Under the pieces are notes generated by a model, which saw only the letters and a program-made list of their open reading frames with translations, made no database searches and had not been told where the DNA came from. Below are positions 1-64,000 of a stretch of DNA of 64,000 bases, piece after piece. Within the stretch, counting starts at the first letter, position 1. Each line of letters begins with the position of its first letter. Source of the DNA: Acidobacteriaceae bacterium (GTDB taxonomy: Bacteria; Acidobacteriota; Terriglobia; Bryobacterales; Bryobacteraceae); the NCBI GenBank assembly GCA_019240405.1, contig JAFAYL010000034.1, positions 1 through 64,000 of the forward strand, read 5' to 3'. A program made the translations under genes and the position numbers.

Positions 1-1
1 G

Positions 2-361
2 CAGTTCGAGCACGAAGAAGACCCCCAGGTCCGCGCCTCGCTCATCGAAGCGCAAGTTTTCCTCACCTATCGAAAAGACCTCAACAACCTGAGCATCCAG
101 GAAGGCCGCCTGCGCAAGCAGCGCGAAAAAGATCAAGCCGAGCTACAGAAGCTGCAACACGAGCGTAAACAGCGCCGCGAGAAGCAGATGACGCAAGCCT
201 GGCAGCTCTATGACCAGGCTCTGAAGGCCGGTGCGGTGTTCGATGCTGCCGAATTTGGGTTCGAATTTTCAACCGAAGAAGTCGCGCGTCACGCCGCCGA
301 GGTGAGCAAGAAGATGGCCATCTATAACCACACCTACTACGACAAAAAACGCGCCGCGTAA
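2..361 (+). CDS. Unknown protein, C-terminal part (5' end outside window)
   Basis: An open frame enters from the left edge and ends at TAA 359-361, giving 119 residues of a C-terminus. The first 60 or so residues are rich in Glu, Lys, Gln and Arg, with a heptad-like run (IQEGRLRKQREKDQAELQKL) suggesting a coiled coil. The tail is less charged and ends NHTYYDKKRAA. Codon use is G+C-rich at third positions, as in the neighbouring genes, which supports it as real. I do not recognise the family. No start can be assigned. Confidence 0.55.
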   Translation, partial: QFEHEEDPQVRASLIEAQVFLTYRKDLNNLSIQEGRLRKQREKDQAELQKLQHERKQRREKQMTQAWQLYDQALKAGAVFDAAEFGFEFSTEEVARHAAEVSKKMAIYNHTYYDKKRAA

Positions 362-586
362 CGTAGGGACCAGGCAGGCCCGGACCGCATGCCTCGCCCG
401 AATGGCAGCGGCGGCTTTCCGCGTCACCGCCTGTATCCAACGAATCCATGACAAATTTCCTGAAAAAAAGATCTTCCTTCAAATCAGCAGCTTAATCGAC
501 TTTTCCTGAGTCGCGCCGGCATCGGGAATCTTACCTCTTAACCAAGACTGGCGCGCGAACATAGCGATCGCTGTCGAGGAGATCTG

Positions 587-1180
587 ATGAAACATCTCAT
601 CTGCGTGACACTGGGGCTGGCGCTTCCACTTGTGCCGGGAACCGCGCAGAGTACATTCCAGGTTACGGGCGCGCGGCTTCCCGTTAGTCTGGCTAAACAG
701 AATTACGGTAAGCTGCCGAAGGGCGTTTCGGCCTACGATCTCAGCATCTGTAATGCGAGGGCGCGGAAGGAGTCGCTATCGAGCGGCGAAGTTTATCAGG
801 CTCTTTCAGAAGCCGACCCTTCGCTTCATCCGGTCGGGCGGCAAGTTGTGCTCAGTTCAATTTTGGAGACCCAAAACTGGAGCGCGGCACGAATTGTGGG
901 CCTCGCTTTAACGGTAGCTGTGGACGCGCTGTCGATCGTGCTTGCGTCGAAGACTGGCGGAAAGATTGCGGCCGCCGCTCTCGGCTCGCTTTCCGTCGAG
1001 CAGATCGCGACGGGCGTTAACCCTGCTCCTTCGCCCAATCAGATCGAAACGCTCGAGACCCAAGCACTGGAACCAGCTCTTGTGCTGGATGGAGGCTCCT
1101 GTGTTGAGCGTACGGTGTTTGCCGCGAGTGCAGATTCGAAAGCCGCAAAGGCTGAAAGTTTGAGTTTCCACGTTCGCTAA
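587..1180 (+). CDS. Exported hypothetical protein
   Basis: 197 residues. The N-terminus MKHLICVTLGLALPLVPGTAQS is a typical Sec signal peptide (short basic n-region, Leu-rich core, cleavage likely after TAQ). A Shine-Dalgarno GAGGAG lies at 576-581, five bases before the ATG, which fixes the start. The mature part has an Ala/Leu/Val-rich segment around residues 104-135 that could be a second hydrophobic helix, and two Cys residues (near positions 55 and 173) that could form a disulfide. I recognise no family or active-site motif. It stands alone, with a strong hairpin behind it. Confidence 0.7.
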   Translation: MKHLICVTLGLALPLVPGTAQSTFQVTGARLPVSLAKQNYGKLPKGVSAYDLSICNARARKESLSSGEVYQALSEADPSLHPVGRQVVLSSILETQNWSAARIVGLALTVAVDALSIVLASKTGGKIAAAALGSLSVEQIATGVNPAPSPNQIETLETQALEPALVLDGGSCVERTVFAASADSKAAKAESLSFHVR

Positions 1181-1216
1181 ATCGGCATCTCCCACGCGTG
1201 CGGGCACACGCGCATG

Positions 1217-1245
1217 GGGGTGGCGGCGCGGCGATCCGCCATCCC
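1217..1245 (+). terminator. Strong GC hairpin after the exported hypothetical gene
   Basis: Arms 1217-1226 and 1236-1245 pair over ten base pairs (one G-T pair) around a nine-base loop, 36 bases after the stop of the upstream gene. There is no T-run behind it, so it is not a classical intrinsic terminator. It could still act as a transcript 3' end or an mRNA stabiliser. The rest of the 240-base gap up to the aminotransferase shows nothing else. Confidence 0.35.
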
Positions 1246-1422
1246 TCGGTTGAGAGCTGATGACGAACGGGCGTGGAAAATGCGCCGGTAGCTAACGGCG
1301 CTATTCGGGGGCGCATTGCTTTTGGTGGACAGGGCGATGCGTCCCGGAATTTTAAATTCGCAGAGGAAAAGCCTCCCAATCTACTCCTTGCGAACCCAGG
1401 GCAGCCGTGACAGAGTAGCTGT

Positions 1423-2598
1423 TTGTATACCTACTCCCAACGGTTGTCCTGGTCTTTTACCGCGAACCGGTTCAGCAGACTGATTGCTGACAAGCGCAAG
1501 TCCGGTATCTCCCTGCTTGATCTGACTATCTCGAACCCCACGACAGTTTTGGCTGGTTATCCGCATTTCGCGATCAGCCGCATCTACGCTGGGCTAAACG
1601 ATTTTACCTTTCGGCCCGATCCGCTCGGGAGGCTTGAAAGCCGGCTCGCGATTGTCGAGTTCTACAAGCGGCGCGCCATTTCGATTTCACCGGAACAGAT
1701 TCTATTCACGGGAAGCACAAGCGAAGCGTATTCGTTTTTGTTCAAGCTGCTTCTGAATCCCGGCGAAGAAGTTCTCGTGCCGGCTCCTTCGTATCCCCTC
1801 TTTGAATATCTGGCCGCTCTCGATTCAGTCAGGATCGTGCCTTACCGCCTGGTTTACGACGGGAACTGGTTCATCGACTTCATGGATGTGGCGCGGCAAA
1901 TCTCTTCGCGAACACGCGCCATCGTCGTCGTGAATCCGAACAATCCCACCGGATCTGTTTTGAAAACCTCCGAGGCGGATCGGCTATTCGATTTGGCCCT
2001 CCAGCACCGTCTGCCAATCATCTCGGATGAAGTTTTCATGGATTATGCGCTCGACGAAACCGCGGGTGCGGTGAAGACCTTCATCGGGCACGATGCTGTC
2101 CTGAGCTTTTCGCTAAATGGATTATCTAAATCGGCCGGCATGCCGCAAATGAAGCTGGCCTGGATTGCAATTAACGGCCCGGAGCAGGATCGGGAAATCG
2201 CCCGCCACGCTCTGGAACTGATTATCGACACGTATCTCTCTGTGGGAACTCCAGTTGAAGCGGCTTTGCCTGGCCTGCTCGAGATCGGAGAAGTCATTCA
2301 ACAAGAAATCCGAGCGCGTATTGCGCAGAACTGGAAAATCGCAAACGAGATTTTGAACAATAGCCCGGCCAAGTGCCTTCATGCGGAAGGGGGTTGGTCT
2401 GGAATCATCCAGCTTCCAAGAACGTTTTCAGAAGAACAGTGGATCACGAGGCTTGTCGAAGAGCAAGCGGTCATAGTGCAGCCGGGATACTTTTTCGATA
2501 TGCCGTCCGAAGCGTACGTCGTCGTGAACCTAATCACGCGAACGGAAGAATTTGTTGATGGCTTGCGCAGAATTCGGCAACTGCTTACTCGAGACTGA
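1423..2598 (+). CDS. Class I/II PLP-dependent aminotransferase
   Basis: 391 residues, fold-type I aminotransferase. Visible hallmarks are the N-terminal LTISNPTT stretch, the phosphate-cup region FTGSTSEAYSFLFK, the NPNNPTG motif (about residues 168-174), SDEVFMDY (Asp binding the PLP pyridine nitrogen) and SLNGLSKSAGMPQMKLAW holding the Schiff-base Lys. The start is a TTG; a stop lies in frame 15 bases upstream and no nearby ATG would keep the conserved N-terminal YSQRLSWSFTANR segment. The substrate cannot be read from sequence. Related proteins are loosely annotated as alanine or aspartate transaminases. It ends 14 bases inside the convergent next gene. Confidence 0.85.
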   Translation: MYTYSQRLSWSFTANRFSRLIADKRKSGISLLDLTISNPTTVLAGYPHFAISRIYAGLNDFTFRPDPLGRLESRLAIVEFYKRRAISISPEQILFTGSTSEAYSFLFKLLLNPGEEVLVPAPSYPLFEYLAALDSVRIVPYRLVYDGNWFIDFMDVARQISSRTRAIVVVNPNNPTGSVLKTSEADRLFDLALQHRLPIISDEVFMDYALDETAGAVKTFIGHDAVLSFSLNGLSKSAGMPQMKLAWIAINGPEQDREIARHALELIIDTYLSVGTPVEAALPGLLEIGEVIQQEIRARIAQNWKIANEILNNSPAKCLHAEGGWSGIIQLPRTFSEEQWITRLVEEQAVIVQPGYFFDMPSEAYVVVNLITRTEEFVDGLRRIRQLLTRD

Positions 2599-3454
2599 AA
2601 GGTTCTCTCATCTGATAAAACTGATTTCCGATGAGATCGCGAATTGTCAAAAGAATAATGTACTCGCCCCGGGCCGAATCGCCGGAGGTGGTCAAGTTGA
2701 AATTTGCAGGAACAAATTGCGCGGGGTAGAACGTACTCGCAGCGAGCTCGCCGGTTTGCGGTTGTGGAAGAAACGGCTTTCCGTCGGGCCGCAGCACGGT
2801 CACGGTGTAAGCGAGACGATACTGATTTTGCGGACCCAGCTTGTACCCGATGACTTCGAAACTGATGTGGACGGTGTCGCCTGGCCGATAAGCGGCCACG
2901 TCGAGAGCGTGGCGGTCATTCTCCTGGCGTAGAAAACGGAAATTCTGAACCGCGACCTTATCCACAAGCTGGACCACCGTTCCGCCAATTCGAAACGGAA
3001 CGTCTTTCGCAGCCTCTGTTCCACTAAAGAGATCTTTCGCGACAACGTGAATCCGGAACTCGCCGGCTGCAACATAAGAAGGGATTAGAAAAGAACAGCG
3101 CCGCATGGGCATCCAATTCTTGTCCTCAGGATTGACCTCAACTTCAATTGTGCCCGAGGTTGGTGAGGCAAGTGCGATACCTTTCGAATCCTGGGGCGTC
3201 ACTTCGTAGCCGAGCGAGATTCGCTCGACCGCGCCACGGTCTTCGGATTTTACAGTGAACCCGGCAATTTTGAACGTGGAGTAAACAAACTCACCAGGCA
3301 AGAATTGATAATCTGAAGGCACGAAGGGCGCGTCTTCTGAATCTTGCACTCCCGCTTCGATAATGGCTAGCGAACGATCCACCGCGGACGCGCTTTCGGG
3401 CAGCCAAGCCAGAGTAATTAAGAGAGCGGAAATCAGTGCAGATGACTTCGGCAT
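2585..3454 (-). CDS. Exported protein with two tandem Ig-like repeats
   Basis: 289 residues with a signal peptide ([24 protein letters not shown]). The mature protein is a visible internal duplication. Repeat one contains [24 protein letters not shown] and [15 protein letters not shown]. Repeat two contains [24 protein letters not shown] and [15 protein letters not shown]. The alternating hydrophobic pattern suggests two beta-sandwich (immunoglobulin-like) domains of about 115 residues. No catalytic residues are evident. A periplasmic or surface binding or structural role is inference. Its start lies only ten bases from the probable GTG of the divergent coaA, so the two promoters must overlap the coding regions. 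Confidence 0.75.
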
Positions 3455-3464
3455 TGACGGACAA

Positions 3465-4430
3465 GTGCGTCCCTCTTCGGAGAGTAGCAGTTCGCCGGTA
3501 TCGATTGGGCGCTATATCGATTTCAGCCGCGAACAATGGAAAGCGCTGCGCGCCAACACGCCGCTGCTGGTGAATGAGGACGAGCTCGCATCTCTTCGCG
3601 GCATTAACGAGCAGGTTTCATTGCGCGAAGTCGAGGAAATCTATGTGCCTCTTTCGCGGCTGCTGAATTTGCATGTCGAAGCGGTTCAGCATCTCTATCG
3701 CGCCAGACGCGAGTTCATGGGTGCGCCCATGCCCCCCAAAGTGCCGTATGTGATCGGTATTGCGGGAAGCGTCGCGGTTGGCAAAAGCACGTTTTCGCGC
3801 GTGCTTCAGGCTTCACTTGCCCGGTGGGACGATCATCCCCGCGTTGATCTGGTCACCACAGACGGCTTCTTATACCGAAACAAGGTTCTCGAAGAGCGCG
3901 GTCTGATGAAGCGAAAGGGCTTTCCTGAAAGCTACGATCAGCGGCGCCTCCTCCGGTTTTTGGCGGACATTAAGGCCGGCGTTCCGGTCGTGTCCGCGCC
4001 TGTGTATTCTCACCTTCACTACGACATTGTTCGCGATGCGGTGCAGGAAGTGAGGCAGCCCGACATCATGATCCTTGAAGGATTGAATGTGCTTCAGTCT
4101 CCGGAAGGGCGCGGCGCATCGAAGGTATTCGTCTCCGATTTCTTCGATTTTTCGATTTATCTCCACGCAGAGGAGTGGGTCATCGAAGAATGGTATGTGG
4201 AGCGATTCTTGCGCCTTTGCGAAACGGTCTTTCGCGACGAAGAATCGTATTTTCACCGCTATGCTCAATTGACTGAAGCAGAGGCAATCAGCACAGCGCG
4301 TGGGATTTGGACGGAGATCAACTTAGTAAACTTGCACGAAAACATCGGTCCCACGCGCGAGCGAGCGCATCTCATTCTCGAAAAGCGCGAAGATCACCTG
4401 GTGGAAAAGGTGAGGCTCCGGCGAGTGTGA
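3465..4430 (+). CDS. coaA: Type I pantothenate kinase
   Basis: ATP-dependent phosphorylation of pantothenate, first step of coenzyme A synthesis, cytoplasmic. The Walker [10 protein letters not shown], the segment [40 protein letters not shown] and the C-terminal [12 protein letters not shown] follow the CoaA family closely. The frame is open from ATG 3363, which would put 92 bases inside the divergent exported gene and add 34 residues with no CoaA counterpart. GTG 3465 gives 321 residues, close to the usual length of about 316, so I prefer it. No good Shine-Dalgarno sequence is visible, so the start is uncertain by some tens of bases. Confidence 0.93.
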
Positions 4431-4484
4431 GACCGAAGACCCATCCGCTTTCGCGATCGGGCAGCTTTACGTTTTTGTGAAATT

Positions 4485-4560
4485 TGGTGGACCTGAAGGG
4501 ATTCGAACCCTTGACCTCTTCCATGCCATGGAAGCGCGCTCCCAACTGCGCCACAGGCCC
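4485..4560 (-). tRNA. tRNA-Ala(GGC)
   Basis: 76 bases read on the minus strand, CCA encoded. The acceptor stem GGGCCTG/CAGGTCC carries the G3-U70 wobble pair that identifies alanine tRNAs. The anticodon stem CTTCC/GGAAG closes the loop ATGGCAT with anticodon GGC, and the T-arm contains GGTTCGAATCC. A -10-like TATTCT lies at 4583-4588 on the same strand, 22 bases upstream. Confidence 0.96.
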
Positions 4561-4650
4561 ACGACTGGGAGGTAACGCCATGAGAATATCACATCGCGCC
4601 GTACCGGGACGGCGAATCCAAAGTACTAGTAACTTTTTTTGTCTAGGGCA

Positions 4651-4679
4651 TTGACTCCCTTCCCAATCAAGCGCACAAT
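4651..4679 (+). promoter_or_regulatory. Candidate sigma-70-type promoter for the small HisKA-like gene
   Basis: TTGACT (4651-4656) and CACAAT (4674-4679) are separated by 17 bases. They would start transcription about 45 bases before the ATG at 4733. The match to consensus is five of six and four of six. The remaining part of this gap, 4561-4650, holds upstream sequence of the tRNA and nothing else I can name. Confidence 0.45.
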
Positions 4680-4732
4680 CAAACGGTTGGAAACAATCCG
4701 CACAATTCAGTGTCAGTCTATGTAAGGGTTGA

Positions 4733-5026
4733 ATGGAACAGCAACTCTCTCACAAAGTGTGTTTCTCTTCGCAAGACGGTTCCGTCGCGGGGAGTAACGT
4801 TAAGCCGTGTCAGCCGGTTCCGAAAACTCCATCCATGGAGGATTTAGTACACGAACTCCGTCAGCCGTTAGGCGTGATCGAGTCGCTCGCATACTATCTG
4901 CAACTGATCTCACCCGATGAGAAGATGTCTGCGCACTTACAGCACATTCAAGCCATGGTGCTGCAAGCCAATCGCATTCTTGAGCAAGCATCTCCGCTAC
5001 GACAGGCGGCGTCCGCTTCTAACTAG
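4733..5026 (+). CDS. Small orphan protein resembling a histidine-kinase dimerisation (HisKA) domain
   Basis: 97 residues. Residues 36-60 contain VHELRQPLGVIESLAYYLQL, which matches the H-box of the HisKA dimerisation/phosphoacceptor domain (His followed by E-L-R-x-P-L). A second amphipathic helix follows (MSAHLQHIQAMVLQANRILEQ), as expected for a two-helix hairpin. There is no ATPase domain (no N, G1 or G2 box) in the protein or beside it, and no receiver partner. It may act as a stand-alone phosphotransfer or decoy dimerisation module; that is inference. A promoter-like sequence precedes it, and an intrinsic terminator follows inside the convergent lpxD. Confidence 0.75.
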   Translation: MEQQLSHKVCFSSQDGSVAGSNVKPCQPVPKTPSMEDLVHELRQPLGVIESLAYYLQLISPDEKMSAHLQHIQAMVLQANRILEQASPLRQAASASN

Positions 5027-5029
5027 CAA

Positions 5030-6082
5030 TCATTCTTCCGGCAACTGCCGGCGGTTTTTTAGACCATCTAATTCTTGTTTGAGCTGCCGCAGCTCCTCGC
5101 GCATCTCCGGCAGCTTCGTAACGTTCGCCAAATTATTCAAGTGTTGACGAAGAGGGCGAGCTGGTATTCCCCAAACCGGCTCGCCCGCGCGAATTTTCTG
5201 CGAGGGAAGGATGCCGCTCTTTCCACCGACAATGGCCTTCGGCTCGATCTTCGCGTTCTCGCCGACTCCAGCTTGGCCGCCGATCACCGCGTAATCGCCG
5301 ACAACCACGCCGCCCGAAAATCCAGTCTGTGCAGCCACAACCACATGCTTGCCGATGCTGCAATTGTGAGCGACGTGAACCATATTATCCAGCTTGGCGC
5401 CTTCGCCAATGCGCGTTGCGCCGAGCGCCGCCCGGTCGATACAACAATTGGCGCCGATCTCGACGTCATCTCCTATTTCAACCGTGCCAATCTGCGGAAA
5501 CTTCTCGTACCGTTCGCCCTCCAATGTGAATCCAAATCCATCAGCCGCGAGAACCGCGCCCGAATGAATGATCACGCGCGATCCGATCTGGACGTTTTCG
5601 TAAACCGTCACGTTCGCATGTAAAATTGTGCGCTCACCGACAGTCACGCGATCGCCTATGACGCAACCATTTCCAATCACGCATCCCGGGGCGATTCGCG
5701 CGTGCTCGCCGATACTGACGTACGCGCCGATAAAACAGTCGCTCGCGACGCTCGCTGTTAATGCGACATTAGCTGTAGGGTGAATTGCCGGTTCAGGCCT
5801 TGTCTTTGGAAATAGCGCGCCGACGGCTCTGGAGAAAGCAGCGCGGGGGTTGTCTGCGCGAATCAGCGCCCAAGGCCCGTGTGCTTCAAAAGAATGCGGG
5901 ACGAGCAAACAACCCGCTCGCGAGGAGCATGCCGCGCGCACGGCTTTTTGATTTCCCACGAACGACAGTTCGGTAGCCGAGGCATCTTCGAGTGCGCTCG
6001 CGCCTGTAATCAGAAGCTCGGTATTTCCTTTCGCTTGACCTCCACAAATATCGGCCAACTGAGCGACTGTTAGGTGAGGCAT
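5030..6082 (-). CDS. lpxD: UDP-3-O-acylglucosamine N-acyltransferase
   Basis: 350 residues; adds the N-linked acyl chain to UDP-3-O-acylglucosamine, third step of lipid A synthesis. The N-terminal uridine-binding domain (about 1-100, starting LTVAQLADICGG) precedes a left-handed beta-helix of hexapeptide repeats (about 105-310, e.g. IGAYVSIGEHARI). The catalytic His sits in DNMVHVAHNCSIG. The C-terminal helix (LKQELDGLKNR) is the usual trimeric tail. It is divergent from lpxA with a 14-base gap, instead of the common lpxD-fabZ-lpxA order. Confidence 0.95.
   Translation of the reverse strand: MPHLTVAQLADICGGQAKGNTELLITGASALEDASATELSFVGNQKAVRAACSSRAGCLLVPHSFEAHGPWALIRADNPRAAFSRAVGALFPKTRPEPAIHPTANVALTASVASDCFIGAYVSIGEHARIAPGCVIGNGCVIGDRVTVGERTILHANVTVYENVQIGSRVIIHSGAVLAADGFGFTLEGERYEKFPQIGTVEIGDDVEIGANCCIDRAALGATRIGEGAKLDNMVHVAHNCSIGKHVVVAAQTGFSGGVVVGDYAVIGGQAGVGENAKIEPKAIVGGKSGILPSQKIRAGEPVWGIPARPLRQHLNNLANVTKLPEMREELRQLKQELDGLKNRRQLPEE
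5038..5060 (+). terminator. Intrinsic terminator of the HisKA-like gene, inside lpxD
   Basis: The hairpin CCGGC-AACT-GCCGG (5038-5051) is followed, after three bases, by six T residues (5055-5060). It starts 11 bases after the stop of the upstream gene. The same bases encode the C-terminal residues of lpxD on the other strand. Confidence 0.6.
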
Positions 6083-6096
6083 GTCACATACTTAGC

Positions 6097-6912
6097 ATGA
6101 TGACTGTAGACGCGCCCGTCGAGGTCGCATCCACCGCTCGCGTGCATCCCGATGCCGTAATTGGGCCCGGTACAAGAATCGGAGAGTTCTGCGTAGTGGA
6201 GCAGGACGTAATCATTGGCGCTCAGTGCATTCTTGAACCGTACGTGTACGTGAAGCGATGGACAACGATAGGAGACGCGAACGAAATCTCGGCAGGGGCA
6301 GTCTTAGGGTCGGATCCACTGGACAAGAGTTTCTCGGGCGAGCGAAGCTATTTGCGGATCGGCGGTCGCAACAAGATACGCGAGCACTTCACCATCTCGC
6401 GAGGAACGGAGCCGGAATCGGAAACGCGAATCGGTAACGGCAATTACATCATGACGTCGGGTCACATCGCGCATAATTGCATTCTCGGAGACGAAATCGT
6501 CATTGCGAGCTGCGCGCTCATAGCAGGTTATGTGGAAATCGAAAATCAGGCATTCATTTCTGGAGGAGTAGTAGTCCACCAGTTCTCGCGCGTCGGTAGC
6601 CTCGCGATGGTCGGCGGAAATACTCGCGTCAATAGCGATCTCCCGCCTTACTTTCTGTATTCAGATTTCAACGTAGCGGCAAAAGGCCTGAATCTCGTGG
6701 GGTTGAAGCGGGCGGATTTTTCTGCTGAAGAAATCAGGCGCCTCAAAGTCGCGTACAGATTGCTCTATCGAACCGGACTCAAAACCGAGGAAGCACTTTC
6801 ACGAATCGAAGCGGAGATGCCTTCGCCGCACACTCTTCATCTGGTCAATTTCGTGCGGCAGAGTAAACGTGGAATCTGCCGTGAGAACAGGCGCGGGCAA
6901 GCAGAAGAGTGA
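6097..6912 (+). CDS. lpxA: UDP-N-acetylglucosamine acyltransferase
   Basis: 271 residues; first step of lipid A synthesis. Hexapeptide-repeat beta-helix from residue 10 to about 190 (VHPDAVIGPGTRIGEF), catalytic His in IMTSGHIAHNCILGDE, then the typical helical C-terminal part containing GLNLVGLKRADFS and VAYRLLYR. Two ATGs are possible (6097, 6100). No Shine-Dalgarno is visible; a CATACT box sits just five bases before the ATG, so a leaderless or nearly leaderless message is possible. The last ten residues are basic and look poorly conserved. Confidence 0.95.
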   Translation: MMTVDAPVEVASTARVHPDAVIGPGTRIGEFCVVEQDVIIGAQCILEPYVYVKRWTTIGDANEISAGAVLGSDPLDKSFSGERSYLRIGGRNKIREHFTISRGTEPESETRIGNGNYIMTSGHIAHNCILGDEIVIASCALIAGYVEIENQAFISGGVVVHQFSRVGSLAMVGGNTRVNSDLPPYFLYSDFNVAAKGLNLVGLKRADFSAEEIRRLKVAYRLLYRTGLKTEEALSRIEAEMPSPHTLHLVNFVRQSKRGICRENRRGQAEE

Positions 6913-6932
6913 GTATTCTTCGTGATTCGGTG

Positions 6933-8504
6933 CTATTGGGCCGTTGCAGCGCGCGCAATCTGAAGGTGGCTTAGAGAATTGGCGTATTGAGACACGCCCT
7001 TGTACAAGGCCTCGGCAATCTTTTCGCGTTGATCGCCCTTGTTCAGCAGCTTTTCGTCGTGCGGATTGGAGACAAAACCGATTTCCGTAAGAATAGACGG
7101 CATCGTCGCGCCTATCAGAACGACGAAGGGAGCCTGGCGCACACCTCGATCTCGGGAACGGTTATTCATCTTTACCGATGCTCCCCAAAGCGAGCTCTGC
7201 ACGTTTTGCGCGAACTCACGGGATTCTTCCGCTTTTGTCTTTAGCACCGCTTTGTGCAACAGATCATTGAGATCAGAGATTGAGCTGACCGAAGTCGCGT
7301 TTTCGCGAGTGGCAAGTTCCAAACCGCTTTGATCGGTCGTGAGATTGAAGTAGTAAGTCTCGACGCCGGTCGCGCTTGTTTCGGGCGAAGAATTGGCATG
7401 AATCGAAATGAAAAGGTCCGCCTTTTCGGTGTTAGCGATCTTGGTGCGGTCTTCAAGAGGAATGAACACGTCTTCCGAGCGGGTGAACACAACCGCTGCT
7501 CCGAGCTGTTGATTGATCAGCCGCCCAAGCCGCAGAGCAACGTCGAGCACAAGATCTTTTTCCATAAGTCCGTGAGGTCCGATGGTTCCTGTGTCGTGCC
7601 CGCCGTGCCCGGGATCGATGACGACTTTGCCGAGCTTCAATCCGAACACGCGCACTAGGGATCGATCTCCGGTGCTATCTCTTTTCGCCGCATAAGCGAT
7701 TCCAGCGGATTGATTCAGGGTGGGAGATCTAGGCGACGGGGAGGAGCTCACGGGTAACGCTGCGGGCTGTGGCGGAGAAGTGACCGCGGCGGGAGAAGGC
7801 GGCCGGCTATGATCGGTTTTCGAGTTTATGACGCTACTCACGCCAGGGACGGGAGAATCTGTCCGCGGAGCGACGGAGATCTGAGGCGGGGGCGCTACCT
7901 CGGCTGTTTTAGGCGCTGCCACAACCAATCCCTCCAGCGGGGGCTTACTCGCCTCGGCACGCGGCGGTGTCGCCGAGTCCGATGTCGTATTTCCACCTAC
8001 GCTGTCGCTTGGAGAGATCTCCAGCTTCCTTACGCCGCCGGCGCTGCGAGCGACAGAAGCCGTCCGAAGAACCATATCTTTAGGGCGAAGTTCGATGATC
8101 AGCCGGTCGGGATTTACCAGTTGCGATGAAACGACGTCAACTGGCCCGACTAAATCAAAGACGATCCGTGTCCTGCCTGGACTGACTTCCGCGACCCGAA
8201 TTTGCTTCAGGCGCTGGTCCTTCACTTCAATCGTCTCTAACCCGCGATGGCGCGACGGTGACGGCCTTAAACCCGTCAAGTCGAAATATAGGCGCGCAGG
8301 ATTGTCAATTTGATCGGAGGTTATTTTGTAATCGCCCTGCGTTTGAATGGCGATGCGGGTGACGTCCCCGAACGACCAGTAGCGAATCGCCTCAACCCGC
8401 GATGCGTGAGTTTGGGCGTCTAGGACTGCCGCACAGACCAGAATCATCGTCGCGGAGGGGGCGGCTAGCATACGACAAAAGCTGCAAGCTTTGTTTGTTT
8501 GCAT
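6933..8504 (-). CDS. N-acetylmuramoyl-L-alanine amidase with AMIN domain
   Basis: 523 residues, exported (hydrophobic stretch MILVCAAVLDAQ at 19-30; the start may be the second Met at residue 12). Residues about 38-130 form an AMIN domain, which binds cell wall or septum. A Pro/Ser/Thr-rich linker spans about 150-285. The C-terminus is a zinc amidase of the Amidase_3 family, with VVIDPGHGGHDTG, the Glu of GLMEKDLVL, SIHANSS and LTEIGFVSNPHDE. It should cleave the bond between MurNAc and the stem peptide during cell separation (AmiC-like). It converges on lpxA with a 20-base gap. Confidence 0.93.
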   Translation of the reverse strand: MQTNKACSFCRMLAAPSATMILVCAAVLDAQTHASRVEAIRYWSFGDVTRIAIQTQGDYKITSDQIDNPARLYFDLTGLRPSPSRHRGLETIEVKDQRLKQIRVAEVSPGRTRIVFDLVGPVDVVSSQLVNPDRLIIELRPKDMVLRTASVARSAGGVRKLEISPSDSVGGNTTSDSATPPRAEASKPPLEGLVVAAPKTAEVAPPPQISVAPRTDSPVPGVSSVINSKTDHSRPPSPAAVTSPPQPAALPVSSSPSPRSPTLNQSAGIAYAAKRDSTGDRSLVRVFGLKLGKVVIDPGHGGHDTGTIGPHGLMEKDLVLDVALRLGRLINQQLGAAVVFTRSEDVFIPLEDRTKIANTEKADLFISIHANSSPETSATGVETYYFNLTTDQSGLELATRENATSVSSISDLNDLLHKAVLKTKAEESREFAQNVQSSLWGASVKMNNRSRDRGVRQAPFVVLIGATMPSILTEIGFVSNPHDEKLLNKGDQREKIAEALYKGVSQYANSLSHLQIARAATAQ

Positions 8505-8585
8505 TATAGCTGGAAAAGGCGGGGTCGAATGTTATTATTTTTTCATCCGAGCATGAAGGTGGCGCAGAGCCGATAGGCGAACACC

Positions 8586-9362
8586 ATGCCTAGTGAGGAA
8601 TACCCGCATTACATCGAATTCCGCCACGTCAGCAAAGAATTCGATCATCCCGTCCTGATTGACGTCAGTTTCTACGTCGATGGGGGCAAAACGCTTGCCA
8701 TCATTGGGCGCAGCGGCGTCGGAAAATCAGTCACGCTGAGTCACATCATGGGCTTTCTTAAGCCTGACCAAGGCAACATCATCGTGGCGCATGCAGACAT
8801 AACCAGCATGAACGAAGCGGAACTGCGTGCAATTCGCAAGAAGGTGACTATGGTGTTTCAATCGGGCGCGCTTTTCGATTCGCTCACGGTGGGAGAGAAC
8901 ATCCTTTTCTCTCTCGAGCTTCGCGAAGACTACAACGAGCAGAACAAAGAAGATGTGGTGAACGGGCTTCTAAACATGGTGGATCTTCTTCACGTGAAGA
9001 ATCTTTACCCGGCCGATCTCTCCACTGGTTATAAACGAGCAGTTGCGATCGCTCGCGCACTCGCGGCCCAACCTGAATGCATTCTTTACGATGAGCCAAC
9101 CACGATGGTCGATCCGATCATGTCGGACGATTTAGGAAATCTGATGCTGCGCCTGAAGCGCCAATTGGGCTTGACGTCGATCGTCGTAACTCACGATCTA
9201 GACCTGATGCACAAAGTTGCCGACTCAGTCGTGTTCCTTTATAAAGGCGAAGCAATCTATTTCGGGCCTGTTGCGGAACTCGACACGTGCCAGCATCCAC
9301 ACGTGAAGCAGTTTCTTGCGATGGACAGAGTGGACATGGCAGGCCAGATCGAAGAAACTTAG
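8586..9362 (+). CDS. MlaF-like ABC transporter ATPase (orphan)
   Basis: 258 residues. Walker A GRSGVGKS (41-48), the Q-loop region MVFQSGALFDSLTVGEN typical of MlaF lipid-transport ATPases, Walker B CILYDEPTTMVDP and the switch His in VVTHDLDLMHKVAD are all present. The ABC signature reads LSTGYKR instead of LSGG-x-R, so the third position has lost its glycine. No MlaE permease or MlaD substrate protein is adjacent, so partners must be encoded elsewhere. Phospholipid trafficking at the envelope is inferred from family. Its TAG stop shares TTAG with the TAA of the convergent gene. Confidence 0.85.
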   Translation: MPSEEYPHYIEFRHVSKEFDHPVLIDVSFYVDGGKTLAIIGRSGVGKSVTLSHIMGFLKPDQGNIIVAHADITSMNEAELRAIRKKVTMVFQSGALFDSLTVGENILFSLELREDYNEQNKEDVVNGLLNMVDLLHVKNLYPADLSTGYKRAVAIARALAAQPECILYDEPTTMVDPIMSDDLGNLMLRLKRQLGLTSIVVTHDLDLMHKVADSVVFLYKGEAIYFGPVAELDTCQHPHVKQFLAMDRVDMAGQIEET

Positions 9363-10648
9363 TCCGCAGCACCTATTCTTCGCTTGAATGCGTTCCATTG
9401 GCGGCGCATCCACCCTTGCTGCGGGATCTTCGCTTGGAGCTGATTGATGTTTATGCCGCTCGGCTTTTCGTCGTGACCCGACGCGCCTGGATGGTATTCT
9501 TCTTTGCCCGTAAGATGAACGCGCACTCCGTCGAACAAGTAGCTCCGGCGGCGTAGCTTCCCATCATCGTCTTTCATGACGAGCTGAAACGTCCGGCCGA
9601 ATGTGTTGGGATCAGCCGGATCCACGCGGACCGGGAAGTAGCCTTCAACGTCGCGCTCGCGGTAAGACGTTTCATAGCGGTGTCGTCTGCGATTCCAGAG
9701 AAACACGCGCCAACCATCAAAATCGTAGGGCATTGTCGCCGAAGAAGTGGTCCAGAGCCAATTGTGCTTCACGCCCTTTTCCTCGTCATTGATACTTCCT
9801 AAATCGAAGTAAGAGCTGATGCGTTTTCCTTCCGCATACTGAGCCACTTCGTCTGGAATGGACATCGTCAAATTGCGCGTGAGAACCCAACCCGTCTCGC
9901 CGTTTTTCGTGCGCACCAGTGACCAGTCCTCCATCACAACCGGTTTCTTTGGTTCCTCTTTTGCAATAGGTTTGCTTTTTTCGCGAAGCGCCGCGAGATC
10001 AGCCGTGCTGCTCGATCCATCGATGCGCTCGGCCGAGAGTTCCTGCCAGTTATCAGGCGGCTTCGGAGGCGGCGGCATCGGAGGAAGATACGCGTTCTTC
10101 GCCTGTTTCTCTTTTCGTTGACGGCGGGAGAGCTGCGGCCTCTCAAAGATTAGGCTGGAGGCGTGCGGCGGCGCAGCAGTTTTCGGCTCGATTCTATGAG
10201 CCAAAACTGCCACAGGAACCGCTTCCGGAATCTTTGCAACGGCAGGTGATTGCCGGTTGGGTTCGATGTGGATATTGAGCGCCTCATAAACGGTGGCAGA
10301 CCCCTCGGAGGGAAGCGCCAGAGCGGTTTCATGTTCGCGGCGTATCTGCTCCATATCGGCAGGACTAAGAAGTTGTGAGGAATCGATCCAGCCTTCTACG
10401 CCCTTCGCAGTGCGCACCTTGACGAATCTTCGCCGGACATCCACAATGCCAACGCGGTCACCATGCTTGAGCACAGTGGCCGAGCTATTTCGTTGCGCGA
10501 GCTCACGGCGGAGATTGATCGATCCGGGCGCGACATACGCTTCGCCGAGCACATCTTCCGAATGCGGACCACAGCCCGCGAACGTCAGAATGAGCGCCAG
10601 GAGTGGGAGGGTTATCCGAGAAGACGCGCGAGCTCCTTGAGAATGCAT
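9359..10648 (-). CDS. SH3-domain lipoprotein
   Basis: 429 residues from ATG 10648. That start directly precedes a lipoprotein signal peptide ending in LTFAGC, which fits better than the upstream ATG at 10732. Residues about 30-85 look like a bacterial SH3 domain (NLRRELAQRNSSATVLKHGD ending in GWIDSSQLL). A second SH3-like unit starts near 105 and is completed only near 240 (DWSLVRTKNGETGWVLTRNL), split by a Pro/Lys-rich insertion of roughly 85 residues. The rest is beta-rich and unassigned. It is the last gene of the scpA operon, overlapping the CoA-binding gene by 37 bases. Probably an envelope protein; function unknown. Confidence 0.75.
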   Translation of the reverse strand: MHSQGARASSRITLPLLALILTFAGCGPHSEDVLGEAYVAPGSINLRRELAQRNSSATVLKHGDRVGIVDVRRRFVKVRTAKGVEGWIDSSQLLSPADMEQIRREHETALALPSEGSATVYEALNIHIEPNRQSPAVAKIPEAVPVAVLAHRIEPKTAAPPHASSLIFERPQLSRRQRKEKQAKNAYLPPMPPPPKPPDNWQELSAERIDGSSSTADLAALREKSKPIAKEEPKKPVVMEDWSLVRTKNGETGWVLTRNLTMSIPDEVAQYAEGKRISSYFDLGSINDEEKGVKHNWLWTTSSATMPYDFDGWRVFLWNRRRHRYETSYRERDVEGYFPVRVDPADPNTFGRTFQLVMKDDDGKLRRRSYLFDGVRVHLTGKEEYHPGASGHDEKPSGININQLQAKIPQQGWMRRQWNAFKRRIGAAD

Positions 10649-11013
10649 CGATTCATCACGACGGAAATTCCGGCTGACTCGGCCTTGCGGGCAGCCTCGT
10701 GGTTCACAATGCCTTCCTGCATCCAGATGCACCGGGCGCCCTTTTCAATCGCAGCTTCGACGACTTCAGGAACTCTTGCCGGCCGCCGGAAGATATTAAC
10801 AATATCGATTTCACCGGGCACATCGCGCACAGAAGGATAGGCGTGCTCCCCGAGGACTTCAGTCTCGTTTGGGTTCACCGGAACGATCCGATATCCCTGC
10901 CGTTGCAGGAATCTCGAAACTCCAAAGCTGGGCCGCATCGGATTGCTGGATAGGCCGACGACAGCAATCGTTTTGGCATTCCGAAGTAATCCTGTAAGTT
11001 GAGTGTCGTTCAT
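10612..11013 (-). CDS. CoA-binding domain protein (YccU-like)
   Basis: 133 residues, a stand-alone Rossmann-type CoA-binding domain. The N-terminal IAVVGLSSNPMRPSFGVSRF is the glycine-rich nucleotide loop, followed by YRIVPVNPNETEVLG, DIVNIFRRPARVPEVV and IWMQEGIVNHEAA, all typical of the YccU family. The family's biological role is not settled. Its ATG overlaps the stop of the pseudouridine synthase gene (ATGA), so translation is probably coupled. Confidence 0.88.
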   Translation of the reverse strand: MNDTQLTGLLRNAKTIAVVGLSSNPMRPSFGVSRFLQRQGYRIVPVNPNETEVLGEHAYPSVRDVPGEIDIVNIFRRPARVPEVVEAAIEKGARCIWMQEGIVNHEAARKAESAGISVVMNRCILKELARLLG

Positions 11014-11780
11014 CGCTTCTCGTGATGCTTTGATGCAGCGTGGCCGTTAGTATCCGCGATCGTGTGCAGCATGGCGCGGAATCGAGCGACCTCTGCATTC
11101 GTCAAAGTGCGATACGCGCCCGGTTTCAAATCTCCTAATTCAAGAAATCCGATTTTGATTCGCTTTAGCTTCTCAACCAAATACCCGAAATGCTTGAACA
11201 TGATTCGAATCTGATTTTGGCGGCCTTCGGCGAGCCGAACCTCGTACCATGGGTTCTCGCCTTTGCGAATCAGTTTTAGAAAAGCGGGCGCAGTTTGGCG
11301 GCCATGCATCGGAATCCCGCGACGAAACTCCTCTTCTTGCTCCGGCGTGATGGTACCGTTCACCTTCACCAAATAAGTTTTAAGAATGTGACGGGCGGGC
11401 GACATCAGGGCATTTGCGAAGTCGCCGTCATTGGTCAGTAGCAGGAGGCCTTCGCTTGCATAATCAAGACGGCCAACCGGATAAATGCGATCTTGCACCC
11501 CTTTAAAAAACGACATAACAGTGGGGCGGCCTTGCGGATCGTGCACCGTCGTCACGCAATTCTTAGGCTTATTCAGCGCAAAATAAACGTGGCGCTTTGA
11601 CGCAGTGAGAACGCGTCCGTCCACTTTCACGCGATCCACAGTAAGGTCCGCTTTCGAGCCAAGCTCAGTGACGGTTTGGCCGTTTACGGAAACCCGCCCG
11701 GCTGAAATCAATTCTTCCGCTTTTCGCCGGCTCGCCACGCCCGCGTGCGCGAGAAGCTTTTGCAGTCTTTCCTCAGCCAT
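11010..11780 (-). CDS. rluB: RluB/RsuA-family pseudouridine synthase
   Basis: 256 residues. An S4 RNA-binding domain (about 3-60, ERLQKLLAHAGVASRRKAEE) is followed by the catalytic domain with YPVGRLDYASEGLLLLTNDGD, where the Asp of GRLD is the nucleophile, and the later NQIRIMFKHFGYLVEKLKRI motif. It modifies ribosomal RNA, most likely 23S (RluB type); RsuA cannot be excluded from sequence alone. The gene sits in the common scpA-scpB-rluB arrangement and overlaps scpB by eight bases. Confidence 0.9.
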   Translation of the reverse strand: MAEERLQKLLAHAGVASRRKAEELISAGRVSVNGQTVTELGSKADLTVDRVKVDGRVLTASKRHVYFALNKPKNCVTTVHDPQGRPTVMSFFKGVQDRIYPVGRLDYASEGLLLLTNDGDFANALMSPARHILKTYLVKVNGTITPEQEEEFRRGIPMHGRQTAPAFLKLIRKGENPWYEVRLAEGRQNQIRIMFKHFGYLVEKLKRIKIGFLELGDLKPGAYRTLTNAEVARFRAMLHTIADTNGHAASKHHEKR

Positions 11781-12507
11781 GGGGTTGTGGCTCTAGCGTC
11801 CCTTCCGCAGCGGGTGCCCCGGCCTCTTTACTTGGCTCAGACTCCTCGAGCGCGAACCGCCCAAGCTCTTCGAACTCCTTCAGGGTCGGCAATTCAGCCA
11901 GCGAGCTGAGGCCGAACTGAATTAGGAATTCACGAGTAGTTCGGTAAAGGATCGGCTTGCCGAGAACATCTTTCCTGCCGGCTGCCGCGATTAATTTCCG
12001 GTCGAGAAGCGTCTTCAACACGCCGGCGCCTTGCACGCCGCGGATCTCCATAATCTCGGGCGCAGTGATGGGTTGTTTGTAGGCGATGACGGCGAGCGTC
12101 TCAAGCGCGGCAAGCGAAAGCTTCAGCGGCGGCTGCAAGTTCCTCACGAACCTGCGAATCGACTCGTGATGCTCAGGCTTGGTGGACATCTTGTAACCAC
12201 CTGCGAGCTCCCGGACCGACAAGCCGCGGTCAGGCGCATCGTACTCGGCCACAAGCTGCCTCAAGATTTCTTTCACGCGCTCCGCCGGCTGTTCGAGCGC
12301 AGAAGCGATCTGCTCTGGACTTAAGGGCTCGTCAGTGATGTAAATCACCGCCTCGATCACTGCCTTTAACGTCGGGAGGGGGTTATTGCCGGATTGAGCA
12401 TCTGCATTTTCGGAAAGCAGCAAGCTTTGCTCTGCGGCGGCTTCGACCGGATCAGCGCTCAGAGCCGCTTCGGGATTCTCAATGTTAGCGGCCTCAACTT
12501 CTTGCAT
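11773..12507 (-). CDS. scpB: Segregation and condensation protein B
   Basis: 244 residues. The conserved winged-helix core runs from about residue 45 (TLKAVIEAVIYITDEPLSPEQI) to 205, with YKMSTKPEH, LSLAALETLAVIAYKQPITAPEI and the IRGVQGAGVLKTLLDRKLI motif. It binds the ScpA-SMC complex that compacts and segregates chromosomes. Acidic, Ala-rich extensions at both ends are not conserved in the family. It begins eight bases after scpA. Confidence 0.93.
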   Translation of the reverse strand: MQEVEAANIENPEAALSADPVEAAAEQSLLLSENADAQSGNNPLPTLKAVIEAVIYITDEPLSPEQIASALEQPAERVKEILRQLVAEYDAPDRGLSVRELAGGYKMSTKPEHHESIRRFVRNLQPPLKLSLAALETLAVIAYKQPITAPEIMEIRGVQGAGVLKTLLDRKLIAAAGRKDVLGKPILYRTTREFLIQFGLSSLAELPTLKEFEELGRFALEESEPSKEAGAPAAEGTLEPQPHG

Positions 12508-12515
12508 CTAATTCG

Positions 12516-13295
12516 TCAGTAATATCCTCGCTCGACGGTAGCCAGATCGTGAAGCGAGTGGCCTGAATGGTCAAATTCCGAGCCCTTGACCAGTCCGATA
12601 TCGCCGAACGCTTCACTTTGCGTTAATTCCACGGCTCGCTGTTTGACCATCTCCAGAATTGCAAGAAAAAGGCAGATCATGCGCCGGGGAGTGCGCTGCT
12701 GCTCAAAAAGCTGAATGGTGGAAACCGGCTCGCGCCGTGCGCCGGAAAGCGCGTCGTGCAAGAAACGGATCATGTCGGCAACGCTGATATCCTCTTTGGT
12801 GACTTGGTAAGTCGGCCGATTCTTAGCCCGTTCCAGTACAGCCTGAAATGTCTTGACTAGATCGAAGATTGTGACCGCGAGCGTTTGGGTTTCGCCGTCC
12901 ACGAATTGTCCGATCTGCGGATTCGACCAAAGCGCCTCTTCGATCACAAGCTTTTGATGAAGCATTTCAGCGGCGCTCCTGAATTTTTCGTGTTCAATTA
13001 GCCGGTCGACTAGTTCCTTGCGCGGGTCTTCAGGAGGCGAGATGCCATCGAGCTCGGGGTCATTTGGAAGCAGCATCTTGCTCTTGATATGAATCAGAGT
13101 TGCGGCAGTGTATATGAATTCGGAACCCAAGTCGATATCGAGCTCCATCGCTTTCTGCATATAGTCGAGATACTGCGCCGTGATCTGGGCGATCGGAATG
13201 TCGTAAATGTTGATTTGCTGCTTTCGGATCAGGTCTAACAGCAGATCCAGCGGGCCCTCGTACTGCTCGAGCTGGAAGGTCAAGGGCGACGACAC
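12516..13295 (-). CDS. scpA: Segregation and condensation protein A
   Basis: 259 residues, the kleisin subunit of the SMC-ScpAB condensin. The N-terminal FQLEQYEGPLDLLLDLIRKQ and INIYDIPIAQITAQYLDYM are hallmarks, followed by AATLIHIKSKMLLP. The C-terminal winged helix holds MICLFLAILEMVKQRAVEL. As the first gene of a five-gene minus-strand operon it should have its promoter in the 102-base gap shared with the divergent toxin gene. No clear box is visible there. Confidence 0.93.
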   Translation of the reverse strand: MSSPLTFQLEQYEGPLDLLLDLIRKQQINIYDIPIAQITAQYLDYMQKAMELDIDLGSEFIYTAATLIHIKSKMLLPNDPELDGISPPEDPRKELVDRLIEHEKFRSAAEMLHQKLVIEEALWSNPQIGQFVDGETQTLAVTIFDLVKTFQAVLERAKNRPTYQVTKEDISVADMIRFLHDALSGARREPVSTIQLFEQQRTPRRMICLFLAILEMVKQRAVELTQSEAFGDIGLVKGSEFDHSGHSLHDLATVERGYY

Positions 13296-13397
13296 TTAGC
13301 TACAAAATAACATGGGAAAGCGGACCATTAGGAATCCCATTGGACGAAGTTCTCCTGATACGCTCGATGTTGTACGCTAAACGTAATATCCTAGGTA

Positions 13398-13679
13398 TTG
13401 ATCGGCTCCTACGCGAATAGGGATACCGAAAGAGTCGCCGCTGGGGTTCGCGTCAGGAAATTCGAGGGAATAGCTCGAACGGCCCAAAAGAAACTTGCCA
13501 TCCTTCGCGCTGCATCACGACTTGAAGACTTAATGACACCTGCCGGAAATCGCTTAGAAGCTCTGTCCGGCGATCGAAAAGGTCAGCACAGCATACGAAT
13601 TAATGATCAGTATCGAATCTGTTTCGTTTGGAGGTCCGGATATGCCTACGATGTCGAAATTGTCGACTACCACTCGTAA
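13398..13679 (+). CDS. higB: HigB/RelE-type toxin
   Basis: 93 residues, matching the HigB (RelE/ParE superfamily) layout: a short N-terminal strand, a helix pair around AQKKLAILRAASRLEDL, then GNRLEALSGDRKGQHSIRINDQYRICFVW and a final VEIVDYHS. Such toxins cleave mRNA at the ribosome. The start is a TTG, giving MIGSYANRDTER, the usual family N-terminus. A TA-rich imperfect palindrome around CCTAGG (13390-13396) touches the start and could be an autoregulatory site. Toxin-first order fits the HigBA type. Confidence 0.85.
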   Translation: MIGSYANRDTERVAAGVRVRKFEGIARTAQKKLAILRAASRLEDLMTPAGNRLEALSGDRKGQHSIRINDQYRICFVWRSGYAYDVEIVDYHS

Positions 13680-14004
13680 ACTACTCCCTCTCATCACGCC
13701 TGGCGAGATCCTTCAGGAAGAATTTATGGCGCCTCTCGGACTGTCCGCAAACGCGCTCGCTCTTGAACTGCACGTCCCAGCGAATCGAATATTAGCAATT
13801 GTGAAGGGAAAACGGGCGATTACCGCCGATACCGCGCTGCGGCTGGCACAATACTTCGGTAACTCTCCTGAGTTTTGGCTGAACCTGCAGAAGAACTTCG
13901 AACTCGACTCAACAAAAAGGGAAAAGCTGGGTGAGATTCAAAGCCAGGTATCACGACACCGAGTGTCGAGATCAGGGTATCCTGCTTCATTTCGGGAACA
14001 CTGA
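13642..14004 (+). CDS. higA: HigA-type antitoxin (XRE family)
   Basis: 120 residues from ATG 13642. A GGAGG at 13630-13634, seven bases before the ATG, decides this start over an upstream in-frame ATG. Residues about 15-80 carry LITPGEILQEEFMAPLGLSA and a helix-turn-helix (ALALELHVPANRILAIVKGK), then TADTALRLAQYFGNSPEFWLNLQ, the signature of the VapI/HigA branch. It overlaps the toxin gene by 38 bases, so the two are cotranscribed. The C-terminal 20 residues (from SRHRVSRSG) look longer and more basic than usual. Confidence 0.88.
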   Translation: MPTMSKLSTTTRKLLPLITPGEILQEEFMAPLGLSANALALELHVPANRILAIVKGKRAITADTALRLAQYFGNSPEFWLNLQKNFELDSTKREKLGEIQSQVSRHRVSRSGYPASFREH

Positions 14005-14016
14005 TTAGCTGCGACT

Positions 14017-14631
14017 CTATGTAGAGGCTAGCGTATTCACACTGAGCAATCGTTTCGCCTCATACCCGCCAATCGCCGCCTCTTGCTGCAAAATGTAGCC
14101 AAGCTCATCCACGCCTTCCAACATGCAGTGTTTTGCGAATTCGTCGATTGGAAATCCTACCGATGACCCATCGGGAAGTGTCAATTTTTGTTGAGCGAGA
14201 TCGACCGTTACGGTGGCGGCCGGATCGTGTGCGACTGCGTTGAATAGCGCTCCATGCACTTCGCGAGAGACGACGACCGGCAGCAAAGAATTCTTCAGAG
14301 AATTTCCACGGAAAATATCGGCGAACGAAGTGCTGATTACCGCGCGGAAACCGTATTGCGCTAGAGCCCAGGGAGCGTGCTCGCGCGAGCTGCCGCAGCC
14401 AAAGTTGTCGCCCGCCAGTAATACTTGCGCGGCGTGCCCTTCAGGCTTGTTCAGAATGAAATCTGGCTTGGGCGAGCCGTCCGCATCGTAGCGCCAGTCA
14501 TAAAAGAGCTCGTCTCCAAGACCAGCCTTCGAAGTAGTCTTCAAAAAGCGCGCTGGAATGATTTGATCGGTGTCCACATTATCGACTGGCAATGGGGCGA
14601 GCCGGCTCGTAAACGTTGTGAATTTCTCCAT
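14017..14631 (-). CDS. leuD: 3-isopropylmalate dehydratase small subunit
   Basis: 204 residues. VDNVDTDQIIPARFLK near the N-terminus and GDNFGCGSSREHAPWAL are the conserved substrate-binding motifs of LeuD. With LeuC it isomerises 2-isopropylmalate to 3-isopropylmalate. Last gene of the leuABCD operon, 11 bases behind leuC, and convergent with the antitoxin gene. Confidence 0.96.
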   Translation of the reverse strand: MEKFTTFTSRLAPLPVDNVDTDQIIPARFLKTTSKAGLGDELFYDWRYDADGSPKPDFILNKPEGHAAQVLLAGDNFGCGSSREHAPWALAQYGFRAVISTSFADIFRGNSLKNSLLPVVVSREVHGALFNAVAHDPAATVTVDLAQQKLTLPDGSSVGFPIDEFAKHCMLEGVDELGYILQQEAAIGGYEAKRLLSVNTLAST

Positions 14632-14642
14632 CGCGGCTCCTT

Positions 14643-16070
14643 TTACAGCAGCTCCCGAACATCGGTCACGACGCCGGTGACGGCACTGGCTGCAGCCGTC
14701 AAGGGACTTGCCAGAAAGGTCCGCCCACTCCGCCCTTGCCGTCCCTCAAAATTACGATTACTCGTCGAGACTCCATACTGGCCTGGCTCCAGTTGATCGC
14801 CATTCATCGCGATGCACATGGAACAGCCCGCTTCGCGCCACTCGGCTCCGGCATCTTTGAAAACGCGATCCAGGCCCTCGTCTTGGGCCTGCTTTTTCAC
14901 TTGTTGCGAACCGGGCACGACCATAACGCGAACGCCTGGGCTGACCTTTCGGCCTTTGAATATTTGAGCTGCGGCGCGAAGATCGGAAATACGGGAGTTC
15001 GTACAGCTTCCGATGAACACAACGTTCACCGGATGGCCAAGCAATGGCTTGCCTGAGGGCAGGTCCATGTAGCGAAGCGCCTTATTCAGCGAATCACGTT
15101 CCAGGGGATCGGGGATGGAAGATGGATCCGGAACCGGCGCAGTAATCGGAATGCCCATGCCGGGATTCGTGCCGAATGTGATCATCGGCTCGAGCGAACT
15201 GGCGTCGATATCAATTCTCTTATCGAATGTAGCGTTGTCGTCAGTTGGGAGATTCCGCCAGATGCCGAGAGCACGATCCCAATCAGCGCCTTTCGGAGCA
15301 TAGGGTCTGCCGGAGAGATACTGGTATGTCGTGTCGTCAGGCGCGACGAGTCCGGCACGAGCGCCGGCTTCGATTGACATGTTACAAATTGTCATCCGCT
15401 CCTCCATGGAGAGCGAGCGAATCGTCGAGCCAGCGTACTCGAAGACACATCCTGTTCCCCCGCTAATTCCGATACGAGAGATTAGGTTCAAAATGATATC
15501 CTTCGCGCCGACGCCAGACTTCATGTTGCCTTCGACCCGCACTTCATACGTTTTCGAGCGCGGTTGCAGGAGACACTGCGTCGCGAGCACGTGCTCGACT
15601 TGGCTGGTACCTATGCCGAACGCCAGTGCTCCGAAAGCGCCGTGGGTTGAAGTGTGGCTATCGCCGCAAACCGCCGTCATTCCAGGTTGCGTGAGTCCCT
15701 GCTCGGGCCCGATGATGTGCACAATTCCTTGCTTGTCGCTCTGGGGGCCAAACAGGGGAATCTGAAAATCACGGCAATTCTTCTCGAGCTCCTCGATCTG
15801 CGCTCCAGCGAGCTTATCAAGAATCGGCAGGGACCGATCGTACGTTGGAATGCTGTGATCAGTCGTCGCGAGTGTCAGATCCGGCCGGCGGACTTTGAGA
15901 CGGCGTTTCCGTAATTCTGCAAAGGCTTGGGGCGAGGTCACCTCGTGAACGAGATGCAGATCGATATACAAGAGCGTGGGCGCACGTTCCCGCTCCGCCA
16001 CGACATGGTTATCCCAAACCTTTTCGATAATTGTGCGCGGCTTGAATGCCGTACCATTCGCTTGTGACAT
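14643..16070 (-). CDS. leuC: 3-isopropylmalate dehydratase large subunit
   Basis: 475 residues, aconitase family. 4Fe-4S ligands are visible in [14 protein letters not shown] and in [26 protein letters not shown] at the N-terminus and [20 protein letters not shown] are also diagnostic. It acts with LeuD. The gene lies 35 bases behind leuB; the small gap and common strand indicate one operon. Confidence 0.97.
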
Positions 16071-16105
16071 AACTCCTTACCTATTTTCGTCTTCGCGTGG
16101 TAGAG

Positions 16106-17206
16106 CTACGCGGGGACCACGCGGCGCGAGAGCGCGGCGCACACAGCATCGCCCACTTCTGTCGTGGTCGCAACCGCGACCGGTTTGAGATCCGCCGTAA
16201 CTTGCCCGCTGTCCAAAACTTCCTCTATAGCGTTCGTCACGCTCTTCGCCTCATCGATCAACCCGAAAGTGTACTCAAGCATCGCCGCAACCGAGCCAAT
16301 TGCTCCGAGTGGATTCGCTTTGTTCTGACCCGCAATGTCAGGAGCAGAACCGTGCACTGGCTCATACAAACCCACCCATGCGCCTGAGGGTCGCCTGTCA
16401 CCAATCGATGCAGAGGGCAACATTCCGATCGAACCGGCCAGCACGGCAGCTTCATCGCTCAAAATATCCCCAAACAAATTCTCTGTCAGGATGACGTCGA
16501 ATCTCTTTGGGTTCAGGACGAGCTGCATCGCGCAGTTATCTACTAACAAGTGATCGAGTTTGACGTCCGGATAGCTAGCGCCAATCTCGGTAACAACTCG
16601 ACGCCACAGCTGCGAATTTTCGAGCACGTTGGATTTGTCGATGCTCGTGACTTTCTTCTTTCGCTTACGGGCAAGCTGAAAAGCGACGTGAGCGACACGC
16701 TCGATTTCGGCGCGCGTGTAGACCATTGTGTTCACTGCTCGCTCTTCAATGCCATGTCCTGAAATCCCGCGCGGTGTTCCGTAATAAAGACCGCCTGTAA
16801 GCTCGCGAACAATGATCAGGTCGCTTCCTTCCACAAGCTGATTTTTCAGCGGCGAAGAATCGAGCAGCGCGCGATACGCCCTCACCGGTCGGAGATTTGC
16901 ATAGACCTGAAGCGTTTGCCGAATAGCCAACAACCCGCGTTCCGGCCGTTTTTCTGGGGGCGCGTTGTCAAACTCCGGCAGCCCGACTGCGCCCATCAAT
17001 GTGGCGTCTGCCTGGAGCGCCAATTTACGGGTTGCATCCGGAAACGGACTGCCCGTTTCCCGAATCGCAATACCGCCCAGTAGGCCTTTGGTTACGGAGA
17101 GGCGATGTCCATATGTACTCGCAACGCGAGCCAGAACCTTCTCCGCTTCGCGAGTAACTTCGACTCCGATGCCGTCGCCCGGCAGCAGCAGGATTTTCAA
17201 TTCCAT
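16106..17206 (-). CDS. leuB: 3-isopropylmalate dehydrogenase
   Basis: 366 residues, isocitrate/isopropylmalate dehydrogenase family. [17 protein letters not shown] starts the Rossmann-like fold. [27 protein letters not shown] and [24 protein letters not shown] are the substrate- and metal-binding motifs, and [18 protein letters not shown] binds NAD. It oxidatively decarboxylates 3-isopropylmalate. It starts 26 bases after leuA. Confidence 0.97.
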
Positions 17207-17232
17207 TCGGGCGATGCCAGGCTTGGCGCTCG

Positions 17233-18405
17233 TCAGCCCGCGGTCTCGGCGAAAACTCCCTTTCCGATCACTTCCCGCACCAGTGCAGAAATCTCTTCGT
17301 TCCGAACGCCCTTTTTGTTGTCGGCAAGGCGAGTGAATTCCCGGTAGAGCTCATTCAGCTCATCAGGACTCAGATCAAAGCCCAAATCCTCGGTGCGTTT
17401 CTTGAGTGCGTGGCGTCCACTATGCTTTCCCAGTACGAGCTTGGTTTCTGGAACTCCGACCGTGTGGGGGTCCATAATCTCGTAAGTGGTTTTTTCCTTC
17501 AGAAAACCATCTTGATGAATCCCTGCAAGATGCGCAAAGGCGTTATCACCGACGATAGCCTTGTTGGGTTGTGGTCCGAACGATATGCATTGGGCGAGCG
17601 CCTGACTCGCTCCATATAGCTTCTCTGTTTGAATGGCCGTTTCGAACGGCAGTTTATCGTGCCGCGTTTTGATAGCCATTACGACTTCTTCAAGCGCCGC
17701 ATTGCCCGCGCGTTCACCGATCCCGTTGATAGTGCATTCCACTTGCCTGGCCCCCGCCGTGACAGCGGCTAACGAATTCGCTACAGCCAAGCCAAGATCG
17801 TCGTGACAATGCACGCTCACTACGGCACGATCCCCAAGCAGTTTAACAATCTCCCTAATTAACGCCGCGTACTCATCAGGTACTGAATAACCAACCGTAT
17901 CGGGAAGATTTACCGTACGCGCACCGGCTTCGACCACCGCTTGGCTCACTTGCTTCAGATAATCCAGATCCGTCCGTGTTGCGTCTTCGGCCGAGAATTC
18001 GACGTCATCGGTGTAACTTCGCGCTAGTTCGACAGCCGCCACAGCATCATCGAGCACCTGCTGGCGAGTCTTCCGTAGCTTGTATTTCAGATGGATTTCG
18101 CTGGTGGCGATAAAAGTGTGTATCCGCGGCCGCCTTGCATGAGTCAAGGCGCGAGCAGCGCGTTCAACATCCAGCGTGCAAGCACGGGCGAGGGCGACAA
18201 TTTGCGCCCAGGGAAAATGGCGACTTATCGTGTCGACGGCATCGAAATCGCCCTCCGAAGCAATCGGGAACCCAGCTTCCAAAAGGTCAACCCCAAGGTC
18301 TACAAGCCGGCCAGCCATACGGAGCTTCTCCGATTTCGTCATGCTGCAGCCCGGAGACTGTTCACCATCGCGCAAAGTGGTATCGAAGATATAGATCCGG
18401 CTCAC
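17233..18405 (-). CDS. leuA: 2-isopropylmalate synthase, short form without regulatory domain
   Basis: 390 residues. The catalytic TIM barrel is intact: [12 protein letters not shown], the metal-binding [25 protein letters not shown], and the linker [17 protein letters not shown]. Known LeuA enzymes run to about 510 residues with a C-terminal LeuA-dimer domain that binds leucine for feedback inhibition. This protein stops after the second subdomain, at [15 protein letters not shown], and no coding remnant of the domain lies behind it. Context (leuBCD) argues for isopropylmalate synthase over homocitrate or citramalate synthase. Control may fall to the divergent LysR regulator. Confidence 0.92.
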
Positions 18406-18422
18406 GAAACAACCTCGTTGTG

Positions 18423-18439
18423 GGATAACTCTCTTATCC
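18423..18439. promoter_or_regulatory. Palindrome between leuA and lysR, candidate LysR operator
   Basis: GGATAA-CTCTC-TTATCC is a perfect six-base inverted repeat in the 122-base gap between the divergent genes, 18 bases before leuA. Position and symmetry suit a LysR-type regulator, though the spacing is T-N9-A, not the usual T-N11-A. A TATAAT at 18497-18502 could serve lysR. Binding is inference. Confidence 0.4.
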
Positions 18440-18527
18440 TAAGACGGGTTGGCAGGATTATTCAAATTTATAGTGTTCGAGTTGCATATAAGACAGTATA
18501 ATTTCATAAACAGGACAAGTGGGGCCG

Positions 18528-19436
18528 ATGGAACTCTATCCTCTGAAAGTCTTTTTGACGGTTGCAACAGAACGGAGTTTTTCACGGGCAGGCGAAAAGC
18601 TGCTGCGAACTCAGCCTGCTATATCGATTGCCATTCAGCGCTTAGAAAGCGACTTGAAAGAGAAGCTAATCGACCGGTCCGGCCGCGAGTTATTGCTTAC
18701 CGATGCCGGGCGGGTGGTCCTCGAATACGCCCGCCGGTTCCAGAATCTGGAATCGGATCTGGAGAACGCTCTACGCGAACTGAAGGACAACTATGCCGGA
18801 CGGCTATCGGTGGGAGCGAACGAATCAACCTCCCTCTACCTGATTCAGCACATTGAACAGTACAGACGATTGTTTCCCAAAGTGAAGGTGCAAGTGCGGC
18901 GCAGCGATGCGAGCAAAATACCTTCGCAGCTTCTGGATGGCGAGCTCGAGCTCGGTGTGATCAGCTACGATCCTGGCGACGACCGCGTGGTTTCTCAAGT
19001 CATCTACACCGACCGGCTCGCATTCGTGATCTCACCCCAGCACCGCTTCGCAAACCGAGGTGAAGTCTCGATATCCGAATTAGATATGGAGACCTTTATA
19101 GCGCACAATGTGCTCTCTCCATACCGCGAATACGTGCTGCGGGAGTTTCAACGCCACAAAGTTCCCTTAAACATGGATGTCGAGATGCCGACCATCGAAA
19201 CCATTCGCCGCTTGGTTCAGGATAACGAGGGCGTCGCGTTTCTCCCACGCATGTGCGTGGAACAGGAGATACGGCAGGATTTGTTGCGCGAGATTCGCAT
19301 CAACGAGCTTCACGCCGAGCGAAAGATCCGCTTGGTATACCCGGCGAGGCGCGCTTTAAGCCATGCGGCGAAGGCGTTTCTAGAAGTGGTCAAGAAAGGA
19401 AACAACGAAGCGCAATCCGCTCAGGAATCGGCGTGA
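18528..19436 (+). CDS. LysR-family transcriptional regulator
   Basis: 302 residues from ATG 18528. A GTG nine bases upstream is too close to the AGGA at 18512. The N-terminal winged helix-turn-helix (FLTVATERSFSRAGEKLLRT, then QPAISIAIQRLESDLKEKLI) is classic LysR. The rest is the two-lobed effector domain (GRLSVGANESTSLYLI, LELGVISYDPGD). The regulator is divergent from leuABCD and coupled to thiO, so both are candidate targets. Its effector cannot be read from sequence. Confidence 0.92.
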   Translation: MELYPLKVFLTVATERSFSRAGEKLLRTQPAISIAIQRLESDLKEKLIDRSGRELLLTDAGRVVLEYARRFQNLESDLENALRELKDNYAGRLSVGANESTSLYLIQHIEQYRRLFPKVKVQVRRSDASKIPSQLLDGELELGVISYDPGDDRVVSQVIYTDRLAFVISPQHRFANRGEVSISELDMETFIAHNVLSPYREYVLREFQRHKVPLNMDVEMPTIETIRRLVQDNEGVAFLPRMCVEQEIRQDLLREIRINELHAERKIRLVYPARRALSHAAKAFLEVVKKGNNEAQSAQESA

Positions 19437-20524
19437 GCCAGAGGCGTACGGTTCCAACAGCCAGGTCAATCGGGATCGTCGGCGGGGGAGTGATCGGGTT
19501 ATCTTTAGCTTGGCAGTTGGCGCAGCGCGGCTGGCGTGTATCACTCTTCGATAAAGGCGAGGTGGGGGGAGAGGCGAGCTGGGCGGCCGCAGGCATGCTT
19601 TCGCCAGGCGGTGAAATCGAGCGATCGTCAGCACTCGCACCGCTCGCCACTGAATCACGCGCGCTTTATTCCAAATTCATAAAGGATCTCGAGGAAGCTT
19701 CGGGACTGGCGATCGATTACCAGGAATGCGGCGCGCTTGATATGGCCTATTCGCAGCGCGAATGGGACGCGTTAAAGGTTAGGGCGGCTGACCAAAGAGG
19801 AATCGGTATCAATTCAAAGGAGATCTCACCCGAGGACGTTTCAGTATTCTGGCCGCGGGTGCGAAGGGGAGGACTGGCGGGCGCCCTGTTTTTTCCCGGG
19901 GATGCGACCGTGAACGCGCGCGAGCTTACGATAGCTCTTGCGGCCGCTTGCCGGCATTCGGGTGTTCTGCTCGCTCAGAATTGCGCTGTCGAGAGCGTCG
20001 AGATTTCAGAAGCAGAGGCGGCACTCGCGACGCGCTGTGGTATCGAGGCATTTGCGGCCGTCGTAATTGCGGCTGGCGCTTGGAGCAGTTCTGTCGCGGT
20101 AACAGGCGTGCCGGCTCTGCCTTCGGTCGAGCCGGTCAAAGGTCATCTGATCGGGTACCAGCAGCCGGAACAAACATGCCCAACGATTGTTCGGCATGGT
20201 CACACCTACCTGCTTCAGCGGGCAAGCGGGTTACTGATTTGTGGGTCGACGATTGAGTACGTCGGCTTTGACCGTGTTATAGACCATCAAGTGGTTTCGG
20301 CACTCGAAGAGCAGGCCGCCTTTATGCTCCCACACCTTAGGGAGACAACAGTTTCAGAAACATGGATTGGCTTCAGGCCAGGAAGCGAGGCGCTGCGTAT
20401 GGGAACCTGGCATTCGGACCGGCTTTATCTGGCGTACGGACACTTCCGGAATGGGATCCTGCTTGCTCCCATAACGGCCGCGCACATCACTAACCAGATC
20501 AGCGCCAATTTGCGAACGCCGTAG
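19433..20524 (+). CDS. thiO: Glycine oxidase ThiO-like FAD-dependent oxidoreductase
   Basis: 363 residues. The GTG start at 19433 overlaps the TGA of the LysR gene (GTGA), with AGGAA at 19422-19426 as ribosome site. The frame is open further upstream, but only as a shadow of lysR. SIGIVGGGVIGLSLAWQLAQ is the FAD-binding motif of the DAO family. GEASWAAAGMLSP and the C-terminal AYGHFRNGILLAPITA are typical of ThiO, which makes the iminoglycine needed for the thiazole ring of thiamine. No other thi gene is nearby, so a different amino-acid oxidase role is possible. Confidence 0.85.
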   Translation: MSQRRTVPTARSIGIVGGGVIGLSLAWQLAQRGWRVSLFDKGEVGGEASWAAAGMLSPGGEIERSSALAPLATESRALYSKFIKDLEEASGLAIDYQECGALDMAYSQREWDALKVRAADQRGIGINSKEISPEDVSVFWPRVRRGGLAGALFFPGDATVNARELTIALAAACRHSGVLLAQNCAVESVEISEAEAALATRCGIEAFAAVVIAAGAWSSSVAVTGVPALPSVEPVKGHLIGYQQPEQTCPTIVRHGHTYLLQRASGLLICGSTIEYVGFDRVIDHQVVSALEEQAAFMLPHLRETTVSETWIGFRPGSEALRMGTWHSDRLYLAYGHFRNGILLAPITAAHITNQISANLRTP

Positions 20525-21332
20525 TCTTTGCTCGCTGGACCTGTTGGATCAATTCTGCGACTCGCGACCGGCGCTTCAATAATTTTTCAAGAAGATCTTC
20601 AAGCAGCCTCTCGTCATCGTTCATCCAGCCGCGGGGGATCTCTTTCCAGGCCGAATCGATTACCTCGACAGGAAAGTTTTCGATCATTGCGACCCAGGGC
20701 TGGAACGAATCGAGAGAACGGACGTCATTGTAAACCGCCGTTCTGAAATACAGGCCTTGGATGGGGGAATCGCGGAACTCCCAATGAGGGCCGCTAAAGG
20801 CAAAACCGTGATCGATCATTTGCGCGAAAAAACCGAGCCGTGCGGGGGCTTCGCCCTTCAGGGGTGTCCAGGTTTTAGCTCTCGCTCGAAAGAAAACGGC
20901 TTGCCGGGAATCGGCATTTGCCACCCACTTGTCAAAAACGAGCGCACCCAGAAAATCTACGCGATTCTCAATTTTCGAAAGCAGCTTGTCCGGAAGAAAG
21001 TCGAAAATCGCCACGCGATCCGGGTGGACGGAAAGGCGTGAGCCGAAGTGCAACCCCGGCGGGATGTGCTCCCGCCGAGAGCCAACCGAAAAGTACAAAT
21101 CGGGGGTATTTTCAATGAATTCGCTCGTTAGCTCGATGACTGCAGTCTCCGGGACATGAATTTGCAGATAGCGCAGAAAAGCGCAGGCAAGCCATTCGTT
21201 AATCAAAATGCGGCGGTGCTGGGGATTGTTGACAAACTTAACTACGTAAAACGCCCCATCCTCTCCCTCCAGCAAGTGGGCTTGAGCGCCGCCTCGCATC
21301 TTGCGTATGAAACTGCGGGCGCGAACGGGCAT
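20499..21332 (-). CDS. HipA-like kinase-fold protein
   Basis: 277 residues. An N-terminal lobe with a nucleotide-binding-like strand pair (HLLEGEDGAFYVVKFVNN) leads to a helical lobe with VAIFDFLP and FLGALVFDKWVANADSRQAVFF, where the D-x-x-x-x-N-x-D pattern resembles the catalytic loop of the stand-alone HipA-like kinase family. There is no HipB-type antitoxin beside it, unlike in HipAB modules. Kinase activity and target are inference. Its 3' end overlaps thiO by 26 bases on the opposite strand. Confidence 0.7.
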   Translation of the reverse strand: MPVRARSFIRKMRGGAQAHLLEGEDGAFYVVKFVNNPQHRRILINEWLACAFLRYLQIHVPETAVIELTSEFIENTPDLYFSVGSRREHIPPGLHFGSRLSVHPDRVAIFDFLPDKLLSKIENRVDFLGALVFDKWVANADSRQAVFFRARAKTWTPLKGEAPARLGFFAQMIDHGFAFSGPHWEFRDSPIQGLYFRTAVYNDVRSLDSFQPWVAMIENFPVEVIDSAWKEIPRGWMNDDERLLEDLLEKLLKRRSRVAELIQQVQRAKTTAFANWR

Positions 21333-21397
21333 GTGGAAGCGAATGCGAGAATCAGGAGAGGCGGCTTATTTTGAACCAGAAGGAGCGTAATTCGCGC

Positions 21398-21616
21398 ATG
21401 GCCGAGTCAACATCAGAGCGGGAATTGTCAAGGCTGAGCCCAGACGAGGTGGCGCTCGAATTGATGAAATTCATCGCCGTGACGACCGGCTACGGCAGAG
21501 GCACTCCCACCACCGGATTCGGAAGCAAGGGCCCTCGGAGCAGCGAAGAATACGCGGATTCGCTTATCGAGCTTTACGAGCGCTGCCGCTCGCTTATCCG
21601 CAAAGAGCCCAAGTAA
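21398..21616 (+). CDS. Small hypothetical protein
   Basis: 72 residues from ATG 21398, with AGGAG at 21380-21384 thirteen bases upstream; a TTG at 21371 is an alternative start. The protein is hydrophilic, with two predicted helices (LSPDEVALELMKFIAVTTG and YADSLIELYERCRSLIRKEP) around a Gly/Thr-rich loop (GYGRGTPTTGFGSKGP). I do not recognise a family. It shares a 65-base gap with the divergent HipA-like gene. Confidence 0.6.
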   Translation: MAESTSERELSRLSPDEVALELMKFIAVTTGYGRGTPTTGFGSKGPRSSEEYADSLIELYERCRSLIRKEPK

Positions 21617-21699
21617 AAGTTCAGCGCACCCAGGAAAGAAGCGCCGAGATGCAGAGTCCCCGGGCCCAATCCAACTGAGGTCTGTAAGTTCGGCCGGAG

Positions 21700-22353
21700 T
21701 TACTTCCTTCGTGCTGTCTTCCTTCCCGCTGTCTTCTTTCCCGTGGTCTTCTTTGCCGCAGTCTTCTTTGCCGTGGTCTTCTTCCCCGTGCTCTTTTTAC
21801 TGGCGGACTTTCTGCCGGTCGACTTCTTCGTCGCACTTTTCTTGGCCGATTTAGATCCGCCTCTCCGAGATGGTCTGGAAGCCGACTTTTTCGCCGCAGC
21901 GCCCTTCTTTGCTGCCCCCGCCCGAGACCGTCCGGCTGCTTTTTTCTTCGCGGTAGACTTCTTTGAAGGAGCAGGCGCCGACTTGCGCGTCTCCGCTCGT
22001 TCGGGAGCAGTCTTTTTGGCAGCCTTTTTCGGAGGAGCTTTCCTCACACCGCGCGCGGTTTCGGTGCCGGTTTCGCCCTCTCCGCCGACAGCTCCTGTCG
22101 TCAGGCCGCTTTCAGTTGCAGATTCCCGGCCGCCGACATCAGATTGACTTTCATGCGCCTCGGATGCGCTTCTGGTTGCCGTTGAACCGGACTCGCGCCG
22201 TGGTGTTGCTCTGGCAGACTTGGCCGCTGGAGTTTCCTCCTCTTCTTCCTCGTCCTCGTCTTCGTCGTCATATTCGTCCTTGTCTGATTCCAACTCTACG
22301 TGCTCGTCTTCATAGTCGAAATCAACATCATCTTCCGGACTAAGCCTGTACAT
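21700..22353 (-). CDS. Histone H1-like protein with acidic head and Lys/Ala-rich tail
   Basis: 217 residues from the ATG at 22353, which has GGAGG ten bases before it (22364-22368); another ATG at 22362 is too close to that site. Residues about 1-40 are extremely acidic (a run of Asp and Glu), residues 45-105 are Ser/Thr/Gly/Glu-rich, and residues 105-217 are made of AKK, KKS, KKT and SGR repeats like the C-terminal tail of histone H1 and bacterial AlgP/HupN-type proteins. DNA or RNA binding through the tail and self-masking by the acidic head are inference. It lies downstream of the transglycosylase gene on the same strand. Confidence 0.75.
   Translation of the reverse strand: MYRLSPEDDVDFDYEDEHVELESDKDEYDDEDEDEEEEEETPAAKSARATPRRESGSTATRSASEAHESQSDVGGRESATESGLTTGAVGGEGETGTETARGVRKAPPKKAAKKTAPERAETRKSAPAPSKKSTAKKKAAGRSRAGAAKKGAAAKKSASRPSRRGGSKSAKKSATKKSTGRKSASKKSTGKKTTAKKTAAKKTTGKKTAGRKTARRK
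21716..21790. repeat. Five tandem 15-base repeats inside the H1-like gene
   Basis: Five consecutive 15-base units, each starting GTCTTCYTT or GTCTTCTTC and differing at a few positions, encode the penta-residue Lys-rich repeats (such as AKKTT and GKKTA) near the C-terminus. Such repeats can gain or lose units by slippage. Confidence 0.8.
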
Positions 22354-22513
22354 CAGATTCATACCTCCTCCTTCGCATCTACTATGCATCGAGATGATGC
22401 GAGAAGCAAAATGATTTCACAAGCGTTGAGGAATGGCAAGCGTTAAACGCAGAATTGGTGAGATTCATCCTGAGCGGGCCCGGAGAAAGCGTAGACGAAA
22501 TGCAGAGCGCGGC

Positions 22514-24088
22514 CTATTGGCCGAGCATTGCTGTGCGAATAGCAGCCTTGCGATGCAGGACTTGGGCCGGGACTCGATGGAGTGCCGCTACCCGGGTACT
22601 ACGCCGCATGGCGCCAGAAGTAGTCGAGCGGAATGTGCCGGATAAGCCCCTTCGAGCACGCGCGCACCGACTCCGCCTGGCCTGCGGCTCTTCGTGAAAC
22701 ACCGCCGGAATCAGGAGCATGTCTCCGGCTTCGAGCGAATCTGTCGCTCGGTTAACGGCCGCAATACTCTCAGCGCGAAGATGGTAGGCGCTCGCAATTG
22801 TCTCCAACGTATCGCCTGCTTCCACATGATGAAGTCGCCATGCCCGCCGGTTTTCAGCCGGAACGGTCTCGAGAGCGGCTTCTGCAGATTCGGCAGAGGC
22901 CTTGGGAACATGAATGGAGAATCCCGCCGGCGCTACGCTCCCCAGAATTGACGGATTCAGGTCGCGTATCTCGGAGACCGGCTGCATGGTAGCGTCTGCG
23001 ACCAGATTTAAATTGGTCGGCGCAGAAAGCAGGAACGAGTCATATTCGAGCGGCGCATCGATTTCAATGTTCTCGAGACCGTAGTCTTTCGGATTCTTGG
23101 CCATGATCGTCATGGCGACGATGATAGGCACGTAACTGGCGGTTTCTTTCGGTAAGGCGTGGCGTTTCAGCAACTCCCAATAATCGGCATATCCCGTCCG
23201 CTGGACCGCGCGATCCACAGCGCCGGCACCGCAGTTGTATGCTGCCATTGCCAAATACCAGTCGCCGTAACGGGCGTGCAAATCCTTGAGAAGCCGGGCA
23301 GCAGCTCTGGTTGCTTTCTCGGGATCGAAGCGCTCGTCCAAACCTGCGCCGCGCGTGAGATCGTAGTCAGCTCCTGTTCCAGCAATGAATTGCCACATTC
23401 CGACCGCCTGCTTTCGAGAGACAGCCCTAGGCAGGAAGCCCGATTCCGCCTGAGCAAGATAGATCAATTCGGGCGGCAAGCCCTCCTCAGCGAAGATTCG
23501 CTCGATGACGGGCTTATAGCGGCCCGCGCGCCGAAAACCGGCGAGAAGAATGCTGCGTCCACGCTCGGTCGAGAAATAGTTGACGTAGCCCAGGACCGGC
23601 TCGGATAAGTCGAGAGGTATTGCCGAAGTGGTCTGGTAGAGCTCGGTCTTAAGCTTCGACGCCAAATTCGGATCCGGCGCAAAGGTCATATGGCTGATTT
23701 CATCAATCGGAGCCTGATCAAATATGACCGCTTGTTCTGACGCACCTGAGCCGAGCTTCTCGATATCGAACCTATAGATCAAATCGCTCATCTCGTCCAG
23801 CCGCCGTTCGATACGCCGATGGTCGGGTAACGATTCCGAGGCATTCAAGAGAGCATCGATCGCGGCGTCGAACTCGCGCCGCGCACCCGCCATGTCACTG
23901 TTGAAATAAAGCTGCCGGCCCGAGTTGAAGTGGGTTTCAGCGCGCGCAAGGCGTTCGTCTCCTTCTGCGGAGTGAATGTCAGTAGCAGTGGATGAAGGAT
24001 CGCGCGGGATAGTTGTTTGGGACTGGGCCCAGCAACTGGCTGTGAGGAGGAGCGTGCCCATTAACAAGGGGCGGCATCGCGGCGTCAT
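22514..24088 (-). CDS. mltD: MltD-like lytic transglycosylase with LysM
   Basis: 524 residues from the Met giving MTPRCRPLLMGTLLLTASCW, a signal peptide with a lipobox-like LTASC; the upstream ATG at 24133 adds 15 residues. The SLT domain (about 180-340) has the catalytic Glu in LAQAESGF, then GMWQFI and AYNCGAGAV. One clear LysM follows (about 425-470, VEAGDTLETIASAYHL). The last 55 residues are Arg-rich and only faintly LysM-like (VAALHRVPAQVLHRKAAI), so a second LysM may be degenerate. It cleaves peptidoglycan glycan strands in the periplasm. Confidence 0.87.
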   Translation of the reverse strand: MTPRCRPLLMGTLLLTASCWAQSQTTIPRDPSSTATDIHSAEGDERLARAETHFNSGRQLYFNSDMAGARREFDAAIDALLNASESLPDHRRIERRLDEMSDLIYRFDIEKLGSGASEQAVIFDQAPIDEISHMTFAPDPNLASKLKTELYQTTSAIPLDLSEPVLGYVNYFSTERGRSILLAGFRRAGRYKPVIERIFAEEGLPPELIYLAQAESGFLPRAVSRKQAVGMWQFIAGTGADYDLTRGAGLDERFDPEKATRAAARLLKDLHARYGDWYLAMAAYNCGAGAVDRAVQRTGYADYWELLKRHALPKETASYVPIIVAMTIMAKNPKDYGLENIEIDAPLEYDSFLLSAPTNLNLVADATMQPVSEIRDLNPSILGSVAPAGFSIHVPKASAESAEAALETVPAENRRAWRLHHVEAGDTLETIASAYHLRAESIAAVNRATDSLEAGDMLLIPAVFHEEPQARRSRCARARRGLSGTFRSTTSGAMRRSTRVAALHRVPAQVLHRKAAIRTAMLGQ

Positions 24089-24378
24089 TCGATAAGCAAG
24101 CCTTATTAATCTGACGACATCCAACGAAAGCATTACTCTAACCCACGCTCAAAGAACGGTCAAGCCCCAAAAACAGCTTTTCCGCCGCTTTGAACCGACT
24201 TCAAGCGAGAAAGCGGAACTACACGCGCGCAAAAAGCTCGCGTTTACTGCTGTAAGACCCTGTCAAACGCACTTTCAGATACTAATTGAAATGCATCACC
24301 AAGGAGGGCCTGTATCCTAGACGTATCCTGATGAAGATGCTCTCCGGAATAAAAGGTTAAAGCTTGTTAATCCGAGGC

Positions 24379-24996
24379 TTAGCGAGTGGCGACAGGCTGA
24401 AGCTCACGGCTGGAGATAATGCGATCGATCATGCCATATTCGAGCGCTGCGTCGGGTTCTAATATGTAGTCGCGGTCAACGTCCCGGGCAATTTTTTCGA
24501 CCGGCTGATTGGTGGCGTCAGCCAAAATTTCGTTGAGCGATTGCCGCATTCGCAAGATTTCCCGCGCATAGATGTCGATATCGGCCGCCTGGCCGCCGAG
24601 GCCGCTCATTGACGGCTGATGAATTAGTATGCGCGAATGAGGGAGACTGAAGCGTTTTCCTCTGGTACCGCACGCAAGCAGGACGGCCGCCATGGAGGCA
24701 GCCTGACCGACGCAATATGTCACGATATCGGGCTCGACGAGCCGCATAGTGTCCAGAATGGCGAGACCGGCTGTAATGGAACCGCCCGGAGAATTCAGGT
24801 ACAGAGATATATCGCGCTCGGGGTCTTCGGCCGCCAGAAATAACATCTGGGCGATGACGAGGTTGGCAACGTTGTCATCGATGGGTGTACCGAGAAAAAT
24901 GATGTTTTCTTTGAGGAGTCGAGAGTAGATGTCATAGGCGCGTTCGCCCCGCGACGTCTGCTCAACGACCATGGGCACGAGTACCGAATTATTCAT
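24379..24996 (-). CDS. clpP: ATP-dependent Clp protease proteolytic subunit
   Basis: 205 residues. The triad is visible as Ser101 (GQAASMAA), His126 (LIHQPS) and Asp176 (RDVDRD), and [11 protein letters not shown] forms the substrate-binding strand. A Shine-Dalgarno AAGGAG is at 25005-25010. Neither clpX nor tig is adjacent, unlike in many bacteria, so this may be a lone or second ClpP. The 290-base gap behind mltD's start holds no gene. Confidence 0.96.
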
Positions 24997-25056
24997 GCAA
25001 TGCGCTCCTTGACTCGAACGGCGTCCGCGTATCGGAATATCACCGGGGGCACACCC

Positions 25057-25062
25057 ATTATA
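25057..25062 (-). promoter_or_regulatory. Candidate -10 box of clpP
   Basis: A perfect TATAAT on the minus strand would start transcription about 55 bases before the clpP ATG. No good -35 box is visible at 16-18 bases, so activator dependence or another sigma factor is possible. Confidence 0.4.
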
Positions 25063-25156
25063 GGATTGCTCGCCGAAATCACTTGATCGATAAACTTGTG
25101 TGGAGGTATTGACGCTCTCTTTGTGCTTCCTTAATAGTAAAGGAAAGGCTCATTTT

Positions 25157-25170
25157 GTTGTATTTACAAC
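25157..25170. promoter_or_regulatory. Palindrome upstream of the diguanylate cyclase gene
   Basis: GTTGTA-TT-TACAAC is a perfect six-base inverted repeat, 122 bases before the response regulator start. A TTGACG at 25109-25114 lies upstream on the plus strand. It looks like a dimeric regulator's site; the binding protein is unknown. The rest of this 295-base gap shows no further element apart from the clpP -10. Confidence 0.35.
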
Positions 25171-25291
25171 GGCAGAAGATGTCCCTTTAAGACGGAAGGG
25201 CTATCCAAAGGGAATTTTCTGTACTTGGAGACTCATCTTTTGGCGCGTTACAGACGATTAGCCTCTTAAGTGAGCCTGTCTGGCTCGAACT

Positions 25292-26248
25292 ATGAAGGTC
25301 TTGATAGCCGACGATAGCGCAGCTTCTCGGATCATGTTACGAGGCGCATTGCTGCAATGGGGCTACGAGGTTGTAGTCGCTGAGAACGGAGCGCAAGCCT
25401 GGGAGATCCTCGCGCAGCCGGATGCGCCGCCAATGGCGATCCTCGATTGGGTTATGCCTTACATGACGGGTCCGGAAGTCTGCCATCGCGTGCGCGAGAA
25501 AAGGCGAGAGCCGTACACGTACATCATTTTGTTGACTTCAAAAGAGAGTAAGGAGGAGACCGTCGAGGGGCTTGAAGCCGGAGCTGACGATTATGTCGTG
25601 AAGCCGTTTAACCGCCACGAGCTGCAGGTCCGCTTACGAGCCGGCAAGCGAATCATAGATCTGCAGATGGACCTCCTCCGGGCACGCGAGGAATTGAGGG
25701 AGCGAGCGAACAAAGATCTTTTAACAATGTTGCCGAACCGGCCGGCCATCGCGTCCATGCTGGAACAGGAGCTGGCGCGGTGTCATCGGGACCGGAGAAC
25801 CGTGGGTGTGATTCTTCTCGATGTCGATCATTTCAAGAAGATCAACGACACTCACGGGCACTTCGCAGGAGACGCGGTGCTTCGAGAAACGGCGGCGCGT
25901 TTACGTGGAAATATGCGCCCCTATGATCAAGTCGGCCGATATGGCGGCGAAGAATTCTTGGTTGTCCTTCCAAATTGCGAACTGGAGCAGGCCGCTCATC
26001 AGGCGGAGCGCATGCGGACGAAACTGCAATCTAGCGCGATGATGATTGATGGGGTTGAAGTCAGGGTTTCGGCCAGCTTCGGTGTAACTGTATCTGACGG
26101 TTCAGAGCGAGACCCCGAGGTCTTCGTTCGGGTAGCCGATGAGGCGCTCTATCGCGCGAAAGCCAGCGGCAGGAACTGTGTCGTATCGTTGAGACTTCCA
26201 CAGTCGACACACGCTTTTGCTCAGCCGGAAGTGGGCTCGAACGCATAG
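25292..26248 (+). CDS. Response regulator with GGDEF diguanylate cyclase output
   Basis: 318 residues. The receiver domain (1-120) has the acidic pair Asp7-Asp8, phosphoacceptor Asp52 (AILDWVMPYMTG) and Lys of VVKPFN. After a helical linker, the GGDEF domain (about 160-300) carries GRYGGEEFLVVLP, an intact active site of the GGEEF kind, and the RPYD of an I-site five residues upstream for product inhibition. It should make cyclic di-GMP when phosphorylated, like a short PleD or WspR. No cognate kinase is adjacent. Confidence 0.93.
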   Translation: MKVLIADDSAASRIMLRGALLQWGYEVVVAENGAQAWEILAQPDAPPMAILDWVMPYMTGPEVCHRVREKRREPYTYIILLTSKESKEETVEGLEAGADDYVVKPFNRHELQVRLRAGKRIIDLQMDLLRAREELRERANKDLLTMLPNRPAIASMLEQELARCHRDRRTVGVILLDVDHFKKINDTHGHFAGDAVLRETAARLRGNMRPYDQVGRYGGEEFLVVLPNCELEQAAHQAERMRTKLQSSAMMIDGVEVRVSASFGVTVSDGSERDPEVFVRVADEALYRAKASGRNCVVSLRLPQSTHAFAQPEVGSNA

Positions 26249-26272
26249 CGTTGCTATACTGTTGTTCTCGCT

Positions 26273-26349
26273 GCGCCCGTAGCTCAGTTGGATAGAGCGT
26301 CTGGCTACGAACCAGAAGGTCGGCAGTTCGAATCTGTCCGGGCGCACCA
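26273..26349 (+). tRNA. tRNA-Arg(ACG)
   Basis: 77 bases with CCA encoded. Acceptor stem GCGCCCG/CGGGCGC, D-arm AGCTCAGTTGGATAGAGC, anticodon stem TCTGG/CCAGA around the loop CTACGAA (anticodon ACG, read as ICG after deamination by TadA), and T-arm with GGCAGTTCGAATCTGTC. A -10-like TATACT lies at 26255-26260. TadA, which makes the inosine, is encoded at 62491-62919 in this window. Confidence 0.97.
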
Positions 26350-26399
26350 GAGCTTTCGATTCCTTCAGGCTCCGTACGCATTCGTGTAGAAATCGGCAC

Positions 26400-27191
26400 C
26401 TAATCCAGGAGGGCAATTTCATCGCCCGGCGAGACGATTCCCTCCACAATGACGACGCCGTAAACCCCAGCTTTGCCGTCATGGGCTTGGGTGAGGTTGC
26501 GCATAATCTCGGGATTCGCCTCCGCGGTATCGGGATCAAGGATGATCATCTTGCAGCGCGAGTCGCGAGCAACTACCGCGACGACGGCTTTTGCGCCAAT
26601 TTGCAGCTTTTGGCCGAGAAATTCATCTTCGCTAAAAGGAAGATCGGATGCGAGATCGACGTAGATGTTGGCCCGGAAGCGCCTCTTGTCTAAATCGACT
26701 GCCGTTTCGCGGCTCAATTGCTCGACCGTCTGCAATGAAAAGAGCGAAACTGGCCGGCAATCGGTCATTGACCGATGGGATCGTAGAAGCGTGAGCTCGT
26801 GCCGGTTGTCGAGGCCTTCGCGCAGGTTGCGGATGAGTAGAGGATCGTCGATCGCAAGCAAATCCCCTGCCGGCGTTTGGACATCCAGCATGAGAGTTTC
26901 GGGATCTGGATAGATCGGAGTGCTGCCGAGGGCGCTTGCTGCGGCTTCCGCGAGATTCGGCGGTGTCGTCATTTGATCTGAATAACGGTACATCGGCCGG
27001 TAAAGCAGCATTTTCTCCTTCTGCCGCCCCGTTAGATAAGGAAATCCTTTCCGCGCTGCCGAGCTGTGAAACGCGTAAAACCGATCGCCATAAACGCCCG
27101 AGAACCCGAGAAAAGCTTGGCGCAATTCTTCACCGCGCATGCTTTTCACCGGATAACGCCAGACGCTTTCAACTCGTCCGGCGGGCTTCAT
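26400..27191 (-). CDS. MOSC domain protein
   Basis: 263 residues. An N-terminal MOSC_N beta-barrel (VESVWRYPVKSMRGEEL) precedes a MOSC domain with VDLDKRRFRANIYVDL and the conserved Cys in ARDSRCKMIILDPDT, a residue used for sulfur or molybdenum-cofactor chemistry in the family. The precise substrate is unknown. It converges on the tRNA-Arg gene. Confidence 0.87.
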   Translation of the reverse strand: MKPAGRVESVWRYPVKSMRGEELRQAFLGFSGVYGDRFYAFHSSAARKGFPYLTGRQKEKMLLYRPMYRYSDQMTTPPNLAEAAASALGSTPIYPDPETLMLDVQTPAGDLLAIDDPLLIRNLREGLDNRHELTLLRSHRSMTDCRPVSLFSLQTVEQLSRETAVDLDKRRFRANIYVDLASDLPFSEDEFLGQKLQIGAKAVVAVVARDSRCKMIILDPDTAEANPEIMRNLTQAHDGKAGVYGVVIVEGIVSPGDEIALLD

Positions 27192-27221
27192 CTGAGCTTG
27201 TGAAACAGACGGCGTATGGCG

Positions 27222-28298
27222 TTAAACCGCACGGAATCCATGTGAGTGTCGATGAGACAGTCTTGCTGCGTGCGATGTCTTTACGTCACTTGGAAAGTTT
27301 TGCCCGGTCATTTCGTTGTAGACTTTCTCGACTTGAGCGCTGAGGCCCTCTTTATCAACATAGCGGGCGATTTGCGGCTGAGCTGAAAGTTCTTCTCGAA
27401 TTTGCGAAACAGAGTCATAGATCTCACGCGCACTCTTATGCGATTGAAGTAACGCTCCAACGCGCTCACGAAGTTGCTTGAAGAAAACCTGCTGATCATT
27501 GAGCACTCCGGCTAACCCGCGCGGCCCGTGACCCGGGCAAATTGTTTGAGCGCCTAATTTCTTGATCGCGTCAAGCGTCGCGACCCATTTCTCAACATCA
27601 CCATCGCCGACGTAGTTATAAGGTCCATTGACGCACGCATCGCCAGTGAAAAGGATGCGCTCGTTCGGCAACCAGGCCACGGCATCGCCATGCGTGTGAG
27701 CGATTCCAAGATGAAGCAACTCCACCCGATGCTTACCGTCATCGAAATACAATTCGCGCGGAAAGAGAACGGATGGGGGCTTCAGCCGGCTCGCTGCTAC
27801 ATCTAGCCGCGATTTTGCCTCCTCTTCCCAACGCCCAGGTTTACTGTCGTAATAGCCTGTTTCATAGCGCTTCATTTCCTCGATCACTCCGGTATGCGCA
27901 ACCGGTGTTGCCCCGCCATCGACCATCACCTGATTGCCGTAGGCGTGATCGCCGTGATGGTGCGTATCGAATGCGAAGCGAACCGGCTTGGGCGTGAGCG
28001 CGCGAATTTTGGGCAGGATATTTTGTGCTCCCGAGGGGAAATTTGCATCGATGACCAGGACGTAATCTGCGAAGAAAATCCAGCCGTTATTGCAGTAGCC
28101 GTGATGCTCGATATCTCCTTGATGAAAGTACACGTCATCGGCCATCCGCACTGCCTTGTTGATTTCGTCTCCTGGCGTCCCAGGGCCGGATTGCGCCAGA
28201 GCAGTTGTTATTCCGCCTCTAGTACTAAATGAGGCACCCAGCGCCGCTGCCCCAAGCAAAACGTTCCTTCTGCTGACGTCGCACATTGTGCGGAACAT
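27222..28298 (-). CDS. Exported metallo-beta-lactamase-fold hydrolase (Tat signal)
   Basis: 358 residues. The N-terminus SRRNVLLGAAALGASFS is a twin-arginine signal. The zinc motif THHHGDHAYGN (H-x-H-x-D-H), the later GIAHTHGDAVAWLP, FTGDACVNGP and CPGHGPRG complete the set of metal ligands. The family also includes quinoprotein-relay and sulfur-transfer enzymes, so beta-lactamase activity should not be assumed. The last 25 residues (His/Ser/Arg-rich) look unconserved. It may start at either of two close ATGs (28298, 28286). Confidence 0.85.
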   Translation of the reverse strand: MFRTMCDVSRRNVLLGAAALGASFSTRGGITTALAQSGPGTPGDEINKAVRMADDVYFHQGDIEHHGYCNNGWIFFADYVLVIDANFPSGAQNILPKIRALTPKPVRFAFDTHHHGDHAYGNQVMVDGGATPVAHTGVIEEMKRYETGYYDSKPGRWEEEAKSRLDVAASRLKPPSVLFPRELYFDDGKHRVELLHLGIAHTHGDAVAWLPNERILFTGDACVNGPYNYVGDGDVEKWVATLDAIKKLGAQTICPGHGPRGLAGVLNDQQVFFKQLRERVGALLQSHKSAREIYDSVSQIREELSAQPQIARYVDKEGLSAQVEKVYNEMTGQNFPSDVKTSHAARLSHRHSHGFRAV

Positions 28299-28360
28299 GA
28301 TATCGCAGTCTGATTCGCCGACATAAGAACCTGGAACGGTGAAAGCAGGGCGACTCTCGC

Positions 28361-29497
28361 CTATCCTGATTCGAGCGATTCATGCCCTCCCAAGGCAAGG
28401 CGAAGGGCGAAGCGCATGCTGCCGTGCTGGGTCAATTGAATCGCTCGGACAATCTGCCGCAGTAGTTTCGGACAATGCCGGGAACCGCCCCAAATGGAAG
28501 CTACAGGAGTTGGTGGTCCGGTTTCCGATTGCCGAATGAACACGCGCTCCGGCCAAGTGGCGCGGCCGGGGCTCTCTGGATAATCGGCGAGGACTTCAGC
28601 AATCATGCGAATCATGCGAAGCCTGTGCGGTTCCCTATACTGGGGCATGAAAACGACATGGCTCGTTTTCGCGTAACGGATCTCGTTAACAAAAGCCTCG
28701 AAATTCCGCTGCTGCGACAGATTCACGGTGCTATTTGGCTCGAGGCCGTGGCGGTCGCCGCCCGAGATTGCCGGAAGATTCATGTCGCGCGCTAAAACGA
28801 TGACGCGCCGGTTCTCACGCCACGGCCGGAGCCCGTTCAGCTCGAGCGCGTGTACCGTTCGACCATGGCGCACAAGAAACTGGCTGAGCGTTTCCGCGTG
28901 CCGCTTAGATCCCAAATCGCTTTCGTCCCAAAGCGGATGATTCAAGACGATTAAGAGGTTGGGATAGGAATTGAGCATTGCGAGCAAGCCGGATAGCTGG
29001 CGGTCTCGCGACTGGGGGTCGGCTGCACCCGACGTCGTAAATCGAGAGAGCTGGGCCATTACGTCGGCGGCGTGAGAAGGCGGGAGATTATGGATCCCGA
29101 GATGGAAGACTGCGGGACCAAATGGAACACTCCACTCTGTCGAGATTGGGGCATCGCGAAAGCGGTCGAGCACACGAAGGAGTGAACCCGCACGTATGTC
29201 GTCGTGATCAGTCAGCGAGACGAGAGCAGGCAATTGGAGTTTTCGGTGAATCTGCTTCTCTTCGAGGCGATACGCCTGGCGAGGTGAAAGCGGAGGAGTC
29301 CAAAAGAGGCGTGAGGCGTCCAATCCGTTGCCGCGCAAAATACGGCTCCCGAAATACGGTATTCGAGAAAGATGGCGCGGGATGGACTCGACGCTTTCTT
29401 CTGAGTAAATCGTGTGGCTGTGAAGCGATACGCCGGTTCGGAACTCGCGCTCGACGACGGGCCGGTTCCAGAAGAACTGAAACGTAGTTGTTGCCAT
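28361..29497 (-). CDS. PHP-domain metal-dependent hydrolase-like protein
   Basis: 378 residues. PHP motifs are visible in order: SLHSHTIYS (motif I), LVSLTDHDDI (motif II), VLNHPLWDE (motif III) and AISGGDRHG (motif IV), which would bind two or three metals. PHP proteins are phosphoesterases acting on nucleotides, sugars or DNA ends; which applies here is unclear. The C-terminal third has no recognised domain. A GGAGG/CCTCC inverted repeat overlaps the start region (29501-29518). Confidence 0.8.
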   Translation of the reverse strand: MATTTFQFFWNRPVVEREFRTGVSLHSHTIYSEESVESIPRHLSRIPYFGSRILRGNGLDASRLFWTPPLSPRQAYRLEEKQIHRKLQLPALVSLTDHDDIRAGSLLRVLDRFRDAPISTEWSVPFGPAVFHLGIHNLPPSHAADVMAQLSRFTTSGAADPQSRDRQLSGLLAMLNSYPNLLIVLNHPLWDESDLGSKRHAETLSQFLVRHGRTVHALELNGLRPWRENRRVIVLARDMNLPAISGGDRHGLEPNSTVNLSQQRNFEAFVNEIRYAKTSHVVFMPQYREPHRLRMIRMIAEVLADYPESPGRATWPERVFIRQSETGPPTPVASIWGGSRHCPKLLRQIVRAIQLTQHGSMRFALRLALGGHESLESG

Positions 29498-29610
29498 GGG
29501 GGAGGAGTATCCACCTCCATGGTCCGGGCGGAGTGATTGCGCTTTTATTTCTTTTTGGTTAACAGATGATTAAACGTTTCGAAGGTGAATTGTTTTTATT
29601 CTGGCTCAAA

Positions 29611-30138
29611 TCACTGCTTTGTATATGTTGCTTCGAAAACCGTGTTCCAGTTCGTGCCGTCTTGAGTGCCTTCGAATTTCGCTGAAAACGATGTAGGGGA
29701 CAATACTTTCTCGATGAAGCGCCACTTAAACGAGCTTTGCTCACCGGCATTCCATGTCCACGTGTCGCCTGAGAAGCTTCCGGTTGCCACCTCGTGCTCT
29801 CCTGAGCTATTGAAGGACTCGTAAGTGAAGACTTTTTTTGCAGGATCATAGCCCATTACGGCAAGCTCGACGCCCTCGCCCATAGAAGCTATCTTGAACT
29901 CCGAGTGGCCTACGAGAAAAAAGTTCCCTTTTTGCCACTCCCAATGATCCGTGGAACTAAAGCTGCCGCCGGGTCCGAACTGGTTCGGCTTCATCTGGCC
30001 TTGTGTTTTCCAGGTTCCGGCGAAGTAATCGAGTTTCTTCAGCTCAGGAGATGGACTTGGCATGCGTTCGGCCTGGGAATAAGCGGATACGGAAAGCAAC
30101 AGCGACGCGCTCACAACTGCAAAGTGTTTTAAGGTCAT
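29611..30138 (-). CDS. Exported DUF1579 family protein
   Basis: 175 residues with a signal peptide (MTLKHFAVVSASLLLSVSAYSQ). The mature part, with LKKLDYFAGTWKTQGQM, FLVGHSEF, VMGYDPAKKVFTYESF and the closing TVFEATYTKQ, follows the DUF1579 pattern, a small beta-barrel of unknown role that is common in Acidobacteriota. It is divergent from the chitinase gene, with 20 bases between the starts. Confidence 0.82.
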   Translation of the reverse strand: MTLKHFAVVSASLLLSVSAYSQAERMPSPSPELKKLDYFAGTWKTQGQMKPNQFGPGGSFSSTDHWEWQKGNFFLVGHSEFKIASMGEGVELAVMGYDPAKKVFTYESFNSSGEHEVATGSFSGDTWTWNAGEQSSFKWRFIEKVLSPTSFSAKFEGTQDGTNWNTVFEATYTKQ

Positions 30139-30158
30139 CTTTGTATGATAAGCACACT

Positions 30159-31478
30159 ATGCACCTCAAGTCTGTCGCAGCGATTTTTGCTGCATTGCTC
30201 TCAACTTCGCTCACGATCCCGGCTGATACCGGCGAACACAAACTGATGAACTCGTATTACGCGCAATGGACCGTCTACAACGGCTATCTAGTCAAGACGG
30301 TCGATACGAGCGGAACGGCCAGACACCTTGACATGCTCACGTACGCGTTTGTTAACATCGGAACCAACGCCAAGGGGCAGTACGAATGCACATCATTTGA
30401 CTCCTGGGCCGATAACGGGACTCCGGCCGGCGCCACGCCAAATACGAGCGTGGACGGCAAGGGGCTGCCTTCCAACGGTTTGACCGGTAATTTCGGGCAA
30501 TTATTGCTGCTTAAGCAGAAGTACCCGAATTTGAAGATCGTGATCACGATCGGCGGAGCAAGTTTGCCCCCTCAAGCGTTCTCTGCGGTGGCGGCAACCG
30601 AAGCCAGCCGCAAACATTTCGCGGCCTCATGCCTTAGCGACTACATTAAAGGGCATTTCACCGGCGCGTTCGGCCAAACTCCAAACAAATGGGAGCACGG
30701 CGTGACGGTTCAAGGGCCGCCCGGACCGGCGGTTCCCGATACTCCCGGATTATTCGATGGAATTGAAATCGATTGGGAATTCCCGACCGCTGCCGACACG
30801 GCGAATTTTACGGCTCTGATGAAGGAGTTCCGCACACAGCTCGACGCGATTAAGAAAGGCAAGTATCTACTGAGTTATGACGCACCAGCGGGCGAGCAGA
30901 ACTTCACTAACATCGACATAGGCGGCGTCGATCAATATGTTAGTTACATCGACTTGATGACGTATGACTATGCCGGACCTTGGCAGAACCAGACGGGCTT
31001 CGTCGCTCCGCTGTATGCAACGAAATACGACCCTGATCCGACTCTCAATATCGACTACACGGTAAAAGCGTATCTTGCGGCCGGCGCTTGCGCTGAGAAG
31101 ATTCTTCTCGGTGTTCCCTTTTACGGCTACGGCTGGAAGGTGAACGCGAATGCTCCCAATCCGAACGGGCAGTTTGATCCCGCAACTCCATTAGCGACGA
31201 ACACGCAAAATTACAATTTCATCAAAACGTCACTCGAGCCGGTGATGGAGGTTTTTCGGGACAGCACGGCAAACGGCGGCACTACGGAAACGCCTTGGCT
31301 ATTTGACGGCACAAATTACTGGACCTACGATGATGCGGACTCCATTTACCAGAAAATGGCATACGCGCGCAGCAAAGGCCTGGGCGGCGTCTTTGCTTGG
31401 GAATTGAGCGGCGATTTGCCGGATGGGCACCTGGAGAAGACGATTTACGCTGGTCTGAACAGCTTGATGCTGTACTAA
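30159..31478 (+). CDS. Exported glycoside hydrolase family 18 (chitinase-like)
   Basis: 439 residues from ATG 30159, which opens a signal peptide (MHLKSVAAIFAALLSTSLTIPA). The GH18 barrel shows KIVITIGGAS, the catalytic motif DGIEIDWEFP at residues 200-209, YIDLMTYDYAG, LLGVPFYGYGW and the closing GGVFAWELSGD. The first Asp of the usual DxDxE triplet is Glu203; Asp205 and the acid Glu207 are present. Hydrolysis of chitin or related GlcNAc polymers is expected. A TATGAT at 30144-30149 places the likely transcript start only a few bases before the ATG, so the message may be leaderless. Confidence 0.9.
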   Translation: MHLKSVAAIFAALLSTSLTIPADTGEHKLMNSYYAQWTVYNGYLVKTVDTSGTARHLDMLTYAFVNIGTNAKGQYECTSFDSWADNGTPAGATPNTSVDGKGLPSNGLTGNFGQLLLLKQKYPNLKIVITIGGASLPPQAFSAVAATEASRKHFAASCLSDYIKGHFTGAFGQTPNKWEHGVTVQGPPGPAVPDTPGLFDGIEIDWEFPTAADTANFTALMKEFRTQLDAIKKGKYLLSYDAPAGEQNFTNIDIGGVDQYVSYIDLMTYDYAGPWQNQTGFVAPLYATKYDPDPTLNIDYTVKAYLAAGACAEKILLGVPFYGYGWKVNANAPNPNGQFDPATPLATNTQNYNFIKTSLEPVMEVFRDSTANGGTTETPWLFDGTNYWTYDDADSIYQKMAYARSKGLGGVFAWELSGDLPDGHLEKTIYAGLNSLMLY

Positions 31479-31494
31479 GCGGTTCTTGGCGCAG

Positions 31495-32877
31495 TTATGG
31501 CGCCGGCGCTTCGTACGGCTTGAGTTGATCGGCGATTTTTGCCTTGTCGCCCGCAACAACGGTGGTCATCTTAGAGGGAACAATGTATGTCTCGGCAACT
31601 CGCTGGATGTCACCAGGTTTTACGGCCAAGACGTTTTGAACATAATTTGAGAGGAAGGAACGCGGCAGATCCTGAGAATCCACAAAGTGTAGCTGGGCGA
31701 TGATGGCGTCGGGGCTGATGGTATTCTTCAATACGAACAGGCCGGCGAGATAGTTTTGTATACCCTTCAACTCCGGCTCTGAGGGCGGATCTTTGCGCAT
31801 CCTGTCTATTTCGTAATAAATTTCTTTCAGCGACGGACCGGTAACCGCGGTAGTCACGTCCGCAATCTCTACCCAATAGGCGAGATGCGTGCGGGTATCG
31901 ATTTGGCTGAAAGGCGAATAGGTGTAACCTTTCTGCTCGCGGATATTCGAAGTAATGCGCGAGACAAAGGACCCGCCGAGCAAGGCATCCATAACATCAA
32001 GCGCGACATAATCCGGGCTTAGCGGGTTTGCGACCGGCAAACCCATATAGAGGGTCGATTGAGCCGCACCGGGCCTATCAATCAACGACAGGGATCGCGA
32101 TTCTGCAGGATGCGTCGAAAGCTGCGGAGCTGCTGTTCCGCGAGACCAGCTCTCGAAGGCCGATTGAACAGCTTCTCGAAGACCGGGAGTAAGCTTACCC
32201 GCGATATACAGGTGCGTCCGAGAACCGCCGAAATTTGCGCCATAGAACGCCTGAGCGGCTTCGAGGGTGTAGCCTTTGAGCGCGCTTTCGGACGGAAACA
32301 CACGGCCATAAGGGCTATTCGGAAAGAGCACTTGGAGGAATCGCTCTCGCGCCAATGAACGAGGTTCGGATTTGTCGACCGCGAGCTCGCGTTCAAGGTC
32401 AGCCTTTAGTCGAGTGAGCTGCGACGAAGGAAATAGCGGATTTTGGAGGACATCCGCGAGTAGATTAATAAACTGCGAACCGAATTCAGAGAGCACGACT
32501 CCGCCCGCGACCGTGTACTCCGTATTTGCGTTGATCTCGAGCTGGCCCCCCATATCGGCAGCCTCTTGCGCGATTTGTTCGCTCGACCGCGTCTTTGTTC
32601 CTTCCTTCATCAAAAGAGCGGTGAGACGAGACATCCAGACCTGATTGTCAGGCTCGTTTACGCCTCCGGCCTTGATGTACGCGCGGATTGCCACTTTGGG
32701 AACACTGCCATAGGGGACAATCGTGACCTTCATGCCATTTGGCAACGTGAAATCTTCGGCCGGCGGCAAGTGAAACGGTTTCGGCGGCCCTCCCTCGGGA
32801 GGAGTCTCCTTCACGGAGGCAAGCGATTGAACGGATACAGCGGAGATCACAATCGGCAAAACGAAAAGCAGTCTCAT
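31495..32877 (-). CDS. M16-family peptidase homologue lacking the zinc motif
   Basis: 460 residues with a signal peptide. The domains match M16 proteases (FTLPNGMKVTIVPYGSVPKV, LEINANTEYTVAGG, and the second half with GFVSRITSNIREQKGYTYSP-like substrate-groove residues), but the position of HxxEH reads SRLTALLMKEG, so the zinc ligands are missing. It is translationally coupled (ATGA) to the active-looking partner upstream. By analogy with heterodimeric M16 proteins, it is probably the non-catalytic subunit. Confidence 0.9.
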   Translation of the reverse strand: MRLLFVLPIVISAVSVQSLASVKETPPEGGPPKPFHLPPAEDFTLPNGMKVTIVPYGSVPKVAIRAYIKAGGVNEPDNQVWMSRLTALLMKEGTKTRSSEQIAQEAADMGGQLEINANTEYTVAGGVVLSEFGSQFINLLADVLQNPLFPSSQLTRLKADLERELAVDKSEPRSLARERFLQVLFPNSPYGRVFPSESALKGYTLEAAQAFYGANFGGSRTHLYIAGKLTPGLREAVQSAFESWSRGTAAPQLSTHPAESRSLSLIDRPGAAQSTLYMGLPVANPLSPDYVALDVMDALLGGSFVSRITSNIREQKGYTYSPFSQIDTRTHLAYWVEIADVTTAVTGPSLKEIYYEIDRMRKDPPSEPELKGIQNYLAGLFVLKNTISPDAIIAQLHFVDSQDLPRSFLSNYVQNVLAVKPGDIQRVAETYIVPSKMTTVVAGDKAKIADQLKPYEAPAP

Positions 32878-34277
32878 CGCGCACCTCTCGCGGACGCGGG
32901 GCCGGATCTTACGGCACCGGGCTTTAGGATCAGAACGGTCCGGTTCGTTTTGCGCAAATACTCACGAGCCGTGCGCTGCGCTAATTCCGGAGTTACACTT
33001 CTAAAGTTTGCTTCGAGCGCGTTGATCTTCGATGGATCATCGTCGAAGAGGGCAAAACAGGCGAGCAGATTGGCGCGGCCGAATCCGCCAAATTGCGTCA
33101 TCGAGTCGTATAGATGCGAGCGCATCTTGATCACGCTTCGATCGAGCAACTTTTGGGAGACAGGTTGGGACTGCAAACTGTCAATCACGTTGTCGACCGA
33201 CTCCAGAATCTGATCGGGTTTCACACTAGCATCATGGATCAAATAGGCGGTCCAGAGCATGGGGCCGTCGTAGTCGAACATGTCTCCGAGATCCACGTTG
33301 ATTCCGCCTGAAACCTCGCCCGTGTACCCTCGCTTTTTGACGAGTTCTTCGTACAGAAGGCTGTCGTCACCTTGTACGAGCATCTGATCGAGCAGACCCA
33401 TCGCGTAGTATTCAGGAGAATTTCGGGGCGGAACGTGATAAGCGAACGCCAGGGCAGGGCGATTCGCGAGCGGATCTTCGCGAACGGCAGCTTTTTCTTT
33501 TTCTTGCCGCGGCTCGGTTAAGTCGGGAGGGGAAGGCACCTTGGAGGCGGGAATCGGTCCAAAATATTTCTCAATCATGGATTTGGCCGCTTCAGCTTCA
33601 AAATCGCCGACAATGACCAAGGCGGCGTTATTCGGAGCGTAATATGTCTTGAAAAACGACTGCACTTCATCAAGTTTGGCGGCTTCGATATCTTTCAACT
33701 CGCCATAAAAATTGTGGGAGTTATACCAGTTCGTGTTCGCATACTGCGGAATCCAAAGCCAGGGGAAGCCTCCGTAAGGCTGATTGATTACGTTTACCTT
33801 GACTTCGTTGCCAACGACGCCCTGCTGATTTTTCAGGTTGTCCTCCGTAATGGCCAACCCCTTCATGCGGTCAGACTCAGCCCACAATGCGGTTTCAAGT
33901 TTGTTCGCGGGGAGCAACTCGAAATAATTAGTGAAATCAAAACGCGTGGATCCATTGAGAACCCCGCCATTCTGCTCGACAAGCTTGATGAATTCCATTT
34001 TTCCGAGATTCCGAGAGCCTTGGAACATCATGTGTTCGAAGAGATGGGCAAAGCCCGTGCGATCCTTTGGCTCGATGCGAAACCCGATACGGTAATACAC
34101 TGCGATGACAACTGTGGGCGCGGTAGTATCGCGGGACAAAACAACGCGGAGGCCGTTTGGCAGCTTGTAGTAAGCGACCGGTACCGTAAAAGTCTCTTGC
34201 TTGGACGCTTGCTGCGCGCCAACCGAGAACGGCATTGCCAACAGCAGGCAAGTGAAAACTTTCAAAGAATCCGTCAT
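32874..34277 (-). CDS. M16-family zinc peptidase, exported
   Basis: 467 residues from ATG 34277, which follows GGAG by six bases and starts a signal peptide (MTDSLKVFTCLLLAMPFSVGAQ); an upstream ATG at 34313 would add 12 odd residues. The inverted zinc motif HLFEH lies in TGFAHLFEHMMFQGS, and the third ligand Glu is expected in the following helix. It probably forms a periplasmic heterodimer with the downstream homologue and degrades peptides. Confidence 0.93.
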   Translation of the reverse strand: MTDSLKVFTCLLLAMPFSVGAQQASKQETFTVPVAYYKLPNGLRVVLSRDTTAPTVVIAVYYRIGFRIEPKDRTGFAHLFEHMMFQGSRNLGKMEFIKLVEQNGGVLNGSTRFDFTNYFELLPANKLETALWAESDRMKGLAITEDNLKNQQGVVGNEVKVNVINQPYGGFPWLWIPQYANTNWYNSHNFYGELKDIEAAKLDEVQSFFKTYYAPNNAALVIVGDFEAEAAKSMIEKYFGPIPASKVPSPPDLTEPRQEKEKAAVREDPLANRPALAFAYHVPPRNSPEYYAMGLLDQMLVQGDDSLLYEELVKKRGYTGEVSGGINVDLGDMFDYDGPMLWTAYLIHDASVKPDQILESVDNVIDSLQSQPVSQKLLDRSVIKMRSHLYDSMTQFGGFGRANLLACFALFDDDPSKINALEANFRSVTPELAQRTAREYLRKTNRTVLILKPGAVRSGPASARGAR

Positions 34278-34367
34278 GACGCGCTCCGTAGGTTCACAGT
34301 GAGCATGGTACACGATGTTTTGCTAGATTTCGGGGAATAGCAGGAGGAATTTGAAACAATAACAAGT

Positions 34368-35276
34368 ATGATGCAAAGCCGCCGAATTCAGTATTTTGCT
34401 GCGTCATCCGTTGCGATCGTTTTCAGTATTGCGAGGCTATGCGCGCAAGCCCCTGCGACTAGCCAGCCGCCCGAGAACAAGGGTGCGCCAATTTACCGCG
34501 TCACTGTCGTCCAGCGTGCGCTCGAGGCAGTAAATTTTCAAAGCCACAGCGGTCCGACTCGGATCGATTTTAAAGGCACGCTTCTGCTGCCGAAGGCTGA
34601 AGGTGAAGCAAAAGTCGAGGTAAAAAATGGATACACCGAGATTGACGCGAATTTTAAGCATCTCGATCCACCTACGCAGTTCGGGGCTGAATTTCTGACC
34701 TATGTGCTATGGGCAATTACACCCGACGGCCATGCGATTAACCTTGGCGAAGTGATCGCGGACACTTCCAATAAGGCAAGCATGCGCGTGACATCGCCGT
34801 ACTCGACATTTGGCTTGATCATTACGGCGGAGCCGTACTTCTCGGTGCCATACCCCAGCGACGTAGTGGTGATGGAGAGTGCCGTTCGGCCGGACACTAT
34901 CGGAAGCGTGCAACAGGTTGAGGCGAAATACGAGCTTCTGCCCCGAGGACAGTACACGCTAAACGTCAGGGCGCAGGAGCTAGCCTCAGCGAACATGAAA
35001 AACGCGCCGAACGTCTCGATGGCGGAATACGAGGCCTTGCTCGAGCTTTATCAGGCGCGAAACGCCGTGCAGATTGCGAAAGCAGATGGAGCCGCCGATG
35101 CCGCTGCGGATACATTCAACAAAGCGCAAGACAGCTTGAATCAGGCCGAGTCGCTTTATACGAGGAAAGATTTTAGTGGCGCGGTTACGGCTGCGAAACA
35201 AGCCGTCCAGGCCGCTTCGGATGCGCGGGTGATCGCGATGAAAAAGAAGGCATCGACGGCTCAGCCGCAGCAGTGA
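34368..35276 (+). CDS. Exported hypothetical protein with C-terminal Ala-rich helices
   Basis: 302 residues with a signal peptide ending near LCAQAPA. Residues about 40-200 are beta-rich. Residues about 215-290 are Ala-rich amphipathic helices (LYQARNAVQIAKADGAADAA, then SGAVTAAKQAVQAASDARV), similar in style to the DUF4398 helical hairpin. No enzymatic motif is seen. The start could be either of two adjacent ATGs. The metallothionein-like gene follows after 64 bases on the same strand. Confidence 0.75.
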   Translation: MMQSRRIQYFAASSVAIVFSIARLCAQAPATSQPPENKGAPIYRVTVVQRALEAVNFQSHSGPTRIDFKGTLLLPKAEGEAKVEVKNGYTEIDANFKHLDPPTQFGAEFLTYVLWAITPDGHAINLGEVIADTSNKASMRVTSPYSTFGLIITAEPYFSVPYPSDVVVMESAVRPDTIGSVQQVEAKYELLPRGQYTLNVRAQELASANMKNAPNVSMAEYEALLELYQARNAVQIAKADGAADAAADTFNKAQDSLNQAESLYTRKDFSGAVTAAKQAVQAASDARVIAMKKKASTAQPQQ

Positions 35277-35340
35277 GATGGAATAGCGGGATTCGCAGTA
35301 ATTTTCATCCGCTTTGCGAGTCTAACCCCCGGAGGCCTTT

Positions 35341-35490
35341 ATGGCAAAAGACAAGAAGTGCGCTCACCCCTCCTGCAGTTGCATGGCGCGCGAGGATAGC
35401 AATTACTGCAGCGCGTATTGTGAAGCAGCCAAAGATACGACTGAAATTGCGTGCAACTGTGGCCATGCCGAGTGCGCTGCGAAAGTTTAA
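35341..35490 (+). CDS. Small metallothionein-like Cys-rich protein
   Basis: 49 residues with eight Cys and two His: CAHPSCSC near the N-terminus, then YCSAYC, then CNCGHAEC near the C-terminus. The order C-x4-C-x-C ... YCS-x2-C ... C-x-CGH-x2-C is that of bacterial (SmtA/BmtA-type) metallothioneins, which bind Zn, Cd or Cu through Cys and His. An excellent ribosome site, GGAGG at 35331-35335, lies five bases before the ATG. It stands behind an exported hypothetical gene, and no metal-responsive regulator is next to it. Length is close to the usual 50-56 residues. Confidence 0.85.
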   Translation: MAKDKKCAHPSCSCMAREDSNYCSAYCEAAKDTTEIACNCGHAECAAKV

Positions 35491-35555
35491 GCTGGAAGAG
35501 CTATTAGCCCGCTCTTAGCACGTTTTTTGCAGTCACTTGGCGTCAAAGGCAGTCT

Positions 35556-36692
35556 TTATTTGACTCTTGTTTTGATCAGTTGCTCGGCTTCTTCGGAATA
35601 ACGATGCGCGTCAGAGGCGTTCCCTTTCGCCTCGGCCTTTCGCGCGAGCGTGAGGGTGATCTCGTAAAGCAACTCGGCGGCTCCGGGATCTTGCGGATCC
35701 AGCTCGTGAGCGCGGCGGAGCGCCTGATAGGCAAGCAGATCGTCGCCTAACTTCGAAAGAACGGCTCCATAGAGTGCATTCAGTTGAAAGATATCCGGCC
35801 AGCGATCTACGGCTGGGGCGATATGTCGACGTGCGTCCTCGAACCGGTTCAACCGGTAGTAAGTAAACGCAAGGTTGTATTGCATCTGCGGAGATTGGGG
35901 CGCCAGTTCCGCAGCGCGTCTCAAAGGGTCGAGAGCCGCTTCGAGATCACCGTGCTGACCATAGATGGTACCGAGCGCGGTTAGCTTTTCGGCATCGTTA
36001 GGGTCATAGAGTTGCCGGCAAAATGCGCGCGCTTCCTCTCGCGGTCCTCGGTCCAGTTTCTGGGCGCACTCCATCCGCAATCTACTGTCTTCGGCATCGC
36101 GGCGGCGCAGCTCGGCTGTTAATGCCGCAGCCTTCTTTGCTTCTTCCTCGCGCCCTTGTTTGCGATACAAAAGCGCGAGCTGGTATTCGGCGAAACTGTC
36201 GTGAGGGTTTGTCTGGGCTGCCTGCTTCAGCCATGTCTCGGCATCCGCCAAATCACCGTGCTTGAAGTAGGCGACGCCGAGGTAATAAGCTGTGTCGGGA
36301 AAGGGCGGCTTAACTATTGCTTTCTTTAAACTCCGGATTGCGCCTTCGAAATTCTGATCTATGAGGTCGAGCCGTCCGAGATAATACAGTACGTTCGGAT
36401 GATCTCCTATTTCGCGGCGCACGGCTTCGAATTCGCGGCGCGCTTCGGCGGATTGCTTCATTTCAAAGAGCGCCACGGCTAAAGGGAATCGCGCTCGCGT
36501 GACAAGCCGCGGGTCAAGCTGCAATGCGGCTCGAAATTCGCTGGCCGCCACCTCATATCGTTCTTGCTTTAACGCATCGTAGCCTTTTCCGAGGTGAACT
36601 TCCGGAGTGTCGCCCATCTCGCGAGCCACAGCCGAAATCTGCTGAGGTACCGCGCCGTGCACTTGCAGCAAAAGCCCTGATGCAATAAGCAC
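35556..36692 (-). CDS. TPR-repeat protein, exported
   Basis: About 378 residues from a possible GTG at 36692, with at least six tetratricopeptide units (for example ALKQERYEVAASEFRAALQL, GVAYFKHGDLADAETWLKQA, LGTIYGQHGDLEAALDPLRR). The start is doubtful: a signal-peptide-like segment RNLKSSTLVLIASGLLLQVHGA begins before this GTG, and the only ATG, at 36857, would overlap the divergent gene by 138 bases. It is divergent from the FG-GAP/TPR gene and shares its TPR style, so a joint protein-interaction role outside the cytoplasm is plausible. Confidence 0.8.
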   Translation of the reverse strand: MLIASGLLLQVHGAVPQQISAVAREMGDTPEVHLGKGYDALKQERYEVAASEFRAALQLDPRLVTRARFPLAVALFEMKQSAEARREFEAVRREIGDHPNVLYYLGRLDLIDQNFEGAIRSLKKAIVKPPFPDTAYYLGVAYFKHGDLADAETWLKQAAQTNPHDSFAEYQLALLYRKQGREEEAKKAAALTAELRRRDAEDSRLRMECAQKLDRGPREEARAFCRQLYDPNDAEKLTALGTIYGQHGDLEAALDPLRRAAELAPQSPQMQYNLAFTYYRLNRFEDARRHIAPAVDRWPDIFQLNALYGAVLSKLGDDLLAYQALRRAHELDPQDPGAAELLYEITLTLARKAEAKGNASDAHRYSEEAEQLIKTRVK

Positions 36693-36719
36693 AAGCGTGC
36701 TAGATTTTAGGTTCCGGAA

Positions 36720-39700
36720 GTGAAGATCACGCGCGGCACTGATCTCGAAAGGCGCAATTTTCTTGTTCGATGCTGCAGAGGAATTTCGGGAGCGCTGATT
36801 TCTCCGAACCTCCCGGAATTCCTGGCTCCGTTGCGCGTCCGCGGTCCTGAATTTCACTTACATCCTCACTATCGCTCACAAACCCCGTTGGATTCGTTGA
36901 TTCTTAAGACGAAGGCGGGTTCTGACGATTTCATTACGGAAAAATATCATGACCAGGTCGCCGCGATTCTTAGCCAATGGAGTGCGGCTCTGCTCGATTT
37001 CCCCGAAAAGGTTCAGATCATCGAGAAGGTTCTGGCGCCGAGCTTCTTGGGTTCATCGCTCGAACCAGTGGAGTCGAGGCTCGCTCGGGCCGGGCCCGCC
37101 CTCGAAGTTCATCGAATCACATTCGCACAAGAAACTTCGTTAGGTCCGCTCGCTTTTGTTCAGCAATTGCGATCAGCGGTCGCGAGTTTTTCTCAAATTC
37201 TAAGCGCAGGGTTCCAGGTGACGACAATCGATCTGGACTCGCACGGGCTTCGAACTCGTGTTCGGTACGAGCTGGTAGGCACGGGCCGCGATTTCTACCG
37301 TGAGCAGCGAGTAGGGTATTGGGATCTTCAATGGGACGCGTCGGGGTTGGAAGAATTGCGCCTGACCCGGTGGCAGGCGAGAGAGGAAACCCGTAGCAGA
37401 TCGCACGAGAGATTCTACGTGGACGTCAGTGCACACGCATTCGCCGGTAACACATCGTACTCGACGCAGATGCTGCACGGAGTCGATTACTGGCGCACGG
37501 TGCTAGATGGCGCATGCGGCATCGACATTTACGGACATAACGGGGTTTCGGCCGGCGACATCGATAATGACGGCTTCGACGATTTGTATATCTGCCAGCC
37601 AGCGGGACTTCCCAACCGGCTCTACCGTAACCGCGGTGACGGAACTTTCGACGATGTTACTGAGATGTCGGGCGTGGGCATTCTCGAAAATACAGCCTGC
37701 GCGTTGTTTGCGGATTTCAATAACGATGGACATCAGGACTTGGTCGTCGTGCGCGCGAACGGTCCTCTTCTATTCCTCAACGAAGGCGGTGGCAAATTTC
37801 ACCTGAAACGAGATGCGTTTCAATTCGCCAACTCGCCACAAGGCACGTTTACGGGCGCTGCCGCGGCTGATTATAACCGTGACGGCTTTCTTGACATTTA
37901 TTTCTGTTTGTACTCGTATTACCAGGGTGCAGATCAGTATCGATATCCGACCCCCTACTACGACGCGGAGAATGGGCCGCCGAATTTCCTGATGTGCAAC
38001 AACGGCGACGGGACGTTTCGCGATGTAACCGAGCACACAGGTCTCAATCAAAACAATACACGCTACAGTTTTTGCTGCGGATGGAGTGATTACAACAGCG
38101 ATGGCTGGCCGGATTTGTATGTGGTGAACGACTTCGGCCGAAAGAATCTTTACCGTAATAATGGCGACGGAACATTCACGGATGTTGCGGCGCAAGCGGG
38201 TGTTGCAGACGCCGGAGCAGGCATGAGCGTTTCGTGGCTCGACTTTGACAACGACGGCGCGCAGGATCTCTACTCCGCGAATATGTGGACTGCGCCTGGT
38301 GAGCGCATCTCAACACAAGAACTCTTTCAGAAGAATGCGTCCCCGGAGCTGCGCGCGCTTTATCGCAAACATGCGATGGGTAATTCTTTGTTCCGAAATA
38401 GCGGCCACGGAATTTTTCAAGATGCGACTGATCGCGCGAACGTGTGGATGGGACGATGGTCGTGGTCGAGCGATGCCTGGGATTTCGATCACGATGGATT
38501 CCCGGATCTCTATATTGCTAATGGGATGATTTCTGGCCCGATTCGCGAAGACCTGAATAGCTTCTTCTGGCGTCAGGTGGTTGCCGCTTCCCCGGATAAG
38601 CCGAAGGACACTCCTGAATACGAAGAGGGATGGAACGCGATCAACGAGCTGATCCGATCGGACTACACCTGGAGTGGTTTCGAGCGGAACGTTTTTTACG
38701 CAAATAATCGGGACGGTACATTTTCGGACGTGTCCGGGGCAATCGGCCTGGATTTCGTCGAGGACGGCCGGGCTTTCGCACTCGCCGATTTTGACCACGA
38801 CGGACGCCAGGAAGTACTGCTAAAAAATCGCAACGCCCCGCAGTTACGGCTAATGAAGAACGTAACGACGGAGCTGCCGCCTGCCATTTCATTTCGCCTT
38901 CGCGGAACGAAAAGTAATCGTGACGCAATCGGCGCGGTCGTAACGATTGAAACTGAGGCGGGCAGGCAAACGCGGCTTCTTCAGGCGGGATCCGGCTTCC
39001 TCTCGCAGCATAGTAAAGAGCTGTTTTTCGGGCTGGGGAACACCAAAGGCCGAGTGAACGTTTCCATTCGCTGGCCAAGCGGACTTGTGCAAGACGCGCA
39101 TGGGCTTCCTCAAAATCATCGGATCTGGATCGAAGAAGGCGCGCAGATATCTCGAATCGAGCCGTTCGGGCCAATGCGGAATCGCATTGCCAATCCAACG
39201 GAGCAGGCGCGCGACACTCTTCCCGAAGCGCTGGAAACGTGGCTGCTCGCTCCGATTCCCGCACCGCGAGCAGATGGCCCTCAGCTTCTTACGATCAGCG
39301 CGGAAAATGCTCACGATGAGGATTTCGTCGCAATCTACAATCTCTTGTTTCGCTACATGTTTGACCGGCACCGCGATCTTGTGCTGCCGATTTCGTTCTT
39401 GATCGACGAGCACGGCGACATCGTAAAGGTGTACCAAGGTACGGTGAAACCGGAGACTGTCACGCGAGATATGCGTCAAATTCCGCGGACCACAACAGAA
39501 AGGCTTACGAAGGCACTGCCCTTTTCCGGTGCTCGAGAGAGGTTCGAGTTTCGGCGAAATTATCTGGCCTATGGTTCGGTTTACTTCGATCATGGTTATT
39601 ACAACGAGGCTGAGAGATGGTTCCGCATCGCGCTTCGGGACGACTCATCAAGCGCCGAAGCGTATTACGGGTTAGGAAGCGTTTACCTGAAACAGGAGAG

Positions 39701-40313
39701 AACTGCGGAAGCACGGGATGCTTTCAGCCGCGCAGTAAAGCTCGAAGTGAGTTACCCCGGCACTCTGCCGAATGCCTGGAACAATCTCGGGCTGATCGCC
39801 GCGCGCGAAGGTAGAACGGAAGAGGCCATCGACTATTTTCAAGAAGCGCTCCGATTAAATCCGGATCATTTTGTTGCTCTCGAAAATCTTGGCAACGCAT
39901 TTCGCCAGCAGAAGCGTTGGGGTGAAGCGCGCAGCGTGTTAGAGCGGGCAGTCGCAATGAAACCTGTTGATCCCGAGGCGAACTACGGCCTTGCGATGGT
40001 GTTCGCAGAGACGGATGAGACCGCCCGGGCCTATGATTACCTTCAGAGGGCGCTACGTGCTCGCCCCAATTATCCTGAAGCGCTGAATAATCTCGGAGTG
40101 CTATATCTGAAAACGAACCGTCGCGACGAAGCGATTGCGAAGTTTGAGGAATGTATCCGAGTTGTTCCCGCCTTCGATCAGGCGTATTTGAATCTCGCGC
40201 GCGTGTATGCAATCGAGAACAAGCCCGATAAAGCACGGGCTATACTTCAGAAACTTATCGAGCAGCGTCCCGATGATGTCCAGGCTCGTAAGGCATTGGA
40301 GCAACTGCGGTGA
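36720..40313 (+). CDS. Large FG-GAP/ASPIC (CRTAC1-like) and TPR fusion protein
   Basis: 1197 residues, GTG start. An N-terminal RRNFLVRCC resembles a twin-arginine signal. Residues about 255-700 hold at least six FG-GAP/VCBS calcium-binding blades (DIDNDGFDDLYI, DFNNDGHQDLVV, DYNRDGFLDIYF, DFDHDGFPDLYI). About 725-800 is an ASPIC/UnbV domain (VNVSIRWPSGLVQ). The last 260 residues are TPRs (LGLIAAREGRTEEAIDYFQE and so on). Such proteins are probably surface or periplasmic interaction platforms; no catalytic site is visible. It is coupled by GTGA to the following TPR gene. Confidence 0.9.
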   Translation: MKITRGTDLERRNFLVRCCRGISGALISPNLPEFLAPLRVRGPEFHLHPHYRSQTPLDSLILKTKAGSDDFITEKYHDQVAAILSQWSAALLDFPEKVQIIEKVLAPSFLGSSLEPVESRLARAGPALEVHRITFAQETSLGPLAFVQQLRSAVASFSQILSAGFQVTTIDLDSHGLRTRVRYELVGTGRDFYREQRVGYWDLQWDASGLEELRLTRWQAREETRSRSHERFYVDVSAHAFAGNTSYSTQMLHGVDYWRTVLDGACGIDIYGHNGVSAGDIDNDGFDDLYICQPAGLPNRLYRNRGDGTFDDVTEMSGVGILENTACALFADFNNDGHQDLVVVRANGPLLFLNEGGGKFHLKRDAFQFANSPQGTFTGAAAADYNRDGFLDIYFCLYSYYQGADQYRYPTPYYDAENGPPNFLMCNNGDGTFRDVTEHTGLNQNNTRYSFCCGWSDYNSDGWPDLYVVNDFGRKNLYRNNGDGTFTDVAAQAGVADAGAGMSVSWLDFDNDGAQDLYSANMWTAPGERISTQELFQKNASPELRALYRKHAMGNSLFRNSGHGIFQDATDRANVWMGRWSWSSDAWDFDHDGFPDLYIANGMISGPIREDLNSFFWRQVVAASPDKPKDTPEYEEGWNAINELIRSDYTWSGFERNVFYANNRDGTFSDVSGAIGLDFVEDGRAFALADFDHDGRQEVLLKNRNAPQLRLMKNVTTELPPAISFRLRGTKSNRDAIGAVVTIETEAGRQTRLLQAGSGFLSQHSKELFFGLGNTKGRVNVSIRWPSGLVQDAHGLPQNHRIWIEEGAQISRIEPFGPMRNRIANPTEQARDTLPEALETWLLAPIPAPRADGPQLLTISAENAHDEDFVAIYNLLFRYMFDRHRDLVLPISFLIDEHGDIVKVYQGTVKPETVTRDMRQIPRTTTERLTKALPFSGARERFEFRRNYLAYGSVYFDHGYYNEAERWFRIALRDDSSSAEAYYGLGSVYLKQERTAEARDAFSRAVKLEVSYPGTLPNAWNNLGLIAAREGRTEEAIDYFQEALRLNPDHFVALENLGNAFRQQKRWGEARSVLERAVAMKPVDPEANYGLAMVFAETDETARAYDYLQRALRARPNYPEALNNLGVLYLKTNRRDEAIAKFEECIRVVPAFDQAYLNLARVYAIENKPDKARAILQKLIEQRPDDVQARKALEQLR

Positions 40314-41284
40314 AATGTGGATCGCAGATGATCTTTGTACTTGCGCTACTCGGTCCCTTAGTTTTCGGACAATCGCAGGAGAAAAAGTCTGAAAGACCGG
40401 AGTATTATGATGAGCCGCAATTCACCGTGGCCGGCATGGCGGACTACACCTATCGCGGGGGCCACGGTTCGGATATGGTTCTACGCTCGACGGAGGAGCT
40501 GACCAAGGCGACGGCAGAGCTAGGCCATGTGGATGGAAATCCCGCGAATGCTCTTGCTGCGGTACGTGCATACCAGCATGCAGCGGAACTAGATCCGAAC
40601 GAGCCGAATCTTTTCCATTGGGGCGCTGAATTGCTCGAGCATCATGCGGTTGATCCAGCAATCGAAGTGTTCACGAAGGGCAATCGACTGTTTCCACGTT
40701 CCTCTCGAATGCTGCTTGGCTTAGCCACAGGATTCTATGCGCGGGGTTCTTACGATGACGCCGCGCGCCGGTTCTTTGAGGCCGCTGACCTGAATCCGAG
40801 TGATCCCGAGCCTTACCTATTTCTGGGAAAAGTGCAAGCCCGCGAGATCACGGAATTAAATGGCTATCTCGAAAGGCTCAGGCGATTTGCCAAAATTCAA
40901 CCCAGCAATGCGCAGGCCAATTACTACTACGCTGTCGCGCTTTGGAATCACCGAAGGAATGAGGATGAGGTAAAACGCCTAATAAATAAAGCTATCGAGC
41001 TTGATCCACATCTCGGGGTTGCCTATCTGCAACTCGGCATCGTTTATGCAGATCAGAAGAATTTGCCGTCTGCAATCGCGGCTTATCGGAAAGCGATCGA
41101 GGTTGATTCGCAACTGGAGGAAGCGCACTATCGCCTTTCGCAGGAGTATGCGATGACTGGCGAGAAGGCCGAAGCTGAAAAAGAGCTCGCTCTATACAGG
41201 GAATTGTCAAAGAGGTCCGCAGCGCAGCGAGAACGTGATCGAGCCGAGCTGAAACAATTTGTGATTGAACTAAAATCTCACTGA
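40310..41284 (+). CDS. TPR-repeat protein, exported
   Basis: 324 residues, GTG start overlapping the TGA of the upstream gene. The N-terminus SQMIFVLALLGPLVFGQSQ is a signal peptide. The rest is TPR units, such as ARGSYDDAARRFFEAADLNP and YADQKNLPSAIAAYRKAIEV. Translational coupling and the shared TPR type indicate that it works with the FG-GAP/ASPIC protein. It ends six bases before the convergent nucleoside hydrolase gene. Confidence 0.88.
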   Translation: MKCGSQMIFVLALLGPLVFGQSQEKKSERPEYYDEPQFTVAGMADYTYRGGHGSDMVLRSTEELTKATAELGHVDGNPANALAAVRAYQHAAELDPNEPNLFHWGAELLEHHAVDPAIEVFTKGNRLFPRSSRMLLGLATGFYARGSYDDAARRFFEAADLNPSDPEPYLFLGKVQAREITELNGYLERLRRFAKIQPSNAQANYYYAVALWNHRRNEDEVKRLINKAIELDPHLGVAYLQLGIVYADQKNLPSAIAAYRKAIEVDSQLEEAHYRLSQEYAMTGEKAEAEKELALYRELSKRSAAQRERDRAELKQFVIELKSH

Positions 41285-41290
41285 GAAAGG

Positions 41291-42352
41291 TCAGTGCGCT
41301 GCGGGAGTCCTGGCGCTCATCAGGCGCACGAACATCTCGTAAAACTTTTCGATGTCCAGATCCACTTGGATCTCGACGGGCTGTACGGTGATTTTCGGCT
41401 TATCATTCTCTGTCCAAATCAGCGTGTTGCCGTATCCTGCTCCTCGATCGAGGTCCACATTCATATAACGGGTCTCGCGTTTCGTGATCAGGCTGGGGTC
41501 GATCCACGCGGCGGCCGCAAGCTCGTCCCACATGTAGTTTGCGCGGTAAAAGCGCGAGAGATAGCGCGCCAAATCGGTGTCGCTGGCTGCGATCCGGTTC
41601 ATGGCCTGCTGGGATAAACGAGTCTTAATCGAAATGTCGACCGTCGTGCAGACAATTTTCTTCCATGGCGCGCGCAGCACGACGCTTGCGGCCTCTGGAT
41701 CGAACCACATATTGAACTCATGACGCGGATTATTGGCGAACTCGGGATCATCGCTCTGTGGGCTGATGCTTCCACCCATAAAGACCAATCCTTGAGCTAA
41801 TTCCGGGAACTGAGGATCGAGCGAGATCGCAAGCACGAGATTGGTCATCGGTCCGCCCGCGTAGATGGTAATTTGATGCGGGTATTTGCGTACCATTCGC
41901 ACCAGGAAATGCGCGGCATCTTCGTCTGACGGCTTTGTGTGCGGCTGACCTTCCGCAAGAGGCGGAACAACAGAAGCTTCGTGCCACCAACGCTTATCCC
42001 ATGCGCCGATGTACGCGAGTTGTCCATAGCGCTGTTCCCAAACCTCTGTTGCCTCGCGCGTGTTCACGAGCGGAAAAACCGCACCGGGCACAACGGGAAT
42101 ATCCGTTCGGCCGATGATCTCGAGCAGGCGCAACGTATGGGCGATTTCTTCATCGCGCCATTGATCTCCAGTGACAACCGTGATCCCAAGGACACTAACA
42201 TCCGGCGACTGAATCATTACTAGGAGCGATTGCAGGTCGGTGCCGCCGGGACCGGCGCAATCCTGGTCGAAAATCACTTTACGTCGCTGGCCGAACGCAG
42301 CAGAACTCGTGAGCAGCAACAGGGCTGCCAAGCAGGGTGTGAGATGTCGCAT
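41291..42352 (-). CDS. Exported nucleoside hydrolase-like protein
   Basis: 353 residues with a signal peptide (MRHLTPCLAALLLLTSSAAFG), so it acts outside the cytoplasm. The inosine-uridine nucleoside N-ribohydrolase family is recognised by IYAGGPMTNLVLAIS, LVFMGGS and HEFNMWFDPEAASVVL. The N-terminal calcium motif, normally DTDxGxDD, is DQDCAGPGGTDLQS, an expanded variant that keeps two or three acidic residues. Splitting nucleosides to base and ribose outside the inner membrane would feed the NCS1 permease. It lies ten bases behind the TonB-receptor-like gene, probably in one operon. Confidence 0.85.
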   Translation of the reverse strand: MRHLTPCLAALLLLTSSAAFGQRRKVIFDQDCAGPGGTDLQSLLVMIQSPDVSVLGITVVTGDQWRDEEIAHTLRLLEIIGRTDIPVVPGAVFPLVNTREATEVWEQRYGQLAYIGAWDKRWWHEASVVPPLAEGQPHTKPSDEDAAHFLVRMVRKYPHQITIYAGGPMTNLVLAISLDPQFPELAQGLVFMGGSISPQSDDPEFANNPRHEFNMWFDPEAASVVLRAPWKKIVCTTVDISIKTRLSQQAMNRIAASDTDLARYLSRFYRANYMWDELAAAAWIDPSLITKRETRYMNVDLDRGAGYGNTLIWTENDKPKITVQPVEIQVDLDIEKFYEMFVRLMSARTPAAH

Positions 42353-42362
42353 GTGCGTCGAA

Positions 42363-45300
42363 TTAGAAGAGTAATTTCAACGCAAACTGAATCACGCGTG
42401 GATTGTTGACCGTGGAGCTGATTGCCCCGAAGGTTGCCGGAGAATTGAAATCGGCTCCAGGCAAACCGAATTGCGGGTGATTGAAGAGGTTGAAGAACTC
42501 TGCACGGAAATCGAGCGTCGTCGCTTCGCGCGGAAGCGGGAAATGCTTGATCACCGAGAAATCAGTATTGATGAAGTCAGGCCCTGAGACCGGTGTGCGC
42601 GATGCGTTGCCGAGCTCATCGGCAGGCGGCTGCGCGAAGCAACCGGTGTTAAACCAACGGCTCAAGCTCGAATTGCCAAGGCTCGGATTGCACGTTTGAT
42701 TTGGCCGGATAAAGCTATTTCCGTCGTTTTGGAAATTAACTCCGGAAGTGTTGCTGCTATCTACAATGAAAATCGGGAACCCGGAAGTGGCTTTTTCGAT
42801 TACGGTCAGCTCCCAGTGGCCCAGCAGCGTGTCCAGTGGACCGCTCCATGAACTTCCGAACCGCCTACCTTTGCCGAACGGCAACTGATAAATCACGCTA
42901 GCCGTGAAATCGTGATTGAGGTTGATTTGAGAAAGAGCCCAATCAAGCTTCTGCCAGCCCGGGAGCGGGAAATATAGCGCACCTATAGGACTGCCCAATC
43001 CATCTGTGAAGCCGTTGTCGTGAACGCTTGCATAGGTGTATCCGATCAGGCCGTAGAGACCGTACCGGCTGCTCTTGGTTTCCGCCTTGACCTGAAACGA
43101 GTTGTAGTGAGCTCTTCCAATGTCGTTGACATTGTAAATAGTCGAGAAGGGGAACTGCGGATACGGCAGGCCGAACGGAGCGCCGCCGGGCCCGCAGCCC
43201 AACGTGTATCCGGAGACCACGCCGCAAGCCGCGGGGGATCCGATATTCAGATTGTTCCCGTACAACAAAATGTGAGAGCTGCGCGAGCCAGCGTACCCCA
43301 GAGTCAAGACGATGTTGCCAGGAATTTGGCGCTCGACGTTGACATTGAACTGTTGAACGCGCCCGTGCTTAAAATCGAGGTTCTGAGAAACGAATGCGCC
43401 TGCGAAATTCTGCGGAGTCGGAGGGCTGGTGAAAATCGGGAATCCGGATGACATGCTTATCGCGGATGGCGTTTTCCCGTACAGCGTCGCGCAGGCAGCC
43501 GTTGCGAATGTGCAACCACCACTGAAGGCGAACGAACCAGATTCTGCAAAGAAGGGTGGATTTTGCCACAATCCCTGGGCGCCTTGGCTCCATGCCGCAT
43601 CGTGGAAGATGGCATAACCTCCGCGGATAACGGTGTTCTGGCTTCCGAACGGTTTCCAGGCGATTCCAATCCGTGGCTCGAGGTCAGTCTTGTCCATTTG
43701 AATTCCGGCCGAAGCTCCTGCATTCTGGCCAGCGATCAGGATCTGATGATTGGACGGGTCGAAGTCGGCCTGTCGATTGTGAGCTTCGGTGATCGGAGTG
43801 ACCAAAGCCCATCCCAAGCCCAAGTTCAACGTCAGGTCCCTGGTGACCCGCCAATCGTCCTGGACAAATGGACGGTACATTTTCCAGCGGCGGCCTGTGA
43901 TGTCGCCATCGAATGTCTGGTCATGAATGGCAAGACTGGGCAAGCCGAGCAGAAAATCCGCCATTGCCTCACCGCCCCATGCACCGGTGAAGATCCAGTA
44001 TCCGTCCTGAAAACCAATCGCCCGAACGTTCATCTGGTTAGCCCGAATTTCCCCGCCCACTTTGATGTCATGATTGCCGCGAACCATATCGAAGGAGTCG
44101 GCTATAGAAAAGACGTTCGTACCCCCCTGGAAGGGAGAATATCCGCGATCTCCGAGAGACCAATAGCCGCCGTCTAACTGAGTGGAGGTCATTCCGCAAC
44201 TGTCGCCACCTAAATTGGCGCCGGGAATACCTAGGGCGTTCGAAATGCAACTGTAGCTGCCCTGAGAGGTGATGTAGTTGAAAATCCGGTTGTAGCCGCC
44301 GCTGATCTGATTCACTGTGTTCGGCGAGAAAACGTGAGTTTCGGATGCGGCGACGTTACGTCCGTGGTTGAGGATGCCTTGATTGCTGCCGAACGGACTA
44401 GCTTCCGCGAACCCAGGCGAGCCGCCCGGCACGTAGGATACAGCCTGATCGTAGCTGAAGCGCGCGAATGCGGTGTCTTTGGTCGAGAAATTATGATCCA
44501 CCCGGACATCAAACTCTCCTTCGTTCAGTTTTCTAACGGGCTCGTTTACGTAGTTATAGCCGAGAGCGGGATTATTCGCATCAGGCAGCGGATAAAAATT
44601 GATCATCTTGGCTGCGATCGGGTTGATCAGGCCAGCCGGAATTTTGTTGCAGTTCACGCCAGGACTCTGGCTTCCATTCGGCGCAACGGGATTAGGATTA
44701 CCCGCGCTGTCGCATTGAAAAGCTGTATTGGGCGCCCCCGTCACGTTTGGATTAATGAGAAATCCCGATCGCGGATTTCCGAACGCGTCGTGGGTGAAGT
44801 CGCCCGTGCGCATGGCAGCGCTCGGCACCAAGCCGGTGAACGGTATGCCGTGCCGCTGAAACTTGTTCTGAATATCAGCGAAGAAGAACGTTTTGTCTCT
44901 GCGAATGGGACCGCCGATTGAGCCGCCGAACTGATTCAAGTTGAATTTTTCCGTGTTCGTCGCGAAAAAGCTGCGCGCATCAAGAGACGTATTGCGAAAG
45001 AATTCAAAGAGCGATCCGTGCAGAGTGTTCGTTCCGGACTTTGTCGTCACGAGAACCGTCGGTCCGGCACGCGTGCCCCACTCGGCCGAGTAGTTGTACG
45101 TCAGAACCTTGAACTCCTGGATGGCGTCAATCGAAGGCAGAATCGCAATGCCACCGGCGGTCAGCTCATTGTTGTCGTTGCCATCAAGTAGCCAATCCGT
45201 GCTGTTCGCACGTGATCCGCCTACTGAGAGCGAAAAAGAGCCGCGGGCGGCGACTTCACTGTCTGCGCCGCTCGTGAAGAAACTGCCGGGATTGGTTTCT

Positions 45301-45797
45301 TGAATCGTGCCCGGCGTGAGCGTCGCCAATTGAACAAAATCTCGGCCATTCAAAGGAAGCTCGGCGACTTGCTGCGACGTAATCACCTGGCCCAGAGTCG
45401 GATTCGTTGTCTCGACTGCTACTGGTGTCGCGCTTACTTCGACCGTTTGCTGCACGGAAGCGGGTGCAAGTATAAAATTCACCTCGCGCTGTTCGTCGAC
45501 TTGGAGGCGGACATCCTTCTGCTCCACGGTCTGAAAACCCTTCAGCTCGGCCCGAACCGTGTAATTTGCCACACCCAACAACGGAATAATGTAATGCCCG
45601 GCCTGGTCGGTGACGGCATCCCGGATGAGTCCTGTCGCTTCTGCAGTTACCGTGACCTTCGCGCCAGAGACCGCCGCGCCCGTAGCATCGGACACTGTGC
45701 CCGAGATGCTTCCTGTCGCCTGTCCGTAAAGCAACGGACAGAGGAACAACACAAGCGAATAAATGATCGCCGCTTGCCACGCTCTTCTACTCAGCAT
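42363..45797 (-). CDS. TonB-dependent receptor-like (Oar-type) outer membrane protein
   Basis: 1144 residues from ATG 45797, with AAAGGGG just before it; an ATG at 45818 is the alternative. The signal peptide (SLVLFLCPLLYGQ) is followed by a carboxypeptidase regulatory-like domain (about 25-110, GSISGTVSDATGAAVSGAKV), a plug domain (VITSQQVAELPLNGRDFVQL) and a long beta-barrel ending in a Phe (VIQFALKLLF). This architecture is a hallmark of Acidobacteriota. Its substrate is unknown, but the flanking nucleoside hydrolases point to nucleosides or nucleic-acid fragments. Confidence 0.92.
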   Translation of the reverse strand: MLSRRAWQAAIIYSLVLFLCPLLYGQATGSISGTVSDATGAAVSGAKVTVTAEATGLIRDAVTDQAGHYIIPLLGVANYTVRAELKGFQTVEQKDVRLQVDEQREVNFILAPASVQQTVEVSATPVAVETTNPTLGQVITSQQVAELPLNGRDFVQLATLTPGTIQETNPGSFFTSGADSEVAARGSFSLSVGGSRANSTDWLLDGNDNNELTAGGIAILPSIDAIQEFKVLTYNYSAEWGTRAGPTVLVTTKSGTNTLHGSLFEFFRNTSLDARSFFATNTEKFNLNQFGGSIGGPIRRDKTFFFADIQNKFQRHGIPFTGLVPSAAMRTGDFTHDAFGNPRSGFLINPNVTGAPNTAFQCDSAGNPNPVAPNGSQSPGVNCNKIPAGLINPIAAKMINFYPLPDANNPALGYNYVNEPVRKLNEGEFDVRVDHNFSTKDTAFARFSYDQAVSYVPGGSPGFAEASPFGSNQGILNHGRNVAASETHVFSPNTVNQISGGYNRIFNYITSQGSYSCISNALGIPGANLGGDSCGMTSTQLDGGYWSLGDRGYSPFQGGTNVFSIADSFDMVRGNHDIKVGGEIRANQMNVRAIGFQDGYWIFTGAWGGEAMADFLLGLPSLAIHDQTFDGDITGRRWKMYRPFVQDDWRVTRDLTLNLGLGWALVTPITEAHNRQADFDPSNHQILIAGQNAGASAGIQMDKTDLEPRIGIAWKPFGSQNTVIRGGYAIFHDAAWSQGAQGLWQNPPFFAESGSFAFSGGCTFATAACATLYGKTPSAISMSSGFPIFTSPPTPQNFAGAFVSQNLDFKHGRVQQFNVNVERQIPGNIVLTLGYAGSRSSHILLYGNNLNIGSPAACGVVSGYTLGCGPGGAPFGLPYPQFPFSTIYNVNDIGRAHYNSFQVKAETKSSRYGLYGLIGYTYASVHDNGFTDGLGSPIGALYFPLPGWQKLDWALSQINLNHDFTASVIYQLPFGKGRRFGSSWSGPLDTLLGHWELTVIEKATSGFPIFIVDSSNTSGVNFQNDGNSFIRPNQTCNPSLGNSSLSRWFNTGCFAQPPADELGNASRTPVSGPDFINTDFSVIKHFPLPREATTLDFRAEFFNLFNHPQFGLPGADFNSPATFGAISSTVNNPRVIQFALKLLF

Positions 45798-45882
45798 GCA
45801 CGCCCCTTTCATCACCACCCGCGCGAGTGTCGAAGGAGGATTCTCCCTGAGGGAATCGAACTGAAGACAGGTGATCGGATCT

Positions 45883-45912
45883 AGTATCTTCGCTTGCCAC
45901 GGCAGGTGTCAA
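45883..45912 (-). promoter_or_regulatory. Candidate promoter of the receptor/exported hydrolase operon
   Basis: On the minus strand a perfect TTGACA (45907-45912) is followed after 18 bases by GATACT (45883-45888). It lies in the 142-base gap between the cytoplasmic hydrolase gene and the receptor gene, giving a leader of about 80 bases. This suggests the receptor has its own promoter in addition to any read-through from the permease. Confidence 0.5.
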
Positions 45913-45939
45913 GACGTGGCTTCATGCGCCAACACCGAT

Positions 45940-46908
45940 TCACCTTAGCGCTTCCATCACGAGAGCTTTCCACCGCTCCACATCTAGCTTCCAGCAAATC
46001 TTTATTCTCGCTTCGCGCTTGAGCGTTTCGGACCAGACAATACAATTCCGAGGATCGTGCGCCACGTTTAGCCGGTCGACAACCGTCATGCCTCGCGTTA
46101 ATTCGCTTGCAGTTTCGATATCAACGTAATGATCGCCAGATTCCAGGCACAACCCAGGTCGAAGCAGGATTCCCATTGCTACCGGATCGGGAAGAGCGAT
46201 GCCGATCTGCCCGGTTTGAATTTTGTTTGCCTCAATAGCTACCCTATTAGCGGAAATGGTGAAATCCGCGAGAGGGCTGCCGAAGCGTTTCAGCTTTGCA
46301 ATGTCTAGAGTATCGAAGACGGCGGAGCCTCGGGAAAGCTGCCATCCAATCATCTCAATAGGAAGGCCCGAATGGAAGACGATGCGAGCGGCTTCAGGAT
46401 CGACCCAAATATTGAACTCGGCAGCCGGCGTGACATTCCCTTCACAGCAAGGTGCGCCTCCCATGACAACGCACCGTGAAACATCTGCGACCAAGCTAGG
46501 CTTTTCGCGAAGCGCAAGCGCAAGATTCGTAAGCGATCCCAGCGTAATGATTTCGATACCGGGGCGGGTGGCGATGATTTTCAGAATTGCGCTCACGGCG
46601 TGATCGCGCTCTGCTTCGCGGCGCGTGGGCATATATCCGTGGTCGCCTAAGCCGTCGCTTCCGTGAAACCAGTCTGCGATTTCCAAGCTGCGAGACAGCG
46701 GTTTATCCGCTCCACGAAACACAGGCACGTCCGAACCGCAGAGCTCAGTCGTGTAGAGCGCATTTCTGGTGGCTTGATCTACGCCAACGTTACCAGCGAC
46801 TACCGTGATCGCTGCAACCGTCACCTCTTTATTTCGAAGCGCCATGATAAGCGCAACTGCATCATCCGAAGCCGTATCGGTGTCGATCAGAATGTGTCGC
46901 GAGCGCAT
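45940..46908 (-). CDS. Nucleoside hydrolase, cytoplasmic
   Basis: 322 residues, no signal peptide. The calcium-binding DTDTASDDAVAL, ITVVAGNVGVDQATRNAL, ITLGSLTNLALAL, VVMGGAP and EFNIWVDPEAARIV are all standard for the nucleoside N-ribohydrolase (RihA/IunH) family. Base preference cannot be read from sequence, but neighbouring dihydropyrimidine genes favour pyrimidine ribosides. It starts four bases after the permease gene, so the two are one operon. Confidence 0.93.
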   Translation of the reverse strand: MRSRHILIDTDTASDDAVALIMALRNKEVTVAAITVVAGNVGVDQATRNALYTTELCGSDVPVFRGADKPLSRSLEIADWFHGSDGLGDHGYMPTRREAERDHAVSAILKIIATRPGIEIITLGSLTNLALALREKPSLVADVSRCVVMGGAPCCEGNVTPAAEFNIWVDPEAARIVFHSGLPIEMIGWQLSRGSAVFDTLDIAKLKRFGSPLADFTISANRVAIEANKIQTGQIGIALPDPVAMGILLRPGLCLESGDHYVDIETASELTRGMTVVDRLNVAHDPRNCIVWSETLKREARIKICWKLDVERWKALVMEALR

Positions 46909-46912
46909 CGAG

Positions 46913-48346
46913 TCAGACTCGCCGGTTTCGCATGGCGGTCCAATATACTAGCGCTGCGACTGCAAAACCGACGAACCAGGCGTAATCGTATAGCCATCTC
47001 AGCGACGGAACGATCAGGCCACACAGGGCGACCGTGACACCGGTACCGAGCGCACCAATGGCTCGCAGGTTCACCCCACTGCGGTACTCGTAAACACTAC
47101 CGCGCGTGTACAGCGCCGCGAGATCGAGATTCGTTTTTCGTATCAGGAAGTAGTCCGTAATCATGACTCCGGCGATTGGCCCCAATAGACCGGAATACCC
47201 AACTAGCCACCCAAAGATGTAGCTGTTGAAATCTGTCAAGAGCTTCCAGGGCATCATGAGCAGTCCCGCAACACCGGTAATCAGCCCGCCCGTGCGGAAC
47301 GAGATCCACCGCGGATTCAAGTTCGAGAAGTCATTCGAAGGCGAGACTACGTTGGCGGCTACGTTTGTGTTCAGCGTCGCCACGAGTAGCGCAATCAGAG
47401 CAATTGACGCAACGAGCGGCTGCTGAAATTGTCCGAGCAGCGCAACCGGATCCCAAATCGCATGCCCGAACAGCACCACCGATGCGGAGGTTACGGCGAC
47501 GCCGATAAAGGCGTAGAGTGTCATGGCTGGCGGAAGGCCGATTGCCTGCCCGATGATCTGCGCCTTCTGTGACTTCGCATAGCGCGTGAAATCAGGAATA
47601 TTCAGGGCGACGGTCGCCCAGAACCCAACCATACCGGTGAGGGCCGGGATAAAGAATCGAATGAATTCTGCGGTGGTTTTGAAGCGGCTAGGACTGCTCA
47701 ACACCGGCCCGAACCCGCCAGCTTTTCTTGCGATCCACAAAAGCAGGAGCAACCCGATCCCGAGCATGAAGGGAGCGCCAATACCTTCGAGAAATTTGAT
47801 TGTCTCGATACCTCGACAGATCACGATGATGTTCAGCAGCCAGAACGCGAAGAAACAAATCCATGGCGCAGCTTGATCGTTTGCCGCGGCCGGAAATAGC
47901 ACCCGCAGCATGGAGGAAATTGCCTGCCCGCCGATCCAGGTTTGTATGCCGAACCAGCCACACGCGACAACGGCGCGCAACACAGCGGGAACATTTGCTC
48001 CCCGCACTCCGAAGGAAGCTCGCACAAATACCGGAAACGGAATGCCGTACTTAGCGCCGGCGTGCGCGTTCAACAGCATCGGAATGAGCACGATCAGATT
48101 GCCGAGAAGAATCGTCGCGATCGCTTGTTTCCAGCTCATTCCGCCTGCGATCAGACCCGAGGCGAGCATGTACGTGGGAATGCAGACGCTCATCGCCACC
48201 CAAAGCGAGCAATAGTTGTACACACCCCACGTGCGTCTTGCCGGAGGCACCGGCGCGAGATCTGGATTATAGAGGCTTGGGTCGAGGCGGGCATCAGCGA
48301 CGCTGAAGGCTCTCGCGCTGTGATCCTCAGCTCCTTGCCGGACCAT
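46913..48346 (-). CDS. NCS1-family base/hydantoin permease
   Basis: 477 residues with about twelve hydrophobic segments. The N-terminal LYNPDLAPVPPARRTWGVYN, MSWKQAIATILLGN and YGIPFPVFVRASFGVRGANVP are diagnostic of the NCS1 family (Mhp1, uracil, allantoin and cytosine carriers), inner-membrane cation symporters. With a nucleoside hydrolase behind it and reductive pyrimidine genes divergent to it (42 bases), uracil, thymine or a related ring is the likely substrate. Confidence 0.93.
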   Translation of the reverse strand: MVRQGAEDHSARAFSVADARLDPSLYNPDLAPVPPARRTWGVYNYCSLWVAMSVCIPTYMLASGLIAGGMSWKQAIATILLGNLIVLIPMLLNAHAGAKYGIPFPVFVRASFGVRGANVPAVLRAVVACGWFGIQTWIGGQAISSMLRVLFPAAANDQAAPWICFFAFWLLNIIVICRGIETIKFLEGIGAPFMLGIGLLLLLWIARKAGGFGPVLSSPSRFKTTAEFIRFFIPALTGMVGFWATVALNIPDFTRYAKSQKAQIIGQAIGLPPAMTLYAFIGVAVTSASVVLFGHAIWDPVALLGQFQQPLVASIALIALLVATLNTNVAANVVSPSNDFSNLNPRWISFRTGGLITGVAGLLMMPWKLLTDFNSYIFGWLVGYSGLLGPIAGVMITDYFLIRKTNLDLAALYTRGSVYEYRSGVNLRAIGALGTGVTVALCGLIVPSLRWLYDYAWFVGFAVAALVYWTAMRNRRV

Positions 48347-48388
48347 AGCTCAGAGTAGTTTGTCCGTTCGCGAGATCGCAAGCGCGGC

Positions 48389-49792
48389 ATGTCGCATAAA
48401 ATAGAAGATCTGAAGGCTTGTGACCGTTCGCAGGCTGGTACGCGAAGCTTGCCTCAATTGAAAAACACGAATCCGGCGAATGGAAGCCTTGCAGAGCTGC
48501 TGCCGCCGTTAACTGATCACGAAGCGCTAGTAGAAGCCAACAGATGTTTGTTTTGCTTTGACGCTCCGTGTACGCATGCCTGCCCGACGCACATTGACAT
48601 TCCAGGTTTCATAAAGAAGATCGCGACCGATAATATCCTGGGCTCAGCGCGCACGATCCTGGAAGCTAATCTCCTTGGAGCGACGTGCGCGCGCGTGTGC
48701 CCCGTTCAGGAATTGTGCGAAGGAGCGTGCGTGCTCGGAGCCGAGCATAAACCGATCATGATCGGCAGACTGCAACGCTACGCTATGGATCACGTTTACC
48801 GCCGCGGCATCCATATCTTCCAGTACGCCCCTTCGACAGGTAAACGCATTGCGATCATCGGTTCAGGTCCGGCTGGGCTGTCTTGCGCCGGCGAACTCGC
48901 GCGGCTTGGCCATTCCGTTACCGTCTTTGAAAAACGCGAACTTACGGGCGGTCTTTCCACTTACGGCATCATCACGCTTCGAGAGCCTATGGAAATCGCA
49001 CTCGCCGAGGTCGAAATGGTGAAGCGCATGGGCGTGGAGTTTCGGACCGGAGCCGAGCTGTGTTCCAGCCTCACGCTTTCAGAGCTGCGGATGCAATCCG
49101 ACGCAATTTTCCTGGGCTGCGGCTTGGGGTCAACCCCACAATTGCGAATTCCGGGCGAAGAACACGTTGTGGATGGCCTTGCGTACATCGAGCAGAGCAA
49201 GCTCGATCCATCACATCTCGATGTCGGACAAAATGTAATCGTGATCGGCGCCGGCAACACGGCCATCGACTGCGCGACGATTGCAAAACGCCTCGGCGCA
49301 CGCCAGGTCACGATTGTGTATCGCCGCTCAGATCGCGAGATGACTGCCTACGAGCACGAACACGAATTTGCAAGGGAAGAAGGGATCGAGTTCCAGTTTT
49401 TGACCCAGCCTGTGCGTATTCTGGCCGAGAACGGCATTGTGTTTGGACTGGCGTGCGTCCAAATGGCTCTAGGCGAGTCCGATTCATGCGGCCGCCGAAC
49501 TTCGCAGCCTGTGCCGGAATCGGAATTTATAATGCCGGCCGATCAAGTCGTCAAAGCGATCGGTCAGGAGAAGCCGTCACTCGCCTCGCTGCTTGGGCTC
49601 GCGACCGCACCCAGCGGCCATATCGCGGTGAACGGTAATTTTGAGACGAACATTCCAGGACTGTATGCCGGAGGCGACGCGATCCGATCATCGGGAGCTT
49701 GTTCCACGGTCATGGCCGTTGAGGATGGTAAACTTGCTGCTCGCGCGATTCACAAGCAACTGACCGGGCTGCCCGTTCCGGAGGCGCTCTAG
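48389..49792 (+). CDS. preT: NAD(P)-dependent dihydropyrimidine dehydrogenase, PreT subunit
   Basis: 467 residues. N-terminal Fe-S cysteines lie in CLFCFDAPCTHACPTHIDIP and CARVCPVQELCEGACVLG; RIAIIGSGPAGLSCAGELAR binds FAD and VIVIGAGNTAIDCATIAKRL binds NAD(P). This is the GltD-like electron-input subunit that passes electrons to PreA for reduction of uracil or thymine. The order preT-preA with a single base between the genes matches the known two-subunit enzyme. Confidence 0.93.
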   Translation: MSHKIEDLKACDRSQAGTRSLPQLKNTNPANGSLAELLPPLTDHEALVEANRCLFCFDAPCTHACPTHIDIPGFIKKIATDNILGSARTILEANLLGATCARVCPVQELCEGACVLGAEHKPIMIGRLQRYAMDHVYRRGIHIFQYAPSTGKRIAIIGSGPAGLSCAGELARLGHSVTVFEKRELTGGLSTYGIITLREPMEIALAEVEMVKRMGVEFRTGAELCSSLTLSELRMQSDAIFLGCGLGSTPQLRIPGEEHVVDGLAYIEQSKLDPSHLDVGQNVIVIGAGNTAIDCATIAKRLGARQVTIVYRRSDREMTAYEHEHEFAREEGIEFQFLTQPVRILAENGIVFGLACVQMALGESDSCGRRTSQPVPESEFIMPADQVVKAIGQEKPSLASLLGLATAPSGHIAVNGNFETNIPGLYAGGDAIRSSGACSTVMAVEDGKLAARAIHKQLTGLPVPEAL

Positions 49793-49793
49793 T

Positions 49794-51179
49794 ATGGCCG
49801 ACCTTCATATCAATTTCTCCGGAATCAGATCGCCAAACCCGTTCTGGCTGGCATCAGCCCCTCCGACAAATTCCGGAGCGCAGGTTCACAAAGCCTTCGA
49901 GGCCGGATGGGGCGGCGCGGTTTGGAAGACAATAGGGGCTCCTGTTTTGAACGTGTCGAATCGGTATGGCGCGTGGCATTACGGCGAACAGAAAATGGTC
50001 GCGATCAACAACGTCGAATTGATCTCCGACCGGCCTATCGAAATCAATCTGCGCGAAATCCGGGACGTAAAGCGGAACTGGCCGGATCGCGCCGTCATCG
50101 TTTCAGCGATGGTGGAATCGAAGCCCGAAGCGTGGCACGATGTTGTGCGCCGCATCGAGGATACTGGCGCAGACGGAATCGAGTTGAACTACGGCTGTCC
50201 TCACGGCATGAGCGAACGCGGTATGGGAAGCGCCGTGGGGCAGGTGCCGGAGTATTGCGAAGAAATCACGCGCTGGGTGAAGGAAGCCGCCCGAATCCCG
50301 GTTATCGTCAAGCTCACTCCCAACATCACAAACATCGTTAGCCCCGCACGGGCTGCCGCGAGCGCCGGCGCTGACGCTTTGTCACTGATAAACACGCTGA
50401 ACTCGATCATGGGGGTTGATCTTGACACGCTCGAAATCATGCCCAGCATTGCCGGGCAAGGGGGGCATGGCGGATATGCAGGACCGGCCGTGAAGCCGAT
50501 CGCGCTTAATATGCTGTCTGCTTTGGGAACCGATCCAATCGTTGCGGCTTCCGGCATCCCGATTTCCGGAATGGGAGGCATCTCCACCTGGAAGGACGCC
50601 GCCGAATTTCTGCTCTTAGGCGCAAGCAGCCTGCAGGTCTGCACAGCGGTAATGCATTACGGATTTCGCATTATTGAGGATCTCTGCGATGGCCTTTCGA
50701 ATTGGATGGATTCGAAAGGCTTCAAAACTGTGGCGGAAATCACGGGCAAGTCGCTCAATCGTGTCTCCGAGTTCAAAGACCTGGATCTGTCCTTCCGCAC
50801 AGTAGCGCGAATCAAGCCGGACAAATGCATCAAGTGCAATCTGTGTTATGTAGCTTGCAACGACAGTGCACATCAGTGTATCGATCTCATCACCGGCGCG
50901 GGCAGCGTTGTCCAACCTTATTCGTATAGCGTGCGCTCGAACGGAAAGGAGGATGCGGTTAGTACTCGTCCTCAGCCGCGTGTTCGCGAAGAAGATTGCG
51001 TGGGTTGCCGCCTTTGTTACAACATCTGCCCTGTGCATGAGTGTATTGAAATGGTTGAGCTTCCGCCGTACCGCGCTTCCGTTACGTGGGATCAACTCTC
51101 GCAATCCCAGCGTGAGGTGACGGAGGACTGGGAGGCGATGAACCGCTACCGGGAACAGCAGAAGATTCACATTCATTAG
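49794..51179 (+). CDS. preA: NAD(P)-dependent dihydropyrimidine dehydrogenase, PreA subunit
   Basis: 461 residues. A dihydroorotate-dehydrogenase-like FMN barrel begins INFSGIRSPNPFWLASAPPT and contains the active-site loop NYGCPHGMSERGMG. Two C-terminal 4Fe-4S motifs follow (CIKCNLCYVACNDSAHQC and CVGCRLCYNICPVHEC). The family is known to reduce uracil and thymine to 5,6-dihydro products; the reverse reaction is possible. The next gene follows after 11 bases. Confidence 0.95.
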   Translation: MADLHINFSGIRSPNPFWLASAPPTNSGAQVHKAFEAGWGGAVWKTIGAPVLNVSNRYGAWHYGEQKMVAINNVELISDRPIEINLREIRDVKRNWPDRAVIVSAMVESKPEAWHDVVRRIEDTGADGIELNYGCPHGMSERGMGSAVGQVPEYCEEITRWVKEAARIPVIVKLTPNITNIVSPARAAASAGADALSLINTLNSIMGVDLDTLEIMPSIAGQGGHGGYAGPAVKPIALNMLSALGTDPIVAASGIPISGMGGISTWKDAAEFLLLGASSLQVCTAVMHYGFRIIEDLCDGLSNWMDSKGFKTVAEITGKSLNRVSEFKDLDLSFRTVARIKPDKCIKCNLCYVACNDSAHQCIDLITGAGSVVQPYSYSVRSNGKEDAVSTRPQPRVREEDCVGCRLCYNICPVHECIEMVELPPYRASVTWDQLSQSQREVTEDWEAMNRYREQQKIHIH

Positions 51180-51190
51180 GAGCTTCGCCC

Positions 51191-52570
51191 GTGTCGCTGC
51201 TAATCAAGAATGGCGAAATAGTCACCGCCGACTCGCGCTATCACGCCGATATTTACGTCGAGAACGAAACTGTCACGCGCATCGGCAAGGATCTCGAATC
51301 CTCGCCTGGGACCGAGATTATCGAGGCGGGCGACAAACTAATTTTTCCTGGTTTCATCGATCCGCACGTACACGTTTATCTGCCGTTTATGGCGACATTC
51401 GCCAAGGATACACACGAGACGGCGAGCATCGCAGCGCTTGTCGGCGGTACGACCACTTACATCGAGATGTGCTGTCCTTCGCGGATGGATGACACGCTCG
51501 AAGGTTATCATCTGTGGAAATCGAAAGCCGAAGGCAACAGTGCTTGCGATTACACGTTCCATATGGCGGTGACGAAGTTTGCTGGGAACACTGAAGCTCA
51601 GCTTCGCGAAATCGTGAGCGATGGCATCTGCTCTTTCAAGATTTTTCTCGCTTACAAAAACTTCTTCGGAATAGATGACGGCGAAATGTACCAGACGCTC
51701 GCGCTGGCCCGCAGACTCGGCGTAATTGTTACCGCCCACTGTGAAAACGCGGAGATCATAGCGCGTCTGCAGGAGTCGCTTCTTGCGGAAGGCAAAGCCG
51801 GCCCTGAGTGGCATGAGCCGAGCCGTCCGGAATCTGTCGAGGCTGAAGGAACGAATCGTTTCGCAACTTTTCTCGAACACACTGGCGCGAGTGGGTATGT
51901 GGTTCATCTCTCCTGTGAGGCGGCTTTGAAGGCTGCACTGTCCGCGCGAGAACGCGGAGTGAAGATTCATGTCGAGTCAGTTGTCCCGCATCTGCTGCTC
52001 GATAAGTCGTATGCCGAAAGGCAGGGACTGGCAGGAATGGAATACGTGATGTCGCCCCCGCTTCGCGACAAGCGCAATCAAAACGTACTCTGGAATGCGT
52101 TATCGGCTCAGCTCATAGACACGGTCGCTACCGACCATTGCCCATTCGATAAGGAGCAGAAGCTTCTCGGGAAAGAAGCCTTCACGCAAATTCCGAACGG
52201 CATTCCTGGAATTGAGGAGCGCGTGAATCTTCTCTATACATGCGGTGTCAACCGGGGCAGGCTCGATTTGCACCGCTTTGTCGACGCGGCTAGCACGCGA
52301 GCAGCCAAGCTGTTTGGCCTTTTCCCGCGAAAAGGGACCATCGCGATCGGCAGCGATGCCGACCTAGTCGTCTATGATCTCGCCTATCGAGGTGCCCTCT
52401 CTGCCAAGACCCAGCACTCGAATAATGACTACAATGCCTTCGAAGGATTCGAGATCGAGGGCCGTCCCTCTGTCGTGACTGTACGCGGCAAAATTCAAGT
52501 GCGAGACGGAGAGTTCGTGGGTGATCGCAAGCTTGGTCGTTTGCTGAAGCGCGAACCGCAGTATTTCTAG
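51191..52570 (+). CDS. hydA: Dihydropyrimidinase (D-hydantoinase)
   Basis: 459 residues, cyclic amidohydrolase. Metal ligands are seen as FIDPHVHVYLP (H-x-H), the carboxylated Lys in SFKIFLAYK, TAHCENAEI and VVHLSCEAAL (His), and the catalytic Asp in VATDHCPFDK. It opens dihydrouracil or dihydrothymine to N-carbamoyl-beta-alanine or its methyl analogue. Allantoinase is a less likely reading, because preTA lie immediately upstream. A four-base gap follows. Confidence 0.93.
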   Translation: MSLLIKNGEIVTADSRYHADIYVENETVTRIGKDLESSPGTEIIEAGDKLIFPGFIDPHVHVYLPFMATFAKDTHETASIAALVGGTTTYIEMCCPSRMDDTLEGYHLWKSKAEGNSACDYTFHMAVTKFAGNTEAQLREIVSDGICSFKIFLAYKNFFGIDDGEMYQTLALARRLGVIVTAHCENAEIIARLQESLLAEGKAGPEWHEPSRPESVEAEGTNRFATFLEHTGASGYVVHLSCEAALKAALSARERGVKIHVESVVPHLLLDKSYAERQGLAGMEYVMSPPLRDKRNQNVLWNALSAQLIDTVATDHCPFDKEQKLLGKEAFTQIPNGIPGIEERVNLLYTCGVNRGRLDLHRFVDAASTRAAKLFGLFPRKGTIAIGSDADLVVYDLAYRGALSAKTQHSNNDYNAFEGFEIEGRPSVVTVRGKIQVRDGEFVGDRKLGRLLKREPQYF

Positions 52571-52573
52571 GCT

Positions 52574-53827
52574 ATGCTGCTCGACCCAAAACGAACTGTT
52601 GCCGAATTAAAAGAGCTGCGCAAACTCACGAGCGACGAAAATGGGGCGCAGCGCGTCGCCTGGACCGACACGTGGCTGGCAGCGCGAGCGTGGCTCAAAT
52701 CGAAGCTTGCCGATTTACCGGTAGAGCAGCATTACGATGCGGCTGCGAACAATTGGATCACGTTGACCGGCGAGTCGCCGAAAGCGCTGCTCCTCGGCGG
52801 ACATCTTGATTCGGTTCCGAATGGGGGCTGGCTGGACGGCAGTCTGGGCGTGCTCTCGTCATTAGAAATTGTGCGCCGACTCGCGCGCCAGTACAATGGG
52901 CGACCACCCGTGACGATCCGTATGGTGGACTGGGCGGATGAAGAGGGCGCCCGTTTTGGTCGCAGCCTGTTCGGATCTTCCGCGTTTGCCGGTACGCACA
53001 GTATTGAAGCCGATCGCACGCGCACAGATAAAGATGGCATTAAGCTCGAAGATGCTCTGCGGCGCTGTGGAGTAGAAATTGACGACATCGGAGATGCGGG
53101 CCGTGAACGCGAACACGCTGCCGCGTATCTCGAACTTCACATTGAACAGGGTCCTGTTTTAGAGCGCATGGAGCGACCGCTCGCAGTCGTTCTCGGCACA
53201 AAAGGAGTCGAACGGCACTTGGTAACCTTCCATGGGCAAGAGGCGCATTCCGGATCGACGCCGATGAATGCGCGTCGCGATGCGTTAGCGGCTGCTGCCA
53301 AACTGGCGCTCGAAATCCGTCCGATTGCGAAGAAGCATTCCGATGCCGTGTGCACAGTGGGCAGCCTCAAAACATTTCCGGGAATCGTAACTGCTGTCGT
53401 CGGCCGGTGCGAGATGGCGCTCGATCAACGCGACCTTGACGCCGGTATCCTCGCGAGCATGCATCGGGAGGCGCGTGAAGCCAGTGAGCGCTTCGCGCGC
53501 GAGGAGAAATGTACGGTCGAATGGTCTCGCATTTGGAGTATCGAGCCTGTACCCTTTCACCCCACTCTCATTCGCCTTTGCGCGGAAGCTATTTCCGAAA
53601 GCGCCGGCGATGCTCCGCGCTTACCGAGCGGCCCCTTACACGACGCCGCTGAAGTAAGCCGCTCCGGCATTCCCACCGTTATGATGTTTGTCCAGTCGCT
53701 CGGGGGGATTAGCCACAACAAAATCGAGGACACAAAAGAGGAGTACATTGAATTGTCGGTGGCGGCGCTGGACCGGCTTGCCAGTAAAACAGTTTCTTGG
53801 ATTTTGAGCGAGACGAATAGAAAATAG
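52574..53827 (+). CDS. Beta-ureidopropionase / N-carbamoyl amino-acid hydrolase (M20 family)
   Basis: 417 residues. The bimetallic site shows LLLGGHLDSVPNGGWLDGSLG (first His and bridging Asp), WADEEGARFGRSLFGS (Glu pair), LELHIEQGPVLE (His) and GGISHNKIEDTK (C-terminal His). The dimerisation lid lies around 215-330. It should hydrolyse the carbamoyl group of N-carbamoyl-beta-alanine, giving beta-alanine, CO2 and ammonia. The N-carbamoyl-L-amino acid hydrolase branch is very similar, so the position in a preTA-hydA operon is the main guide. Confidence 0.9.
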   Translation: MLLDPKRTVAELKELRKLTSDENGAQRVAWTDTWLAARAWLKSKLADLPVEQHYDAAANNWITLTGESPKALLLGGHLDSVPNGGWLDGSLGVLSSLEIVRRLARQYNGRPPVTIRMVDWADEEGARFGRSLFGSSAFAGTHSIEADRTRTDKDGIKLEDALRRCGVEIDDIGDAGREREHAAAYLELHIEQGPVLERMERPLAVVLGTKGVERHLVTFHGQEAHSGSTPMNARRDALAAAAKLALEIRPIAKKHSDAVCTVGSLKTFPGIVTAVVGRCEMALDQRDLDAGILASMHREAREASERFAREEKCTVEWSRIWSIEPVPFHPTLIRLCAEAISESAGDAPRLPSGPLHDAAEVSRSGIPTVMMFVQSLGGISHNKIEDTKEEYIELSVAALDRLASKTVSWILSETNRK

Positions 53828-53838
53828 AGAGATAGTTT

Positions 53839-55356
53839 ATGCCCGTCGTTGATGTTCCAGTAACTTTGCGAAATGTGACGCACTGGATTGGCGGAAAGCT
53901 TGTGGAATCAAATTCCGCCCGTTCCGGGATAGTGTGGAATCCCGCAACCGGCGAGGAACAGGCGATTGTGCAGTTTGCCAGCAGTGAAGAAGTAGATCAA
54001 GCCGTTTCCGCTGCTAAAGATGCCTTCGAAGGCTGGCGCGCCACGCCTCTTTCGCGCCGGGCGGAAATCATGTTTCGGTCGCGCGAGCTCATTCATAGCA
54101 ACCGGGCGAAAATTGCAGAGCTCCTCACGGCCGAGCACGGAAAAACACTTACTGACGCGATGGGCGAAGTCGCTCGCGGGCTTGAAAATATTGAATTCGC
54201 CTGTGGAGTTCCACATCTTCTAAAGGGCGGCTTTTCTGAACAGGTGAGCCGCGGGGTCGACGTCTACCAGATTCGACAGCCGCTCGGCGTCGTCGCGGGC
54301 ATCACGCCTTTTAATTTTCCGGCGATGGTGCCTATGTGGATGTTCGCGAATGCCATCGCATGCGGAAACACATTCGTTTTGAAGCCGTCAGAGAAAGATC
54401 CGTCGGCTAGTCTGCTTATTGCCGAGCTGCTGCAGCGCGCAGGGGTGCCGGACGGAGTTTTCAACGTTGTTCAAGGCGATCGCGTAGCCGTCGATCGCTT
54501 GCTGGAGCATCCCGACATTAAAGCCGTGAGCTTTGTCGGCTCGACGCCGGTCGCGAAATTGATCTACGAGACCGCAACCCGCCACGGGAAACGTGTTCAG
54601 GCTCTCGGGGGCGCCAAGAATCACATGCTCGTTTTGCCGGATGCGGATATAGGTATGGCAGCGGACGCTGCTGTCTCGGCGGGCTATGGATCGGCAGGCG
54701 AGCGATGCATGGCAGTTTCGGTCGTCGTGGCGGTTGGCAACGTAGCAGACCCACTTATTGACGCGATTCAGGAGCGAATGGCGCGTATCAGAGTCGGACC
54801 GGGGCTGGAGGAAGGTAATGAAATGGGTCCGCTCATCACCCGCGAGCATCGCGATCGGGTGGCCTCTTATCTCGATTGCGCTGCATCGGAAGGAGCTACG
54901 CTTGCGGTGGATGGGCGCCGCGATCAGGTCAGCAAGCGCTCAGGTTTTTTCCTCGCTCCGTCACTGCTCGATAACGTGAAGCCCCGCATGCGCTGCTACG
55001 ACGACGAAATTTTCGGCCCAGTGCTGAGCGTTGTGCGCGTCGAAAGCTATGAAGAAGCACTACGAATCATCCATGATAACCCCTACGGTAACGGGATAGC
55101 CATTTTCACGCGGGATGGTGGCGCCGTTCGCCAGTTTCAGTTCGATGTGGAGGTCGGTATGGTCGGTGTCAACGTGCCCATTCCGGTTCCGATGGCTTAT
55201 TACAGTTTTGGAGGCTGGAAGGCGTCGCTGTTCGGCGATCTGCACATGTACGGCCCAGAGGGAATCCAGTTTTACACCAGAGCAAAGGTCGTCACAAGCC
55301 GCTGGCCCGATCCGAGCACTAGTAAAGTGGATCTCGGGTTTCCGCAAGCGCACTGA
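53839..55356 (+). CDS. mmsA: CoA-acylating (methyl)malonate-semialdehyde dehydrogenase
   Basis: 505 residues, aldehyde dehydrogenase superfamily. GVVAGITPFNFPAMVPMWMF, the catalytic Cys in GSAGERCMAVSVVVAVG and the closing FGGWKASLFGDLHMYGPEG are characteristic of MmsA, which releases CO2 and makes acetyl-CoA or propionyl-CoA with NAD and CoA. As the last gene of the preTA operon it would finish uracil (malonate semialdehyde) or thymine (methylmalonate semialdehyde) breakdown. The transaminase step between is not encoded here. Confidence 0.95.
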   Translation: MPVVDVPVTLRNVTHWIGGKLVESNSARSGIVWNPATGEEQAIVQFASSEEVDQAVSAAKDAFEGWRATPLSRRAEIMFRSRELIHSNRAKIAELLTAEHGKTLTDAMGEVARGLENIEFACGVPHLLKGGFSEQVSRGVDVYQIRQPLGVVAGITPFNFPAMVPMWMFANAIACGNTFVLKPSEKDPSASLLIAELLQRAGVPDGVFNVVQGDRVAVDRLLEHPDIKAVSFVGSTPVAKLIYETATRHGKRVQALGGAKNHMLVLPDADIGMAADAAVSAGYGSAGERCMAVSVVVAVGNVADPLIDAIQERMARIRVGPGLEEGNEMGPLITREHRDRVASYLDCAASEGATLAVDGRRDQVSKRSGFFLAPSLLDNVKPRMRCYDDEIFGPVLSVVRVESYEEALRIIHDNPYGNGIAIFTRDGGAVRQFQFDVEVGMVGVNVPIPVPMAYYSFGGWKASLFGDLHMYGPEGIQFYTRAKVVTSRWPDPSTSKVDLGFPQAH

Positions 55357-55360
55357 CGGT

Positions 55361-56257
55361 TTAGCCGCGAGTTCCGGCGGCTGCCGTTGTTGATGCGGCT
55401 ATTCCCGTCGTAAACGCCTCGGCAAAATCGCGCGCAAATTGCGCGAATGCTATTGGTTCTTTTCTTCCCACAGCTCGGACTGCCTCCGTGACCGCCGCGC
55501 CTTCCCCGCGCTTATAGAGCTCGTTCAGTTCGATAACTCCGTCGGCCCGCCAAGGGGAAATCCGCATTTGAAGCATGCTGTCTTTTGCTACGTTGTGCGG
55601 GATGTTTACGAAACGCACTGGCGTACCAAGCGCGTTAGACAGATATTGCGCAACATCGTTGTACGTCAACGCTTCGGGCCCGGTGATCACATAACTCTTG
55701 CTTACATGGCCTGGCTCGGTAAGAGCGGTAACGGCCACTGCGGCAATGTCACGAACGTCAACCATGCTGATGCGGCTATCGGCTGCCGGCGCAAAAATCG
55801 CGCCTTGCGAAGCAATGGTTGACTTGTATGCGAGCGTCATCTGCATAAAAAGATTCGGCCGGAGATGCGTCCAGCCAACACCTGAGTGTTCCAGTTCGAT
55901 TTCGATCTCGCGATGGAATCTCATGAATCTACAAGTGGAGTGCAAGTCCGCGCCCATGACGGAAAGCTTGACAATATGATGGACGCCCGCCTGGCTAGCT
56001 GCCTTAATAAAGTTGTTTTCTAGCTCGGCGCTTACTTCTGAAGACGGCGTCACAAGAAAAGCGTGATCGATGCCTTCGAGAGCCCGCTCTAGCGTCTCAG
56101 GTTTCGCGAAATCGCCCTCGACTGTCTGAACGCTGCCGGGAAGTAAGCTCCGGTTATCCGGGTCACGAAGCAAAGCCCGGAACGGGACACCACGCCTGCC
56201 GAGCTCAATCACAACCTCACGGCCAATATTTCCCGTGGCTCCCGTTACTAGGATCAT
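55361..56257 (-). CDS. NmrA-like NAD(P)-binding oxidoreductase
   Basis: 298 residues from ATG 56257, preceded by AAAGGAG at nine bases; the frame runs open for 56 more residues that look non-coding and overlap purH. The start MILVTGATGNIGREVVIEL is the Rossmann GxxGxxG. The internal HIVKLSVMGADLHS and the absence of a Tyr-x-x-x-Lys catalytic pair place it in the NmrA/QOR2-like atypical SDR group (sensors or quinone reductases). Substrate unknown. The C-terminus is Ala/Thr-rich. It converges on mmsA with a four-base gap. Confidence 0.85.
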   Translation of the reverse strand: MILVTGATGNIGREVVIELGRRGVPFRALLRDPDNRSLLPGSVQTVEGDFAKPETLERALEGIDHAFLVTPSSEVSAELENNFIKAASQAGVHHIVKLSVMGADLHSTCRFMRFHREIEIELEHSGVGWTHLRPNLFMQMTLAYKSTIASQGAIFAPAADSRISMVDVRDIAAVAVTALTEPGHVSKSYVITGPEALTYNDVAQYLSNALGTPVRFVNIPHNVAKDSMLQMRISPWRADGVIELNELYKRGEGAAVTEAVRAVGRKEPIAFAQFARDFAEAFTTGIAASTTAAAGTRG

Positions 56258-56341
56258 CAACCGACACTCCTTTGAGATGCAGATGCGAACGCCGTAGCTG
56301 TTGCTTCGGAAATTGTTAGAAACCAGCCGGCCTCTGCAAAA

Positions 56342-57901
56342 ATGTTTTTTATGCCACGGATCGAGCGTGCTTTGCTCAGCGTTACGGATAAGACGGGAAT
56401 TGTTCCTTTCGCCCGAGTTCTTCACCGTCTGGGTGTTGAGCTGATCTCGACCGGCGGGACCGCTAAGCTGCTTCGGGACAACCAGATTCCGGTGCGCGAT
56501 GTATCGGAAATCACTGGCTTTCCCGAGATATTAGAGGGACGAGTCAAGACGATCCATCCCCGAATTGCAGCGGGCATTCTCGCCGTTCGCGCTAAACCGG
56601 AGCACTCGCAAGCGCTGACGGAACACGGCATAGCTCCTATTCAAATGGTCGTGGTGAACCTCTACGAATTTTCGAAATTTTCCAATAAGCCCGGAGTTAG
56701 CCGCGAGGAGCTCATCGAGAATATCGACATCGGTGGTCCCACGATGATTCGCGCCGCGGCGAAGAATTTCCAGGATGTCGCCGTCATTGTTTCGCCGGAT
56801 CAGTATGAATCCATTTCTCGCGAACTCGAAGCAAACTCCGGCACGCTCAGTTTTGCTACTCACTGGGGCCTTGCCCAGCAGGCATTCACACATACCGCGG
56901 CGTACGACCAGGCAGTTTCCGCGCGACTGCTTCACATCGATGCCGAAGGCAAAGATCTGAAATCGGACGAGCTTCCCGGCACGCTCGAAATTTCAGCGCC
57001 TCGTACCGCCGCTCTCCGCTATGGAGAGAATCCGCACCAAAAGGCGGCGTTATACGCTCTTCACGATGCCGGCGTAGCCGGCGCGAAGCAGCTCCACGGC
57101 AAAGAGCTGTCTTACAACAATCTCGTCGATCTGGATGCAGCGTGGCAGCTCGTCCAAGAGTTCGAATCACCTGCCGCCGTTATCATCAAGCACACGAATC
57201 CGTGCGGTTGCGCCGAGCAGCCCACGCTTGCAGACGCGTATCGGAAAGCGTTCGAAGCCGATCCCGTCTCCGCTTTTGGCGGTGTGCTCGCCTTCAACCG
57301 CGAACTCGATCAGGAAACCGCCGGGGAGGTTTCAAAGCTATTCGTCGAGGCAATCGCGGCTCCGGCCTTCTCGCAAGAAGCGATCGCTGTTTTGACTGCA
57401 AAAAAGAATCTGCGCTTAGTCGCTGTGAATACACTGCATGATTCGGAGCTCGTCATCAAATCGATTTCGGGCGGATTGCTTGCGCAAACTGCGGATGATG
57501 CGAGGCTTGACATTTCGGCGCTTCAGGTAAAGACGGATCGCCATCCGACGGCGCTAGAAAGGGAAGCGCTGATATTCGCCTGGACCGTGTGCAAACATGT
57601 CAAATCGAATGCAATTGTGTACGCGCTGCCCGGTCAGACCGTCAGCGTGGGCGCAGGACAGATGAGCCGCGTTGATAGCGTCAAGGCCGGAGCCATGAAG
57701 GCAATTCTTCCTCTTGCTGGAACGGTTCTCGCTTCCGATGCTTTCTTCCCTTTTCCAGACGGAGTGGAAGAAGCTGCAAAACACGGCATTACAGCGGTCA
57801 TCCAGCCCGGCGGCTCGGTTCGCGATCGAGAGGTGACTGAGGCAGCGAACCGGCTGAACCTAGCGATGGTTTTCACTGGCGTGCGGCACTTCAGGCATTA
57901 G
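56342..57901 (+). CDS. purH: Bifunctional AICAR formyltransferase / IMP cyclohydrolase
   Basis: 519 residues. The N-terminal IMP cyclohydrolase domain (1-about 200) starts [20 protein letters not shown] and has [10 protein letters not shown]. The formyltransferase domain shows [26 protein letters not shown] and the closing [16 protein letters not shown]. It catalyses the last two steps of IMP synthesis. Two starts are possible (56342, 56351); neither has a clear Shine-Dalgarno. Its TAG shares TTAG with the stop of the convergent ATPase gene. Confidence 0.96.
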
Positions 57902-58623
57902 CGCCTCGCGCTCATCGGCGAGGCCCAATCTGCCGGAAGCGTGCCCTCGGGAAGGAGCTGACCTTTCTCGAGGTGCCGCACAGTGCGCGCAAATTTCGCC
58001 GCATGAGGATCGTGCGTCACGATCACAACTGTCTTGCCGAATTCACGATTCAGGCGCGACAACATTGTCAGTACATCCTCAGCGGCCGCAGCATCGAGGT
58101 TACCGGTTGGTTCGTCTGCCAAGATGAGAGCCGGATCCGTCACAATCGCCCGCGCGATTGCTACGCGCTGCTCCTGCCCGCCAGAAAGCTGTTTTGGCAA
58201 ATGATGCAATCGATCTTCGAGCCCAACCAGGCGTAACGCTGTCTCCGCATGCTGGATGCGCTCCTTTTTGCCGAGCCGCGTCAGCTTTAGCGGAAGCTCC
58301 ACGTTTTCGAGAGCTGTCAAAACCGGAATCAGATTGAAGGATTGGAAGATGAACCCGATGTGCTCGTTCCGCCAATGCGCAACTTGCTTTTCACTGAGAT
58401 TTCGGAGTTTCGTGTCCAGGACTTCGATTTCCCCGGCGGTCGGTTTGTCCATCGCAGCGATCAGGTGAAGCAGCGTGGATTTTCCGGATCCGGAAGGTCC
58501 CATCAGCGCAATAAAATCACCCTTGCGAATCTCGAGATCCACGTCCTCGAGCGCGATGACGTGAAACTCATCACGAACGAATTCTTTGCTCAGCTTGCGG
58601 GTCTTTATGATCGTATCGCTCAC
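57898..58623 (-). CDS. ABC transporter ATPase, MacB/LolD/DevA type
   Basis: 241 residues. Walker [11 protein letters not shown]-loop [20 protein letters not shown], signature [14 protein letters not shown], Walker [13 protein letters not shown] and the switch His in [13 protein letters not shown] are standard for the MacB/LolD family that energises FtsX-like permeases. It is the last gene of a four-gene minus-strand operon with two permeases and a membrane fusion protein. Confidence 0.95.
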
Positions 58624-58641
58624 CTGTGCTCCTCCATGCAG

Positions 58642-59973
58642 TTATTTCTTGACCTCCACTCTCTGTCCATCTTTCAAATCCGCGGGCGGGCTGACAACCA
58701 CATCCTCGCCGCCAACCAATCCGTTCTCAATGAGCACTCCTTTTCCCGATGCCCCGCCCGTCGTCACCGCCCGTTTCTTGGCATGTCCTTTCACAACGAC
58801 GAAAACGGCGCCATTTTGCACTGCCCCTTGTGGGACCACGATCACCCGCTTGGTTTCAGCCGCCGGCTGCGCCTTAACGTCGCTGTAGAAAGATACAGTC
58901 GCGTTCATGTCCGGCCTCAGATACTCATCAGGATTCAAGACTTTTACCTTTACCTGAACCGTCGCCTTCGCGCGATCCGCTTCCGGAGAGACCTCCTCGA
59001 CGTATCCCTGATACTTCCTGTCTGGGTAGGCGTCCGTTGTGACTATACCTTTTTGCTGCGGGCCGAGCTTTGGAAAATCATTTTGACTGATATCGAGTTC
59101 TACCTGCAAATCGTTCAGATCCGCCATTGTCACTAAGTACCCCTTCGCGCCCTTGTCACCGACGAATCCGTTAGTAACAAACTCACCTTTTTCGACGTTT
59201 CGATCGAGAATTGTTCCGGTAACGGGAGCCTTGATAATCGTGTTATCAAGCTGAGTCTGCGCGTATTCCAACGCGCCGCGGGCTTGCTCAATCTGCCCTC
59301 GAACCTGCGCAATCTCCTCTTTTCGTGGCCCTAAGATGGCGAGCTCTTGCGAGCGTTCGAGGCTCGCTACTTTGGCCAGATCCCCATCGTACTTGGCTTG
59401 TGCATCATCAAGGGCCTGTTTTGCGAGCACACCTTCGCTTACCAGTTGTTTCGTCCGATCGAGCGAAGCCTCTGCGTCGGCCAAATCCGCTTTCGCTTGT
59501 TCTGTATCGGCCCGCGCCTTGGAAATTTCTTCCGGGCGGGAGCCATTTTGTAGCTCTTCTAATTTCGCCTGTAGATTCGCGAGCTGCCCTTGCTCCTGCT
59601 GCACTTGGGCGCGATACTCGTCATCTTCCAGCCGCACCAATACTTGGCCAGCCTTCACTTTGTCGCCCTTCTCGACCCCGATCCAAGCCACCCGGCCAAC
59701 CACCTTGGAAGCCACTTCGATCTTGTGATGCGCAACTATGTATCCGGTGGCCGTTAAGATTACCTGCTCGCCAGCATCAGAGACGTTCATCGGCGATTGC
59801 ACTTGCGCCACCTGTACTGGAACGGCAGCATTCAGCTTTTGATAGGCAAATAGTCCGCCCACAGCCGCGAACACGAGCACGACGGCGATCACAATCAGTT
59901 GAATAACGGGTTTCGATTCCCGGGTTTGCCTTTCCGCCCGGTCAATACGAAGATCTTTAAGGTCGGTTGCCAT
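58642..59973 (-). CDS. HlyD/MacA-like membrane fusion protein
   Basis: 443 residues. One N-terminal membrane anchor (VIQLIVIAVVLVFAAVGGLFA), a split biotinyl-lipoyl domain (VASKVVGRVAWIGVEKGDKV and VTGTILDRNVEKGEFV), a long coiled-coil hairpin between them (about 125-255, Ala/Glu/Gln-rich), and beta-barrel domains to the C-terminus. It should bridge the two permeases to an outer membrane channel, as MacA or DevB does. No TolC homologue is in the operon. Confidence 0.92.
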   Translation of the reverse strand: MATDLKDLRIDRAERQTRESKPVIQLIVIAVVLVFAAVGGLFAYQKLNAAVPVQVAQVQSPMNVSDAGEQVILTATGYIVAHHKIEVASKVVGRVAWIGVEKGDKVKAGQVLVRLEDDEYRAQVQQEQGQLANLQAKLEELQNGSRPEEISKARADTEQAKADLADAEASLDRTKQLVSEGVLAKQALDDAQAKYDGDLAKVASLERSQELAILGPRKEEIAQVRGQIEQARGALEYAQTQLDNTIIKAPVTGTILDRNVEKGEFVTNGFVGDKGAKGYLVTMADLNDLQVELDISQNDFPKLGPQQKGIVTTDAYPDRKYQGYVEEVSPEADRAKATVQVKVKVLNPDEYLRPDMNATVSFYSDVKAQPAAETKRVIVVPQGAVQNGAVFVVVKGHAKKRAVTTGGASGKGVLIENGLVGGEDVVVSPPADLKDGQRVEVKK

Positions 59974-59997
59974 GCTTACAATTGCGTCCCCGGCGCG

Positions 59998-61161
59998 CTA
60001 GATTTCGCGCAGCGCGGTCAATATCTCCTTTTTAGCCGCTTGGCGCGCCGGCAACAATCCTCCGATCGCGCCCAAAACTAGCGCAAAGAGAACACCTGCC
60101 GCCATTACCTCCGGCCCAATTCGAAAGTTGAAACTGGTCTCGCTAAATGTCATGAAATTGCCTAGCCCGGTGGTCACACTATTCAGCGGAAGTACAACCA
60201 GGCAAGCGATGACGCCTCCAATGAGGGAGAGCAGCAACGATTCGAACAGAAAACTCAGGAGTATACTGCCTCTCGAAAATCCCAGCACGCGCAAAGTGCC
60301 GACTTCTTTTGCCCGCCTTGCTACGGCCGCGTACATCGTATTCATCGCCGCAAAGCAACTGCCGACCGCCATGATGATGCACACGAATATTCCCAAAAAC
60401 CGGATCGGGGTTGCCGAGACTGTTTGCAGAGCATAGTAGTCCTTCTCGCTCATCACAGTGACATTCAAGCGCCGGTCGGATTCAAGTGATGTCTTGAGCG
60501 CTCCGGCCGTCACTTCATCCGTCGCCTGCAGTAAAGCCGAGCTCAAAGTATCCGAACGGTTGAAATCCGAAGCCACCTGATTGGAATCCGCGAAAATCTC
60601 GCTATTGACCGCGCTTCTGCCTGCATCCATTACGCCGACCACCGTCCAATATCCTTTTCCGAATCTCAACTGCTTCCCGATTTGCACGTTCGGATAACGG
60701 TTCGCAATCGACTTGCCCGCCACAACTTCGCGTTGCCCCGGCTGAAACCAGCGTCCGGAAGCGAGCTTTAGGTTACGCATCTCGATTCCCCGCGGGGGCA
60801 GCCCGCGCAGCGTCACGTTTTCTCCCTCTGGATGGGCCTCGGTGGGCAAATTGACAATCGTTACTACCTCAAGCGACGCCATCGGCTGCCCGTCTCGCCC
60901 AACAGCAATACCTGGGAAGCTTTTAACAATTTGGAATTGTTGCTGAGTCAATAAACTAGTCAGCTCCGCATTCCCGCCCTTTCGCATCACGAGCACGTGC
61001 AATGGGTCTCCCGTGGCTTCGAGAGCCGATCGGAGACCCGAAACCAACCCCATCACTCCTAGTAGCACCGCAACCGTCATCGCGATTCCTGCGGCGGTCA
61101 TCAGCGTCGTCGCCTTCCGGACAATTAAATTGCGTACGTTATACGAAACTGGAATCGCCAA
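59998..61161 (-). CDS. FtsX/MacB-like ABC permease (second)
   Basis: 387 residues from a TTG at 61161, which has GGAGG nine bases upstream (61171-61175) and begins 14 bases after the previous gene; ATG 61227 would overlap that gene by 52 bases and lacks such a site. One N-terminal membrane helix ([19 protein letters not shown]), a periplasmic MacB_PCD domain ([40 protein letters not shown]) and three C-terminal helices. It moves substrate mechanically from the periplasmic side. Confidence 0.88.
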
Positions 61162-61175
61162 GTCTACACGCCTCC

Positions 61176-62339
61176 TCACCCGGTGAACCGCAGAGAATCC
61201 AATATGTTCGTTCGCGCCGCGTTCCAAGCCGGAATGAACGAGCTCACCAGTCCGATGAAAATCGCGATTCCCAATGCGATTGCAGTCGGGACGAGAGTCA
61301 TCGTGAGCCCATGTAATTGCTGAACAAAGTTCTGCCCCACTTTTCCTACAACGCTCGTAAGCAGCTCCGCCAAGCCCAGTCCAATCACACCGCCGATTAA
61401 AGCGATCGTGATTGCCTCTCCGACGATGATTCCTAGAATCGTGTCGCTAGTAAAACCCAGCGTTTTGAGGACGCCGACTTCTTTGATTCGCTCCCGAACT
61501 GACATCGCGATGGTGTTGCCGGAGACCAGAAGAATCGTGAAGGTCACGGCGGCACAAATGCTCAGCAGATACATTTTGATATTTCCCAGAAACCAGAGAA
61601 AACTCAGCGCGAACTGCTGTTCCGATTCCGTTTTGGTGGGCGGATTGGAGTTCGCGAACATGTCGTCTATCGCCTTCGCGATGCGCGGCACGTCCTCTGG
61701 ACTATCCGCAAGAATGGCGTAAGTGCCGTTCCAGTTGCGCCGGGCGAGCGGCAACGCGTCTCTTAAATAATCGATATTGAAAAATAAGGACTGCTGCGCG
61801 TCCGGATCATCGAAAATGCCGCGAAGAGTCAACTCGAGATCCACCGGATAGATATCTCCTTTAAGCGTGATGCGGTCCCCAAGCTTGAAACCCAGCTTCT
61901 CGGCCAAGTCGCGCGATACCACGCACGCCCTTCGCTCGGTGATAAATGCGTGACGCTGATCTTCCGGCATTTCCATCTGGGTGCGGATCGTCAAGAATGC
62001 CTTCGGTTCTACCGCGAACCGAGCAAAAAAATTCTTGGGATCGCGGTTGTCTTTATATGTGCCCCCGAACCAGTTCCAGACTGAGATCTCTTTGACGCCA
62101 GGGACTTTGCGAATCTTTTCCTCGTAAGCAACCGGAAGTGGTTGGGCGAGGGACACTTTATGTCTAGTCACCAACCGAATCGCAGCCCCAGGAGTCGCCT
62201 GCGAATAGAAAATGGCATGGTAGATCGCGATCAGCACGCCCAACAGACAGAGCGAGACCGCGATACTTGAAATGGTTAGAATGCTGCGGCGGCGATTGCG
62301 AATGCTGTTCTTATAAGCGAGTGAAAAGAAACGAAACAT
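61176..62339 (-). CDS. FtsX/MacB-like ABC permease (first)
   Basis: 387 residues. The layout is one N-terminal helix ([27 protein letters not shown]), a periplasmic domain, and three C-terminal helices, including the FtsX core with [28 protein letters not shown]. It differs clearly from the downstream permease, so the pair probably forms a heterodimer with one ATPase type. The start has GGGAG five bases upstream. A perfect palindrome lies just before the gene. Confidence 0.92.
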
Positions 62340-62354
62340 GGAGCTCCCTCAAGC

Positions 62355-62366
62355 TAGGGTACCCTA
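62355..62366. promoter_or_regulatory. Perfect 12-base palindrome upstream of the ABC export operon
   Basis: TAGGGTACCCTA is fully self-complementary, and lies 15 bases before the ATG of the first permease and 124 bases from tadA. It could be the operator for the export operon. No regulator gene is adjacent. Nothing else stands out in this 151-base gap. Confidence 0.35.
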
Positions 62367-62490
62367 ACCTTACCGGCTGTCCGAGCAGGCCTCGGCTCGT
62401 GCCGGTCCTCATCTTAGGTTACGGACGGAGCACCTTCTCCTGTTCCAATCAAGTTTCACTCAGCCCCGGTTACAGTCTGACGAAGCGCTC

Positions 62491-62919
62491 ATGTTGCAGG
62501 CCCTTGATCTCGCCCGAAAAGCGGAGGCCGAAGGAGAGGTTCCAGTTGGCGCGGTGGTCGTTCTGGAGGGCGAAATCGTCGGTCGGGGCCATAACCGGTC
62601 TATTTTCACCGCCGATCCCACGGCCCACGCCGAAATAGAAGCCTTGCGCCAGGCTTCATCCCGTCTCCGTAATTACCGGCTTCCAGGCTGCACGTTGTAC
62701 GTGACCATAGAGCCGTGTGCGATGTGTGCGGGGGCTATCGTACTAGCGCGCGTGGAACGCCTTGTGTTTGCAGCCCGGGATCTCCGTTTCGGCGCCGTCC
62801 GGAGCAAGTTCCGCTTGGCCGATTCCGATCTTTTGAATCACCGAGTTCGGGTTGAGGAAGGACTGCTCGCCGCGGAAGCCGCAATTCTGCTCGATCGGTT
62901 CTTCCGCCAGCGCCGTTAG
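62491..62919 (+). CDS. tadA: tRNA-specific adenosine deaminase
   Basis: 142 residues. The zinc site is seen as DPTAHAEIEALR (His, proton-shuttling Glu) and TIEPCAMCAGAI (two Cys). VPVGAVVVLEGEIVGRGHN and ALVFAARDLRFGAVRS-like segments match TadA. It converts the wobble adenosine of tRNA-Arg(ACG), present in this window, to inosine. The frame runs open 5' of the ATG but with no other usable start codon nearby. The N-terminus is a few residues shorter than usual. Confidence 0.93.
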   Translation: MLQALDLARKAEAEGEVPVGAVVVLEGEIVGRGHNRSIFTADPTAHAEIEALRQASSRLRNYRLPGCTLYVTIEPCAMCAGAIVLARVERLVFAARDLRFGAVRSKFRLADSDLLNHRVRVEEGLLAAEAAILLDRFFRQRR

Positions 62920-62996
62920 GCCAATCGACGACTCTGCAATACTCCTCCTGCCTGCGAACGCCCAACAGCCTTTCGGGTCGGGAAGATACTGAAGGC

Positions 62997-64000
62997 ATGC
63001 GGATCGGGATTACCTGTTATCCGACTTATGGCGGCAGCGGGATTGTCGCGACCGAACTGGGGATGGAACTGGCCCAGCGCGGCCATGAGATTCACTTCGT
63101 CAGCTATGACAATCCGATCCGGCTCGACCCTGACACGCCGAATGTCTACTATCACGAAGTAGACGTTGCGACCTATCCGCTGTTCCGCTATCCGCCATAT
63201 TCGCTGGCGCTTGCTTCGCGGATGGCTGAAGTTGCCGAGCGGTACCGGCTCGACCTCCTGCACGTGCATTACGCGATTCCGCATTCGGTCTCGGCGCTCT
63301 TGGCGCAGGAGATGACGACCTCGCGGCGGCTGCCTTTCATCACTACACTGCATGGGACCGATATCACTTTGGTCGGGGCGGACCGGTCGTACTTCTTGAT
63401 TACTAAGTTCTCAATTGAGCGGTCGGACGGGATCACAACGATCAGTGAATACATGCGGCGGAGGACGGTGGATTTCTTTGGTGTCCAGCAGCCGATTCAG
63501 GTGATCCACAATTTCGTGAACTGCTCGCTGTACCGGCCCAATGAAGAGGCGCGCAGTCGCGGAAAGAAACGAATTTTGCACATCTCGAATTTCCGCCCTG
63601 TGAAGCGCGTCCTGGATTGCGTATATGCGCTGGCGAAAGTGCGGGAGCATGTGGATGCCGAACTGATTATGGCGGGAGACGGTCCGGATCGGGGCAGTGC
63701 TGAGCGACTGGCACGCGAATTGGGGCTGGATGGCCATATCCGGTTTTTGGGCAAGCAGGATCATATGGAGCGGCTAATTCCCAGGATGCATGCGCTACAT
63801 TTGCCGAGCGAGCTGGAGGCATTCGGACTGGCAGCGCTTGAGGCCATGGCTTGCGGGGTGCCTCCGGTGGCGACGCGAGCGGGAGGCGTTCCGGATCTGA
63901 TCACTCATGGCGTTGATGGATTCACGGAACCGGTTGGCAATATCGAGGCTCAGGCTGCGCGTTTGACGGAATTGTTATCAGATGATGACTTGCATGCCCG
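62997..64000 (+). CDS. bshA: N-acetyl-alpha-D-glucosaminyl L-malate synthase, partial
   Basis: At least 334 residues, cut by the window end. A GT4 glycosyltransferase with the BshA-specific N-terminus MRIGITCYPTYGGSGIVATE, then HFVSYDNPIRL, LLHVHYAIPHSVSALLA, TTLHGTDITLVG and the donor-binding LPSELEAFGLAALEAMACG. It joins GlcNAc to L-malate in the first step of bacillithiol synthesis. GGAAG lies 11 bases before the ATG. BshB and BshC are not seen. Confidence 0.95.
   Translation, partial: MRIGITCYPTYGGSGIVATELGMELAQRGHEIHFVSYDNPIRLDPDTPNVYYHEVDVATYPLFRYPPYSLALASRMAEVAERYRLDLLHVHYAIPHSVSALLAQEMTTSRRLPFITTLHGTDITLVGADRSYFLITKFSIERSDGITTISEYMRRRTVDFFGVQQPIQVIHNFVNCSLYRPNEEARSRGKKRILHISNFRPVKRVLDCVYALAKVREHVDAELIMAGDGPDRGSAERLARELGLDGHIRFLGKQDHMERLIPRMHALHLPSELEAFGLAALEAMACGVPPVATRAGGVPDLITHGVDGFTEPVGNIEAQAARLTELLSDDDLHA

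Follow-up and report, generated by a model that had tools for sequence, protein, structure and literature searches.

A predicted nucleoside-acquisition module beside a reductive pyrimidine pathway in an Acidobacteriota genome

Do the nucleoside and pyrimidine genes clustered in this genome form one locus that leads from the outer membrane to acyl-CoA? The original prediction, made for the window (the whole 64,000-nucleotide stretch of DNA that was analysed), proposed a single complete utilization locus of nine genes. All nine are present on the claimed strands with short gaps, and profile scores back their families. The single locus was not supported as proposed, as OAR and NHx (at least 50% identity) adjoin preA in only one of 120 fetched loci. 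The sequence and its relatives indicate instead that the block is two modules, each conserved separately: module 1 (36720–45818) and module 2 (45940–55356). The best explanation, which we consider probable, is that module 1 is a nucleoside-acquisition kit, module 2 a pyrimidine breakdown pathway, and that the two have been joined. This explanation is built on gene content, protein families, conservation, neighbours and co-occurrence.

Layout of the two modules

Module 1 is composed of CRT and a TPR protein, both absent from the original prediction, which are convergent with OAR–NHx. In module 2, NHc–NCS1 is divergent from PreT–PreA–HydA–M20–MmsA. The features are as follows.

36720–40313, plus strand: CRT, an FG-GAP/ASPIC-UnbV/TPR protein of 1197 residues, convergent partner of OAR–NHx (Pfam)
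40310–41284, plus strand: TPR protein of 324 residues with a signal-like N-terminus (Pfam)
41291–42352, minus strand: NHx, exported nucleoside-hydrolase-fold protein with a variant active-site motif (PF01156, motif, model and fold match)
42363–45818, minus strand: OAR, predicted receptor, an Oar-type outer-membrane barrel with an N-terminal CarboxypepD_reg domain (PF25183 and PF13620)
45883–45912, minus strand: promoter-like site into OAR, TTGACA-18-GATACT (consensus match only)
45940–46908, minus strand: NHc, cytoplasmic nucleoside hydrolase with the canonical DxDxxxDD (PF01156, motif)
46913–48346, minus strand: NCS1 permease (TIGR00800 over cut-off)
48347–48388: divergent gap of 42 bp between NCS1 and PreT
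48389–49792, plus strand: PreT (Fer4_20 and Pyr_redox_2, identity to E. coli PreT)
49794–51179, plus strand: PreA (NF006183 over cut-off)
51191–52570, plus strand: HydA, dihydropyrimidinase/D-hydantoinase (TIGR02033 over cut-off, match to 1gkp)
52574–53827, plus strand: M20 amidase, candidate beta-ureidopropionase (TIGR01879 over cut-off, solved relatives)
53839–55356, plus strand: MmsA, CoA-acylating (methyl)malonate-semialdehyde dehydrogenase (TIGR01722 over cut-off)

The minus-strand genes had been read as one operon, which is probably not the case. The gap between NHc and the receptor is 121 bp long and holds a promoter-like site on the minus strand (45912–45883) that agrees with 10 of 12 consensus positions; because of this site, separate transcription of NHc/NCS1 and OAR–NHx is probable. 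Two promoter-like sites occur in the 500 bp region, against 0.1 in shuffles, and the other one lies on the plus strand inside NHc. The 42 bp gap between NCS1 and PreT contains no sigma-70-type site by consensus.

Enzymes of the pyrimidine pathway

The predicted reductive pyrimidine pathway with its NCS1 permease is supported by the enzyme families of module 2. PreT has Fer4_20 and Pyr_redox_2 domains and shares 35% identity with its E. coli counterpart (150/433), and PreA scores 659 bits with NF006183 (cut-off 335) and shares 41% identity with the E. coli protein (171/422), so that the pair is assigned as dihydropyrimidine dehydrogenase. A supposed defect of PreA at the position of the mammalian DPD cysteine was rejected as a family trait, since Val, Met or Ile occupies it in every one of the 116 motifs that a PreA pattern matched in the 120 loci, with Val in E. 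coli. HydA qualifies as a dihydropyrimidinase (TIGR02033, 491 bits; cut-off 393) and MmsA as a malonate-semialdehyde dehydrogenase (TIGR01722, 722 bits; cut-off 448.5). M20 scores 289 bits with TIGR01879 (cut-off 204) and reaches no ureidopropionase equivalog cut-off; among its relatives of solved structure are carbamoylases, an allantoate amidohydrolase and a beta-alanine synthase. In the relative G590, a copy with 76% identity heads purine genes. NHc is a canonical nucleoside hydrolase with an intact DxDxxxDD (PF01156, 290 bits; cut-off 34.2). The permease scores 403.5 bits with TIGR00800 (cut-off 353), with hydantoin and allantoin permeases as its nearest relatives.

Some of these affinities would also suit a module 2 that serves hydantoin, allantoin or other ureides rather than uracil: HydA matches 1gkp, a solved D-hydantoinase, over its full length (845 bits), M20 belongs to the hydantoinase/carbamoylase group, and the nearest solved relative of NCS1 is the hydantoin permease Mhp1. 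However, neither PreT–PreA nor MmsA has an obvious function in the use of hydantoin, and HydA lies above the dihydropyrimidinase cut-off and below the allantoinase cut-off (240.9 versus 357.9). We regard the ureide reading as very improbable.

For the preferred pyrimidine pathway, the remaining step is the transamination of beta-alanine, for which the original prediction had reported the enzyme missing. This stands for the block, in which no aminotransferase lies; however, relatives carry one within the preTA locus, and this genome has a candidate elsewhere (C46:58284–59510), which shares 70–77% identity with the aminotransferases of 15 further preA loci. The nearest relative of this candidate with a solved structure is a taurine:2-oxoglutarate aminotransferase. 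The beta-alanine step is probably served here in trans.

The receptor, the exported enzyme and their neighbours

OAR scores 719.5 bits with PF25183 (cut-off 30), carries the PF13620 domain at its N-terminus, and shows 70–76% identity to the OAR proteins of seven relatives. The genome contains 64 PF25183 matches, and 48 of them cover at least 600 of the 838 positions; an Oar-type receptor by itself is thus weak evidence, and receptor adjacency alone was rejected as support. No plug family was found in OAR at an E value of 0.001. The OAR model was set aside for the plug, the pore and the fold search, as its mean pLDDT is 50.4, with residues 93–263 below 50. A search of solved structures with the OAR profile hit a single chain, at residues 31–121, and no barrel. 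Nucleoside uptake by OAR would be a prediction from its genetic context. The partner CRT has a twin-arginine-like start (RRNFL), and its exact start codon is uncertain.

The second member of the pair, NHx, has a signal peptide and looks Sec-exported. Its PF01156 score is 192 bits (cut-off 34.2), and the predicted structure (pLDDT 88.3) has the nucleoside-hydrolase fold, with a Z score of 34.4 against 4kpo and of 33–34 over approximately 290 residues against inosine–uridine nucleoside hydrolases (plant NRh, RihA/B and others). The hallmark DxDxxxDD is absent, and a variant motif takes its place. The same variant is shared by 113 of 116 NHx homologues and by none of 32 canonical paralogues; it has Ser or Thr at the second-last hallmark Asp (113/116), a three-residue insertion and a Trp before the late Asp. 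One of the search patterns was [ML]WDELAAA, so that the conservation of the WDE stretch is in part a result of selection by the search. Two of the three sequences that lack the variant are short (296 and 312 residues), and the third has 371 residues (L241:12354–13469). NHx keeps the fold but not the hallmark motif, which makes the proposed release of the base by the exported hydrolase uncertain. An active site so widely common and non-canonical makes a clear enzyme test possible.

The receptor and the exported hydrolase do travel as a pair, with nucleoside, sugar and nucleobase genes around them in relatives. The set compared holds 79 NHx loci, the best 79 of 246 relatives; these are not 79 genomes, since seven accession prefixes occur twice, and at least 15 of the loci are the same stretches as loci in another fetched set. 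Among these best 79 of 246, OAR is found in 53 loci, the CRT cluster in 44, the TPR-protein cluster in 46, the ribokinase family and canonical nucleoside hydrolase in 26 each, aldehyde dehydrogenase in 16, DeoC in 13 and NCS1 in nine, with the kinase and DeoC clusters named by NCBIfam from one representative each. Of the 60 loci in which the order could be checked, 39 have OAR immediately upstream of NHx (strict, gap below 400 bp), and a ribokinase immediately precedes OAR in 13 of 30. Thirteen NHx loci have both DeoC and aldehyde dehydrogenase; as a control, ribokinase and DeoC occur in 0/120 preA loci. In four loci (L232, L235, L238 and L256), OAR–NHx is accompanied by NCS1 and a dihydropyrimidinase relative, and in G435 by uricase and Mo-hydroxylase subunits. 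Besides pyrimidine genes, module 1 is accompanied by sugar and purine genes. In the window genome, the ribokinase most similar to that of the module (71% identity) lies on another contig; DeoC relatives are only 32–37% identical over part of the protein, and none lies in the window. These neighbours suggest that module 1 is a nucleoside-acquisition kit of Terriglobia-type Acidobacteriota; the transport steps and the activity and substrate of NHx are inferred. In the open-licence literature, searched with the phylum named 'Acidobacteria' only, no paper turned up for this phylum on the uptake of nucleosides or on nucleoside hydrolases that are exported.

The altered motif bears on the substrate. 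In the Crithidia IUNH, the Asp at the second-last hallmark position contacts the ribose 2'-OH, and its replacement by Ser or Thr would suit 2'-deoxynucleosides, one possible substrate class. Module 1 would then scavenge DNA-derived nucleosides, with DeoC and aldehyde dehydrogenase burning the deoxyribose, in keeping with their joint occurrence beside NHx and the absence of DeoC from the preA loci. However, loci with ribokinase, whose name marks it as a ribose enzyme, outnumber those with DeoC two to one (26 versus 13 of the best 79 of 246), the window has no DeoC and the genome no close one, and the insertion in NHx could restore the contacts. We hold this preference to be unlikely. We are similarly doubtful that NHx is no nucleosidase at all, acting on another riboside or glycoside or only binding a ligand, with modules 1 and 2 being neighbours that share no substrate. 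The changed motif would fit, as would the rarity of the join beside preTA (1/120) and the 48 Oar-type matches, which make accidental adjacency easy. A precedent is HopQ1, a nucleoside-hydrolase-like protein with a different changed motif that neither cleaved nor bound standard nucleosides (PMC3608555). Against this, OAR–NHx is repeatedly surrounded by canonical nucleoside hydrolases, ribokinase, DeoC and nucleobase genes, three layouts show the join to preTA, and NHx co-occurs with preA.

Joining of the modules and comparison with known systems

The joined two-module reading was examined in 120 preA loci fetched with flanks from 123 preA-positive relatives (G251, G299 and G189 being left out); absences among them are weak because many loci are cut by contig ends. 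The receptor and exported hydrolase not being kept beside preTA, which was to count against the original prediction, is largely what we observe for direct adjacency, with G590 and G422 as exceptions. In G590, the one direct join, OAR–NHx lies with PreTA and a divergent purine operon. In G422, the join runs through a 504 bp overlap of contig ends that is 97% and not 100% identical, and holds if the contigs are neighbours; the window is the third layout. A link of the G422 kind was rejected for G463, where the OAR and NCS1/PreT contigs both stop at ends and do not overlap, and no contig-end overlap was found for G420, G421 and G435. In G419 and G429, of the same genus, NCS1 is divergent from PreT and OAR–NHx is absent from the fetched stretch. 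Thus, conservation beside preTA largely failed as the main support, and conservation of the modules and co-occurrence were used instead. Within the family, NHx (at least 60% identity) and preA co-occur in 14 of 17 genomes versus 49 of 219, a count that ignores relatedness and leaves out G474, which has a broken NHx (three pieces, 53–63%) and no preA.

In the proposed mechanism, OAR would carry nucleosides, or short pieces of nucleic acid, through the outer membrane, possibly helped at the surface or in the periplasm by CRT and the TPR protein. NHx would split nucleosides into base and (deoxy)ribose outside the inner membrane, NCS1 would import the pyrimidine base (or nucleoside), and NHc would act on nucleosides arriving intact. 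PreTA–HydA–M20 would release nitrogen and beta-alanine (or beta-aminoisobutyrate), and an aminotransferase encoded elsewhere, together with MmsA, would lead to acetyl- or propionyl-CoA. Besides transport and the role of NHx, we infer the regulation and the trans use of the aminotransferase. A bolder version is unlikely: Terriglobia-type Acidobacteriota would own a system in which an Oar-type receptor with CRTAC1-like/TPR partners feeds a new class of exported NH-fold enzymes that cleave 2'-deoxynucleosides from environmental DNA, and in the window lineage this system would have become linked to reductive pyrimidine degradation as a source of nitrogen.

Many soils harbour abundant Acidobacteriota, and the locus suggests that soil bacteria may draw carbon and nitrogen from extracellular nucleosides or DNA. 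A predicted surface nucleoside kit and pyrimidine breakdown, usually apart, are joined in one soil Acidobacteriota genome. The receptor–enzyme pair with its sugar and nucleobase genes gives one Oar-type receptor a concrete predicted ligand and suggests a role for ASPIC-UnbV/TPR surface proteins.

In Bacteroides, SusC/SusD-type ribose and nucleoside loci combine an outer-membrane transporter with nucleoside hydrolase and ribokinase, whereas the window has an Oar-type barrel with CRTAC1-like and TPR partners, and no SusD among the named families. The 10 kb around E. coli preTA, unlike the window, contain no dihydropyrimidinase, nucleobase permease, nucleoside hydrolase or outer-membrane receptor, and cytidine deaminase (cdd) lies approximately 1.3 kb upstream of preTA. 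Compared with inosine–uridine nucleoside hydrolases, NHc shares the canonical motif, whereas NHx differs by its signal peptide, insertion, Ser/Thr and Trp. HopQ1 (PMC3608555) resembles NHx in its fold and changed N-terminal aspartate motif; however, it is an injected protein with DxxxDxDD, and NHx has another variant, Sec-export-like features and a catabolic setting. The kinase/aldolase deoxyribose catabolism of PMC6365646 has a counterpart in some relatives, where a sugar kinase and DeoC adjoin the module, whereas the window module has no such genes beside it and the receptor and exported hydrolases are attached. Finally, the bacterial Pyd/PreTA clusters of PMC7332683 resemble module 2 in their split dihydropyrimidine dehydrogenase, dihydropyrimidinase, candidate ureidopropionase and malonate-semialdehyde dehydrogenase; relatives have the aminotransferase in the locus, whereas here none lies in it, and the window adds a nucleoside hydrolase, an NCS1 permease and an outer-membrane receptor module.

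Gene content and pathway enzymes

The block is an ordinary reductive pyrimidine operon adjoining a widely conserved nucleoside-linked module, and the latter is the more interesting object. The reading frames and families of the original prediction are all in place with strong family scores. Its functional guess is reasonable, and its view of the block as a single complete locus goes too far; it also caught half of the nucleoside-linked module, the receptor and the exported hydrolase, and left out the two genes facing them. The genes are arranged as follows.

36720-45818, module 1, comprising the next four genes:
CRT, 1197-aa FG-GAP/ASPIC-UnbV/TPR protein whose N-terminus is twin-arginine-like, convergent with NHx
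TPR protein of 324 aa, convergent with NHx
OAR, minus strand, Oar-type outer-membrane barrel (PF25183)
NHx, minus strand, exported nucleoside-hydrolase-fold protein
45940-55356, module 2, comprising the next two groups:
NHc (cytoplasmic nucleoside hydrolase) and NCS1, minus strand
PreT, PreA, HydA (dihydropyrimidinase/D-hydantoinase), M20 amidase and MmsA, plus strand, divergent from NHc-NCS1

The plus-strand genes are separated by gaps of 1 to 11 bases. The minus strand carries, in order, NCS1, NHc, a 121-bp gap, OAR and NHx. OAR-NHx may form a separate transcription unit, since the gap contains a sigma-70-like site directed into OAR (a consensus match only). To the left of module 1, positions 30003-31478 encode a chitinase-like family 18 glycosyl hydrolase, possibly exported.

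In OAR, the barrel and N-terminal domain are both clear in Pfam; no plug family was found there, and no solved barrel structure matched. The predicted model is poor (mean pLDDT 50.4, with residues 93-263 below 50). Nucleoside import is proposed for OAR through guilt by association.

Among the pyrimidine enzymes, the alignment of HydA (51191-52570) with the solved D-hydantoinase 1gkp spans the entire protein and scores 845 bits, the next solved relative reaching 418 bits. The source of 1gkp is given as Thermus sp.; the likeness would then reflect either transfer of the gene or a wrong label on the source strain. At the position of PreA (49794-51179 in the window) that aligns with the catalytic cysteine of pig DPD, Cys671, each of the 116 PreA motifs detected in the 120 preA loci (L053-L172) has Val, Met or Ile, and E. 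coli has Val. M20 is a candidate β-ureidopropionase, and of all the enzyme assignments this one is the least secure. Two loci from the genus of the window encode a class III aminotransferase above the NF004718 cut-off, flanked by M20 and MmsA in L145 and by HydA and MmsA in L137; close copies (79-80%) occur in preA loci L076 and L140. The block itself encodes no aminotransferase, and the genome of the window has six class III aminotransferase matches. The best candidate for supplying the absent enzyme in trans would be 58284-59510 on another contig, C46, which is 70-77% identical to aminotransferases within 15 other preA loci and whose nearest solved relative is taurine:2-oxoglutarate aminotransferase.

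Association of the two modules

By itself, the nearby receptor does not stand out from chance: its barrel family has 64 matches in the genome, and 48 of these cover at least 600 of 838 positions. Counting the genome of the window, PreA was found in 61 of 396 sampled genomes of the phylum and 64 of 237 of the family. We examined 120 of the 123 other preA loci, each with up to ~9 kb of flank per side. At 50% identity or more, OAR, NHx and the TPR protein are present at a single locus (L108, genome G590), and NHc at that level also at one (L145, genome G419, from the genus of the window). Conservation of the receptor and exported hydrolase beside preTA, on which the original prediction itself was to be judged, is thus mostly absent (1/120). 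PreA in the family forms two groups, with 20 of 63 loci (L093-L155) at least 70% identical to that of the window and the 43 others mostly near 57%; the groups differ in gene order and in HydA and MmsA.

Across the family, preA is present in 14 of the 17 genomes whose NHx is at least 60% identical and in 49 of the other 219 (one-sided Fisher p = 1e-6, relatedness ignored); it is also present in 10 of 10 genera with such NHx vs 29 of 76 overall (p = 2e-5, again ignoring relatedness). G423, G436 and G428 have the NHx-OAR pair with no preA match; G436 and G428 are 71% and 78% complete.

In G590 (L108/L204/L236), PreT-PreA-HydA-NCS1-OAR-NHx lie on one strand, with TPR and CRT convergent to them. 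The genes running divergently from PreT encode an M20 amidase (76% to that of the window), xanthine dehydrogenase (large subunit above cut-off, small subunit below), guanine deaminase, OHCU decarboxylase and uricase; the PreA belongs to a different clade from that of the window (58%). In G422, from the genus of the window, the preTA contig terminates within a CRT gene (66% to that of the window), with a four-base overlap between this gene and the M20 stop; the contig carrying OAR-NHx terminates within CRT from the opposite side. The two ends (L130 1-504 and L209 14295-14798) overlap by 504 bp, gapless and correctly oriented, at 97.0% identity. The simplest reading would be one locus, PreT-PreA-HydA-M20-CRT-NH-TPR convergent with NHx-OAR, the contig break likely arising from strain variation in the assembly; possibly, the overlap instead represents two near-identical CRT copies. 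Given G590, and with G422 read as one locus, the join of the modules is seen three times, in the window and two relatives, each time in a different layout.

Other links to nucleobase breakdown occur in G435, where uricase and xanthine-dehydrogenase-type Mo-hydroxylase subunits are encoded on the same strand as OAR-NHx, and in L232, L235, L238 and L256, where NCS1 and a dihydropyrimidinase relative lie upstream of OAR. A luciferase-like oxidoreductase adjoins NCS1 in these four loci, L240 and L270 (TIGR03842 above cut-off in L256); a carbon-nitrogen hydrolase and a dihydropyrimidinase relative are also present in some of the six. PreTA had no match in these loci, where the oxidoreductase could take its place at the first step of pyrimidine breakdown.

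Conservation of the nucleoside-linked module

A description of the OAR-NHx-CRT-TPR module was not found in the open-licence literature on 'Acidobacteria'. OAR is 70-76% identical to that of the window in seven relatives, and NHx 53-72% in 14. Scanning an NHx alignment against genome contigs yielded, as the best of 246 relatives, 79 loci, of which 77 are labelled Acidobacteriota at various ranks; L258, one of the two others, is labelled Nevskia and carries the NHx of G436, from the family of the window. Clustering of 836 ORFs from these 79 loci placed NHx in 77 (117 ORFs, one to five per locus), with the neighbours listed below.

Loci containing each neighbour, among the 79 NHx loci (best of 246 relatives)
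OAR: 53
TPR protein: 46
CRT: 44
PfkB kinase: 26
Canonical nucleoside hydrolase: 26
Aldehyde dehydrogenase: 16
DeoC: 13
Ureide-permease-like: 12
NCS1: 9
Carbon-nitrogen hydrolase: 7

One representative each of the PfkB kinases and DeoC scored above the NCBIfam cut-offs for ribokinase and deoxyribose-phosphate aldolase, respectively. OAR is immediately upstream of NHx in 39 of the 60 loci where order is visible, and ribokinase immediately upstream of OAR in 13 of 30. As a control, the ribokinase query matched 0/120 preA loci (1.98 Mb) vs 29/79 NHx loci (1.26 Mb), and the DeoC query 0/120 vs 14/79 in the same sets. L211, L206 and L209 hold one or two extra canonical nucleoside hydrolases between CRT and the TPR gene, unlike the window; in L222 (G428), EutB and EutC (ethanolamine ammonia-lyase) lie directly upstream of the OAR-NHx pair on the opposite strand.

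The NHx motif and its possible ligand

NHx has a signal-peptide-like start and matches PF01156 at 192 bits. Its predicted model is confident (pLDDT 88.3) and gives Z scores of 33-34 against nucleoside hydrolases of plants and other sources. DxDxxxDD is the motif of the canonical paralogues encoded in the same loci (29/32 by pattern match). NHx has instead [DN]-x-D-x-x-G-P-x-x-[TS]-[DN], which is longer by three residues and occurs in 113/116 homologues vs 0/32 canonical proteins. The EFN stretch is retained in 115 of 116 homologues, as is the late Asp within WDE, a motif partly selected by a search pattern. Such uniformity speaks for a functional protein whose ligand has changed rather than for decay. 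Specificity for 2′-deoxynucleosides is possible, because the replaced hallmark Asp presumably contacts the ribose 2′-OH in Crithidia IUNH and because DeoC and aldehyde dehydrogenase occur together in 13 NHx loci; the 26 loci with ribokinase speak for ribose being processed as well. HopQ1, with its own altered motif, serves as a warning that a motif change can signal a wholly different substrate (PMC3608555).
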